IMG/VR virus record: IMGVR_UViG_3300025120_000113
Span: 1-45,840 of that record
Strand: one strand, 5' to 3'
Source: a virus
DNA: 45,840 bases
The notes under the pieces are model-generated. The model saw only the letters and a list, made by a program, of their open reading frames with translations, was not told where the DNA came from and ran no database searches. This document shows positions 1 through 45,840 of the stretch, piece after piece (within the stretch, counting starts at the first letter, position 1; every line of letters begins with the position of its first letter). The position numbers were made by a program, and so were the translations under genes.

Positions 1-1
1 G

Positions 2-53
2 GTTGGAGGCCGAAGCGCGACGGTCTAGTCGCGGTGAAGGCCGGAAACCCAAC
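2..53. ncRNA. candidate structured RNA element of three nested helices
   Basis: Three helices nest without conflict. GTTGG (2-6) pairs with CCAAC (49-53), GGCC (8-11) pairs with GGCC (39-42), and CGCGAC (16-21) pairs with GTCGCG (28-33) around a six-base loop. Interhelix segments are purine-rich (GAAG, GTGAA, GGAAA), as in folded RNAs. I do not recognise a known RNA family. The symmetry would also suit a DNA protein-binding site, so strand and RNA nature are uncertain. Confidence 0.3.
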
Positions 54-227
54 GCGACAAAGGAGTCAATGCACCACGCGATTAACTACTGATTGTTACG
101 ATTCGCGTGCCTGTACTTGACGCGATGATACATAAACGCGCTACTGCGTAGCCATGCGCTATCGCGCTTATCGACGGCGACGACACAGTCGCGCCGCGAC
201 CTTCAATTTGCGCTAAGCCTTAGCCGG

Positions 228-244
228 AGGCGCGCGTCGCGCCT
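228..244. repeat. perfect 7-bp GC hairpin
   Basis: AGGCGCG and CGCGCCT flank a 3-base CGT loop. The T7 run about 40 bases downstream (284-290) is too far for a classical intrinsic terminator, but archaeal-type termination needs only the T tract. A terminator, operator or origin-related hairpin are all possible. Confidence 0.45.
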
Positions 245-327
245 AGCAATTTGCCCTGCTTAACCCCATGCGAAATACAGACATTTTTTTCGTGGAAGGC
301 TTGTCTACTACTGCCGCGTCTAATCAA

Positions 328-345
328 AAAAATATCTAAAAATTC
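328..345 (+). promoter_or_regulatory. AT-rich promoter candidate for the giant gene
   Basis: An A/T-only stretch containing AAATATCTAAAAA sits about 50 bases before the start codon at 391, inside an otherwise GC-rich leader. Its placement suits an archaeal TATA element with a short leader. There is no strong ribosome binding site just before 391. This is inference from composition and spacing only. Confidence 0.25.
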
Positions 346-390
346 TCTCAACCGCTACCTTTAACGATAAGGTTGTCTTAGCCGTCTACA

Positions 391-3300
391 ATGAGCAGGT
401 CGTATGTGCGAATCATCAAGGCTGATGACGACAAGGATGCTCCTAAAGATACTCGCAAAGAAATGAGCGCGGAGGAAAAGCAAAAACGCGCACTGATGGG
501 TAAAAAACTCATCCGAAGCGCAGGTAGTAAGTTAATCAGCGCCGCGCTAAAAGAAGACAAGCCCGATGTTGAAGACCTATTTAACGAACTATTATACTTG
601 AATAATAAAATGTTTGGCGACTTCCTAGGGCTGACAGAAGATGAAATGTTTGAAGTTAAGAGGGACGAAGAAGGAGATATTGTAAACCCTAGTTTGATGT
701 CTACACCCATGATAACTAAGGAAATTATAAGTTTGATTAATTTTGTTGGTAGCAAAGATAAATTAAAATTCGGGGATAAAGTTGTCGATAATACGCTGCG
801 CGAAGAAATTAGCAAAGAGAAAGAACTCTACCTGCAAGAAAAAGACGCGTCTAAGAAGAATGGCGAAATCGCGATAAACATAGGTACCGGTTTCGTACCT
901 ATATTAGCAGAAGGTTTTGAAAAGCGAAGGCGTAACAAATCGGACAGGGTTGCCGGTATATTCCAAAACCGATTGTTGAATTATATTCAAGGTGATAAGA
1001 CCAAGCACCCGCTTTCGTTCAGTATGCTTGCTACTCGCGACAAAATAGATATGCCCGTTAGGGAGCGTAGGCCTAGTAAGTTAGAAGAAGCAACTGGTAA
1101 GGTCGATGAAAACTTTGCATCTAACTTGGAAAGGCAAGGCGCGGAAGGAAGGAGTGAATTAGGTAGCCGTGATGTTGCGCCTAATGTCACACCCAAAGGT
1201 GTTAAAGTTGTAAACACCCCTAAGAAAATTTTAGAAGAAAGAAGTTCTTTCCCCAAGTTTACTCAAATGTATCAATCCTCTACACCGGGTAAGACCGACA
1301 TAACTAGACGGCGTCAAGATATGAAAGAGAGAAGTAAAGCCGCGGGGGAACTATACAGCGATGTATTTGATGAATTCCAAGATTATAGGCGCGGTGGTAG
1401 AAGTTCTGTCGCTGAACTAAAAAGTACAAGCAATGCAGATATGGCTAAGTGGCAACAACTCATTGAAAACAAAATGAATGACACCATGGAAACTAACCCT
1501 AAGCAAGCGGTGAAAGCAGTTCAACAGGACTTTGATAGTTTTATGAGAATGGCTTTACAAAACCATGGTATAGGTTCTTCCGGTCGTCCTAAAAAGACCG
1601 GTGGTGAAATTCTAGCACCTAAAACAGACAGCATGGTGACACCTGCATTTTATGAAGTCGCTAAAAGAATGGGCGTGAAACTATCGTTACCAAACATAGG
1701 TGACAGACTTATTCAAGATTACTTTAAAGACGGGTCGGGTACCACAGCGCAAAGTAAAGAATTTAGAAATAAGTTAAGAGAAGCGTTAGATGAAGACATG
1801 ATAACAGACGCGCATCACCCTGCTTTGAAAAATGCATTCGGAACTGGCGAAATATTCGACCCCGAAAAGTTTGAGGTTGAGCATCGGCGCGCTACTATGG
1901 AGGGTGGTGTAAGCCCACTCACAAACCTTGAGAGGACAGGTGGTAGCGCAACTGCTTCTCTTAATGAAAAGGCAGGTAGTAAAGATACCGAGGCTAGTGT
2001 TGCCGACCTTAAGCGAAGAACTTATGATAAAACTAACAATGACAATAAAATAAGTGCCGCGCTAAAAGACTTAGAGTTCCGTTTAAAATACGACAAGTTA
2101 GACCCGTTTGTTTATGAAAATATCAAAAATAAAATATTAGCAACAGAAGCAGGTGCGGCGTTGCAGGACTACAACTTCCCCGACGAAGAAATGCCTAAAC
2201 CGGAAGATTTCCCCGAAGGACATCCGTACGCTAAGATGACCTCCGAAGAAATTATGCATCAATCTAAAAAATTGTTTGACCAACTAATAGGTTCGGGGCG
2301 TATAATAAATGACATTAACGATAGATTGACTGAAAATGGTCTTAGCCAAACCGAGATTGAAAAATTAGAATTGTCAACGGAAGATGTCACTAACTTAGCA
2401 GACATACTAAACGCAGGCTCACCTCAAGAATCTCAAAGAGTGTTAGAAACATTCAATGATAAAAATGTCAAAAGATATGAGTTAGCATTTGCTAACGGGG
2501 TAGACCGTGATTATTTAGGTTCTATCAGTAATCAAATAGATAAAACAAAGAAAATGGTTAATGAAGCAGGTATAAATCCTACCGACTTCGCAACTGCTGC
2601 TATGATGTTTTCGCAAAATAATTTTTCCAAAGACTCATACAACAACGCGTTTAATCACTTACTTGCTAGGTCTAAGAAAGGTGGGTCAAACGCCTATGTT
2701 ATGTATCAAGTCATAGCCGCGGCTAAGAAAGCAAATAATGAACGGGCGAATCATATCGCTTATCAAGAAAGCGTTATACATCAAAATGAAAGATTCTTCA
2801 ATCATGGTAAGCATAAACCGCAAGATGATGAAGAAGTAGATGATGAACATAAGCATCATATCATTAGCGAGGCAGAAGATTGCGAAGCCTGTCATTCTAA
2901 ACATTTCAGCACTAGAAGTAGCGAAGAAGCAAAAGCGCAAACACCGGTCGATTCTAGGGATAGTAAAAAGTCAGCATTTGTTAATCGCGATTTATTAGTT
3001 CCAAAAATAGCATTTCAATTTAACGAAGCGACCGGTCAAGAGGATGCCATACCCCTGTTTGATGATAGTAAATTAAGTGTGGCTCAAATATGTCATCACA
3101 TATTTGGAGGTAACAAATCGTTGAAAAAATATCAAGAAGAACTGGCTAGAACTCAAAGAATTTTTGGTTTAGACGACTTTAGAATGAAACGACGGATAGA
3201 GCGTGAAATTCGTGATGCTGTAAAAGACGGTAATCCTAACATTGACAGTGCGATTAAAAAGTATAACTTGAAAACTAAACTTGAGAAAATACAGCCGATA

Positions 3301-6300
3301 GGTGGTGCTAATTTAACCCCTCATCAAAGAGTTGCGTTAGGGCATGTTTTGCCGAATAAATTTCAAGGCGCAGGTCAAAGAGAGAACGCGCGTATTAGAG
3401 GTTTAGTCGGAACTCAAATGTCCGGTCTAGTTGAAGCGTTTAAACTGCTGAAAGATATAAAATCGGGCGAAATTACAGACAGCGATGGTAAAAAAATATC
3501 ACTTAAAGGGATAAGCAACAAAAAAAATGGGAAAGAAAATCGTGCTAAATTGATACAAGGTTTGTATAAAGGAAGTGCTGACGACGCAAAACAAGAAACA
3601 TATTTGAGCGCTCATAACTTACTCGCTAAGTTTATAGAAAATATTGTAGACGAGCATAAAGAAGAAGCAGGTGCTTGGCACGAAGAAAAAGGTCAACACA
3701 TGGTTCATTCAGCAGACCCCGATAATCCTAATCAAAGAATCGAAGGTAAATATCATGCTAGTAAAATTGGTCAAGACGCGCATGACATGTTGACACAAGA
3801 GAGAGATGGTATAAACGACAAGTATGACTCTATTCTTCAAGAAGAAATGGACAGATTAGCGAACTGTCAATCACCTATGGATTTGGCACCTGCCGGTTCA
3901 AATGTCATCAGTATACCTAAGCACATGTTCCAAATGATAGGTTACGCGGATGGTGATGTTATCACTATTACAGGTGATGATGGGACTGAGCATAAAGCGA
4001 AAATCGCTAAAGCCTTCCCGCCTAAATATGATAATCAAGATAAAGCACAACTTAGATTATATCAACCTCTACCTGCTGAGATAAGTAATGGATTTGTTAA
4101 GAACAACGAGTTGGTGAAACCGCGTATATTTAATCAAACGCGATGGTTTGCTAACAGACAGAAAGAAGGTGTAAGTTTAGATAATTTGTCTAAAGAATTG
4201 AATAGAAAAATCAAAGCAAGTAGTGATGATTTGACTGCGTCTAAAAAAGACGCTGATTATACTAAAAGAAGAAATCAAATCGCCTACGGTGCGTTAATGA
4301 CAGCAGGTGCGCAATTATTACCTTTTATCGGAGAAACTGACGAAAATAAAATTTTCGACGCGCTTAATAACATTAGAGAAGACATTTACACAGATAGTGA
4401 AGGTATGCCTGTACCGGATGTTTTTACAGCAGACGGTGAAGGTACTATTGGTAGAAGTTACATATACAGACCCGATAAATATATGCAAGGTCAATTAACA
4501 GGTGTGGGAGGAACAGGTTTGATTGCTGAACACGCTAACATATTGTTACCTATGTTAGATGATATTACAATGATTAACGCTTTGAGAAAAGCGTACAAAA
4601 ACTCACCTTTGACAGAAGAGCAAAAAAATGTAGTGAGAGATTCTGTCGCTCTAAAAAATAATCAAAGCACTCATGTCAAGAGAATACAAAGAAAATTATT
4701 AGGTGACGAGCATCAAGAAGAAGAAAGTAGTGAGAAAGACGCGCCTGTCATCAAACAAGATAAGATTAGCGAGAGTGAATTAAGAAGGTTAGACCGTAAT
4801 AACCACTACCCCAAAGAGTTGTTAGAAAAAATAATGAGTGGCGGGGCTGATGAATTGGTAGAAAATTACATCAAAGGAGGGCCTACTGCTTGCGGAACAT
4901 GTGGTGGTACTTGTCGAGTTAATCGAGAAGAGGCTATCGCGTATCTTCAATCTCATGTAAAAGAACTGAAAAACGCGAATCCTAATAGCCCTGCTATGAG
5001 AAGAGCGGTTGAAGAATTTCTAAGACCGTTTAATCATCAATCGTTTGAGAGTCATCCTAGAAGTGATATGTTAGAACCTCATGAACATTCACAATACTCT
5101 TGCCCAAGTTGTGAAGAACATGACCATCCCGATGTCGGTAGATATTCTAGCGGGCAATGTTCTCATTGTAACGCTAGTGGTAGACGCGACCCTCATGACG
5201 ATAAGCATGTGCAAGAAGGTTACGAGAATGAAGATGGTGAATTCGTACCGGGTAAAATTAGTCACCATATCGAGGGAGGCAGATTGCCTCCTATTGAAGA
5301 CATGATGTCGGCGCAAAAACCTAAATTTAGTTTCTTAGACAAAGACAATCCGTTCGCAGGTATTTTGCCTAAAAATTCATTGGCTATTGATGCGTTCAAA
5401 GAAGGAGCCGCGCGAGGTATGTTCTCACCGTTAGTCACGCCGGAAGACGCTAACGAAATGACAAAAAGATATTTGACAGGTCTAGGCAAATTTGACAAGA
5501 AGAAATTTAAGACATTCCTTCAACAAATAAAAGAGGGTAAAGATGAGTTCGACCCTATGAGTAGTGTGAGAGCAGCAAGTAGAATAGCACTACCGACTGA
5601 TGAAGTAACATTAGAGGCTCGAAGACAGAAGGCGATTAGAGAAGGTAGAGTTGCTCAACCACAACCGGGCATTGACAACATTCAATCCGAGCCAAAAAAG
5701 AGAAAGGAAAATGCAATTTTAGCCGCGCATCATAGAAAACATATTGACCAAATGTTGAACTCATTGATAGAGAATATAGAAACAAACAAAGATATTATCG
5801 GTGAAAGTAATTATAGCAAAGCGGCGGAACTATCTAAACAAATAAGAGAACATGAGCAATTATACTTACATCACGAAGAAGATGAACATGAGTTGGTTGA
5901 TTTGTTTCATCAACTGCAAAATATTGCTCACATACCTTTCACGACCGGTAGTAAAAAAGTCGCGGCAGGAGTTAACGAAAGTGGTGAACAAATTTATGAC
6001 ACTGTCGAAAACAAACCTGCGCCGTTTACTTACGATGCAGAAAGCGGAGAACTTAGACCCCCGCATAAAAGAAGGTCTTTTCAAAACCTAACATACAAAG
6101 ACGGTATGTGGCAAACCGCTAGAGAAATAGAACAAGGTTTGCATAGAGTGGGTGCAACACATGGTCCTGTATTAGATGAGAATGAAATGCTAAAAATGTA
6201 TGCACACTCTCCGGCCTTGCTAAAAATTCATGAGAAATTTAGAAATCAAGGAGATTACGATAAAAATGATGAAGAGAAGTTACTCTACATCTTAAACGGT

Positions 6301-7542
6301 GATAAGGCTAGAGAAATAAAAGGCATAGACAAACCGTTAGATACAAGAAAAGTCAAAGACTTCATGCACCCCGACTTCAAAGCATTGATGAAAGAGTTTG
6401 GTATAGAAAAGGATGAACAGTTCATACCTTTTGGTCAAGAAGGTAATATGACATCGTTTGAAGGTGTCGCGTTTAATAAAGAGTTTTTGCGCAAAATAGA
6501 GAAAGAAGGGTTGAGGTTGAAAGACCTTAAGACATATCTAGGTATTGAAAACACAGAAAAAAGTTTTTACAATAAAGACGAAGTTAAACGCCTCGATAAA
6601 GATTACAACGACAATTTGAATCGTGCGAGCAAAGACCAATTTAAAAAATATATTAAACTACTTGCTGTGAAGGATTTGTTAAGTAAAGATGAAGACACTA
6701 TGTCATACGAAAACCCCGGACTTTTGGCAAAAATAAAATCAAAGGGGTTAGATATTAATAATGTGAACCCTAGTACGATTCTTCAATCTTTCTTTGGCGA
6801 CGCTACATTTATGGATTCTGTGTTGGAATCAGCCATGCAAGACATTGGCATAAGCGGTAGTGATACTAATTACGAAAGTATGGGTGAGTTTGATGAAGAT
6901 ATTGGTATGAACAGCAAGATAAGAATGCGAAACGGTCAAGTGTTAAGCGCGAAAAATTACAAGCAGACTGCGCTTGCTGCGGCTACTGTTAACAACAAGC
7001 CTACGCCTCTACCACAAAAGCCGGAAGAGATGGTACAATACGCGACTCAATTCTCTAGAGCAAATAGTTTAGAATCAAAAGTAGCAGAAAACATGCAGCA
7101 AAGAGCCGCCTTTGAACACTTCCCCGGATATATGTATAGAAATATGGCTAACAAAGCAATAACAGATTTAGGATATACTAACATGAACGATGCGATAAAG
7201 GACTTTGAAGCAGGTAAATTACCTCAACTTGCTGATATATTAGGAGGTAACTATGAACTTGCGCAAGAATCATCACCACTTTGGCAAAATCAATCTACTG
7301 AGGACAGATTACATTACAATAAAGTGCAAGGCGCGTTACCTAGGGACTCTCCCGACAGACGCGGCGAATCGACTGGTCAAGAAGTGGATATTAATGAAAG
7401 AGAACCGCAACCACCCACTCAACAACAACCACCTGCGCCTGTTGGAAATGTTTTCGGCGGCACTTTTGAACCGCGACCAAACTTCGCTACATACGAAACA
7501 ACCCAACAGCAAAACCCTTTCACCGGAAGAAATTATCAATAA
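391..7542 (+). CDS. giant virion-module protein of unknown function (2383 aa)
   Basis: I do not recognise a family for the full length. The product is very large, hydrophilic and rich in Lys, Asp, Glu and Asn, with no signal peptide or membrane segment. Metal-binding-type clusters are visible: His-rich residues followed by CEAC at about 830, C-G-T-C-G-G-T-C at about 1500, and C-P-S-C plus C-S-H-C-N-A-S-G at about 1570-1595. The last two resemble DnaJ-type zinc knuckles split by an insert. Around residues 1170-1230 a stretch (ISIPKHMFQ... GDVITI) weakly resembles an Ufd1/Cdc48-N double-psi barrel. The C-terminus is Pro/Gln-rich. The ATG at 391 lacks a clear ribosome binding site. Its place in the head/packaging gene set suggests an internal virion or ejected protein, by inference only. 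The N-terminus (M-S-R-S-Y-V-R) echoes that of the major capsid protein (M-A-R-N-Y-V-R), which may be chance. Confidence 0.85.
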   Translation: MSRSYVRIIKADDDKDAPKDTRKEMSAEEKQKRALMGKKLIRSAGSKLISAALKEDKPDVEDLFNELLYLNNKMFGDFLGLTEDEMFEVKRDEEGDIVNPSLMSTPMITKEIISLINFVGSKDKLKFGDKVVDNTLREEISKEKELYLQEKDASKKNGEIAINIGTGFVPILAEGFEKRRRNKSDRVAGIFQNRLLNYIQGDKTKHPLSFSMLATRDKIDMPVRERRPSKLEEATGKVDENFASNLERQGAEGRSELGSRDVAPNVTPKGVKVVNTPKKILEERSSFPKFTQMYQSSTPGKTDITRRRQDMKERSKAAGELYSDVFDEFQDYRRGGRSSVAELKSTSNADMAKWQQLIENKMNDTMETNPKQAVKAVQQDFDSFMRMALQNHGIGSSGRPKKTGGEILAPKTDSMVTPAFYEVAKRMGVKLSLPNIGDRLIQDYFKDGSGTTAQSKEFRNKLREALDEDMITDAHHPALKNAFGTGEIFDPEKFEVEHRRATMEGGVSPLTNLERTGGSATASLNEKAGSKDTEASVADLKRRTYDKTNNDNKISAALKDLEFRLKYDKLDPFVYENIKNKILATEAGAALQDYNFPDEEMPKPEDFPEGHPYAKMTSEEIMHQSKKLFDQLIGSGRIINDINDRLTENGLSQTEIEKLELSTEDVTNLADILNAGSPQESQRVLETFNDKNVKRYELAFANGVDRDYLGSISNQIDKTKKMVNEAGINPTDFATAAMMFSQNNFSKDSYNNAFNHLLARSKKGGSNAYVMYQVIAAAKKANNERANHIAYQESVIHQNERFFNHGKHKPQDDEEVDDEHKHHIISEAEDCEACHSKHFSTRSSEEAKAQTPVDSRDSKKSAFVNRDLLVPKIAFQFNEATGQEDAIPLFDDSKLSVAQICHHIFGGNKSLKKYQEELARTQRIFGLDDFRMKRRIEREIRDAVKDGNPNIDSAIKKYNLKTKLEKIQPIGGANLTPHQRVALGHVLPNKFQGAGQRENARIRGLVGTQMSGLVEAFKLLKDIKSGEITDSDGKKISLKGISNKKNGKENRAKLIQGLYKGSADDAKQETYLSAHNLLAKFIENIVDEHKEEAGAWHEEKGQHMVHSADPDNPNQRIEGKYHASKIGQDAHDMLTQERDGINDKYDSILQEEMDRLANCQSPMDLAPAGSNVISIPKHMFQMIGYADGDVITITGDDGTEHKAKIAKAFPPKYDNQDKAQLRLYQPLPAEISNGFVKNNELVKPRIFNQTRWFANRQKEGVSLDNLSKELNRKIKASSDDLTASKKDADYTKRRNQIAYGALMTAGAQLLPFIGETDENKIFDALNNIREDIYTDSEGMPVPDVFTADGEGTIGRSYIYRPDKYMQGQLTGVGGTGLIAEHANILLPMLDDITMINALRKAYKNSPLTEEQKNVVRDSVALKNNQSTHVKRIQRKLLGDEHQEEESSEKDAPVIKQDKISESELRRLDRNNHYPKELLEKIMSGGADELVENYIKGGPTACGTCGGTCRVNREEAIAYLQSHVKELKNANPNSPAMRRAVEEFLRPFNHQSFESHPRSDMLEPHEHSQYSCPSCEEHDHPDVGRYSSGQCSHCNASGRRDPHDDKHVQEGYENEDGEFVPGKISHHIEGGRLPPIEDMMSAQKPKFSFLDKDNPFAGILPKNSLAIDAFKEGAARGMFSPLVTPEDANEMTKRYLTGLGKFDKKKFKTFLQQIKEGKDEFDPMSSVRAASRIALPTDEVTLEARRQKAIREGRVAQPQPGIDNIQSEPKKRKENAILAAHHRKHIDQMLNSLIENIETNKDIIGESNYSKAAELSKQIREHEQLYLHHEEDEHELVDLFHQLQNIAHIPFTTGSKKVAAGVNESGEQIYDTVENKPAPFTYDAESGELRPPHKRRSFQNLTYKDGMWQTAREIEQGLHRVGATHGPVLDENEMLKMYAHSPALLKIHEKFRNQGDYDKNDEEKLLYILNGDKAREIKGIDKPLDTRKVKDFMHPDFKALMKEFGIEKDEQFIPFGQEGNMTSFEGVAFNKEFLRKIEKEGLRLKDLKTYLGIENTEKSFYNKDEVKRLDKDYNDNLNRASKDQFKKYIKLLAVKDLLSKDEDTMSYENPGLLAKIKSKGLDINNVNPSTILQSFFGDATFMDSVLESAMQDIGISGSDTNYESMGEFDEDIGMNSKIRMRNGQVLSAKNYKQTALAAATVNNKPTPLPQKPEEMVQYATQFSRANSLESKVAENMQQRAAFEHFPGYMYRNMANKAITDLGYTNMNDAIKDFEAGKLPQLADILGGNYELAQESSPLWQNQSTEDRLHYNKVQGALPRDSPDRRGESTGQEVDINEREPQPPTQQQPPAPVGNVFGGTFEPRPNFATYETTQQQNPFTGRNYQ

Positions 7543-7625
7543 TCTCATTGTTGTATTAGAATAATAATGATAATCTCTCTATTGTTATAATAATAATATG
7601 ATAATATTGAGAAAAAGGTGAATCA

Positions 7626-7641
7626 AATACATTTATGTATT
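7626..7641. promoter_or_regulatory. inverted repeat in the AT-rich intergenic region
   Basis: AATACAT and ATGTATT flank a TT spacer in the 135-base AT-rich gap after the giant gene. The centre lies about 45 bases before the GTG start preferred for the next gene, so it could overlap a TATA element or serve as an operator for the membrane/GTPase module. The preceding 7560-7610 stretch is almost pure A/T with repeated AATAAT words and no gene. Confidence 0.35.
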
Positions 7642-7677
7642 GACCGCGCTACCATGACCAACAGGAGGTTGCTTCCC

Positions 7678-8184
7678 GTGCAATCAAGCCCCAACAAAAA
7701 TAGTGACGAATTAAGAATTTTAGGACTAATTTCATTTGTAAGTATACTCGTCGGATGCTCTATTGCAGTATTTGACGCGAGAATGTGGTTATATGATGAT
7801 GAAACATATACAAACGCGATAACATATACCATGGGAGCGTTTACATTACAGGGTATGGCGTATTTTATTTACAAAATGCTAGCACAAGACAGTATGGACC
7901 AAAAAGCGTTGCTGTCTAACATGCAAAGAAGCATGTCAAGACAAATGCAAGCGCAACAAATGCGATTTGCTCAAGCGCAAATGGAAATGGAAATCAAAAA
8001 GCAAGAGGTTACTTTCGCAAAACAGATGGAAGATTTAGAAAAAGACCCCGAAGTGCAACAATATCTTGGTTTGATGGGTTTAGATGCAGAACAACAAACC
8101 CCTCAACACAAAGCAGAAGAGAAAGAATCTTTGCACTTAGGTAGAAAGCGCAACACAGACGGCACATACGCTAAAGGAGAATGA
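7678..8184 (+). CDS. two-helix membrane protein with cytoplasmic coiled coil
   Basis: Not recognised as a known family. After a short polar N-terminus there are two hydrophobic segments: roughly residues 15-35 (ILGLISFVSILVGCSIAV) and roughly residues 50-70 (ITYTMGAF... MAYFIYKML). A long Met/Gln/Glu-rich segment follows that should form a coiled coil, then a charged C-terminus. The GTG at 7678 is preferred because GGAGGT lies eight bases before it. An in-frame ATG at 7654 and GTG at 7618 are alternatives. It is the first gene of a small-membrane-protein and GTPase cluster and may anchor a complex at a membrane. Confidence 0.7.
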   Translation: MQSSPNKNSDELRILGLISFVSILVGCSIAVFDARMWLYDDETYTNAITYTMGAFTLQGMAYFIYKMLAQDSMDQKALLSNMQRSMSRQMQAQQMRFAQAQMEMEIKKQEVTFAKQMEDLEKDPEVQQYLGLMGLDAEQQTPQHKAEEKESLHLGRKRNTDGTYAKGE

Positions 8185-8190
8185 TTTACT

Positions 8191-8427
8191 ATGGGTTGGT
8201 TGTTCAAAACCCCAAGTGACGATGCTACGGAAGCAACCCTACGCGCTTTACATACTCAAAACACACTTGATAACTACTATGAGAGAGGCAGGGCTTTACT
8301 TCTGTGCGTTATAGTTGGTTTTCTAACTGCTTTTGGCGTATCTTATTTTGAATTACAAACAGAAACTAGCATTTGGGAAAACACAGTAGAGTGGTTTTTC
8401 AACATAATAATAAGTTGGGTGAATTAA
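8191..8427 (+). CDS. small single-pass membrane protein
   Basis: 78 residues with one clear hydrophobic helix (about 36-56, LLLCVIVGFLTAFGVSYF) and a second amphipathic, Trp-rich segment at the C-terminus. The N-terminus M-G-W-L-F-K-T-P resembles the M-V-W-P-F-S-N-P start of the gene at 10057 and fits the wider W-x-x-L/F-K pattern in this window. The start is preceded by GGAG. The stop codon overlaps the next start (TAATG), so translation is probably coupled to the GTPase gene. Function unknown. Confidence 0.7.
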   Translation: MGWLFKTPSDDATEATLRALHTQNTLDNYYERGRALLLCVIVGFLTAFGVSYFELQTETSIWENTVEWFFNIIISWVN

Positions 8428-9149
8428 TGGTTGCGACAATGGCCGGTAGCGCACTTATGGGCGCGGTTGTTTACGGAAAAGAACTCTATAACTTCCTTAA
8501 ACCGCGCAGAATAGGAGTTTATGGTCCGACAATGGTAGGTAAAACAACACTTGACCAATTTATGCGCACTCCGGGTGAAATGGATAACATAGAAGATAGA
8601 ACATACCATTCACGCAAGTTACTTTCTAAAGGATATGTTCTTCCTAAAGCAAGTCGTAAGCGTATTCGTTGGCAAGGTGAGAAAAGAGTAGTTCATTCTG
8701 CTGATATTGGCGGCCAACAGCGTTTTTGGAACTTGTGGATAGACGATATGGTTGAAAGACAGGTAGAAATTGCCATATTTATGACAGATACGCGTGTGTT
8801 GAAAGGAAAAGGGGCTGATGTTATAGACGCTATCGGCGGATTTGAGTTTTTAGTAGACGCTTTGATAGAAAAAAGATGGAAATATCGTTCATTGTACTCA
8901 AGAATGCGTGGGAAACGCTATGCTCCTAAGCAAATATGGCTTGTAGCGAATAAAGCAGATGAATGGTGGGACGATAAAGCCAATATGTTATGGCAATCTA
9001 ACAGACTGCGAGAGCATAATATATTTGATACCCACAGACCTGCCATGCGAAGACTGCAAAAGGCAGGTATTCCGTGTCGTGTTAGTATGATGGCGACTAA
9101 AATAGGTTGGAATGTTGAAAAAACAATGATAGAGATGTTAACTTGGTGA
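8427..9149 (+). CDS. Arf/Ras-like small GTPase
   Basis: 240 residues. The nucleotide-binding motifs are in canonical order: P-loop G-P-T-M-V-G-K-T at 33-40, G3 D-I-G-G-Q at 93-97, and G4 N-K-A-D at 175-178. D-x-G-G-Q followed by Q-R-F-W is typical of the Arf/SR-beta branch rather than of bacterial Era-type GTPases. The first 25 residues are mildly hydrophobic and may contact a membrane. ATG 8427 is chosen over the upstream in-frame ATG at 8373 because GGTGA lies just before it and it overlaps the previous stop. Neighbours on both sides are small membrane proteins, so a membrane-recruited switch is a reasonable inference. Such GTPases are very unusual in tailed viruses. Substrate and partners are unknown. 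Confidence 0.85.
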   Translation: MVATMAGSALMGAVVYGKELYNFLKPRRIGVYGPTMVGKTTLDQFMRTPGEMDNIEDRTYHSRKLLSKGYVLPKASRKRIRWQGEKRVVHSADIGGQQRFWNLWIDDMVERQVEIAIFMTDTRVLKGKGADVIDAIGGFEFLVDALIEKRWKYRSLYSRMRGKRYAPKQIWLVANKADEWWDDKANMLWQSNRLREHNIFDTHRPAMRRLQKAGIPCRVSMMATKIGWNVEKTMIEMLTW

Positions 9150-9153
9150 AAAA

Positions 9154-10047
9154 ATGTTAGGAAATACACAGCAAAATGAATTATTACGATTAGCCTCTCA
9201 AACACAGATGAGTTATGCTCAAATGCAGCAACAAGCCATAGCACAGAACGCTATGAGTGATGTAAAGAGTCATATTGAGGTGCCACAAGTCAATTTTTAC
9301 CCTTCAAGGCACCCAAATCCCAAAAAAGCGCGTAGAAAAGACATAAAACAGGCGTATAAACTGCTAAAACCGACAAAAAGAAGCATTTTTTCGCCTAGAA
9401 GATGGCTTTTTGGGGGTAAATATAGGTATAATACTAACACTATGAGGTGCGTTATAGACGGTGCAGACATAGATTATCTACTTAGAATGGCCGGAAATAT
9501 CTACGAACAGATAATAGATGAAGAAACAGGGCAATCTTTATGGGATATTTACTTCAAAAATCCCGTTACAGGAGAGGTAGAAGCCTTCGTAGCGCGTGAA
9601 AATGTTACAAGTGGGCGTAAAATGCGTGGTACATACTGCCCGGAACATCTACATTTGTATCATTTGCTGATAAAATGGGAGAAAGAAGAAGAAAAGGAAG
9701 AAGAGGCCAATACAGGCACATTGAGGGCTAAACTAAAAAAAGGGGTATCTACGGTAGCAGTACCAATAAGTAGCCTCAAAAGGAAGGATAATACACCACC
9801 TACACTTATAAAATACGAACCATTCTTTGAGATGTTGAAAAAAGACAACATACCCGTCACTCATTTTGCTAATTCCGCAACAGGAACCAACGATTTAGTC
9901 ATGATAGTGTTCGATATGCGTCAATTTCAAGCAGGTAACAACTCAAGAATGCTTTTTGACGCACTGGCTATGCATCAATTACAGCAAAACGCGGTTCAAT
10001 CTCAACCTTTACCTTTACCGACACAATCAAATGATGGGAGCGTATGA
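9154..10047 (+). CDS. unknown protein of the GTPase module (297 aa)
   Basis: Family not recognised. The N-terminus is Gln/Met-rich and likely coiled or disordered. Next comes a basic stretch (about 60-90, many Lys/Arg). A compact region (about 95-175) contains I-D-Y-L-L-R-M-A-G-N and Y-C-P-E-H-L-H, and a Glu-rich insert (about 172-185) separates it from a C-terminal domain ending in a Gln/Pro-rich tail. No membrane helix is evident. A GGTGA box lies just before the ATG, four bases after the GTPase stop. It may be a cytoplasmic partner of the GTPase, by position only. Confidence 0.7.
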   Translation: MLGNTQQNELLRLASQTQMSYAQMQQQAIAQNAMSDVKSHIEVPQVNFYPSRHPNPKKARRKDIKQAYKLLKPTKRSIFSPRRWLFGGKYRYNTNTMRCVIDGADIDYLLRMAGNIYEQIIDEETGQSLWDIYFKNPVTGEVEAFVARENVTSGRKMRGTYCPEHLHLYHLLIKWEKEEEKEEEANTGTLRAKLKKGVSTVAVPISSLKRKDNTPPTLIKYEPFFEMLKKDNIPVTHFANSATGTNDLVMIVFDMRQFQAGNNSRMLFDALAMHQLQQNAVQSQPLPLPTQSNDGSV

Positions 10048-10056
10048 GGTGGTATT

Positions 10057-10629
10057 ATGGTGTGGCCTTTTAGCAACCCTCAACAACCCGCACAAACAGG
10101 TGCAATGAATCTTGGATTAGGGGGAGGGCAGCAACAAGTCCCCATGCAAAACCAACAATTCGGCGGTCAACAACAATATGGTTTCCAATATCAAGCACCT
10201 CCAAGTGAAATGGAAATATTATCAGCCATGATAACGACCAATCCTATGATTGACAAATGGCTTTCCGATAATAATGGAGAGAATATGGGTATGGTTGTTT
10301 CACTTTTGAGTAGTCTTGTCGCGGTATCAGTTAATACAATGCTCGCTAATGCGCGTTTGGTAGAAGATGGTGATGGGTATAAATTTGATTTCAGCGGAGT
10401 GCAAGGATTACCCACTGTCGACAGCGTCACAATGTCCCAAACTCAACTTCTTAACAAAGCCTCGAACAATGTTCAGCAGAAAACAATGCAATTTCAACAG
10501 ATGGTTCAACTCGCTAATCAAGGAGTTATGCAAGGCATGCTGAATGATGCTATGGCAGACCCCGGCATGATGCAAAATGTTGGTGGCGGTCTTGGTTCGT
10601 TGGTGCGTGGATTAGCAGGCGGTCGTTAA
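10057..10629 (+). CDS. Gln/Gly-rich protein with hydrophobic core segment
   Basis: 190 residues. The N-terminus M-V-W-P-F-S-N-P echoes that of the gene at 8191. It is followed by a Gly/Gln-rich low-complexity stretch (about 15-50), a hydrophobic segment at about 85-105 (MGMVVSLLSSLVAVSVN) and a Met/Gln-rich helical C-terminus ending in Gly repeats. GAGGTGG precedes the ATG. Function unknown. It could be a membrane-associated or virion protein of the same module. Confidence 0.65.
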   Translation: MVWPFSNPQQPAQTGAMNLGLGGGQQQVPMQNQQFGGQQQYGFQYQAPPSEMEILSAMITTNPMIDKWLSDNNGENMGMVVSLLSSLVAVSVNTMLANARLVEDGDGYKFDFSGVQGLPTVDSVTMSQTQLLNKASNNVQQKTMQFQQMVQLANQGVMQGMLNDAMADPGMMQNVGGGLGSLVRGLAGGR

Positions 10630-10630
10630 T

Positions 10631-10867
10631 ATGGGTAGTATAGACTCTTTCTATACCGCGATGAGCGATATGACTAACTTGAAAAAGTCAGTTATCGTTG
10701 ACATGATTATGGTACAAGTTATCAGTTTGACGCTAGGGTGTTTCTTAATACTGGTTTTTTCCGGTCCTAAAATGTCTTCTACTGAATTAAGTTGGATTAT
10801 AGGCGCGCTATTCATTACTTTCAGCGGTGCCGGTATCGTCTATCGAAGACTCGCTAATCAAGGTTGA
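10631..10867 (+). CDS. small two-helix membrane protein
   Basis: 78 residues with two hydrophobic segments, about 21-43 (VDMIMVQVISLTLGCFLILVF) and 54-70 (WIIGALFITFSGAGIVY), a charged N-terminus and a short basic C-terminus. It begins two bases after the previous stop. Its last 60 bases overlap the convergent minus-strand gene. Holin-like size and topology are noted, but nothing specific supports a lysis role. Confidence 0.65.
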   Translation: MGSIDSFYTAMSDMTNLKKSVIVDMIMVQVISLTLGCFLILVFSGPKMSSTELSWIIGALFITFSGAGIVYRRLANQG

Positions 10868-11116
10868 CCATTTACCTATTGGGCATTTACTATTTTTTAA
10901 AATGGTTTTAGTTTTGACAAAACAACCGCAAAGAGTGCATCTATCGTGGTTTCTTTCGGGGCATTTTAAACAAATATTGTATCGACGCTCTCTTTCTGTC
11001 AAAGTGGCGCGTTTATTCATTAACATGTCCGCCGCGGCTCGCGAAAGACTTTTTGCCGTTGCTATAGATACAGGCACGCCTGCCACTTTTGGAGCGCGAT
11101 GAAGTTTCTTTCTCAT
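10808..11116 (-). CDS. Cys-rich zinc-ribbon-type small viral protein
   Basis: 102 residues on the minus strand, the only convincing gene in that direction. The N-terminus is basic. The second half contains C-L-K-C, C-T-L-C-G-C and S-K-C-P-I-G-K-W, a pattern I associate with small phage proteins ending in CPxGKW, probably binding one zinc. The ATG lies 37 bases from the divergent start of the next plus-strand gene. The 3' end overlaps the convergent membrane-protein gene by 60 bases. The plus-strand frame over 10868-11102 has no such features. Possible role in nucleic-acid or protein binding; function unknown. Confidence 0.7.
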   Translation of the reverse strand: MRKKLHRAPKVAGVPVSIATAKSLSRAAADMLMNKRATLTERERRYNICLKCPERNHDRCTLCGCFVKTKTILKNSKCPIGKWSTLISESSIDDTGTAESNE

Positions 11117-11153
11117 AGAAAGACTCTTTTGCTAACACTACTTGGTCTTTGCT

Positions 11154-11822
11154 ATGGCGGAGCGTATTGTTCGTGCATCTTGTAAATTTTGTCAAGACTC
11201 CGACCGCGATGGTTTAGAAGAAATGCTAACTCTTGGAATAATTACGCCAAAAGATTTGGATAAACAAAAAGGATGGCGCGAAGGTACTGCTGACAGACAT
11301 TTTCGTAATCACATGGGTGAATATCACATGGGCAGCAATAGTGAGTGTGGTTTTTGCGTATCTTCTAAAAGAGAGAATTTGGAAATGGCTTACTTCAACG
11401 GTTCCATGACAAGTCAACAGATAGCAGACGATTTACAGATACCCGAATCTAATGTTTATCACCATATCAAACATCATCTAAAACCTGTTGTGCAAAAAGC
11501 CGCGGCGGACATCATTCTTGTCGAGGCGGGTAATGAAATGCAAAGCCTTCGTGACAATCTTTCGCGAATCAACGGCGAATTAAGTCATTTCTTAGACGAC
11601 GCTGACCGCAATGACCCTCAATATGTTCGCAACATTGTAACGCTTCACAAAGAAGTACGCGAATCAATCAAAGATATGATGAGGGTTCAAGAAAGAGCCG
11701 CGGGTAATGTTACAGAAAATATGACAGCACAGACTATAAACATCCTCAAAGTTGAATTAGCAAAGGAAAGTCCCGAAGTGTGGGCTAGACTGCGCGGAAA
11801 ATTGCTAGGAGATGATGCTTGA
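11154..11822 (+). CDS. probable terminase small subunit (tandem zinc/HTH protein)
   Basis: 222 residues. Two similar modules are visible. The first has C-K-F-C (10-13) and ends H-F-R-N-H (49-53). The second has C-G-F-C (65-68), a helix-turn-helix (about 85-109, with Q-Q-I-A-D-D-L-Q-I-P) and H-H-I-K-H-H. The C-terminal half (about 120-215) is helical and coiled-coil-like, as in terminase small subunits that oligomerise. The role would be recognition of viral DNA and delivery to the large terminase. ATG 11154 is preferred over an upstream TTG at 11142. It sits upstream of terL in the same co-directional run, though five genes apart. A transcription regulator is the main alternative. Confidence 0.55.
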   Translation: MAERIVRASCKFCQDSDRDGLEEMLTLGIITPKDLDKQKGWREGTADRHFRNHMGEYHMGSNSECGFCVSSKRENLEMAYFNGSMTSQQIADDLQIPESNVYHHIKHHLKPVVQKAAADIILVEAGNEMQSLRDNLSRINGELSHFLDDADRNDPQYVRNIVTLHKEVRESIKDMMRVQERAAGNVTENMTAQTINILKVELAKESPEVWARLRGKLLGDDA

Positions 11823-13087
11823 TGGTTGGTGGCCCCGAAGGAAGTACCGCAGGTTTGCGTTTTAATCCGCGACAAAGTGCGGAAGAATTACAAGAAGATT
11901 CTAGCGTAGGTAGAGAAGACTCCGAAGAGCGAGCAAAGCACGATGCGAAAAAGCGTGAAAAGCAAGAAAAACGCGCTAAGATGATGCAAGGTCTGCAACA
12001 CATGAAAATCAAAGTACCTCAAAAGCATGAGGAAGACGAAGAAGATAGTGATATGAAAAGGCAGGCCGAAGCAGGTCAAATGTCCGGTCAAGTAGGTCAA
12101 AACGAAGCCAATGCCGGTGCTAATCCAAAAGGAGGGGGTATGAATATTCTACTTTCTACCACATCGTTTATTGACGATGCTTTTGACATGATTCGTAAAA
12201 AGCGTGGTGAACCTAAGTTCGACGACGAAAAGCCGAAGAAAACAACGACAGTAGAAACTCAATTGGCTAGAAGGCGTGCTAAGAAAGGTAAACGCGGTAA
12301 GAAAACTGTAACTACTGAAAAATTAAAAACAAGTAGAAGTGGTAAGAAAAAGCGTTTGAAAGCAGGTAAAGTGAGAACTCCGGCTCAAATGACTATATCC
12401 ACAGCAGGTCAAGCGCCTTACAGAACATTCGGTTTGATGGGAAGTAGAAGACCTTCTCCGACCGCTCCTATAACATTAACAACATCGACAGGCCGAAGTC
12501 AAGCAAGGGCTAGTTATCAAAACCCTAGAGATAAATTAGGACTAGATGAAAGACAGGCTATGCGTCAATCACAACCAACTCAAGATGTTACGCCGCCAAT
12601 ACCAACAGTAGTAGAAAGTGCAAGAATAGCCCGTACACCAAAAGGTCTTAAAAGAAAAAAACCACACTCAAAAGCAATAAGACAACCAAGAACTACCCAA
12701 ACTCCGGGAGGCGCGGAACACAGCAAAGACATCGCTCTCGGAGGCGGTGCATCCGCCATGGCCGCGGGTGGTATTGGTTCAACAGACGCTATACTTGCAT
12801 CCGAAGAGTTCTTGCATAAGCGCGCACAGAAAGTAAAGGTAGGAATATCACCCCGTGACCGCATTGAGTATAGACATCTAGTAGATAGATTGAATCATTT
12901 ACTTAGAAGACTGACGCGCAAAGAGGATAAGTCTATGCAAGGTGTTGACGGTAAATCATCGCCTAATTCATCGGGTGGATTGACATCTAACCCAACAGGT
13001 GCTACTGAAACTGACCCCGATGATGACGCAACTCGATGGGGTACTCACGGTTACGATTTATATGTTAGAAGGGGTGGTATATCATGA
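11822..13087 (+). CDS. basic low-complexity virion-type protein with internal start
   Basis: 421 residues, no recognised domain. Residues 1-105 are charged and Gln-rich. The central part is strongly basic (runs of K-K-G-K-R-G-K-K and R-R-R-A-K-K), consistent with nucleic-acid binding. The C-terminal part includes an Ala/Gly segment and a helical stretch with R-L-N-H-L-L-R-R-L. The start is ATG 11822 (TGATG overlap with the previous stop) or TTG 11819, both served by AGGAG. A second, stronger ribosome binding site occurs in frame at 12131. Likely a DNA-associated head protein, by composition and position. Confidence 0.65.
   Translation: MVGGPEGSTAGLRFNPRQSAEELQEDSSVGREDSEERAKHDAKKREKQEKRAKMMQGLQHMKIKVPQKHEEDEEDSDMKRQAEAGQMSGQVGQNEANAGANPKGGGMNILLSTTSFIDDAFDMIRKKRGEPKFDDEKPKKTTTVETQLARRRAKKGKRGKKTVTTEKLKTSRSGKKKRLKAGKVRTPAQMTISTAGQAPYRTFGLMGSRRPSPTAPITLTTSTGRSQARASYQNPRDKLGLDERQAMRQSQPTQDVTPPIPTVVESARIARTPKGLKRKKPHSKAIRQPRTTQTPGGAEHSKDIALGGGASAMAAGGIGSTDAILASEEFLHKRAQKVKVGISPRDRIEYRHLVDRLNHLLRRLTRKEDKSMQGVDGKSSPNSSGGLTSNPTGATETDPDDDATRWGTHGYDLYVRRGGIS
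12140..13087 (+). CDS. possible nested product from an internal start
   Basis: An in-frame ATG at 12140 is preceded within three bases by AAAGGAGGGGG, the strongest purine-rich ribosome binding site seen near here. The predicted start M-N-I-L-L-S-T-T-S-F reads like a genuine N-terminus and precedes the basic core. It would give a 315-residue form lacking the charged leader. Because Gly-Gly-Gly codons could generate the purine run by chance, this is suggestive rather than proven. Confidence 0.4.
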   Translation: MNILLSTTSFIDDAFDMIRKKRGEPKFDDEKPKKTTTVETQLARRRAKKGKRGKKTVTTEKLKTSRSGKKKRLKAGKVRTPAQMTISTAGQAPYRTFGLMGSRRPSPTAPITLTTSTGRSQARASYQNPRDKLGLDERQAMRQSQPTQDVTPPIPTVVESARIARTPKGLKRKKPHSKAIRQPRTTQTPGGAEHSKDIALGGGASAMAAGGIGSTDAILASEEFLHKRAQKVKVGISPRDRIEYRHLVDRLNHLLRRLTRKEDKSMQGVDGKSSPNSSGGLTSNPTGATETDPDDDATRWGTHGYDLYVRRGGIS

Positions 13088-13686
13088 ATTGGTGGATATT
13101 TTTAAAAGCAGGCAACAAAGAACAAGAAAGAATGTTTGATGAGATACGAGATAATTTTGCAGATAGGGCAATCGACGCCAACACTCCTTTTGGAGATGAG
13201 CGAGAAGAGAGGTTGAGAAGTATGGCTATGAACATTCTACCTAGACAAGAAAATGTCGCGAGAAGAAATATTAAATTAAATTATGACAAACCCGAATATA
13301 ATCGTTATGGCGCTATGCACCGAACTCCGTTCAACGAAGAGGGAGTAAAAGGCTCTACATTTGATGAACAAGCAGGTAGTGAGCAACCAACTCTTAGAGG
13401 GAATATAAGGCGTCTTATTGACCACGACAAACAAGGAGAAACATTTGAAGGTAAAAATAAATATGATGCTCGCAATCCTAGTTACAGACCCGGCGGTCTT
13501 GAAGATTTACCGGAGAAATTGAAAGAGATGCAAGCAGACGCTAAAAAGAAACAACAGGAAAGGTACAAGGGTCGACAAGAACAGCGTCAACGAATGACAC
13601 CTGCTGAAAAAAGAGAGTATCGAGGCGATGACCGTGGCCCGCGACCGTTACCAAAAGTAGTGGAAAGAAGTGATGATTTTCGTTAG
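13084..13686 (+). CDS. charged small protein with WxFLK N-terminus
   Basis: 200 residues. M-N-W-W-I-F-L-K-A-G-N at the N-terminus belongs to the recurrent W-x-x-L-x-K group in this window. The rest is hydrophilic, rich in Arg, Glu, Asp and Gln, and probably largely disordered with helical stretches near the C-terminus (E-K-L-K-E-M-Q-A-D-A-K-K). The start overlaps the previous stop (ATGA). No known domain. Likely an accessory head or packaging protein because it lies between the terminase genes. Confidence 0.65.
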   Translation: MNWWIFLKAGNKEQERMFDEIRDNFADRAIDANTPFGDEREERLRSMAMNILPRQENVARRNIKLNYDKPEYNRYGAMHRTPFNEEGVKGSTFDEQAGSEQPTLRGNIRRLIDHDKQGETFEGKNKYDARNPSYRPGGLEDLPEKLKEMQADAKKKQQERYKGRQEQRQRMTPAEKREYRGDDRGPRPLPKVVERSDDFR

Positions 13687-13703
13687 AGATGTGAGTTGAT
13701 TAA

Positions 13704-15518
13704 ATGAGTGACTTAATCATAAAAGGTAAAGGCGTCTACTATCGCGACGCTGATGGTGTTATGCACCCAATGTCTTTCCCACCGGAAGACTCCCCACATG
13801 ATAAAATATCACATTTTTACATCAATTCAATGACAGGTAATCCGTTTGAAGAGTTAGATGCTCAACACATAACCAAGTGGCCGATGAGTAGAGCGGCTGA
13901 AATAATGGCTAAAGAGATAATGGAACAAGGTCGAAACGGAGAGTATGTCAAAGATTTCGGTAGGGCTTTGATACACGCTAAAGAAGATATGAATGAAGCA
14001 ACTAAAAGATTTAACGCGACGAAAGACGAGTCGGGGGATTTAAGTCAAAAGTTACCAATACCGTTTCCTAGGGATAGAGGTTATCAATTGCATCCCGAAT
14101 ATATGAGTAATCATTATGGTTCTCATCAATCAAGAAGAATCCCTTCTAGTGACAGAAAAGTTAGGGATGACGAAGGCAGGTTAGTTAATAATCATCCTAA
14201 TAATAAACCTCATCAAACATTAGGTTTGCATCTTGAATCTGCCGCGCTACACATGGCTAATGAGTTGAATGATGTTAACAAAGAAAAAGGTTACAAAAGT
14301 ACAATAGGTGCTAAGCAGAATGTTATAGAACCTCAACAAATTACAGGAGGGGTTACAAGAAGATACTCTTCAAACGAGCGCGACCCTACTTCTAAAGAGA
14401 ATACAGTTTTCCCCTCTCATTACGCAGATGCTCATGCACAGACAGCCGCATACGGTCAAATAAAACCCGCAGATATTATTTCAGTATTACCAAGCGATTT
14501 CTTCGTCCCTTCTTCTTCGGGTAACATGTCGACAGAAAACATGAACAAATTTATCCGTATGGGTTACGACCAACCCACGGCAAGAAAAATGGCACGCGCG
14601 CCTGTTAACCAACTGATGTATGGTCGCGGTAGTGATGGTTCGCAAACAGGTTTGAGGATTGTCATGAACAACATGGAATCTATTTTAGGCATCAAAGAAA
14701 ACCCCGATGTCAAAAATATATTCACTAGGCATCAAAGTCATTTCGCGCCTTTAGTTCGAGGCGGTGATAGAGGTAGGAACAAAGCGGCTATTGAAATAAT
14801 GGCTATGCTAAAAACAGCCGAAGAGATGGGTATAAGCATGGATTCTCTAAATTCTTACCCCGCGGCTCCAAGTAGTGTGATGGACGGTTACAAAGAAGTT
14901 GCATCTTTAGAAGGTGGTAAACAACTCAACTTAGCCGATTTAGGTAACGCTGACTCACACCATGAGATGCGCGGTAAATTCAATACAGACTACGACCACT
15001 TACACGATTCTTTCCCGCCGCATCTTTCTAGCGGGACTTTTGATGTAAGCGAGTTTGAAGATTCTCCACCTGTTCGACCACCGGAAGAAGAGTTAACTGT
15101 TGAGCCGCCTGCTGAAACAACTCAAAGACCTTCTGCGATAGACCCGCTCGCTTCACTCGGTGGTTCAGCGACGGCAGGTTATAGCGGCTTTGCCGCGCCT
15201 ACTGCTAGTGGCTTTAGTGGTTTCAGTGGGTTTGACCCGCGTATACAAATGTCAAACGATGACCCTATGGGCATCATCGCAAATATCATGGAGAGGGTGC
15301 AACTTCATGAAGCAGGAGGTTCGTTGATAGTCAAATACGACCCGCTAAACAAGCACGATATGGAAAAACTCGCAGATAAAGTTGGTATGACAAGTGTTGA
15401 TGTAAGGGCTGTCGCGATGTCACTCGGAGATTGGAGTGTTGTCGCGAAATCTTTTAACACTACACATGATGTGGTGAGCATCATCAAGACTTCTTGCGGA
15501 GGTGCAATAAATGGTTGA
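13704..15518 (+). CDS. unknown head/packaging-region protein (604 aa)
   Basis: The N-terminus (M-S-D-L-I-I-K-G-K-G-V-Y-Y-R-D) looks like a small beta unit. A His/Asn-rich hydrophilic middle follows, then a Pro/Glu and Gly/Ser/Phe-rich linker (about 450-515, repeated S-G-F). The compact C-terminal domain (about 518-604) is helical, with R-V-Q-L-H-E-A-G-G and D-K-V-G-M-T-S-V-D-V-R-A-V-A, resembling a helix-turn-helix or tail-chaperone-like bundle. There is no membrane segment and no recognised family. The start follows a GTTGA box at a short distance, and the 3' end overlaps the next gene by eight bases. Confidence 0.65.
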   Translation: MSDLIIKGKGVYYRDADGVMHPMSFPPEDSPHDKISHFYINSMTGNPFEELDAQHITKWPMSRAAEIMAKEIMEQGRNGEYVKDFGRALIHAKEDMNEATKRFNATKDESGDLSQKLPIPFPRDRGYQLHPEYMSNHYGSHQSRRIPSSDRKVRDDEGRLVNNHPNNKPHQTLGLHLESAALHMANELNDVNKEKGYKSTIGAKQNVIEPQQITGGVTRRYSSNERDPTSKENTVFPSHYADAHAQTAAYGQIKPADIISVLPSDFFVPSSSGNMSTENMNKFIRMGYDQPTARKMARAPVNQLMYGRGSDGSQTGLRIVMNNMESILGIKENPDVKNIFTRHQSHFAPLVRGGDRGRNKAAIEIMAMLKTAEEMGISMDSLNSYPAAPSSVMDGYKEVASLEGGKQLNLADLGNADSHHEMRGKFNTDYDHLHDSFPPHLSSGTFDVSEFEDSPPVRPPEEELTVEPPAETTQRPSAIDPLASLGGSATAGYSGFAAPTASGFSGFSGFDPRIQMSNDDPMGIIANIMERVQLHEAGGSLIVKYDPLNKHDMEKLADKVGMTSVDVRAVAMSLGDWSVVAKSFNTTHDVVSIIKTSCGGAING

Positions 15519-17244
15519 ACAATGGGAACTAGATTGGAATAGTAGTATGATTAAATATGGAGAAGATGCGGGTACATTAGAATATATCTTAGCAAAAGGA
15601 GGCAACCTCTCCGATGTTAACTATGTTATGCTTGACCAACAGGACAGCGGTTGGGAACCAATTATCAAGGCTATCGCAGAACGCGACGACTCTCACCCCG
15701 ACATCATTCGGAAAAATATGGAAGCACAACAACCTTACGGCGTCGATGCAAATTATCGACCTGCTGTTCCGATGAATGTAGGTGGTGTTCAAGTCGCTGC
15801 TCAAAACAAAAATCAAGCAAGACAAGTATTAGGCGCGCAAAGAGTTAATCAAGCAAACCAAAATATAGAAAGCGCGCAAGCCGCAGGTCAATCACCTAGA
15901 GGTCGCGACTATGCTCAAACAGGTCAAAGACTTCGTGGTTTAATGCAAGGCGCGAAGAACATTGGAAGAGAAGTTCTGTCACCTGCTTACTACGGCGCTA
16001 CTGATGCTATGGGTAGAGGTATAGATAGAGCGGGTCCTGCTATGGCAGGTGCCGCGAAAGCAGGTGCAGGTGCAGTTGCAGGTGCAGGGCGTTTTTTAGC
16101 AGAAAAATTTCCGGGCGTAAAAGAAAGAATGGGTAACTTTGTTCAAGGCGTAGGCGATGTCGCTAGATATGGTAGAGAGGCGTATGACGCATCTAAAGAA
16201 CAAGGGAATGAGAGAAGACACGCTAAGGCTAGACGAACTTCTCTTAACAACGCAGTAGGTAGAATGGATGATGAAATGGCGAACATTAACAGAAGATACC
16301 CCGAAAATTCTCCTATTAGTGGTGAAAGTAGAAGAAATGCAATTCAAGATTTAACCAGTAGATACGGCAAAAATTTCAACATAAACCCCGAAGAAGGTAA
16401 AAATGTGCAACAGTCTATGCGGGCTGAATCCGAGAGTCTTAACACAGACTTACAAAAGCCGCGTAAACGCACCATAGGAAGAGCGTTACAAATGGGTAGA
16501 GATGCAAGAGATAATACCCAAACTCAAAATGAATTAGGCGCGTTAGGTATGGGTCAACGACCTCAAGGTGGAACGGAAGAAACAACCGCCGCAGTAGAAG
16601 AGCAAATGACTGAGGCATCGCCGGAAGCAAATACTAGTTCCATGACTGACGCTAAACCGGAAGAACCAACACTAGAAGGTATCGCTCCGACTACGAAAGA
16701 GCCGGAAGCGCCGTCACCTGTACCAACAGCAGCAGCACCGGAAGAGCCAACACTAGAAGGTATGGCTCCGACTACTGCTGATAACAACTCGACTACCGGA
16801 ACTTTTACCGGGCAAGATATGGCTCCGATGACACCTAGTGAGCAGTTGAAATACTACGGTGAGAATATAGCAAGTCATTACGGTGCCGAAGATGCCGGTC
16901 AAGAGTATGCTTCAAAAGATAGAAGAAGGCAAATGGCTAGGATTCATGCGAATGAAGAAGAATTCAAACCGGACTCATTCCCTAAAGGAGCGCAAGGACA
17001 AGCCGCGTCTAATATGCTACAATCTCTTGGTATAGAGATGGTTCAACTAGGTCACGCAGAAGACCAACAGGAAGCGGAAGAAATAATCGAGGATGCACAA
17101 CAAGGCGACGCGGAAGCAAGTAAGAAAGTGCAAGACACAAAGAACAAGGTTCCGGCTAGACCGAAAGGTAATAGAGTTATGCTATCCGAAGACAGGTTAG
17201 ATTCGCAATGGGATGCACTCTTAAAAAGGTTGGAAGTTAGGTGA
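15511..17244 (+). CDS. unknown protein with repeats and C-terminal WDALLKR
   Basis: 577 residues. A small N-terminal domain (about 1-75, W-E-L-D-W-N... I-I-R-K-N-M) resembles the C-terminal helices of the previous product. An Ala/Gly-rich amphipathic segment follows (about 165-205, A-G-A-A-K-A-G-A-G-A-V-A-G-A-G). Near 390-430 are two near-identical E-E-P-T-L-E-G-x-A-P-T-T repeats. The protein ends in S-Q-W-D-A-L-L-K-R-L-E-V-R, a C-terminal instance of the recurrent W-x-x-L-L-K motif. GGAGGTG precedes the ATG. Probably a virion-associated protein; function unknown. Confidence 0.65.
   Translation: MVEQWELDWNSSMIKYGEDAGTLEYILAKGGNLSDVNYVMLDQQDSGWEPIIKAIAERDDSHPDIIRKNMEAQQPYGVDANYRPAVPMNVGGVQVAAQNKNQARQVLGAQRVNQANQNIESAQAAGQSPRGRDYAQTGQRLRGLMQGAKNIGREVLSPAYYGATDAMGRGIDRAGPAMAGAAKAGAGAVAGAGRFLAEKFPGVKERMGNFVQGVGDVARYGREAYDASKEQGNERRHAKARRTSLNNAVGRMDDEMANINRRYPENSPISGESRRNAIQDLTSRYGKNFNINPEEGKNVQQSMRAESESLNTDLQKPRKRTIGRALQMGRDARDNTQTQNELGALGMGQRPQGGTEETTAAVEEQMTEASPEANTSSMTDAKPEEPTLEGIAPTTKEPEAPSPVPTAAAPEEPTLEGMAPTTADNNSTTGTFTGQDMAPMTPSEQLKYYGENIASHYGAEDAGQEYASKDRRRQMARIHANEEEFKPDSFPKGAQGQAASNMLQSLGIEMVQLGHAEDQQEAEEIIEDAQQGDAEASKKVQDTKNKVPARPKGNRVMLSEDRLDSQWDALLKRLEVR
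16659..16775 (+). repeat. duplicated EEPTLEG coding repeat
   Basis: Two copies of a roughly 35-base unit encoding E-E-P-T-L-E-G-I/M-A-P-T-T start near 16659 and 16741, differing at few positions. A weaker third echo (D-M-A-P-M-T-P) follows at about 16818. This is a Pro/Thr-rich linker that has expanded by duplication. Confidence 0.6.
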
Positions 17245-17248
17245 TTGA

Positions 17249-18649
17249 GTGCAAGCGATTTCCCTCGAAGCCATTGAAGAAATAGACTTTGAAGTAGCGA
17301 AGCGCGACTTCAAATTCTTCTTTGAGCAGATATTAGGGTTTCAACTTTCACATCATCACGAAAGATGGTACAACAACTTAGAACAGCGCAAACGATACTG
17401 TGTCAAAGCAGCGCGTGACCATGGTAAATCGACTCTATTCCTTGGCTACATGCTATGGAAGACAGCATTCAACCCTAAGACAAAGGCCGTACTAATCTCG
17501 CACAGCCTACATCAGTCCATACATCACATGCGTACACTTAATGATTTGATTGACGGTGTACCGTTTCTTGCTAAAATGAAAAAAGCCGATTCATGGTCTA
17601 AAACATTTTTTGGTTTTAGTAACGGTTCTAACATTAGCGCGAAGTCTGTTGGTGGTGCTATTCGTGGTATACACCCCGACCTTATTCTATGCGACGACAT
17701 TCTGTGGGGAACAACTGACACAGAACTTGCTCGCGTCGCTTCATGGTTTTACGAAGTTCTTGTCCCGACACTCCACCACACATCTAAACTAATGATAGTC
17801 GGGACACCATTCACTCCAACTGACCTTTACACAGAACTTGAAAGTCGGGACGGTTATCTTGTTGAAACATACCCTGCTATCAACGCGCAGGGAGTTGCGC
17901 TATGGCCGGAGCGGTGGGATTTAGATTCACTAGATGCGCGTCGTGCTGATATGCCTGCGATTGCATTTGCTAGAGAATATCTTTGCGAACCAATGGACGA
18001 TGTATCTAGTTTATTCCCTTCAACAGTATTACAAGCCGCTAAAGATAATACTCTTAAATTGATTAATCGCGAAACAGGTGACCCGGACGACCAATACTTT
18101 ATCGGTTGGGACCCTGCTATTTCTAGCGACCGAGCGGCTGACTACACTGTTATGGTTGTACTTCGTCGCCCATCAACTAATCCCGAACTGCTTGAATTAG
18201 TTCATGCAGTTCGTCGTAAAAATATGGATTTCCGCACGCAAATTACGGAGATACAACGACTTAACGCTAAGTTTAACCCCGATGTGATTGAACTTGAAGC
18301 GAACAACTTTCAGCGTGTCTTCGCTACTGAACTACGCGCAGACACAGACCTTCCTATCAAGACATTTATTTCCACACGCCAACGCCGTGAGTCACTTCTT
18401 ATGGGTTTGGTATTGCGCTTTGAGAACGAGCAAATGCGATTGCCTTGGGGCGACGACCGTTCGCGAACAATGATGAGTGAATTAGAACGCGAACTAATGA
18501 TGTTCGGTATGTCGAAAAAAGGTAAGTTGGACAGCATTGGTCGCCATGACGATTTTGCTATCGCTCTCGCATTGGCTCATTGGGCTACCACGGAGTTCCG
18601 TGAACGAATCGTGGACTTAGATGAAATAATGGAGGGGTTGTTAGATTGA
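17249..18649 (+). CDS. terL: terminase large subunit
   Basis: 466 residues, the usual length. It is the ATP-driven packaging motor and headful nuclease, acting at the portal vertex. The ATPase domain shows the Walker A loop A-R-D-H-G-K-S-T at 55-62, Walker B D-L-I-L-C-D-D at 144-150 and a coupling V-G-T-P-F soon after. The RNase H-like nuclease has G-W-D-P-A-I-S-S-D (about 286-294), I-E-L-E-A-N-N (about 347) and G-R-H-D-D-F-A (about 430), giving the expected acidic triad. The GTG at 17249 is chosen because AGGTGA lies four bases before it. The stop overlaps the next TTG start. Identification is firm from motif order; subfamily and packaging mode are not determined. Confidence 0.95.
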   Translation: MQAISLEAIEEIDFEVAKRDFKFFFEQILGFQLSHHHERWYNNLEQRKRYCVKAARDHGKSTLFLGYMLWKTAFNPKTKAVLISHSLHQSIHHMRTLNDLIDGVPFLAKMKKADSWSKTFFGFSNGSNISAKSVGGAIRGIHPDLILCDDILWGTTDTELARVASWFYEVLVPTLHHTSKLMIVGTPFTPTDLYTELESRDGYLVETYPAINAQGVALWPERWDLDSLDARRADMPAIAFAREYLCEPMDDVSSLFPSTVLQAAKDNTLKLINRETGDPDDQYFIGWDPAISSDRAADYTVMVVLRRPSTNPELLELVHAVRRKNMDFRTQITEIQRLNAKFNPDVIELEANNFQRVFATELRADTDLPIKTFISTRQRRESLLMGLVLRFENEQMRLPWGDDRSRTMMSELERELMMFGMSKKGKLDSIGRHDDFAIALALAHWATTEFRERIVDLDEIMEGLLD

Positions 18650-18951
18650 GCGATTGGTGGCATCTCTTGAAAAATACCCCTATCGGTGATGAGGGTCGCG
18701 GTGGGCGCAAAGTGCAATGCCCTAAATGTAATCGTTATTTTTATGGTGAAACTGGATTAAATAATCATCGTTGCGAACCTGTAAAAGATTTAAGTCAACC
18801 TTTGAACCTCGAAGAAGAGCGCGAAATGCAACAATTTCTTCAAGGTTTCATGACACAAACTCCAAGCGGTGATACTAATTGCCCTGCTTGTCAAGGGAGA
18901 GGAACTATTGATGAGGGCGACCCTTGCCCTATTTGCCGAGGTGGTCAATAA
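18646..18951 (+). CDS. small double zinc-finger protein with WxLLK N-terminus
   Basis: 101 residues. The N-terminus M-S-D-W-W-H-L-L-K-N-T-P carries the recurrent motif. A C-P-K-C...H-x-C finger (about 24-42, with the F-Y-G-E-T-G-L-N-N-H spacing of a C2H2-type finger) and a second C-P-A-C...C-P-I-C knuckle near the C-terminus follow. The TTG start overlaps the terL stop and is preceded by GGAGGGG. It may be a packaging or DNA-binding accessory of the terminase, judged from coupling alone. Confidence 0.75.
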   Translation: MSDWWHLLKNTPIGDEGRGGRKVQCPKCNRYFYGETGLNNHRCEPVKDLSQPLNLEEEREMQQFLQGFMTQTPSGDTNCPACQGRGTIDEGDPCPICRGGQ

Positions 18952-19148
18952 TGACTGATTGTAATTGTGAATTTTGCGTAGGAACGGATGCCGCGTTTGG
19001 CTATCTTGAAAAGAAATTGTGTCCGGCAGGTAAAGCCGCGGCAAAGCGTAAATTCAAAGTTTACCCAAGCGCGTATGCTAACGGATGGGCAGTTCAATAC
19101 TGTCGCGGTAAATTCAAAGGTAAAAAGAAGAAGGGGAAGAAAAAATGA
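18951..19148 (+). CDS. small Cys/Lys-rich protein, PSAYANGW type
   Basis: 65 residues. The N-terminus has C-N-C-E-F-C. The C-terminal half has K-V-Y-P-S-A-Y-A-N-G-W-A-V-Q-Y-C followed by a poly-Lys tail. The P-S-A-Y-A-N-G-W core recurs in small proteins of many marine phages and large eukaryotic DNA viruses; I recall it from DUF5872-like entries but cannot confirm. The ATG overlaps the previous stop (TAATG), with GAGGTGG upstream. Basic tail and cysteines suggest nucleic-acid binding. Function unknown. Confidence 0.75.
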   Translation: MTDCNCEFCVGTDAAFGYLEKKLCPAGKAAAKRKFKVYPSAYANGWAVQYCRGKFKGKKKKGKKK

Positions 19149-19309
19149 AACTCAAAAAAGACAAATGCTGTTGTGGTGGAACAAAGAAAACACCCTGCGT
19201 TTGCATGGTTCAAGGGAATCAATGTTCTGCTAAATCTCCTAAATGTCCATGCTACGCTTTGATGGATAAACAAAAAACTACTTTGAAAAAGATGGTGCGC
19301 GTGGTATGA
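19145..19309 (+). CDS. 54-aa Cys-rich peptide
   Basis: A short gene with overlapping start (ATGA) and stop (ATGA) codons. The product has nine cysteines (C-C-C-G-G, C-V-C, C, C-P-C) and a basic C-terminus, suggesting one or two zinc sites. No family recognised. Its reality is supported by the tight four-base overlaps at both ends and by Cys-rich neighbours on both sides. Confidence 0.65.
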   Translation: MKLKKDKCCCGGTKKTPCVCMVQGNQCSAKSPKCPCYALMDKQKTTLKKMVRVV

Positions 19310-19983
19310 CAGTTGAGAAAAACTTGAATCGTTGGTTTAAGGAGAAGTGGGTAGATGTATCGCGCACAGGCAAAGATGGTAAGCATCCCCCTTGCGGTAG
19401 GTCAAAGGCTAAGAAAGGAAGTAAGGGTTATCCTAAATGTCGCCCCTCCGTCAAGGTATCAAGTAAAACTCCAAAGACTAGTGGCTCAATGTCGTCGGGT
19501 CAAAAGCGCGCGGCTACAAAACGAAAGCGCAGTAAAAAACAAGGAGTGGGCGGTAAGCCTACGGTGGTGAAGATGAACTACGAATACATAATGCATGAAC
19601 CAATAACAGCAGAAGAATTAGCAATGATGAATGATGATGACATATCGAAAGAAGTATCGTTCTGCAATTGTTGCTCACCGTTTAAGATAGCAAGTTCTGT
19701 GTTAAAAGCAAAGAAAAAGAGCAAACCATTTCATGGGTACAACCCTAACAAACATGCCAAGACAGGTGGATTAAACGCTAAAGGTCGAGCCGCAGCAAAG
19801 CGTAAAACAGGCGCTAACTTGAAACGACCGGTAACAAAGAAACCAAGTTCACTTAAACCCGGTGGTAAAGCCGCGGGTCGTCGTAAATCATTCTGCGCTC
19901 GCATGAGTGGTGTTAAAGGACCGACCAGTAAAGGTGGTAAAAAAACACCGAAAGGTGCAGCGTTGGCAAGGTGGAATTGTTAA
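19306..19983 (+). CDS. basic protein of DUF5872/DUF6321-like composition
   Basis: 225 residues. The first half has N-L-N-R-W-F-K-E-K-W-V-D-V-S-R, C-G-R-S-K-A-K-K-G-S-K-G-Y-P-K-C and a K-R-A-A-T-K-R-K-R-S-K-K patch. The second half has N-P-N-K-H-A-K-T-G-G-L-N-A-K-G-R and R-R-K-S-F-C-A-R-M-S-G. Both halves match, from memory, conserved small proteins widespread in phages and large DNA viruses, here joined through an acidic linker (about 100-125) with C-N-C-C. Very basic, so DNA or RNA binding is likely. The biochemical role is not known. Confidence 0.75.
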   Translation: MTVEKNLNRWFKEKWVDVSRTGKDGKHPPCGRSKAKKGSKGYPKCRPSVKVSSKTPKTSGSMSSGQKRAATKRKRSKKQGVGGKPTVVKMNYEYIMHEPITAEELAMMNDDDISKEVSFCNCCSPFKIASSVLKAKKKSKPFHGYNPNKHAKTGGLNAKGRAAAKRKTGANLKRPVTKKPSSLKPGGKAAGRRKSFCARMSGVKGPTSKGGKKTPKGAALARWNC

Positions 19984-19984
19984 A

Positions 19985-20101
19985 ATGGATAAGTATTGCG
20001 GGTGGTGTTACGCGACAGATGACCCGCAACCATTTGGATTTTGTAAAAAATGTTGGATTAAAGCAGGCAAACCGGAGGCGATGAAAGTTGACGATAATTG
20101 A
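19985..20101 (+). CDS. 38-aa zinc-knuckle peptide
   Basis: A 38-residue product with C-G-W-C and C-K-K-C-W, a minimal four-Cys zinc site. It starts one base after the previous stop and overlaps the next start by 14 bases. Upstream in-frame codons from 19907 lie inside the previous gene and are not needed. Function unknown. Short length makes this moderately certain. Confidence 0.55.
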   Translation: MDKYCGWCYATDDPQPFGFCKKCWIKAGKPEAMKVDDN

Positions 20102-21488
20102 TTTATTAGACATAGAATCTATGTTACTTTCACACCCTCTAATTAAAAACTCAATACAAGGTGCTAGTTTTGGTGACGCCCCTAAACCTGTTTCACAAGG
20201 ACAAGGTGAGGCTAACGCAAATCCTGTCCCTGCTAGACCTAATGAAATAGAAGAAAATGAAAAAGAAAAAGAAATGGCTATGAAAGTCAAACAGCAACTT
20301 GTCGCTAAAATGCCCGATGGTGGTTGGTTTCAATCTATGTTTGGTCGAGGCGCTGAATCGTTAGTCAAAGATTTGAGAATGGCTAGACGCGAACATAAAG
20401 GTATGAAAGATGCTATTGATGAAGCCATTTACGCTATACGAATCGCCAAAAAGCAAGAAGTTGAAGCAACTCTTGCTTCTTTAGAATGGATTGGTAAGCA
20501 CGAATCAACTGTTAAATCTTTAGGAATCAGTGACCGTGATTTACAAGCACTTCGTAAGCATGGTCGAAACCGTGAGTTTGCTCTTCGTCGCGCTTGCGTT
20601 CAATGGGAAAAGGCCAATGACATTATTAGTAAATTATTATTGATTGATGGTGATTTCAATGATGACCAAAGAGAATTGTGGGTCAATGCTCAGCAATTAA
20701 AAAAAGATTCTAAAAAAGAATGGAGAGGCGCGCTTCACTCCGTTGATAGCATAAAGAAAACCGAAGCAATATGGTTGACCAAAGCAGTAAATGTGTTGGA
20801 AGAGAGGGGGCCATTGCCTGCTAAAGAAATATTCAATGGCATGAATGGAGTCAAACAATTGACTACACAAAAGTTAGCGACGCTGATGAAAATGCATGGC
20901 GTTGAATATGATATAGAAAAAGTAGGCGTCGGTTGGGGACTTGTCCGTAACGATACAGTTATTTTCAAAGATGTGTGGGCTTACGCCGCAGGTTTCCTAG
21001 ACGCTGACGGTTATATCACTATTACAAAAAGGTTAGAACCTAGAGCGGGTTTCATCGCTACCGGTGAACGAGGAAAGATGCACTGTGAGCAATTGCATAA
21101 AGCACTTGGTTGCGGCGTGCTTCAAACTGATTTGAAAATACATAAGAACAGTAGACGAACACAACATAGATTACAGTTTTATAGTGAAGACCACTTAAGG
21201 AAATTGATGAAAGGCATTCGACCGCATCTTCGCATGAAGAAAGGGCAAGCGAGCGCTGTACTTGAGTTGCTTGATTTGCGCGGTCGTAAAACCGACATTA
21301 TCAAATCAAGACGAGATGATTTATTCCGTATCGTCAAATGGTTGAATTGGAAAGATGTGCCGGACAAACGCGAAGAGTTGCTGAAGGAGTGGAACATTGA
21401 TGAAGCGGGAGTTCTAGCAATGTTTAGTCGGGACGGCGAAACCCTGCGTCTAGTTGACGACGCTAACCGACTTGTGGAGATGATATGA
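20088..21488 (+). CDS. LAGLIDADG-domain fusion protein
   Basis: 466 residues. Residues 1-60 are low-complexity. Residues 65-240 are helical and charged, with no recognised family. About 245-290 looks like a winged-helix (K-E-I-F-N-G-M-N-G... K-L-A-T-L-M). From about 294 comes A-Y-A-A-G-F-L-D-A-D-G-Y-I-T-I, the hallmark of a LAGLIDADG homing endonuclease, followed by about 100 residues fitting one such domain. Such a monomeric domain would dimerise. It is fused in frame with the N-terminal region rather than lying in an intron or intein. The TTG start has GGAGG nine bases upstream. Between terminase and portal, where HNH nucleases often sit in phages, it may aid packaging, or be a domesticated homing nuclease. 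Confidence 0.75.
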   Translation: MTIIDLLDIESMLLSHPLIKNSIQGASFGDAPKPVSQGQGEANANPVPARPNEIEENEKEKEMAMKVKQQLVAKMPDGGWFQSMFGRGAESLVKDLRMARREHKGMKDAIDEAIYAIRIAKKQEVEATLASLEWIGKHESTVKSLGISDRDLQALRKHGRNREFALRRACVQWEKANDIISKLLLIDGDFNDDQRELWVNAQQLKKDSKKEWRGALHSVDSIKKTEAIWLTKAVNVLEERGPLPAKEIFNGMNGVKQLTTQKLATLMKMHGVEYDIEKVGVGWGLVRNDTVIFKDVWAYAAGFLDADGYITITKRLEPRAGFIATGERGKMHCEQLHKALGCGVLQTDLKIHKNSRRTQHRLQFYSEDHLRKLMKGIRPHLRMKKGQASAVLELLDLRGRKTDIIKSRRDDLFRIVKWLNWKDVPDKREELLKEWNIDEAGVLAMFSRDGETLRLVDDANRLVEMI

Positions 21489-23326
21489 TGGCAGAAGAAA
21501 AAGGATTGGTCGGTCGGTTTTTATCAACATTGACTAGCCCATTCCGTAGAAGAACAACCCCCGAACCTATAATGCCGCTTTGGAAAAGTGGTATTCAAGA
21601 ACCTGTATTAGTACAAGGTGTGTCTATACCCGCTTTGTACGCTACGGTTCAAGAATCTATAATACTGAGAACAACTATCAATACTTTATGTCAAGAGATA
21701 TTTAGACGCGGTTATTATTGGGAGAAAAAATTTCATAAGAAATGCACTAATTGCGGTGAAGAGTATCAGCATGATACTGTTGACGAGTGCCGTATATGTG
21801 GGAATGATGGATTCGATAGCCCCGATGCTAACCAAGTTATCTACCCGCGTTGGTTAATGAAACAGCGTAACAGCATGGACCAATCTTTCATAGAAGTTAT
21901 GAAAGAGATAGAGTGGGATTTAGATATTGTAGACGACGCGTTTTTATTACTTATTAAAGAATATTTTATCGACCCCGATAGCGGCGAAATAGAATTTTTC
22001 CGTATCAAAGAGTTAGTCCGTGGTGACCCGACATTTATGCGTATTGTAGCAGACAAAGCGGGTAAGCGCGGAGGTAGATACCTACTATGTCCTGTTCATC
22101 GTGATAAGACATATCCACATAACGGCGACCATAAAAAATGCGATGTATGTTCACTACCTCTACAAGATGTCCAATACATCAACACAGCAGGGAGTGGTAA
22201 AACTCAATACTATCTTGAAGGAGAAGTGTTACACTTGTCTAAGTTCAATCCGTCTAAGTTGTACGGGCGTTCTCCTGTCGCTAGTATGTGGCGACAAGCG
22301 CAATCTCTTACAGCAATGGATAATTATATTTATCTCGCGTATCAAAAGAGAAGAATACCTAGAGGTATATTAGCCATCACTACTGATAATATACAATCAA
22401 CAGCGGCTTTTTGGAAAGGTGCGGAAGAAAAAATGGAACGCGACCCTCACTACATTCCGAAAGTCGGTGTTGAATCAGCATCGGGGCGCGGTAAAGTCGA
22501 GTTTGTTCGTTTCATGGACAGTCTTGATGAGATGCAATACGCACAAGTTCGCGATGAAATCCGAATGCGTATAGCGGCTTTTTACGGAGTGTCAAATGTT
22601 TTTATGATGGATTCCGGCAAATCCGGTGGACTTAATAATGAAGGTATGCAAATTCTTGTTACAAACCGCGCTGTCGAGTCCGGTCAAAAATTGTACTCGC
22701 GTGAACTATTCCCAAGAATGCTCGACCAAATGGGAGTTGAAGATTGGACTTTGACTCTCTATCCAAATGAAGAAGAAGATGAGATTACACGACTTCGTCG
22801 CGACGAGCAAGAAGTTAATATTGCGCAGCGAATGCAGCAACTTGGTTTCCAACCGGAATTGACCGAAGATGCAGGTAGCGACATACGCTTCGTTTACAAG
22901 AAACCCGACCCGCAAGAAGCCATGCAAGAACAGCAAGGTGGGGCGGGCGGAATGCCTCCGGGTGGCGGAATGCCTCCGGGTGGCGGAATGCCTCCACCAA
23001 TGCCACCGGGGGCAGGTGGCATACCTCCACAGGGTGGGGGCGCGATGATGCCACCGGGGGCAGGGGCTTCCCCGCCGGGCGGAGCGCCTCCTCCGGGCGG
23101 TGGTCAAATCATGATGATGGAGAAAGGCGGCATGGTCGGTCTTGGTGAAGGGACTGGGCAACGCGACAATGGACCTGCTCCTATTAGTTCCGAAACTCAT
23201 CAATCCGGCGCACCTTCTTCTAAGAAGAATCAACGCGGAAGTGAAAAAACTCCATTAGAACAGGCACTCGATAGTGTTCAAGCCGCGAAAGACCCTACAA
23301 GTAAAAATAAAGAAAGTGGTTTTTAG
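21485..23326 (+). CDS. portal protein
   Basis: 613 residues. Position after terL and before protease/capsid, length, and the S-P-V-A-S-M-W-R-Q-A...M-D-N-Y-I-Y-L-A-Y-Q-K-R stem-like helix identify an HK97/SPP1-type portal, the dodecameric ring that passes DNA. Unusual zinc-ribbon inserts are visible: C-T-N-C...C-R-I-C at about 83-102 and C-P-V-H...C-D-V-C at about 205-225. The C-terminus from about residue 480 is Gly/Pro/Met-rich, then charged. The start overlaps the previous stop; ATG 21485 or 21488 are equivalent. No catalytic motif is expected. Confidence 0.85.
   Translation: MMAEEKGLVGRFLSTLTSPFRRRTTPEPIMPLWKSGIQEPVLVQGVSIPALYATVQESIILRTTINTLCQEIFRRGYYWEKKFHKKCTNCGEEYQHDTVDECRICGNDGFDSPDANQVIYPRWLMKQRNSMDQSFIEVMKEIEWDLDIVDDAFLLLIKEYFIDPDSGEIEFFRIKELVRGDPTFMRIVADKAGKRGGRYLLCPVHRDKTYPHNGDHKKCDVCSLPLQDVQYINTAGSGKTQYYLEGEVLHLSKFNPSKLYGRSPVASMWRQAQSLTAMDNYIYLAYQKRRIPRGILAITTDNIQSTAAFWKGAEEKMERDPHYIPKVGVESASGRGKVEFVRFMDSLDEMQYAQVRDEIRMRIAAFYGVSNVFMMDSGKSGGLNNEGMQILVTNRAVESGQKLYSRELFPRMLDQMGVEDWTLTLYPNEEEDEITRLRRDEQEVNIAQRMQQLGFQPELTEDAGSDIRFVYKKPDPQEAMQEQQGGAGGMPPGGGMPPGGGMPPPMPPGAGGIPPQGGGAMMPPGAGASPPGGAPPPGGGQIMMMEKGGMVGLGEGTGQRDNGPAPISSETHQSGAPSSKKNQRGSEKTPLEQALDSVQAAKDPTSKNKESGF
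22946..22999 (+). repeat. three 18-bp tandem repeats in the portal tail
   Basis: Units at 22946-22963, 22964-22981 and 22982-22999 (the last diverging at its end) encode G-G-M-P-P-G. They lie within a longer Gly/Pro/Met-rich region reaching about 23110. The repeat is prone to slippage, so length may vary between strains or be an assembly weak point. Confidence 0.8.
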
Positions 23327-23363
23327 GGATAAGTTAAAGACTTAGCCTCTCTTCGTCAGTCGC

Positions 23364-23705
23364 ATGAGCCTATTACATAAGATGGACCCGATGGTTCGTA
23401 AATTAGAAACTGCGCTATCCGAATTCAAAGTCGCTCTTGCTAACGACGACCTTGTATCAGCAGAACAATTTTTGCGAAGTATACAGACTACAAGTGATTT
23501 TTTAGCAGATGATGTTACTGCAATTTACAAGTCCGAGAACGGAGGCGACAAAGTTCTTGGAGTTAATGATAGATTTGCCGGAGGATTCCCTGTTGCGCAA
23601 TTTAACAGTACGCAAGGTGTCATCGCTAAATCTAGTGATAGACCAATGGGTTATATCGGACCGGATAGAATAGGTTCACATTTCAAGAAACAAGGACAGG
23701 TGTGA
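23364..23705 (+). CDS. small helical protein after portal
   Basis: 113 residues. An N-terminal helical region (about 8-55, L-E-T-A-L-S-E-F-K-V-A-L-A-N-D-D-L) is followed by a Gly-rich, less ordered C-terminus. No known family. The 37-base gap before it contains no clear ribosome binding site beyond a weak purine run. Probably a small head or assembly factor, by location. Confidence 0.6.
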   Translation: MSLLHKMDPMVRKLETALSEFKVALANDDLVSAEQFLRSIQTTSDFLADDVTAIYKSENGGDKVLGVNDRFAGGFPVAQFNSTQGVIAKSSDRPMGYIGPDRIGSHFKKQGQV

Positions 23706-23707
23706 GC

Positions 23708-24052
23708 ATGGCAGAAGACACCGACGCTATGGTGTTGATGAAAGCCCTCATCACCAAGATGGAGTCGATGGATGCTGAAATTACATCTATGCGTAAAAGC
23801 ATTCACACGCCGGAATTACTACTAAAGAGAGCAGGTTTTGTTCGCGCTAAGACCCCCGCAAACGAAGATGTTTGGGGCGACCCGTTACGCGGTGACCGAG
23901 ATGATGTTATCAGTAAAGCCGCAAATGCTATTGACGACGCAGGTATGAGTATGCCCGCGTCAAACGAAGAATGGCACGATATGGATTGGAGTGAAATTCA
24001 CGCGATGGCTAACACCGCCGCAGAAGCAGAAGGAAGGAGAGTTGACCAATGA
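23708..24052 (+). CDS. small coiled-coil protein sharing a C-terminal motif with the scaffold
   Basis: 114 residues. The N-terminal helix (M-V-L-M-K-A-L-I-T-K-M-E-S-M) is coiled-coil-like. The C-terminus M-D-W-S-E-I-H-A-M-A-N-T-A closely matches the C-terminus of the protease/scaffold (M-S-W-D-D-V-H-R-L-A-N-K-A). In HK97-like and P22-like systems scaffold C-termini contact the capsid protein, so this may be an accessory scaffold. ATG 23708 is preferred over GTG 23702 because AGGTG sits upstream. The 3' end overlaps the next gene by four bases. Confidence 0.65.
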   Translation: MAEDTDAMVLMKALITKMESMDAEITSMRKSIHTPELLLKRAGFVRAKTPANEDVWGDPLRGDRDDVISKAANAIDDAGMSMPASNEEWHDMDWSEIHAMANTAAEAEGRRVDQ

Positions 24053-24405
24053 AGCCGATGAAAGTTGAAGCAGGGCAACTTGCCCCCGATGTAGATGAGT
24101 TACTTGAGAAAGCAAGCAAACTTATGCAAAAGGCTGAGTCAAAAGAATCAAAAGAATTTGGTTCTACTAATGCTGATGGTTTTGAAAGAGTTAACGGTGT
24201 AGAAAAAGTTAGACCGGGTTACTATTGGACTAATCAACAAAAAATAAAAGTTGAAGATGTTAAGCGTCAAAAGCCAAAGGCTGAAAAAGCCAATCTCAAA
24301 ACTCACTCCGGCTATCCTAATGTGGTTGAAATGCGTGAAAATAAAGCAGGTGACCCATCCGATAAGAACCCCGAAGGAGCATACAATCTCACCGAATTTT
24401 ATTGA
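24049..24405 (+). CDS. small charged unknown protein
   Basis: 118 residues, Lys/Glu-rich, with a helical first third (D-E-L-L-E-K-A-S-K-L-M-Q-K-A) and a Y-Y-W-T-N-Q-Q core. It ends N-L-T-E-F-Y. GGAAGGAG precedes an ATG that overlaps the previous stop. No family recognised. Its place between portal and the giant ligase-like gene suggests a head role. Confidence 0.6.
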   Translation: MKPMKVEAGQLAPDVDELLEKASKLMQKAESKESKEFGSTNADGFERVNGVEKVRPGYYWTNQQKIKVEDVKRQKPKAEKANLKTHSGYPNVVEMRENKAGDPSDKNPEGAYNLTEFY

Positions 24406-24416
24406 GGTGAAGAAGT

Positions 24417-27400
24417 GTGCGTGACAATGACATTCGGTATCACGATAGAGTGGTAAAAGAGTTCGTTCGCGCTTTGTTCGCTAAGCAAGATTGTAAAGAT
24501 GAGGCCGCGGATGTTTTATTCAGCGCACTTAATTTATCTCGAAAAAACTACACATACATGCCTTTAGTGAAAGAGGCGCAGAAATTTATTGAAAGTTTGC
24601 CTTACAAAGACGAGGCGCAAATTATCACTTCAAAAGACACTAGTTTTGAGCCTTCTAAGAAACGCCACCATATAGGTCAACCAATATTTCACATGGATGA
24701 TTGGGATAAAGCAGTCGAAGATGGTAACCTAAAAGCGTTAGATACTATGGTTAGACGCAAAACTGCATGGCGTCACCAAACCATTCCTAATGTTAATGAT
24801 TACAGTCAAGATGAAATAAAAACAAAGCATCACAAAATACACGCGTTAGGTTTACAACCTAATTACAATGACGAAGTAGGTTCTTACTCTTCGCAACCTT
24901 TGTTTCATAAAATGATAAGACATTTGTATAAAAATGACGGAGAGAATGCCGCAAAATTAGACAAAGAAATGAAACATGTTGCTAAAAATTTACACACTTC
25001 ATTGAAAGCAGACCACATGTTTACTAATTGGAACGGCGACGCAGTTAATTTACAATCAATTTATCAAATGGGGTTTGACGATTTCAAAAAAGATTACGCT
25101 GAAAAGTTTCCTCTAGTTGATGATGATGATTTGAATCCATATTTTCTTTGGTGTAAGAAATGGGAACATGAAGGTATACCTAGAGAGTATTTGTTTAGGA
25201 GTGCGTTTGATAAAGACGGTAGACCTAGAACACAAATAGCCGATGAACTTCATAAGATAGTGAAAGACAATCAAAGCGTTCAACTAGACGACGGTTCATT
25301 TATCTCACCCGACATGGAAAGAATAGGGGTAGACGCGTATAGATACGGTATCTACATGTTGCCGAATGATAAAATTAGAGAAGTCGAAAAGTGGATGATA
25401 GAAGGTGCCGATGACAAAGAGTTGAGTAAGATATTTCCCGAAATGAGGAAGGGTTTAGACATGAGAGGGTTCATGGCTCATCACACTAGATTGATGAATG
25501 GTGCTTTAAGAAACGCTTACGCAGGACCGTCTTTAAAAAATTCATTTAACCATCGAACCGGTAATCGTTATTTAAACGATAGCGGTGAGGCTGAAATGTT
25601 AACTAATAGAAGTCAAAGAAAGAAGTTAGAGTTAGAAGAAAAAATGCGTGAAGGTAAAGGTTTTGAACAATTAAAACCCTCAGTGTACGCGTCTTTATTC
25701 GATAGTTTGGACATCAATAAACTGATAGATAACACAGGAATGTTTGTTACAGGCGAAGGTAAGTACCCTCATTATGTTGAAGACCTTTTCGGTGAGCCGG
25801 AAATAGAAATGACTGATGAAGCACCTAACATAAAGTCTTTGATTCAAAATGGTTTCTTTGAAAACAATAAAGAAACTTTAGATGATATTATTAATCGTTC
25901 TAGTAACACTATGATTCAAAACGCCCTTACAGGATTGAAAATGTCAACTCTTGATGATTATGCTTTCACTCACAAATTCTCCGATGACTGGATAGATTCT
26001 AAAGACGCTAAACCTACTTTGACGGCTCAAGGAATTCTAAGTCAATCGCTAGGCACACATGGTGGTTTAGATGGAGAATTCGATGACCTTCCGCAGTTAA
26101 GAGAAGAATCATTCCCGCAAGTATACTTTAGTAAAATGCCCGATGTTAACATGCTACCTATTTTTAGAGGGATGAGAGATAAATTCAAAGGCGGCGCGAG
26201 AAGGAAAAATGTGTATGAAAAGACAGGTGATAAAATCATAGACGCGCAAACAAGAGATGACTTAGATAGAGTTTTAACAGGCTCGCCGGACAAAGAAGAA
26301 AAATTAAAAGAGTTTGATTCGATAGTTTTTAACCCCGATAATAGTAGAGCGAACAGCGTTTCTATACCGATTGATACAGTAAACAATCCGGCAGGTCAAA
26401 CTAGACAAGCCTTAGCGAGAATGAACACTTCTTACGGGGAGATGGTCGACGAAAATCCTCAACCAAGGTCTACATCTTTGAAATCATTGTATTCTTTCTT
26501 TGGACATGAAACTACATACTTACCAAGCGATTATGAAGAAGATATAGGGCTTTTAGGTATGGATGGATTACCCGATGAGATAGATAAAATATCATCACTT
26601 CCGATGACACAAATTAGTAAATTGAGAAATAGAGCAAATGACAGCGGGCATGATAAATTGTATTTTGCAGAACAATTACATCCGGGTGAATTAGACCATA
26701 CTACTCATGATAAAAATAAAGCAGAAGATAGATTGCTGATACCGCTAGGGCTTTTTGGCGCGCATACAGGTATTCACGGTGAAAAAAATGAAAAGGCAAT
26801 TGAGAACTTTAAACAAGGTAACATTCATCACGACCATCATGTCGACCCTTTAGGTCAAGACCGCGACGGTAAAAATGTAATTCACGAATTAACCGGCAAT
26901 GATATGTCTACGCCTAGTGGTAACGCTATCTACAACAGCGAAGACTATTCTCAATATCGTCAAAAGTCTAAAAATTTATTAGGCGATTATTCTATACCTA
27001 AACCTTTAGTTAAAAATTTATCTACCCGTAGACAATTGTTGACTGAGATACAAAGGCTAGATAAAGAGTATCAAAATCTTGATGATGAAGAACTTGAATT
27101 AGAATGGACTCAAAAAATGGCTAAAGATATAAAAGATGGTGTACCGATTAATGGGACTAGCGTTCACGGCACGCCTTACACTATCGGCCCATCTCGCGCA
27201 TCTTTGCATCTTACTGATAAGAATGACATATTAAATCAAATGAGAGAAACAAGAGATGAGTCTAAAAAAGATATGTTAAGAGCGAGATTAGCGCAAATAA
27301 ATGAACAAGACATTGAAAGGCCAATAACTTCCAAGCGAGAACACACAGATAGAAAAATAAAACATGCTCATCAAACTCACGGTGTGACTCAAAAAATATT

Positions 27401-30278
27401 CAATGCTTTGAAACCTGCTCTTGAAAGACTACACCCCGATTTGTTTGGTAAAGATGGCATGTCGGATGCAGAAAATAATCAAGCGTACATCGCTACTGGT
27501 TATTTAGCCCATGTCGCTGAACACATAGCATTGAATTTCTCGCCCGATGAAATCTACAATTTGTTAAACGGTAGTGCTTATCATGGCTTCGATAGTGACA
27601 CTAAAATAAATGAACACTTATCCGAAGAAGATATTACAGGTTTGACAAACATGACAGTTCCAAGAGATAGACGCGTAGATGCTGACGGATTCTTAAAAAT
27701 AAAAGAAGGTCATTTTGGCAACAAGCAGACCAAAGGGCATAAATTGTTTTCTAAATTAGCCGAAGGTATAACAGGAAAGCCAATTGAAAAACAATCTCAA
27801 ATTCAAATTTTCAATACAATAATTGACCAAGTAGAGAAAGCCGCGCAAAATCAAGGAATAAGTTTTGAAGATGCTTTTATGGCAAGATACGCGCCTAGTC
27901 AAAAGACCGATAAAGCGCGAGAAGTAAGTAGACCAACTCTCACTACTGACAAAAGAAGATTGACAGATGACAAAAAATTTGTTAACAGTTACGCTCAATA
28001 TATGGATGATAATTCTATTGTTGAAAGTAATTTACCTAGCAACAGAAAAGGCTCTTCTTATGTTCATAATCAAGGAGGTATACACGCTTTTTACGACCAT
28101 TTGTTGAACGGGGGAGGTAATGTCGAAGATGAAGATGGTAACACATTGAGTTTGAATCAAGAAAGCCAAGTCATTTACAATATGTTATCACACGCTATGA
28201 AACAAACACAATATGGTAGCGATGTTGGTTTCTTAGGTAGAAGTATTAAACGAGGCGGGAGGATGAGAAAATTAAGCAGTATATTCCCAACAGGTTCTAG
28301 TAAAGATAAAAGTAAAATGCAGTCTTTAAGAAACTTAGCACACATTCTAAACGACGAAACTTCACCTATTACGGGAACTGTCAAAGTAGACTCCGACTTA
28401 CCCGCACCTGTGCTTGGTAATTCACTAGACGGTGCTAAATTACCTCCTGTATACACATCTAAGTTGCATAAATACGAACACGGTTATAATTGTAGACTTC
28501 CTATAAATATCAATATGGATGCGTTAAGAGATGGTAATATATTTACTGAAACTGAGAAGCACAATCAATCTTCACCTAGTAATAAAAGAATGAACTTATT
28601 TTTACCGGAGAATGCTATGTATAGTTTGAATCCTAACTTAAGACCTTACAACCCTACTGCTTCTAACCACATCAATTATCAAACTTGGAGTCCTTCTATG
28701 GAAAGCAACCCTAACACCACATCCGGTAGACTCGCGGAAGGTGCGGGTAGTTTACAAGATAGCACTTTACTCACATCACTTGACAAGGTCATAGATGATA
28801 GTTTACTTTTCAAAGAAGATGGTAAACCCCGACCTGTTAAATTTATGCACAGAATTTTTGATTTAGAAGACATGCAGCATCTACGCGGATTTACTGGCGA
28901 TTGGGTAATCAGTCTTTACCCTCAAGGCGACCATGTCATCGCGACAAAGAAAGGTAAAAAATTATCAGCATACAATGACGAAGGTAAAGTTGAATTAAAT
29001 AAAATATTGATAGAAGAAGTCGGTAGAGTGTATGAGAAGGATTTCGTAGTTCACGCAATTCTACATGATGACATGATGACGATTGTTGATTTATTGAAGA
29101 CAGCCGATGAAGATACGCATAACATGCCAACCAAAGACCGCATCCGTCATCTTCGCGCCCAATACGAATCTAGTGAGCATATCAAACTACCCGAACCAAT
29201 CAACACAAAGCGTAGCGATGATGAAGGGTTAAAAGTCGCCATTGAGGGTCTTCGTAAAGAGGGTAATCAAGATATTCTCCTTAGAGATGCTAACGCTACT
29301 TACATGAAAGGAGAGCCGCGACACCCTAAGTGGGTGTTGTTAAGTAAAGAAAAAATGGTAGATGTCATTGTTTTATCGCGTAGTGGTAAAAATTGCACGA
29401 TAGGAGTTGGACCACTCATGAACCCGGAAAATTATGGCAAGCGCGCTCAACAGTTAGGCGACGAGCATTACATGAATGTCGGTAGTGCTAAATGTGGGAG
29501 AGGTATCAAGGTCGGTGATTACATAACAGTATCTTGTACAGGAGTTAGCGCGTCTAAAAATGAACACCCTGTGTATAGAATAAGGTCGGCCAAGGCAACT
29601 GAAAACGAACCATTAGCCGCAGACAGCGTTGAAACTTTGTCTATTCTATCCGGTGACCACCATGTTGCTCAAAGCGTAAAGATGTCTAAAGGCAACATAG
29701 TAATTACATTCGCCGCATTTGATGATGAAGTTATTTGTAAGACAAAAAAAGAAGGAGATTATTGGGTAGTAGAACCTCAATCGACTGTGTGGGGTAACGA
29801 TTATCTTGTTAAATTAGCGCGTGACCAAGAAGCGTATTGGGAAACTTCCGCAGCAGTTCTTCTGTATAAAAAGAAAGATAGAGAAGACCCCGAATACGAT
29901 GAAGTTAACCCCGAAGCACCTGCGGGGCATACTAAAAAACCTAAGAAAGTGCTTGAAGAAGAAGAAGAATTAATCAAAAGAGGGCTTGAACTACTTGAGC
30001 GCGGATTAGATAACTTGTCTAAAGAAAAAATTACTAGCACAGGAGTGCAAGGATTGGGTATAGGATATGCGAGTCTTGACAGTTCTCCAAAGGGGCCTAC
30101 TGAAAATATCCGCGACGATACTATGCCCGACTTCGACCCGCAAAGCAGGCGCGACGATGAAATAAAACCTGCAACTTCAAAGAAAAAAAGCAGACTGCGA
30201 ACAAGTCAAGGGGAAACTGCAACGCTAGAAGACGAAGGTGTCGTAGCGGTTGAGAACAGTTCCATTGATATACCATGA
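24417..30278 (+). CDS. giant virion-module protein with degenerate DNA-ligase-like C-terminal region (1953 aa)
   Basis: Residues 1-1450 are hydrophilic, His/Asp/Lys-rich and unrecognised. From about 1475 to 1770 the order of motifs follows ATP-dependent DNA ligases. There is a motif I-like strand but with G-F-T-G-D-W where K-x-D-G would stand; then I-V-D-L-L-K followed by K-D-R-I-R-H-L; E-G-L-R-K (about 1607) with L-R-D-A-N-A-T-Y; P-K-W-V-L-L-S-K (about 1637) and V-D-V-I-V-L. An OB-like beta domain follows (about 1660-1770). The adenylation lysine seems lost, so the domain is probably a catalytically inactive DNA-binding or structural relic. The remaining C-terminus is Glu/Lys-rich and disordered. 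GTG 24417 has GAGGTGA six bases upstream. Located between portal and protease, hence probably a head protein. Confidence 0.8.
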   Translation: MRDNDIRYHDRVVKEFVRALFAKQDCKDEAADVLFSALNLSRKNYTYMPLVKEAQKFIESLPYKDEAQIITSKDTSFEPSKKRHHIGQPIFHMDDWDKAVEDGNLKALDTMVRRKTAWRHQTIPNVNDYSQDEIKTKHHKIHALGLQPNYNDEVGSYSSQPLFHKMIRHLYKNDGENAAKLDKEMKHVAKNLHTSLKADHMFTNWNGDAVNLQSIYQMGFDDFKKDYAEKFPLVDDDDLNPYFLWCKKWEHEGIPREYLFRSAFDKDGRPRTQIADELHKIVKDNQSVQLDDGSFISPDMERIGVDAYRYGIYMLPNDKIREVEKWMIEGADDKELSKIFPEMRKGLDMRGFMAHHTRLMNGALRNAYAGPSLKNSFNHRTGNRYLNDSGEAEMLTNRSQRKKLELEEKMREGKGFEQLKPSVYASLFDSLDINKLIDNTGMFVTGEGKYPHYVEDLFGEPEIEMTDEAPNIKSLIQNGFFENNKETLDDIINRSSNTMIQNALTGLKMSTLDDYAFTHKFSDDWIDSKDAKPTLTAQGILSQSLGTHGGLDGEFDDLPQLREESFPQVYFSKMPDVNMLPIFRGMRDKFKGGARRKNVYEKTGDKIIDAQTRDDLDRVLTGSPDKEEKLKEFDSIVFNPDNSRANSVSIPIDTVNNPAGQTRQALARMNTSYGEMVDENPQPRSTSLKSLYSFFGHETTYLPSDYEEDIGLLGMDGLPDEIDKISSLPMTQISKLRNRANDSGHDKLYFAEQLHPGELDHTTHDKNKAEDRLLIPLGLFGAHTGIHGEKNEKAIENFKQGNIHHDHHVDPLGQDRDGKNVIHELTGNDMSTPSGNAIYNSEDYSQYRQKSKNLLGDYSIPKPLVKNLSTRRQLLTEIQRLDKEYQNLDDEELELEWTQKMAKDIKDGVPINGTSVHGTPYTIGPSRASLHLTDKNDILNQMRETRDESKKDMLRARLAQINEQDIERPITSKREHTDRKIKHAHQTHGVTQKIFNALKPALERLHPDLFGKDGMSDAENNQAYIATGYLAHVAEHIALNFSPDEIYNLLNGSAYHGFDSDTKINEHLSEEDITGLTNMTVPRDRRVDADGFLKIKEGHFGNKQTKGHKLFSKLAEGITGKPIEKQSQIQIFNTIIDQVEKAAQNQGISFEDAFMARYAPSQKTDKAREVSRPTLTTDKRRLTDDKKFVNSYAQYMDDNSIVESNLPSNRKGSSYVHNQGGIHAFYDHLLNGGGNVEDEDGNTLSLNQESQVIYNMLSHAMKQTQYGSDVGFLGRSIKRGGRMRKLSSIFPTGSSKDKSKMQSLRNLAHILNDETSPITGTVKVDSDLPAPVLGNSLDGAKLPPVYTSKLHKYEHGYNCRLPININMDALRDGNIFTETEKHNQSSPSNKRMNLFLPENAMYSLNPNLRPYNPTASNHINYQTWSPSMESNPNTTSGRLAEGAGSLQDSTLLTSLDKVIDDSLLFKEDGKPRPVKFMHRIFDLEDMQHLRGFTGDWVISLYPQGDHVIATKKGKKLSAYNDEGKVELNKILIEEVGRVYEKDFVVHAILHDDMMTIVDLLKTADEDTHNMPTKDRIRHLRAQYESSEHIKLPEPINTKRSDDEGLKVAIEGLRKEGNQDILLRDANATYMKGEPRHPKWVLLSKEKMVDVIVLSRSGKNCTIGVGPLMNPENYGKRAQQLGDEHYMNVGSAKCGRGIKVGDYITVSCTGVSASKNEHPVYRIRSAKATENEPLAADSVETLSILSGDHHVAQSVKMSKGNIVITFAAFDDEVICKTKKEGDYWVVEPQSTVWGNDYLVKLARDQEAYWETSAAVLLYKKKDREDPEYDEVNPEAPAGHTKKPKKVLEEEEELIKRGLELLERGLDNLSKEKITSTGVQGLGIGYASLDSSPKGPTENIRDDTMPDFDPQSRRDDEIKPATSKKKSRLRTSQGETATLEDEGVVAVENSSIDIP

Positions 30279-31720
30279 AATACTGTCGCGCTGTAATGGC
30301 TATTCTTGCAGCACCTAGTGCTTCGTCAAACCCTGTCATTTTGAAGGGGTTCGGTGATGACCTAATTGTAGCAGGTTACGCATCAGTTGAGATGGTTGAT
30401 AAGCAAGGTGATTTAATCACTCGCGGTGCTTTGAAAGATGCGTTTGGTAACTTTATGAAAGCAGATGGTTTTCGTAATGTTCAACTAGCGCACTCTAATA
30501 TTCAAGTAGGAAGTGTCATTCCTTCCTACACTGATTCAAGCGGTCGATTGTGGAAGTCCGAAGTAGACGACACAGGAATGTTCGTAGTCATTAAACTGCG
30601 CGGAGATATTGAAAAGGCCCGCGAAGTTGCATCCGAAATCCGTAAGGGAAGCCTGCGGTCATTCTCAATAGGTGGTCAAGCCTTTGAGCGTGTCAACAAA
30701 AGCGACCAAACTCGCGGTGATTACCGTGAAATTCGTCGCATGGAACTCCATGAGGTCACTATTTGTGAGAAGGGTATTAACCCCGAAGCGCAGTTTAGGA
30801 TTCTCAAGGAAGACACAGGTGATACTATGACGAACCCAATGAGCGAACTGCAAAGCGTACTTGAAAGGTTATCTAAAAAATTAGATAAAGAAGAGGACGA
30901 CGACAAAAAGAAGAAAGACAAAGAAGAGAAAGAAGCGGGTATGCCGCCTCAATTCGACCCCGATGGTGACGGTGACCCCGGACCATTTGATGGCGACGAC
31001 GATGATGCGCCTAAACCAAAAAAGAAAACTCAACCCAAAGATGATGAAGAAGATGATGAGGGGTTGGAAGATATGATGTATGGTGATGACATGGAAACAA
31101 GAAAAGCAGATGATATGATAACGACAGATTACTTGACTTGGTTAGAGTCTACTGTGAAAAGCGCAGGGTTTGACCCTAACGCTGCACGCGACCACTTTAA
31201 CAAAGGTTATGGACCGGGCGAAAGTGCTTTCGACATGAGAGGACAAGGTTCTCTTGAAGGAGCAGGCGAAGATGATTCCGGTAAAAGACCGCAACCTAAC
31301 TTTGGTTCCGCTCCAAGTGGAAACAAGAATGTTATCAAAGGTGATTATTTGAATCATGGCAATGTTTCTTCAACAGAAGTTGAAGCGGCCTATGAAATTT
31401 TCAAGGCGGCGGCGGAAGAACAACAGTTCAAATCCGACCTTAACAACCAATTTACTGACAGATTCTTGAAAGAGCAAAAGTATGAAGCAGATTCAGTGGC
31501 AAAGCAACAATTTGATGCTCGCGCACCACTTGTTGAATTGCAGAAAGCAGTTCTAGCACTTAACGGTAGAATAGACAATGTATCAACAGAATCTACTCTA
31601 ATCTCTAAGTCTGCTGATACTACTAGCGTAACTATTCCCGAAACTACTGAGTTAGCATCAATGTCGTGGGACGATGTCCACCGACTTGCTAATAAAGCGT
31701 TGACAGGAGGCGATTATTAA
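30275..31720 (+). CDS. HK97-type prohead protease fused to scaffold
   Basis: 481 residues. The N-terminal 180 residues fit the S78/U35 herpesvirus-assemblin-like prohead protease fold. I-V-A-G-Y-A-S-V-E...D-K-Q-G-D is followed by the likely catalytic His73 in Q-L-A-H-S, the likely Ser131 in S-F-S-I-G-G, and M-E-L-H-E-V-T-I-C. Residues 185-481 are acidic and helical (Asp/Lys runs at about 210-275), as in a scaffold or delta domain, ending in M-S-W-D-D-V-H. The enzyme would cleave scaffold and capsid N-termini inside the prohead. The start overlaps the previous stop (ATGA). A second ribosome binding site within the gene may yield scaffold alone. Confidence 0.85.
   Translation: MKYCRAVMAILAAPSASSNPVILKGFGDDLIVAGYASVEMVDKQGDLITRGALKDAFGNFMKADGFRNVQLAHSNIQVGSVIPSYTDSSGRLWKSEVDDTGMFVVIKLRGDIEKAREVASEIRKGSLRSFSIGGQAFERVNKSDQTRGDYREIRRMELHEVTICEKGINPEAQFRILKEDTGDTMTNPMSELQSVLERLSKKLDKEEDDDKKKKDKEEKEAGMPPQFDPDGDGDPGPFDGDDDDAPKPKKKTQPKDDEEDDEGLEDMMYGDDMETRKADDMITTDYLTWLESTVKSAGFDPNAARDHFNKGYGPGESAFDMRGQGSLEGAGEDDSGKRPQPNFGSAPSGNKNVIKGDYLNHGNVSSTEVEAAYEIFKAAAEEQQFKSDLNNQFTDRFLKEQKYEADSVAKQQFDARAPLVELQKAVLALNGRIDNVSTESTLISKSADTTSVTIPETTELASMSWDDVHRLANKALTGGDY
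30827..31720 (+). CDS. possible nested scaffold protein from internal start
   Basis: An in-frame ATG at 30827 (protease residue 185) follows AGGTGA with a four-base gap, exactly at the boundary between protease fold and acidic helical region. It would give a 297-residue free scaffold starting M-T-N-P-M-S-E-L. Nested scaffold genes inside the protease gene are known in lambda (Nu3) and related phages. Support here is the ribosome binding site and domain boundary. Confidence 0.55.
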   Translation: MTNPMSELQSVLERLSKKLDKEEDDDKKKKDKEEKEAGMPPQFDPDGDGDPGPFDGDDDDAPKPKKKTQPKDDEEDDEGLEDMMYGDDMETRKADDMITTDYLTWLESTVKSAGFDPNAARDHFNKGYGPGESAFDMRGQGSLEGAGEDDSGKRPQPNFGSAPSGNKNVIKGDYLNHGNVSSTEVEAAYEIFKAAAEEQQFKSDLNNQFTDRFLKEQKYEADSVAKQQFDARAPLVELQKAVLALNGRIDNVSTESTLISKSADTTSVTIPETTELASMSWDDVHRLANKALTGGDY

Positions 31721-32868
31721 TGGCAAGAAATTATGTAAGAACAGTACAAGACATGGAAAGATACTACTACGGCGGAGCATCCTCAACAGGGTACACCTAC
31801 GGCTCCGGTGACATACTAAAGGCAGACGCGCCTCTAATGTCCTCGACAGCAGGTACATATCAAGCAATTTACGGCAGAAAAGTATGGTCACAATTGAACC
31901 AAGAGTTCAATGCCTTTTCCATACTACCTAAGAAACCATGGGAAAGAAGCGGTTGGAGAATTCTAACTTCGCGTGCTGACTTCACAAAGGGTGGAGGAAT
32001 TGCAGAAAACGGAACTCTACCGGACACAAGCCGACCGGAGTTCTTGCATGTAGCAGCAAAGCCAAAGACTGTGGCTCACACCTTTGACCTGTCCGAAGTT
32101 AGCATGTTCCTATCCGACAAAGATGATGGAATGGGCGATGTTCGACAAGTTCTAAAAGAAGAAATGGGTAAGCATCACGCTGAACACATTAACAGAATGC
32201 TTCTTGAAGATGTAGACACACCTGTTGGTAACGACTTTGAATCTCTTGACAGACTGGTTTCCGACCCGGACAAGATGACCACAGGCACAGGCCATGTAAG
32301 TTCAACTACTGACCACGACATTTACTCTATTACCCGCGACGGAACAGCAGATTTCCACAGCGCAGAAGTTGATGTAGCGGCTAGTTCAAGCACTAACAGA
32401 AACCTATCTCTAAATCAAATGGACGGATTGTTTCAACAACTTTGGACCCGTGGTGGTAACCCGAAGGTTATCCTAACTGGTTACGACACTCTAATGAGAG
32501 TTCAACAACTTCTACAATCCCAACAAAGGTTCATGGACAGTAAGAGAATTACTCCAACTTACAACGGTGTAAAGGGTGTTCCGGGTCTTGAAGCAGGATT
32601 TATCGTTGCTACATACAACGGTGTCCCAATCATCCCAACCAAAGACATGCCTCAAGATGGTGCAGGTTCACTATCTCGTATGTACTACCTTGACACAGAT
32701 TACCTATGGTTCCAAACTGCTATCCCAACACAGTATTATGAGTCCGGTATTGAAACCGGCGACCCATTCGCGATTAACCGTCTTGGACAAGAGGGGCTTT
32801 ACAGAACTATGGGAGAACTATGGTGTTCTTTCTTTGGTGCTAGTGGTAGCATTCGTGATTTACAATGA
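31720..32868 (+). CDS. major capsid protein, HK97 fold
   Basis: 382 residues. Position directly after protease/scaffold, size and sequence layout fit an HK97-type capsid protein: N-arm, then an E-loop-like region with G-G-G-I-A-E-N-G-T-L-P, helical V-R-Q-V-L-K-E-E-M-G-K-H-H-A-E-H-I, and a late domain with P-K-V-I-L-T-G-Y-D-T-L-M and G-V-P-I-I-P-T-K-D. Codons for Leu (CTA/CTT) and other amino acids differ from the TTA/TTG-rich neighbours, as expected for the most highly expressed viral gene. GGAGG precedes a TAATG-coupled start. Cleavage of the N-terminus by the protease cannot be located by eye. Confidence 0.85.
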   Translation: MARNYVRTVQDMERYYYGGASSTGYTYGSGDILKADAPLMSSTAGTYQAIYGRKVWSQLNQEFNAFSILPKKPWERSGWRILTSRADFTKGGGIAENGTLPDTSRPEFLHVAAKPKTVAHTFDLSEVSMFLSDKDDGMGDVRQVLKEEMGKHHAEHINRMLLEDVDTPVGNDFESLDRLVSDPDKMTTGTGHVSSTTDHDIYSITRDGTADFHSAEVDVAASSSTNRNLSLNQMDGLFQQLWTRGGNPKVILTGYDTLMRVQQLLQSQQRFMDSKRITPTYNGVKGVPGLEAGFIVATYNGVPIIPTKDMPQDGAGSLSRMYYLDTDYLWFQTAIPTQYYESGIETGDPFAINRLGQEGLYRTMGELWCSFFGASGSIRDLQ

Positions 32869-32879
32869 GGTGATTAAGT

Positions 32880-33515
32880 ATGGTAGCAATAACACATAGA
32901 GGAATAACATATACAGTAAGTAGCGCAAACAGCCTAAGAGTCGAAATGGACTTAGGACTGCAAGGTGGAGTCGACCAAGACGAAACCGCTTGGTTAGGTG
33001 CAAACTATCCGGGCGATTCATCTTTGACAAGTTCATTTGGGCCACAACAAACAGACCGAACAAACAGATTCAACCCGCGATTGGTTGTTCTGCATGTTAA
33101 CGGATTTGCTAATGACGCAACACTGACCCTATCCGGTCAATGCAGCGAAATTATGCACGCATCCGCTCAAGGTCTTGGTGCGGCTTGCGCAACAAACATC
33201 AATCTTGCACAATCAACTGCTGTTGGTAACGCAACTGTTGCAGGCGCACAAAGTGACATCACTATTACTGTTGATGACGCTAGCGGCGGTGCTTCAACTG
33301 CGGTAGACAACATCAGTATAGGCGACACAGTTCTTGACAGCGAAGGTGGACTTATCGGAGTTCTTGCGGGTGTTACATCCACAGTCTTGACTCTTGAAGC
33401 AGCACCGGGCTATACCGTTGGTGACAATGTAGTCATTCACAAGAGAACACCTTTGATTCTAAAGAACGAAACAGGAACTACAGAATCAATGATGATTAAA
33501 TTATTATTGGCATGA
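32880..33515 (+). CDS. beta-rich virion protein, possible capsid decoration
   Basis: 211 residues with the Thr/Val/Asp/Ala-rich, turn-rich composition of beta-sandwich proteins (V-V-L-H-V-N-G-F-A... D-I-T-I-T-V-D-D-A-S-G-G). No membrane helix. It starts 11 bases after the capsid gene with a perfect GAGGTGATTAAGT-ATG context. Its position immediately after the capsid protein suggests a decoration or minor head protein. No family can be named. Confidence 0.65.
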   Translation: MVAITHRGITYTVSSANSLRVEMDLGLQGGVDQDETAWLGANYPGDSSLTSSFGPQQTDRTNRFNPRLVVLHVNGFANDATLTLSGQCSEIMHASAQGLGAACATNINLAQSTAVGNATVAGAQSDITITVDDASGGASTAVDNISIGDTVLDSEGGLIGVLAGVTSTVLTLEAAPGYTVGDNVVIHKRTPLILKNETGTTESMMIKLLLA

Positions 33516-33525
33516 GGTGATTTCT

Positions 33526-33897
33526 TTGCCAACTATAACCTATAAAGGACCGCGACGAAGCGGCGCGAACATGGGTCGATTAGGTTGGTGGATTTGGGGT
33601 AAGCCGGTTGATGTATCAAGTGAATGGCTTGATACTAACCGCGCTGCTGTCGATGGAGCAGACTTTGTAATTGAAGGACATGCTTTTGAAACAGTAGACT
33701 TAGGTAACGATGGTCTACCCGACATGGGTTGGAAAAAAGGTGATATATTGACTTACATGGAAGAGAATGGCATTGAAGGTGCTTCATCTCTATCCACTAA
33801 GAAAAAACTAGTCGCGGCAATTGACGCGCATCTTAACCCGTCCGAAGAAACTATAACCGAAGGCGAAGAAGCACAAACAACAGGAAGTGATGAATAA
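33526..33897 (+). CDS. small protein with HeH/LEM-like C-terminal domain
   Basis: 123 residues. The N-terminus has Y-K-G-P-R-R-S-G-A-N-M-G and W-W-I-W-G. The C-terminal part W-K-K-G-D-I-L-T-Y-M-E-E-N-G-I...S-T-K-K-K-L-V-A-A-I-D-A-H-L resembles the helix-extension-helix (SAP/LEM-like) domain often found in phage head-completion proteins. TTG 33526 is preferred to GTG 33517 because GAGGTGA spans the latter and lies five bases before the former. The next ATG overlaps the stop (TAATG). Confidence 0.6.
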   Translation: MPTITYKGPRRSGANMGRLGWWIWGKPVDVSSEWLDTNRAAVDGADFVIEGHAFETVDLGNDGLPDMGWKKGDILTYMEENGIEGASSLSTKKKLVAAIDAHLNPSEETITEGEEAQTTGSDE

Positions 33898-34145
33898 TGG
33901 CATTTACAAGTGATAACAGACCACATACATTAGGCGATTTGATAGTGATAACAGGTACCGTAGCAAATGGTGATACAAGTACAGACCTCGGTGCGTTCAT
34001 GAGTGAAATTCTTTTCGCTCAAGTATGCGCAATCAAAGGTAGTGCAGGCCCAAACGCGACAACCGCAATCAATGGAACTACAATAGTTCACGCTGACCCC
34101 GGTGTAGCCGCAGGTGGAAAACTATTCGCGATTGGTAAGAGATAA
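33897..34145 (+). CDS. small virion-type protein
   Basis: 82 residues, Thr/Gly/Ala-rich with likely beta structure (L-I-V-I-T-G-T-V-A-N-G-D-T). No known family, no membrane helix. It is translationally coupled to the previous gene and followed by AAGGTGA for the next. Probably a connector or minor structural subunit. Confidence 0.6.
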   Translation: MAFTSDNRPHTLGDLIVITGTVANGDTSTDLGAFMSEILFAQVCAIKGSAGPNATTAINGTTIVHADPGVAAGGKLFAIGKR

Positions 34146-34156
34146 GGTGATTCACC

Positions 34157-34330
34157 TTGTCCGATACTAAAGTGTTTGAGTTTACACCTAACGAGGCTTG
34201 TGAAACAGGCGCGGCAGTTGTTGGTGGAGTCCAAAAGGTTCTTGATGATTATACCAACCTTAAAACCGTTGAGAGTATAACATCATATACCATGCAGGGC
34301 AACCTATATGTTGTAGTCGTCACCTCATGA
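34157..34330 (+). CDS. 57-aa unknown protein
   Basis: The product starts M-S-D-T-K-V-F-E-F-T-P and ends Y-V-V-V-V-T-S. The TTG start at 34157 is supported by AAGGTGA seven bases before it, the same arrangement as the neighbouring TTG-started gene at 33526. The stop is followed by the next gene within 11 bases. The length is short, but it fills what would otherwise be a 200-base gap in a tightly packed operon. No function assigned. Confidence 0.6.
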   Translation: MSDTKVFEFTPNEACETGAAVVGGVQKVLDDYTNLKTVESITSYTMQGNLYVVVVTS

Positions 34331-34341
34331 AGGTGAGCGAC

Positions 34342-34608
34342 ATGGATATAGAAACACTCCGCCGCCTTGAGAAGCAAGGTTGGAAGCAAGCAGAAGAGTC
34401 GATGGTCAAGACCGACGAGCAGGACAAGTTGAAAGGTGTTATCAAGCGTCAAAACATTAAGACGCGTAACATCCGAGATATTGTCAACATTGGTCAAGGC
34501 ACCCGTTGCAGACATTGCGGTATGCTTCATTTCTGCTATCTTGAGCGTTGCGGTGCTTGTAAGAAACCGATGGACTACAATCTCGGTAAGACCGAAGAGG
34601 TTATCTAA
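34342..34608 (+). CDS. small zinc-ribbon protein
   Basis: 88 residues. A charged helical N-terminus (I-E-T-L-R-R-L-E-K-Q-G-W) leads to C-R-H-C-G...C-G-A-C-K (about 60-80), a single zinc ribbon. ATG 34342 is preferred because AAGGTGA sits just upstream; an in-frame ATG at 34327 overlaps the previous stop. The stop overlaps the connector start (TAATG). Likely an accessory of head-tail joining; the role is unknown. Confidence 0.65.
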   Translation: MDIETLRRLEKQGWKQAEESMVKTDEQDKLKGVIKRQNIKTRNIRDIVNIGQGTRCRHCGMLHFCYLERCGACKKPMDYNLGKTEEVI

Positions 34609-36191
34609 TGCCGACAGTATTTCAAACAGGAGAGCGAGAGGGCAGACCTCTATTCCCCGATAGGCTTTACTACACATCCGCACAAAAAGTAGCAGACATT
34701 CTGCAAATCCCTTTACCCGACCCTGTCTTTTTAGCGGCAGAAGACGGCTCTACGCATGTTGACATTTCCCCCGCAGACTACCGATTGGTTGGCTTTGAAG
34801 TCGGTGATACAATTGAAATTACTAGCGATACTGAAATGGGTGAAGAGCGAACTATCACAGCGATTGCTCGCGCTTCCGGCAATGTTCGTCTTACTTTTAC
34901 GGGAGTTTTGACAGGTGACTATACCACAACAGATAACGCGCAAGTGCAGAACCTTCAATCGTTTACCAACGGTAAGCGCAAAGGCGTTACGCGTAAACAA
35001 GTTGAAACTCTCATCTTAAGAACACAAGATAAGATTGATAATTTGACAAATAACGCTTGGCGGCCTATGTTGCAGACTGCTGAATATCTTAACTTTGACA
35101 CTTACAAACCATACCGTCGTCGATACTATACTGATTATGTCGGTTCAGTACCTCTTTACTTCCGCAATGTTCAACAAGTGTTGAGGCTAGAGATATGGCA
35201 AGGTGCTGATTATCGAGAAATAGCCGCGGGTGAGATACGATTGAAAGTTAATGACTTTACTCAACTGACTGCTGACACAGACCATGTCTTCTTATGCCCC
35301 GGTGGTGGTGGTGTTTCTACACTCACAGCAGGTGATGGGAGTTCTAAGTTCCGCGCACAGTTTGACAATGTAAGTACAGCGCAACAGTTGGCTGACCTTA
35401 TCAACAAAGATGCGCGTAAAGGTAAAGCCGCCACAGAATTTAGTCCATCGTTTGTATTTGAAGATACGACCGAGGCTGACGGGACAATCACAGCAAATGT
35501 ACATCATGAGTTTATGGCGTCGGCTAACGCTGATTACGGTGGAGGTCAATTGAAGATTACTTCTATGCGTCGAGGGGAAGCAGGTGAAAATGCTACTTAC
35601 GCTTGCACATCAACAGGTATAGCATTCTCTAATGCAACAGATGTGTCAACCACAGTTCAATCCTCAACAGCCTCAACTATCACCGTCGCTGATGTCACAG
35701 GGCTTGTGCCTTTCGGCATCATCAACATAGGTAGCGCATACGGTTATTACACTAGCATTACAGGAACAACGCTCAACGGAGTTGTAGACCTCGGAGGAAC
35801 TGATATTAGCGCAGCGGCGACTAACGGTACTACTCTTATTCAAAAGAAATTCAAGATTGATTATGTCGGCACAACCACAGGTGACGAAGCAAGACTTCGT
35901 GATTGGTGGGCTGATTACGACATGGGTGTCATTTACTTCAACAACTCATATCCTTATTTTTCATGGAACGCTGTAAAGGTGTCGTATGTTTACGGAGAGC
36001 GGTATGTTGAGAAAGCAATTGAAGACATTACTACTAAGTTAGTCGCGATGGATTTGATACTGTCCGACGACCGAAGCGTGCTACTACCCGAAGGAACGCA
36101 GAATGTGGACTTGGGTAGCAAGTATCAATTATTCAAAGCACAGGTCGCTGAAACGCTACCACGCTATACAGAAATAATGACGGTGTTGTGA
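34608..36191 (+). CDS. head-tail connector/adaptor with beta insert
   Basis: 527 residues. The N-terminal part has Y-Y-T-S-A-Q-K-V-A-D-I-L-Q-I-P. The helical end V-S-Y-V-Y-G-E-R-Y-V-E-K-A-I-E-D-I-T-T-K-L-V-A is the style of gp6/gp15-like adaptors that sit under the portal. Between them lie beta-rich Thr/Gly segments (about 60-110 and 230-420) that enlarge it well beyond the usual 100-200 residues. It is placed after the capsid and before the tail terminator. Assignment rests on gene order and the helical C-terminus. Confidence 0.55.
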   Translation: MPTVFQTGEREGRPLFPDRLYYTSAQKVADILQIPLPDPVFLAAEDGSTHVDISPADYRLVGFEVGDTIEITSDTEMGEERTITAIARASGNVRLTFTGVLTGDYTTTDNAQVQNLQSFTNGKRKGVTRKQVETLILRTQDKIDNLTNNAWRPMLQTAEYLNFDTYKPYRRRYYTDYVGSVPLYFRNVQQVLRLEIWQGADYREIAAGEIRLKVNDFTQLTADTDHVFLCPGGGGVSTLTAGDGSSKFRAQFDNVSTAQQLADLINKDARKGKAATEFSPSFVFEDTTEADGTITANVHHEFMASANADYGGGQLKITSMRRGEAGENATYACTSTGIAFSNATDVSTTVQSSTASTITVADVTGLVPFGIINIGSAYGYYTSITGTTLNGVVDLGGTDISAAATNGTTLIQKKFKIDYVGTTTGDEARLRDWWADYDMGVIYFNNSYPYFSWNAVKVSYVYGERYVEKAIEDITTKLVAMDLILSDDRSVLLPEGTQNVDLGSKYQLFKAQVAETLPRYTEIMTVL

Positions 36192-36195
36192 TAGT

Positions 36196-36582
36196 ATGAA
36201 CCCGATGAAAGAAGCATGGATATTTTTGAAAGGAAACCCGGCGATGCATGACGGAACAGCACCAATTCAACCGGCAGCGATGAACTACGGTAATATGGCA
36301 ACAATGGCTGAATTACTTGATGAAGTAAAAAATCGAGGGCGTTACCCGTCTTCTTATACTGACGAAGGGAAAAGCCAACTTAGACCTCGTTTAGATGTTG
36401 GCGAAAGAGCCGCAGATAGTATGACACCTTATGTTCGGGGAGAAGGAAAAAGATTAACAAGTCACGATATGAAACATGCGTATGGTCCCGATGGTATAGA
36501 CTTTGAGATTCAACGAACTCCTAGAGATGAAGTTGAACACCCGAATAAAGATGAACAAAACATGATGCACACAGGGATGTGA
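36196..36582 (+). CDS. small protein with MNPMKEAW-xx-LK N-terminus (copy 1)
   Basis: 128 residues. The N-terminus M-N-P-M-K-E-A-W-I-F-L-K carries the recurrent motif. The rest is hydrophilic (N-Y-G-N-M-A-T-M-A-E-L-L-D-E-V-K-N-R-G-R) and probably disordered or helical. The leader GTGATAGT-ATG and the first eight codons are repeated almost base for base at the next gene, so the two starts come from a duplication. Function unknown. Confidence 0.6.
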   Translation: MNPMKEAWIFLKGNPAMHDGTAPIQPAAMNYGNMATMAELLDEVKNRGRYPSSYTDEGKSQLRPRLDVGERAADSMTPYVRGEGKRLTSHDMKHAYGPDGIDFEIQRTPRDEVEHPNKDEQNMMHTGM

Positions 36583-36586
36583 TAGT

Positions 36587-36871
36587 ATGAACCCAATGAA
36601 AGAAGCGTGGAAAGTCTTGAAGGCTTACGACCCCGAAACAGACCCGCGCATCCAAGGTTATTTATCGCAAAGTAATAGACCCGAAGGTTCTAGGGCTTAT
36701 CGCGCAAACCCTCCACAACCATGTTCTCAATGCGGTGAAGAAACAATTGATGCAGTTGAAAGCGCAACAAAGCCTATATGTAGCAAATGTAAAACGGATT
36801 ATATATTATCAAAGCCGTCGCCCGTCAACCACCCCGACTTTTTAAGCATTTTATTTGGTGGTGGTCAATAA
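36587..36871 (+). CDS. small zinc-knuckle protein with MNPMKEAW-xx-LK N-terminus (copy 2)
   Basis: 94 residues. It shares M-N-P-M-K-E-A-W and the DNA around its start with the preceding gene, then diverges into a C-S-Q-C...C-S-K-C zinc knuckle (about 46-65). The motif is thus attached to a different body, which supports it being a portable tag. The stop overlaps the next start (TAATG). Function unknown. Confidence 0.65.
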   Translation: MNPMKEAWKVLKAYDPETDPRIQGYLSQSNRPEGSRAYRANPPQPCSQCGEETIDAVESATKPICSKCKTDYILSKPSPVNHPDFLSILFGGGQ

Positions 36872-37143
36872 TGAAAGATATAATCTCTAAGGCTATCGCA
36901 AAAGCCCTTCCCGAACATGTTGCTATAATTAGAGAGAACAGCGTGTTTCATGAATCGGGGAGAATATTTCTTGATGCCGCGGCTATTGGTTACGGTGCTG
37001 CTGTAAACAGCAATGGTGAAATCATTGGCATGGACGGCAAAAAAATAGATGAGGGTAGTGACACATTCAAAAGCATAGTAGAAACTGCTAAGAAACACGC
37101 ACGCGCTCAATCACAACTAGGGAGTGATTTACTTGGCTCTTGA
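36871..37143 (+). CDS. small unknown connector-region protein
   Basis: 90 residues with a helical start (I-I-S-K-A-I-A-K-A-L), a Gly/Ala-rich middle (A-A-A-I-G-Y-G-A-A-V) and a Lys-rich helical end. Family unknown. It lies where phages encode head-closure or neck proteins. The 3' end overlaps the next gene's start by 11 bases. Confidence 0.55.
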   Translation: MKDIISKAIAKALPEHVAIIRENSVFHESGRIFLDAAAIGYGAAVNSNGEIIGMDGKKIDEGSDTFKSIVETAKKHARAQSQLGSDLLGS

Positions 37144-37573
37144 ATCAGTTGAATTAATTAAAAAAATTCTTACTGACAATTGGAATCGTGGTAACACAGA
37201 CCAAAAAACTCCTATCATAGAAGACATAACTACCATAGAACCGGGTAGAGGTAAGCGGTTTTCTCTTGTTGACAAAGACGCTATATATCTCTACGAAACT
37301 GTTCACAACGAAGAACAGCCGGAAGTATTCTACGACTTCGTTCATACGCGCATAAATGTCACCGTTGATGCGCGAACAATGAGTGGGAGAAAGCATCTTA
37401 TGAAATTAGAAGATGAGGTTCGGCGCATCGTGCATAGCCAAAGAAAGGGCGATGGAGCGAATTTTGACCGATTACTCTATAAGATGCGAACTGACCTTTC
37501 GGATAGAACGAAGAGGCTACATCGCATGACCTTCCAAGTCGAAATAGTTATCTTTAGCGAACTCATCGCGTAA
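37133..37573 (+). CDS. putative tail terminator / tail completion protein
   Basis: 146 residues. The order helix (V-E-L-I-K-K-I-L-T-D-N-W), beta strands (I-Y-L-Y-E-T-V; F-V-H-T-R-I-N-V-T-V-D-A), helix (L-M-K-L-E-D-E-V-R-R-I-V), closing strands (M-T-F-Q-V-E-I-V-I-F) is the lambda gpU / neck type fold layout. It sits immediately before the tail tube gene. TTG 37133 is preferred to GTG 37124 because GGGAGTGA overlaps the latter. Assignment is by fold layout and gene order, not by sequence identity. Confidence 0.55.
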   Translation: MALESVELIKKILTDNWNRGNTDQKTPIIEDITTIEPGRGKRFSLVDKDAIYLYETVHNEEQPEVFYDFVHTRINVTVDARTMSGRKHLMKLEDEVRRIVHSQRKGDGANFDRLLYKMRTDLSDRTKRLHRMTFQVEIVIFSELIA

Positions 37574-37592
37574 ACTAAGGCGGGCAATAAAA

Positions 37593-39509
37593 ATGGCATC
37601 AACAGTATACAAAGGCGACCTATCCGAAGTAACATTCGGCAAAGAATGTGGATTGGCACTCAAACATGGTGGCTTTGGTGGTCTTCAATTTCAAACAAAT
37701 GCAGACGGGACTCAAATCACATTTACCGGCGCGAGTGCAGGTTTCTTTGACGGCTCATCCCAACTTCGTTACCCTGTTGGAATGCTTGTTGGTTCACAAC
37801 TCCGCGTAAAGGGAGCCTCTTCATTTTCCCTTGACGACAATGCTACCAAAGGCCATGTTTATACTATCGTCGCGAACAGCGGTGCGACACTCACTGTTTC
37901 CCCACCAATGAAAGAACTCAACACAAGTTCAAACGGTGATGATGAACTGTTAATTGACAGCGTAGGAACGCCGACAATTGATGTAGGTTCGTCATATAAC
38001 GCACAAGCCGCTTCATCCGATGAGTCAGTTCTTACTGACCAATTTATCGGACTTGCTGCTACGGTCGCTCTACCGGAAACCAAGGTAGAAGTGAAAAGGT
38101 CACATGTAGTAGGTATTGGGCGTGATGTTGTAATTCAAGAACCACAGCGTTTCTCTAACGAAGGTGGTGGATTAGAAATCATGATGAACAGCGCGCGTTG
38201 GTTGTATTATGCACTTGGTCGCGAAGTTATTGATGTCCCAAGCGCACTAATGACTCCCGACCCTAGTGGACATGGCAAAGTCGACATTGCCGCAGGTGAT
38301 ACTTTTATTGGTTACACAGGCACACTTTCTAACCTCGCCGCAGGTGAATATGTTATTGTCCAAGATAGCACAGCAACAGATTTTCCTAAAGACACACCTG
38401 CCGCCGCTTCAAAAGAATGGGGTGCTGATGGTCTTGGTATAGATATGGAGAACACAGAACGAACTGAAATTCGTCAAGTGCTTTACATAGACACTACAAC
38501 AAGGCGTATACATGTTGAAGAACCATTTTATTTCAACCATCTCAATACCGCATACACACTAAAAAGACTAAAATATGACGCGGCATCAAGCAATGGCTCG
38601 CCAAACTTTGAAACAGGAGCCGCTAATTTTGGCACAATCACTAACAGACAATCACGACTTTTATTCTCCGGCTCTACATTACCATCATTCAGCGTTGAGT
38701 CTAGTATACGAACTCACAACACAGGCTCATACAACGGAAGCAATGAGGGTCTTGCGGCACCGGGTTCGGTGAATGATAGTAAGCAACTTACACGCGTTTG
38801 GAAAGGTTGTAAGGTAAAGGACTTTTCATTAGCGGCTGATGCAGATGCGGAAGTAAAACTATCAGTCAACTTCGACGCTCTTTACTGCTACACCGACACA
38901 GGTCGTCTTGAAGACAACAACAAAGGTGACAGATACACAGCACACCGAATGTTTGAGAACATAGGCAATAGCGCATTGAACAGAAAGAAAGCAGGTATAG
39001 CACCTAATACAGAAAAACCATACTTCTTCTACAATGGTCAAATCAGTTCTTTTGGTATCAATATCGCGCAGGTTACTAATTTTAACTTGACAGGTAACAA
39101 CAACGCAGAAGCGATTTACACTATTCGCGGTAATAGCGAAGCCGAAAATAGAAACAGCGCGGGCGATTCTCTTGAACAGATACCATTCGGAGGGTCAAGA
39201 AACGCTAATCTTATGATTGAGAAAACTATGGAATACGAGTTGTCTATGACAGTCATTGCATCCGACCCTCTTATTTTCCACGAATTTAGAACTAACAGAA
39301 AGCATGGCTTTACTGAACCTATTACACTAACTCTTACTAAGGCAGGTAAAGGTGCTAACCGTGAAGAAGTCATCATTGTTATTGATGATTACATAATCAC
39401 CGAAGCACCGCTACCGATACCGGAAGATAAAGGTGTCATTAAGAGTGAGTTGAAGATTATGCCGAAGCATGTGAGAGTAATATCTCATGATGCTTTCCTA
39501 CACATGTGA
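37593..39509 (+). CDS. major tail tube protein (large)
   Basis: 638 residues, beta-rich with many Thr, Ser, Gly, Asn and Asp. E-V-K-R-S-H-V-V-G-I-G-R-D-V...G-G-G-L-E-I-M-M-N-S-A-R-W-L-Y-Y-A-L-G and a C-terminal I-T-L-T-L-T-K-A-G-K-G...I-I-V-I-D-D-Y-I-I-T-E fit a tail tube subunit. It is far longer than the usual 150-350 residues, so it probably carries extra surface domains. Gene order (terminator, tube, chaperones, tape measure) supports the call. No sheath-like gene adjoins it. Codon use is somewhat closer to the capsid gene, in line with high expression. Confidence 0.65.
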   Translation: MASTVYKGDLSEVTFGKECGLALKHGGFGGLQFQTNADGTQITFTGASAGFFDGSSQLRYPVGMLVGSQLRVKGASSFSLDDNATKGHVYTIVANSGATLTVSPPMKELNTSSNGDDELLIDSVGTPTIDVGSSYNAQAASSDESVLTDQFIGLAATVALPETKVEVKRSHVVGIGRDVVIQEPQRFSNEGGGLEIMMNSARWLYYALGREVIDVPSALMTPDPSGHGKVDIAAGDTFIGYTGTLSNLAAGEYVIVQDSTATDFPKDTPAAASKEWGADGLGIDMENTERTEIRQVLYIDTTTRRIHVEEPFYFNHLNTAYTLKRLKYDAASSNGSPNFETGAANFGTITNRQSRLLFSGSTLPSFSVESSIRTHNTGSYNGSNEGLAAPGSVNDSKQLTRVWKGCKVKDFSLAADADAEVKLSVNFDALYCYTDTGRLEDNNKGDRYTAHRMFENIGNSALNRKKAGIAPNTEKPYFFYNGQISSFGINIAQVTNFNLTGNNNAEAIYTIRGNSEAENRNSAGDSLEQIPFGGSRNANLMIEKTMEYELSMTVIASDPLIFHEFRTNRKHGFTEPITLTLTKAGKGANREEVIIVIDDYIITEAPLPIPEDKGVIKSELKIMPKHVRVISHDAFLHM

Positions 39510-39519
39510 GGTGAACAAG

Positions 39520-39948
39520 ATGATTATAGTTAAAAATTATCAACCAATGGCGCACAGTGCAATTGCAGAAGACCCGTCAATGGAAGTTCAAAGAAGACCA
39601 CGCGACCCTCAATCTCATGCGGCTCAAATGGGAAGAAAATTGGGAAGGTCTGTAAAAAACCCTAAAAACCCTGTGTCTTTTGTTTCGGGTGATGAAGCCC
39701 ACCTCCCCAACCGCCCATTCCCTAACCACCAACAACCACCTCAACAAATGCAACCTCAACAAATGCAACCTCAACAAATACAAAGAAGTGAAAATATGAA
39801 TATAAATCCATTTAGAGAAAGTTGGGGAACGCTATTGAAAGAAAGTATGTGCAAGGGTGATGACTGTAAAGGTTGTCGTGGTTGTAAGACCTGCCCTAAG
39901 TGCAAGCCAAAAGGCTCAACTTGTGAAAAGAGCGGGTGTGAATCATGA
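39520..39948 (+). CDS. Gln/Pro-repeat protein ending in a Cys-rich WxxLLK module
   Basis: 142 residues. A basic N-terminus and a P-Q-Q-M-Q repeat (about 74-87) lead to a C-terminal module M-N-I-N-P-F-R-E-S-W-G-T-L-L-K followed by nine clustered cysteines (C-K-G-C-R-G-C-K-T-C-P-K-C). ATG 39520 is preferred because GAGGTGA lies five bases upstream; ATGs at 39487 overlap the tail tube end. The Cys-rich C-terminus looks like a small metal-binding protein fused to a linker. Function unknown. Confidence 0.6.
   Translation: MIIVKNYQPMAHSAIAEDPSMEVQRRPRDPQSHAAQMGRKLGRSVKNPKNPVSFVSGDEAHLPNRPFPNHQQPPQQMQPQQMQPQQIQRSENMNINPFRESWGTLLKESMCKGDDCKGCRGCKTCPKCKPKGSTCEKSGCES
39739..39780 (+). repeat. 15-bp tandem repeats encoding PQQMQ
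   Basis: Two full 15-base units (39739-39753 and 39754-39768) and a 12-base partial third encode P-Q-Q-M-Q. A flexible linker between the basic N-terminus and the Cys-rich end of the protein. Confidence 0.75.
39796..39948 (+). CDS. possible nested 50-aa Cys-rich peptide
   Basis: The in-frame ATG at 39796 is preceded by AAGAAGTGA and opens M-N-I-N-P-F-R-E-S-W-G-T-L-L-K, nearly the same layout as the true N-termini at 36196 and 36587. This suggests the C-terminal module may also be made alone. The ribosome binding site is only fair. Confidence 0.4.
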   Translation: MNINPFRESWGTLLKESMCKGDDCKGCRGCKTCPKCKPKGSTCEKSGCES

Positions 39949-40385
39949 AGCGCGATATGCACATTGGCGGTGAACGACCACTTCATATTCGCGCAGTAGC
40001 AAAAGAAACCTTTGTAGTAGAGGCCGAAAAGGTTGAAGAAGTTTTCAACCCCGAAGCACTAAAAACAGATGGCAACCCATTCCCCGAAGAATTACAAGAA
40101 GAAGAACTTACAGAAGAGGTTGTGGAGGAAACACCTCTTGATTACGAGTCCATGACAGTTGAAGAACTGAAAGCACTTTTACGAGCGCGCAGTCTTGATG
40201 TTAAGGGTAAAAAGGCGGTACTCATTACTCGCCTAATGGAAGCCGACGCCCCCTCACTTGAGGCAGTAGAAGCCGATGAAGTCGTTCCTTCGCAAGAAGC
40301 CGCGACAAGTGATGAGGGAGTAAGTGAAACAGATGCCAAAGATAGCAGACCCGATGTCGTTATTGGTGAACAACCAAGCGACTAA
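39945..40385 (+). CDS. acidic protein with SAP-type domain
   Basis: 146 residues. After a beta-like N-terminus (H-I-G-G-E-R-P-L-H-I-R-A-V-A) and an acidic stretch comes a SAP-like helix-extension-helix (about 67-100: M-T-V-E-E-L-K-A-L-L-R-A-R-S-L-D-V-K-G-K-K). Then a Glu/Ala/Ser-rich tail. SAP domains bind DNA, but similar small domains also occur in phage tail proteins. Its 3' end overlaps the tail chaperone start region. The ATG overlaps the previous stop. Confidence 0.65.
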   Translation: MKRDMHIGGERPLHIRAVAKETFVVEAEKVEEVFNPEALKTDGNPFPEELQEEELTEEVVEETPLDYESMTVEELKALLRARSLDVKGKKAVLITRLMEADAPSLEAVEADEVVPSQEAATSDEGVSETDAKDSRPDVVIGEQPSD

Positions 40386-40695
40386 GCATGAAATAAGAGC
40401 CGATGAAGAAGACGAAGATGTAATTGTAGAAGTGTGGGTGAAGGAATTGTCCTTCATGCAGATGCAAGATGCAATCAAAACATTCGTCGCCATATCAACC
40501 GATGGAAATGTTGATATTGACTTAGGAAACTATTGGAAATATATGTTTGTTAATGCAATAGACAAGATGGAACCGCGCTTAACTATCCCGCAGATGTTGT
40601 CACTAAGACCTTTCATCGCAAATCAAATTACAGCCTTGTTACCTCAACCGCAAGATTTGTTGAATAACCCTTTAGCGGATGGGGCGACCGAGTAG
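40333..40695 (+). CDS. tail assembly chaperone, short form (G-like)
   Basis: 120 residues, acidic and helical, with V-K-E-L-S-F-M-Q-M-Q-D-A-I-K-T-F and L-R-P-F-I-A-N-Q-I-T-A-L. Placement directly upstream of the tape measure gene plus a frameshift site near its end identify the lambda gpG type. It would bind tape measure protein during tail assembly and be absent from the finished virion. The start is uncertain: GTG 40324 (GAGGGAG upstream), ATG 40333 or ATG 40354; 40333 is used here. Confidence 0.75.
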   Translation: MPKIADPMSLLVNNQATKHEIRADEEDEDVIVEVWVKELSFMQMQDAIKTFVAISTDGNVDIDLGNYWKYMFVNAIDKMEPRLTIPQMLSLRPFIANQITALLPQPQDLLNNPLADGATE

Positions 40696-40958
40696 AGCAT
40701 ACTATCGCAGTATTCCGTAACCCCGAAAAAGGTAGTTTAGATGACGCGTTCAACGCAGCGGCTTATTATGTCGCTAAACATTACGGTGTGACATTAGGAG
40801 ATGTATGGCAAATGAGTATGCGCGAATTTGAAGAGTCTATCATTTGGGCTAGTGCCGCAGATAAGATTAAAGGCGAAGAAATGCAGAAAGTGACCGAAGG
40901 AGCAAAGAGCAAAACACGCGTAGGCTCAACACACGGGCCGATGCCGTTTAGTGAGTGA
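40333..40958 (+). CDS. tail assembly chaperone, frameshifted long form (GT-like)
   Basis: Join of 40333-40674 and 40674-40958 by -1 slippage gives 208 residues. The extension begins S-G-W-G-D-R-V-E-H-T-I-A-V-F-R-N-P and includes A-A-Y-Y-V-A-K-H-Y-G-V-T and F-E-E-S-I-I-W-A-S-A-A-D-K, typical of tail-chaperone T domains. The extension frame is open for more than 90 codons yet has no suitable start of its own near its beginning. It should bridge tape measure and tail tube subunits during assembly. The stop overlaps the purine-rich box before the tape measure start. Confidence 0.8.
40668..40674 (+). promoter_or_regulatory. -1 ribosomal frameshift heptamer
   Basis: C-CCT-TTA, read in the chaperone frame, is a canonical X-XXY-YYZ slippery site. 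It lies 18 bases before the zero-frame stop. The -1 frame has its nearest upstream stop (TAA) at 40665, immediately before the heptamer, so slippage anywhere but here or just downstream is excluded. No convincing downstream pseudoknot was seen by eye. Confidence 0.8.
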
Positions 40959-40969
40959 GAGGTGAGAAG

Positions 40970-42685
40970 ATGACTGATGTTGCTAAACTGAGTGATGACT
41001 TAGAGAAACTAAAACAGCAATTAGAACAAACCGGAGTGTTTAGTCAAAACACTACAAAGAGCATGGGGTTGCTTGAGAAACAAAAACTCAAACTTAGTAC
41101 AGCGGTGAAAAAGAGTCCTATTTATGGTTTAGCAGTAACTATGAAAAGTTACGCTAAATCAATCATGAGGGTGACTACTGCAACAGGCGCGCAAGCATCC
41201 GTGACTAAAGAGCAGGCTAAAGAGAATAGAAGAAATATGACTATGTTGGAAAAAATTACTGCATCCGTAATTAGTTTTGGTCTTGCGCAAAAGTTAAGCA
41301 ACAAAATACTGAGTAAATCTAATAGTATACTGACGCGGTTTGTTGTTCGTTTGTTTTCTTTACTTAGTATCTTCTTAATTATAGGATTTGCTCTAGCAGC
41401 ATTTGCTTTGGCTTTGCAGGGGGCGAATAGCCCTCTACTTACATTCACAGAAGATATACCGGGGTTACACGATGCTTTGCAGGGGCTATTGCTTGTCATA
41501 CACGGAGAAGGGGATGAAGGTGGTGCGGCAGCGGCATTCGATGTTTTAGCGGCGGCTATGGGTAGTGCAGGTATTGCGGCGTTACTTCTTGGTGCTAGAC
41601 TTGGTCTGTTAGTAGGGAGTTTAGTATTAGTAGTTGGAACGCTTAGAATAGTTGATAATGAATTTGACAACTTATTTTTAACCATAGGTGTTGGTACAGG
41701 TTTAGTTTTTGCGTTAGGGGCGGCTTTCATCTATTTGAAAGCGACGAGTCTTGCGGTGGTGACCGGTATAGAAGTAGCGGCTTTCACAGCCTTTGCCAAG
41801 GTAATGTTAGGTATCGGTCTTTTGATTGGAGGTATAGCAGGTTTAGTAGCATTCGCTATGGGCGCCGGTGAAGGCATAAAGGCTGTGTTATTGTTTGTTC
41901 TTAGCACGGTTGCTATCTTTGTTGCCGGTATTTTACTATTCCCCGGTATTTTAATAGCCGCTAAAGTTGCTCTTGTCGCCGCTCTCATAGCACTTGTCAT
42001 TAGATTTAGAACTCAAATATTCAATGTTATAAAAGCCATAGTGGTTGGTATTTTAAAATTTGTAGGGCTTATTATCTTTGGAATAGGAGGCGCTCTTGCC
42101 ACCCTTGTACACATGCTTTTAGGTATGATTACAATGGTTATTGGTTTGATTGTAGGTCTTGTCGCGGGTGTTTTCGGAGCGTTGATGGCTATTGGAACAT
42201 CTTTTATTCAAAGAGTTATCCACGGCGGAGAGAGTCTAAAAGACTGGTTCCTTGCTTTACCGGGTATTATCGGTAGAGGATTCGTAAATGGTTTCAAAGG
42301 AGCGTTTAACAGCATCATTGGTTTGTTTAACAAACTAACAGGTAAACTGTCTTTCAAGATACCTAAGTGGGTACCTAAGATTGGCGGCGACGAATTTAGA
42401 TTACCTAAGATACCAAAATTAGCAAAGGGTGGTTATGTAACTTCGCCAACTCTTGCTATGGTGGGTGAAGATGGTCCCGAAGCAGTTATTCCTTTAAACC
42501 GCAAAAACAACCCTTCCGGTATAGGACTTGGCGGCGGTGGCGGAGAAGTCACAGTCAACATCAATGTAAGCGGCGTTACAGACAGAAGTGACAAGCGCGC
42601 ATTAGCCAAAGAGATAGGTGACTTGATACGCATGGAAATGAGTAGAAACGGAAGGTCTTATGGTAACAGGAGGTCGGGTGTTTGA
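40970..42685 (+). CDS. tape measure protein
   Basis: 571 residues. The N-terminal coiled coil (L-S-D-D-L-E-K-L-K-Q-Q-L-E-Q) is followed by a long run of hydrophobic helices (about 120-450) rich in Gly, Ala, Leu and Ile. The C-terminal region has G-G-Y-V-T-S-P-T-L-A-M-V-G-E-D-G-P-E-A-V-I-P-L, a phrase near-universal in tape measure C-termini. It fixes tail length and likely helps DNA passage through the membrane. ATG 40970 is preferred over GTG 40955 because GAGGTGA precedes it. At about 1.5 angstroms per residue the tail would be about 85 nm, by inference. Confidence 0.9.
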   Translation: MTDVAKLSDDLEKLKQQLEQTGVFSQNTTKSMGLLEKQKLKLSTAVKKSPIYGLAVTMKSYAKSIMRVTTATGAQASVTKEQAKENRRNMTMLEKITASVISFGLAQKLSNKILSKSNSILTRFVVRLFSLLSIFLIIGFALAAFALALQGANSPLLTFTEDIPGLHDALQGLLLVIHGEGDEGGAAAAFDVLAAAMGSAGIAALLLGARLGLLVGSLVLVVGTLRIVDNEFDNLFLTIGVGTGLVFALGAAFIYLKATSLAVVTGIEVAAFTAFAKVMLGIGLLIGGIAGLVAFAMGAGEGIKAVLLFVLSTVAIFVAGILLFPGILIAAKVALVAALIALVIRFRTQIFNVIKAIVVGILKFVGLIIFGIGGALATLVHMLLGMITMVIGLIVGLVAGVFGALMAIGTSFIQRVIHGGESLKDWFLALPGIIGRGFVNGFKGAFNSIIGLFNKLTGKLSFKIPKWVPKIGGDEFRLPKIPKLAKGGYVTSPTLAMVGEDGPEAVIPLNRKNNPSGIGLGGGGGEVTVNINVSGVTDRSDKRALAKEIGDLIRMEMSRNGRSYGNRRSGV

Positions 42686-43872
42686 CGAAAATTAGACTCA
42701 TTAGAAAAGACAATTCTGTCTTAACCCTAGACGCAACCCAATACAGCCTCAACATAACTAGAAGCGTTCCGGTGGTGCCTATGCTTGCTTTGGCTGAAAG
42801 ATACGCGCTTGATTTGAATATAGTCACCGCAGATTACAAAATAGATGTAATTCTAAGTGACGATGATTGTTCAGCGGCACAGTTTGAAAAGACAGCCGCT
42901 AGTTGTTCTTTAGATTTTAGCGCGGCGGCAGAAGATAGTGATGGTGAACACAAAGCGTATGGAGCGGGTGACGGTGGTAGTATTACCAATGACGACTTAG
43001 ACGGTGCTGTAATCAAAATTCATTCAGCGCACACAAACGATAACAGCGTATTGAAACCTGTCGAAATACATTTTAAGAAAACGGCAGGGGCTACATACAG
43101 CGCAACTCCGCCCCAAATCAATGTCCCTATAACTCAATCTTCACCAACTGGTGCGCAAATCGCTACTGCTTTAGAAAGCGCGCTTAACGGCGGCGGTAGT
43201 TCTAACATAGGAGCAGGTAATGCTCTTACAGTAGGAGGCGGTCAAGACTTCACAGATGCTTTCACAGTCACTAGAGTGGCAGGTAAAAACGACACAGGTA
43301 GTGACAGGTCTAAGATAGTCATAACTTCAACATTCTTAGGCTTTGACGGCAACAATGATACGCCAACATTCTCAAAAGAATTTGCTAGTAGCAAACCGCT
43401 GTTTCAAGAATTCTCCGGCGGTCTTGATAGAAGTTGTAAAAGCGCGGGAGATAAATTACAAGACTTGATTGGCTTTGTAGGTAACGCAAGTTTGCTAGGT
43501 ACATCCGGTACTATGATTACTAAAGAACCGGACAAGTCTGCTATCGAAAGCGATTTTAGTTTTTCCGACTCTCAAACTAAAGATTACATTGTAGGTATAC
43601 AAATACCATACAATAGTCTTGTAACAAGCGCGGGCGAAACAAGTTTGGATTATGTAGAGAGAAATCAAGTCATTATCACAGGAAGGACTGACGCTGATGT
43701 TCAAGGCTCGGAGGCTAATACGCGACCGGTTAATGTAGTGTTTGACCCCATGGATAAGACGACAGGTATATCGGGAACGGTGGTAGCGATGTCTTTTAAC
43801 TACATAGCGGGTGAAAATGTATACGAAGGTAGTTTGACATTTATGCCGATAGATATGATTGGTGGGACATGA
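42682..43872 (+). CDS. distal tail / tail tip protein candidate
   Basis: 396 residues, beta-rich (I-R-L-I-R-K-D-N-S-V-L-T-L-D... V-N-V-V-F-D-P-M-D-K-T-T-G-I-S-G), with Gly/Asn/Asp-rich inserts. It lies just after the tape measure, where distal tail and tip proteins are encoded. The TTG start overlaps the previous stop and is served by GGAGG. No conserved domain can be named by eye. Confidence 0.6.
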   Translation: MTKIRLIRKDNSVLTLDATQYSLNITRSVPVVPMLALAERYALDLNIVTADYKIDVILSDDDCSAAQFEKTAASCSLDFSAAAEDSDGEHKAYGAGDGGSITNDDLDGAVIKIHSAHTNDNSVLKPVEIHFKKTAGATYSATPPQINVPITQSSPTGAQIATALESALNGGGSSNIGAGNALTVGGGQDFTDAFTVTRVAGKNDTGSDRSKIVITSTFLGFDGNNDTPTFSKEFASSKPLFQEFSGGLDRSCKSAGDKLQDLIGFVGNASLLGTSGTMITKEPDKSAIESDFSFSDSQTKDYIVGIQIPYNSLVTSAGETSLDYVERNQVIITGRTDADVQGSEANTRPVNVVFDPMDKTTGISGTVVAMSFNYIAGENVYEGSLTFMPIDMIGGT

Positions 43873-43873
43873 T

Positions 43874-45840
43874 ATGTCTGTTATTGGCAAGTCTAGTCAC
43901 GCGATATACTTTAACGGCGTTAGCGATAGCGTAGTTTGCCCTCAAGGAGATTTCACACAGACTGGTCAAAAGATAATAGATTCTTCCGGTAATGTTGCTA
44001 GAGGGTCGGCCACAGTCCTACAAGATAGTGATGGGTATAGAAGAGCAAAAACCATCAACCAAGCCTTGTCCGCATTTTCTGTTGAGGCTTGGGTGTCACC
44101 GGATTGTGGTGGTGTTATTGCTTCAAAGAAAGGTCTGTTTTCTTTGAGAATGGGGTCTGTCAATCAACCTGCTCCTGCTTCTTTTTCTGTTCAATTACCC
44201 AACGGGCTTAGCATATTAGCGCGCACAGCAGTAAATTACCCAACTAACGCCGCGTCCTTCATTAGCAATAGTTACGCGAATAACACCGGTCAAAGAGAAT
44301 TGTATCACATAATAGGTCAGTTCATGGGTGACCGAGTAAAACTATATGTTAATGGCGAGTTGATGGCGGCTGAAAAGGTAGACAAGAGATACTCTTGTGT
44401 AGTCAATGACCAAGACTTGTTCATAGGCGGTAAAGGTGGTGAGTATAGAGGGTATATAGAAGCAGTTCAATGGAAGCGGTCTGTTACCAGTATAGATGAC
44501 ATTGCTGTGCCAATCAAAGCCTCAGCGTCTTCAATAGGTCTTTGGCGTTTTGAAGAACCTGTTGAGGTAGATAAAGAAGTATTTTACATAAAAAGCAATG
44601 TTACAGCAGGAAGCACCACTATAACATTAGACACCGCACAATGTCAAACTCTCTATGAGTTAGTAAGTGGGAAGAACGATTCTCCTTCCTCATTTGATTT
44701 GCTTAGTTTAGGTGACTACCAAGTGCTGAATAAAGCCAACAACGCGGTAGAACCAATAGCCCACACGCCTTTCAATTTGCTAATAAATCCAACAGTTAGC
44801 GATACAGTGACCGGTTTGAAAAACAACACACCTCCCGAAAGAGTTAGACTAAAATCTATCAATTTATCAGCAGGGACTATCACGGTCAACAGTATACATC
44901 TTGACTTCAATGTTGACAGCACTAAAGGGGCGAGAGGCGTTTTACACCCTAGGACGGCATTTGACGCTGTTAACAACCTTGCCAATGATTCTACCATGGT
45001 TCTAATTAGGTCGGATTTACTAATCGACAGTCAAACAGGTAAGCCGTATCAACGCGTAGGAGCAGGTAGCCAAGCCATTGACAGAACAGGCGCGATGATT
45101 ATTGACGAAAGCGGCAATGACTTTCACGGCTTTTTCTATTCCCGCAACATTGCAGTAAACACAAACAACTTCGCGCCTACCACTTGGGCAATAGATGACA
45201 AATTCAAAACAGGACACAGCGGCAGACATGTATTTAGTCATAGAGAAGGTCATCCTTACTTGAGATTCTTACCTAAAGTATACAAGCAAGAGGTTAACAG
45301 AACCATAGACGGTGTAAGCGATGATGTATTGGTGTCTTTTGGTGGTGCTGATGTTGGGGTTAAAGACCAATTACCAATCAATAGTAAAGTGTCTGTAATG
45401 CATACAATGCTAAACGAAAAAATAAATCGCGTAGAAACATCATCAACTACAACTGCGGTTGTAAAAAACGGTTTGTCAAGTGTTGAACCAAACAAAGATG
45501 GTATCATAGCAATAGCAGTAGATGACATTAAACCGTTTTTACTCAAGGGTGGTGGCATCAATGTCACATCTACAACTGATGCTAAATACAAACAACACCT
45601 AACGCCGGAAGTAGAATCGCGTGTTGCTATACTACAAGTGCCGGATTTAACTATACCTTATGTAGAGATACATTACAACGCGATAGACCTTACAGGTTCT
45701 AAGATGGGCGTGGCTAACCCTTGTCTATTAGTTACCAAGACAGTTCCCGACGGTGGTTCTCTTATTGACAGCGATAGAGTCACTAACCATATTGCCGCCG
45801 CTGTGAGCGCAGGTGCTAAGATACATTCAGCAGGCGGGGT
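43874..45840 (+). CDS. tail fibre/receptor-binding protein, 3' end beyond window
   Basis: Open from ATG 43874 to the window end (655 codons, no stop). About residues 65-210 resemble a concanavalin A-like/LamG jelly roll: F-S-V-E-A-W-V-S-P, then E-L-Y-H-I-I-G-Q-F-M-G-D-R-V-K-L-Y-V-N-G-E and D-L-F-I-G-G-K-G-G. Such domains often bind sugars on tail fibres and spikes. The rest is beta-rich and repetitive in style, with V-T-A-G-S-T-T-I-T-L-D. Position after the tip gene supports receptor recognition. The gene is truncated by the window, not broken. Confidence 0.75.
   Translation, partial: MSVIGKSSHAIYFNGVSDSVVCPQGDFTQTGQKIIDSSGNVARGSATVLQDSDGYRRAKTINQALSAFSVEAWVSPDCGGVIASKKGLFSLRMGSVNQPAPASFSVQLPNGLSILARTAVNYPTNAASFISNSYANNTGQRELYHIIGQFMGDRVKLYVNGELMAAEKVDKRYSCVVNDQDLFIGGKGGEYRGYIEAVQWKRSVTSIDDIAVPIKASASSIGLWRFEEPVEVDKEVFYIKSNVTAGSTTITLDTAQCQTLYELVSGKNDSPSSFDLLSLGDYQVLNKANNAVEPIAHTPFNLLINPTVSDTVTGLKNNTPPERVRLKSINLSAGTITVNSIHLDFNVDSTKGARGVLHPRTAFDAVNNLANDSTMVLIRSDLLIDSQTGKPYQRVGAGSQAIDRTGAMIIDESGNDFHGFFYSRNIAVNTNNFAPTTWAIDDKFKTGHSGRHVFSHREGHPYLRFLPKVYKQEVNRTIDGVSDDVLVSFGGADVGVKDQLPINSKVSVMHTMLNEKINRVETSSTTTAVVKNGLSSVEPNKDGIIAIAVDDIKPFLLKGGGINVTSTTDAKYKQHLTPEVESRVAILQVPDLTIPYVEIHYNAIDLTGSKMGVANPCLLVTKTVPDGGSLIDSDRVTNHIAAAVSAGAKIHSAGG

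What the first reader, a model, noticed from the sequence alone, without database searches (positions are those of the whole stretch)
8427..9149. Arf-like GTPase encoded by a tailed virus
The P-loop, D-x-G-G-Q and N-K-x-D motifs are intact and in order, with the Q-R-F-W extension typical of Arf/SR-beta. Small Ras-superfamily GTPases are rarely, if ever, part of the tailed-virus virion gene set. Flanking small membrane proteins suggest a membrane-recruited switch, perhaps in egress, membrane remodelling or host-envelope interaction (inference).
Basis: partly seen in the sequence, partly recalled or inferred. Interest (0 to 1): 0.75.

Follow-up and report, generated by a model that had tools for sequence, protein, structure and literature searches.

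The report
Conserved Arf-like GTPase in magroviruses
A very common group of ocean viruses that probably infect archaea all seem to carry the same switch protein, related to those that shape membranes inside our own cells, fixed in a block with small membrane proteins; such switches were not found in any other tailed virus we searched, and what it does is still unproven.

Summary
Window 8427-9149 encodes a 240-aa small GTPase. P-loop (GxxxxGKTT), DxxG and NKxD are invariant in 159-160 of 160 viral homologues, dN/dS is about 0.05, and the predicted fold's best PDB matches are all Ras-superfamily GTPases. It leans Arf-like: Arf is the commonest Pfam match in relatives, and Asgard Arf-like proteins outrank nearly all Rab/Ras-like ones. 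However, every Pfam score is weak and the tree puts the viral family on its own very long stem. It is best called a divergent Arf-like family, so far seen only in viruses, not an Arf. The virus is magrovirus-like (Magrovirales, probable hosts Poseidoniales). The GTPase is core: 34 of 34 contigs reached independently through the capsid gene with at least 25 kb upstream carry it, and five shorter contigs lacking it are truncated. A nine-gene block (membrane proteins, GTPase, candidate zinc protein, others) keeps its order in 152 of 160 contigs. It is absent from halovirus HCTV-1, which shares capsid and portal. Best mechanism (inferred): a membrane-recruited GTP switch in virus exit or membrane remodelling, analogous to archaeal ArvABC vesiculation.

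The parts
8427..9149 (+). Arf-like small GTPase, 240 aa; N-terminal helix (residues 2-24), P-loop 33-41, invariant T59 (candidate switch-1 Thr), DxGGQ 93-97, L103-W104, NKAD 175-178, AT 223-224
7678..8184 (+). Membrane protein with M/Q-rich coiled-coil-like tail (ORF opens at 7618; GTG at 7678 follows an AGGAGG); one strong hydrophobic segment and a weaker second one
   Evidence: family in 157 of 160 contigs
8191..8427 (+). 78-aa protein with one strong hydrophobic segment; its stop overlaps the GTPase start
   Evidence: 159 of 160 contigs
9154..10047 (+). 297-aa soluble partner candidate; invariant C99, C162, H165, H167 (possible Zn site); residues about 51-180 mostly pLDDT above 90; no PDB fold match
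   Evidence: 160 of 160 contigs
10057..10629 (+). 190-aa Q/M-rich protein with one hydrophobic stretch
   Evidence: 160 of 160 contigs
10631..10867 (+). 78-aa protein with two hydrophobic segments
   Evidence: 160 of 160 contigs
11142..11822 (+). 226-aa protein with weak helix-turn-helix similarity, end of the best-conserved block
   Evidence: 160 of 160 contigs
11819..15518 (+). Further genes downstream (11819, 13084, 13704); 11819 and 13704 families kept in order, 13084 found in only one relative by tblastn
391..7542 (+). Giant 2383-aa protein upstream, fast evolving, no family match; ORFs of about 2.2-2.4 kaa also lie upstream in a subset of relatives
17249..18649 (+). Terminase large subunit
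21485..23326 (+). Portal protein, nearest to Druskaviridae
31720..32868 (+). Major capsid protein, nearest to Druskaviridae (about 35%)

Best explanation
A magrovirus-encoded Arf-like GTP switch that works at the host membrane together with the proteins of its own conserved block. Shown: it is a small GTPase by motifs and predicted fold, under strong purifying selection, core to this virus clade, and in fixed order with three small membrane proteins, a candidate zinc protein and two other proteins. Inferred: GTP loading recruits it to the membrane through its N-terminal helix and/or the neighbouring membrane proteins; the 9154 protein acts as regulator or effector; the assembly then deforms or opens the host envelope late in infection for virion exit. 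The model is the archaeal vesiculating operon ArvA-ArvB-ArvC. Exit or membrane remodelling is the version I think most likely.
For: GTPase identity. Arf lean: Pfam Arf matched by 12 of 37 relatives, best E 0.006; hhalign against Asgard Arf-like groups 96% and 91%, Rab/Ras-like 73%, an AAA protein 29%; in hmmsearch the Asgard Arf-like proteins L343, L345, L346 outrank all Rab/Ras-like ones, and L169-L171 all but L354. Core gene: 34 of 34 contigs with at least 25 kb upstream of the capsid gene; five lacking contigs are truncated in or just after the module. Block order kept in 152 of 160 contigs. Membrane proteins flank it. Virus-specific module: absent from HCTV-1 and vir519, where capsid and portal relatives are found. 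Analogue: ArvA is needed for normal vesicle formation in Haloferax volcanii, is closest to Arf in Pfam, has an N-terminal amphipathic helix, and has a zinc-ribbon neighbour ArvC proposed as a GAP (PMC10927574).
Against: No experiment of any kind. The N-terminal helix is only weakly hydrophobic and weakly amphipathic (median 17-aa hydropathy 1.2, moment 0.30), so membrane binding is uncertain. None of the neighbours scanned matches ArvB or ArvC families (DUF2073, DUF2072) or any known lysis or holin family. The 9154 fold matches nothing solved. The catalytic Gln is replaced in about a quarter of members. No expression timing is known.
Confidence: 0.4

Rival explanations
1. Assembly or virion role: the GTPase and its membrane partners form a complex at the membrane or portal that helps head assembly, packaging or genome ejection, and may be in the virion.
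For: The block lies between a giant protein and the terminase on the structural strand, and is as universal as the capsid gene in contigs long enough to tell.
Against: A related halovirus with the same capsid and portal lineages lacks the whole block, so it is not needed for this type of head. Three membrane proteins are unusual for head assembly (general knowledge).
Confidence: 0.25
2. Host take-over switch: the viral GTPase imitates or competes with a host small GTPase (ArvA-like vesiculation, SR-beta-like targeting, or polarity control), blocking vesicles, redirecting secretion or excluding other viruses.
For: Arf-like lean; an archaeal Arf-related GTPase controls vesiculation (PMC10927574); Gln97 replacements in 42 of 160 members could give a slow or locked switch.
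Against: The fixed block of virus-only membrane partners suggests a self-contained machine. The Poseidoniales host GTPases could not be examined here.
Confidence: 0.22
3. Signalling or gene-control switch: with the HTH-like 11142 protein it times a step of the infection cycle, membrane proteins serving as sensors.
For: 11142 has weak HTH similarity and is kept in the block in 160 of 160 contigs.
Against: HTH matches are below curated cut-offs; nothing links it to the GTPase beyond order.
Confidence: 0.1
4. The protein has lost GTPase activity and is a nucleotide-binding structural protein.
For: The catalytic Gln varies; low-confidence P-loop region in the model.
Against: P-loop, D93, N-K-x-D and T59 are invariant or nearly so in 160 members with dN/dS about 0.05.
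Confidence: 0.03

Closest known systems
Arf/Arl family of the Ras superfamily (PF00025), including Asgard Arf-like proteins
   Same: GKTT P-loop, DxGGQ, following L-W, ANKxD, AT in G5, N-terminal helix before the G domain (features of Arf partly from general knowledge); high profile scores among the Ras families compared
   Different: 240 aa against about 180; extra segments between T59 and the second strand, before G4 and between G4 and G5; no match of the window protein to the Arf model; tree shows a separate clade with a stem of 3.67 changes per site
ArvA-ArvB-ArvC archaeal vesiculating GTPase operon (PMC10927574)
   Same: Arf-related small GTPase with N-terminal helix in a conserved operon, with a candidate zinc protein nearby
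   Different: Neighbours are not DUF2073/DUF2072; the viral block holds several membrane proteins; no functional data; direct sequence comparison with ArvA was not done
Ras-family GTPases of giant viruses of eukaryotes
   Same: Virus-encoded small GTPase; best matches in the viral fold library
   Different: Those carry names of eukaryotic Rab, Ran or Ras proteins; the magrovirus family is a core gene of a tailed virus of archaea with no close cellular relative found
Magrovirales (Aoguangviridae and relatives)
   Same: 90-118 kb, family B DNA polymerase, chaperonin, Druskaviridae-related capsid and portal
   Different: No mention of a GTPase in the held papers that name magroviruses; exemplar genomes and three key papers were not available here

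Membership tests
Ras-superfamily small GTPase | P-loop GxxxxGK[ST], DxxG, NKxD in order and conserved | tested here: met
   159-160 of 160 homologues
Ras-superfamily small GTPase | G-domain fold | tested here: met
   971 PDB matches at E<=0.001, top 50 all small GTPases, probability 1.00; TM-scores moderate (0.38-0.49 on query length) and model pLDDT 72
Ras-superfamily small GTPase | GTP binding and hydrolysis | not testable with these tools
   needs biochemistry
Arf family (PF00025) | score over the curated Pfam cut-off | tested here: not met
   no match for the window protein; best relative E 0.006
Arf family (PF00025) | Arf-type residues: GKTT, DxGGQ, LW, ANKxD, AT | tested here: met
   invariant or near-invariant except Gln97 (Q in 118 of 160) and A for G95 in 10; alignment with Asgard Arf-like proteins
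Arf family (PF00025) | tree position inside Arf | tested here: inconclusive
   viral clade 100/99 on a long stem, joined only to another long branch
Arf family (PF00025) | N-terminal amphipathic membrane helix | tested here: inconclusive
   helix 2-24 predicted at low to moderate pLDDT (block means 53-71); moment 0.30
ArvABC system | ArvB (DUF2073) and ArvC (DUF2072) next to the GTPase | tested here: not met
   no such Pfam match in the neighbouring proteins scanned
Magrovirales | family B DNA polymerase, chaperonin, 90-110 kb genome, Druskaviridae-related capsid | tested here: met
   tested on long relatives of the window virus: PolB in 14 of 18, chaperonin in 25 of 28; the window itself is a 45.8 kb record without these genes

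The most novel reading that the evidence does not exclude
Tailed viruses of abundant marine archaea exit or remodel the cell with their own Arf-type GTPase machine, a GTP-driven membrane module unlike any known phage lysis or archaeal virus exit system.
Probability: 0.3. Interest if true: 0.9.

Novelty: new variant of a known kind. Interest (0 to 1): 0.68.

Why it matters
[quoted passage not shown] A core Arf-like GTPase with fixed membrane partners gives a concrete, testable candidate, and adds a virus branch to a GTPase group whose archaeal roots matter for the origin of eukaryotic membrane traffic.

Tried and rejected
Library searches with the window protein alone (Pfam, PHROGs, NCBIfam, PDB sequences, phage records, PADLOC) gave nothing significant; only the family alignment and the fold worked. 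P-loop ATPase: rejected. Recent capture from a sequenced host: no close cellular relative; three hits in bacterial or archaeal bins look like misbinned virus contigs. Patchy presence: rejected, since the lacking contigs checked are truncated. Homologue in HCTV-1: none. Fold of the 9154 protein: no match. A weak PHROG match (phrog_29250, 12 of 37 members, best E 0.0009; residues 171-223 in the window protein) was not followed up. Published magrovirus exemplar genomes (OR863078, PP497039, ON649702) and the other Poseidoniales virus PP497040 are not in the collections.

Full report
OBSERVATION. The ORF 8427-9149 encodes 240 aa with P-loop, DxGGQ and NKxD motifs in order. It sits tightly in a run of genes on one strand: the upstream stop overlaps its start by one base and the next start lies 4 bases after its stop. 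A protein-guided scan of IMG/VR found 143 relatives, and two family-based scans found 204 and 198. In 160 aligned homologues the P-loop residues occur in 159 and D93, G96, N175, K176 and D178 in all 160; the Gln of DxGGQ is Q in 118, E in 33, D in 7 and H in 2. Median dN/dS is 0.052 over 429 pairs. This is a real gene under strong constraint.

IDENTITY. The window protein matches no Pfam, PHROG or NCBIfam model and no PDB sequence meaningfully. Relatives match Pfam Arf most often (12 of 37, best E 0.006), then Roc, best E 0.0024. The AlphaFold2 model (pLDDT 72, pTM 0.73) matches 971 PDB chains at E<=0.001; the top 50 are all small GTPases. Top viral-library matches are Ras-family GTPases of giant viruses. 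Profile-profile comparison gives 96% and 91% with Asgard Arf-like groups, 73% with Rab/Ras-like, 29% with an AAA protein; the small groups used make these rough. In an hmmsearch of about 35 Asgard GTPases, the Arf-like proteins L343, L345 and L346 outrank every Rab/Ras-like one, and L169-L171 all but L354; the top hit L341 is itself best matched by Pfam Arf. A tree gives the viral family its own clade (100/99) on a stem of 3.67 changes per site; its join to L341 is a meeting of long branches and is not trusted. Conclusion: a divergent Arf-like family; Arf membership not shown.

THE VIRUS. Capsid and portal are nearest to Druskaviridae (about 35% and 31%). Long relatives are 90-118 kb, with family B polymerase in 14 of 18 and chaperonin in 25 of 28. 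This fits Magrovirales, viruses predicted to infect Poseidoniales (PMC10768690, PMC12999244, PMC5332604). Host assignment is by resemblance only.

CORE STATUS. To avoid selecting on the GTPase, I started from the capsid gene of the window and of a distant relative. Of contigs with at least 25 kb upstream, 15 of 15 and 19 of 19 carry the GTPase (upstream lengths worked out by hand). Five contigs without it were examined: four end inside the module (at 9154, 10057, 11142 and 11142) and one ends just before the 13704 family. So no true absence was seen among them. One copy (G059) has an in-frame TGA.

MODULE. Families of 7618, 8191, the GTPase, 9154, 10057, 10631, 11142, 11819 and 13704 occur in this order in 152 of 160 GTPase-bearing contigs; the other eight each lack only one or two of the outer families. 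7618/7678, 8191 and 10631 have strong hydrophobic segments. 9154 has invariant C99, C162, H165 and H167 and a confident but unmatched core; weak matches of 17 of 48 members to a cysteine-cluster model fit a zinc site but do not prove it. Profile searches find none of the nine families in halovirus HCTV-1 or in vir519, whose capsid and portal are found.

MECHANISM. No direct evidence exists. The closest precedent is ArvA, an Arf-related GTPase needed for normal extracellular vesicle formation in Haloferax volcanii, with ArvB and the zinc-ribbon ArvC in its operon (PMC10927574). The viral block shares the layout (GTPase with N-terminal helix, soluble neighbours, one a zinc candidate) but not the neighbour families, and adds membrane proteins. 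I therefore propose a virus-owned membrane switch, most likely in exit or membrane remodelling (0.4), with assembly/virion (0.25) and host take-over (0.22) as rivals. Steps shown: GTPase family, constraint, core status, fixed block, hydrophobic neighbours. Steps inferred: GTP cycling, membrane recruitment, partnership with 9154, timing and exit role.

NOVELTY AND LIMITS. No held paper that names magroviruses mentions a GTPase, but Philosof 2017, Zhou 2023 and Prabhu 2025 were not available or not held, so an earlier gene-table annotation cannot be excluded. Searches of 50,697 phage records with four GTPase queries found nothing; the Arf query did find one Legionella plasmid GTPase, so tblastn can detect distant members but with limited reach. 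Rarity in tailed viruses is therefore likely, not proven.

Noticed in passing
16647-16733: ARAGORN reports an 87-base tRNA-Glu on the minus strand inside a coding ORF; Rfam gives no match at gathering threshold, so probably false.
   Followed up: partly
17249-18649: Terminase large subunit is nearest to Bacteroides phages (27%) and shows no detectable similarity to HCTV-1's terminase, although capsid and portal are halovirus-like: a mosaic head module.
   Followed up: partly
391-7542 and 24417-30278: Two giant proteins (2383 and 1953 aa) with no family match; the first evolves fast, with ORFs of similar size upstream in a subset of relatives.
   Followed up: partly
19306-19983: Protein with matches to DUF6321 (E 1e-13) and DUF5872 (E 2e-10), between terminase and portal.
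   Followed up: no
20088-21488: 466-aa protein with an HNH endonuclease match between terminase and portal.
   Followed up: no
L082, L083, L084: Contigs encoding this viral GTPase family sit in bins labelled Cytophagaceae, Maricaulis and Asgard archaeon, probably misbinned virus contigs.
   Followed up: partly
window residue Q97 (8715-8717) and relatives: The catalytic Gln of DxGGQ is replaced by E, D or H in 42 of 160 family members, a natural series for testing switch speed.
   Followed up: partly
L341: An Asgard GTPase best matched by Pfam Arf, with DCPGD instead of DxGGQ, is the best cellular profile match to the viral family; its role is unknown.
   Followed up: partly
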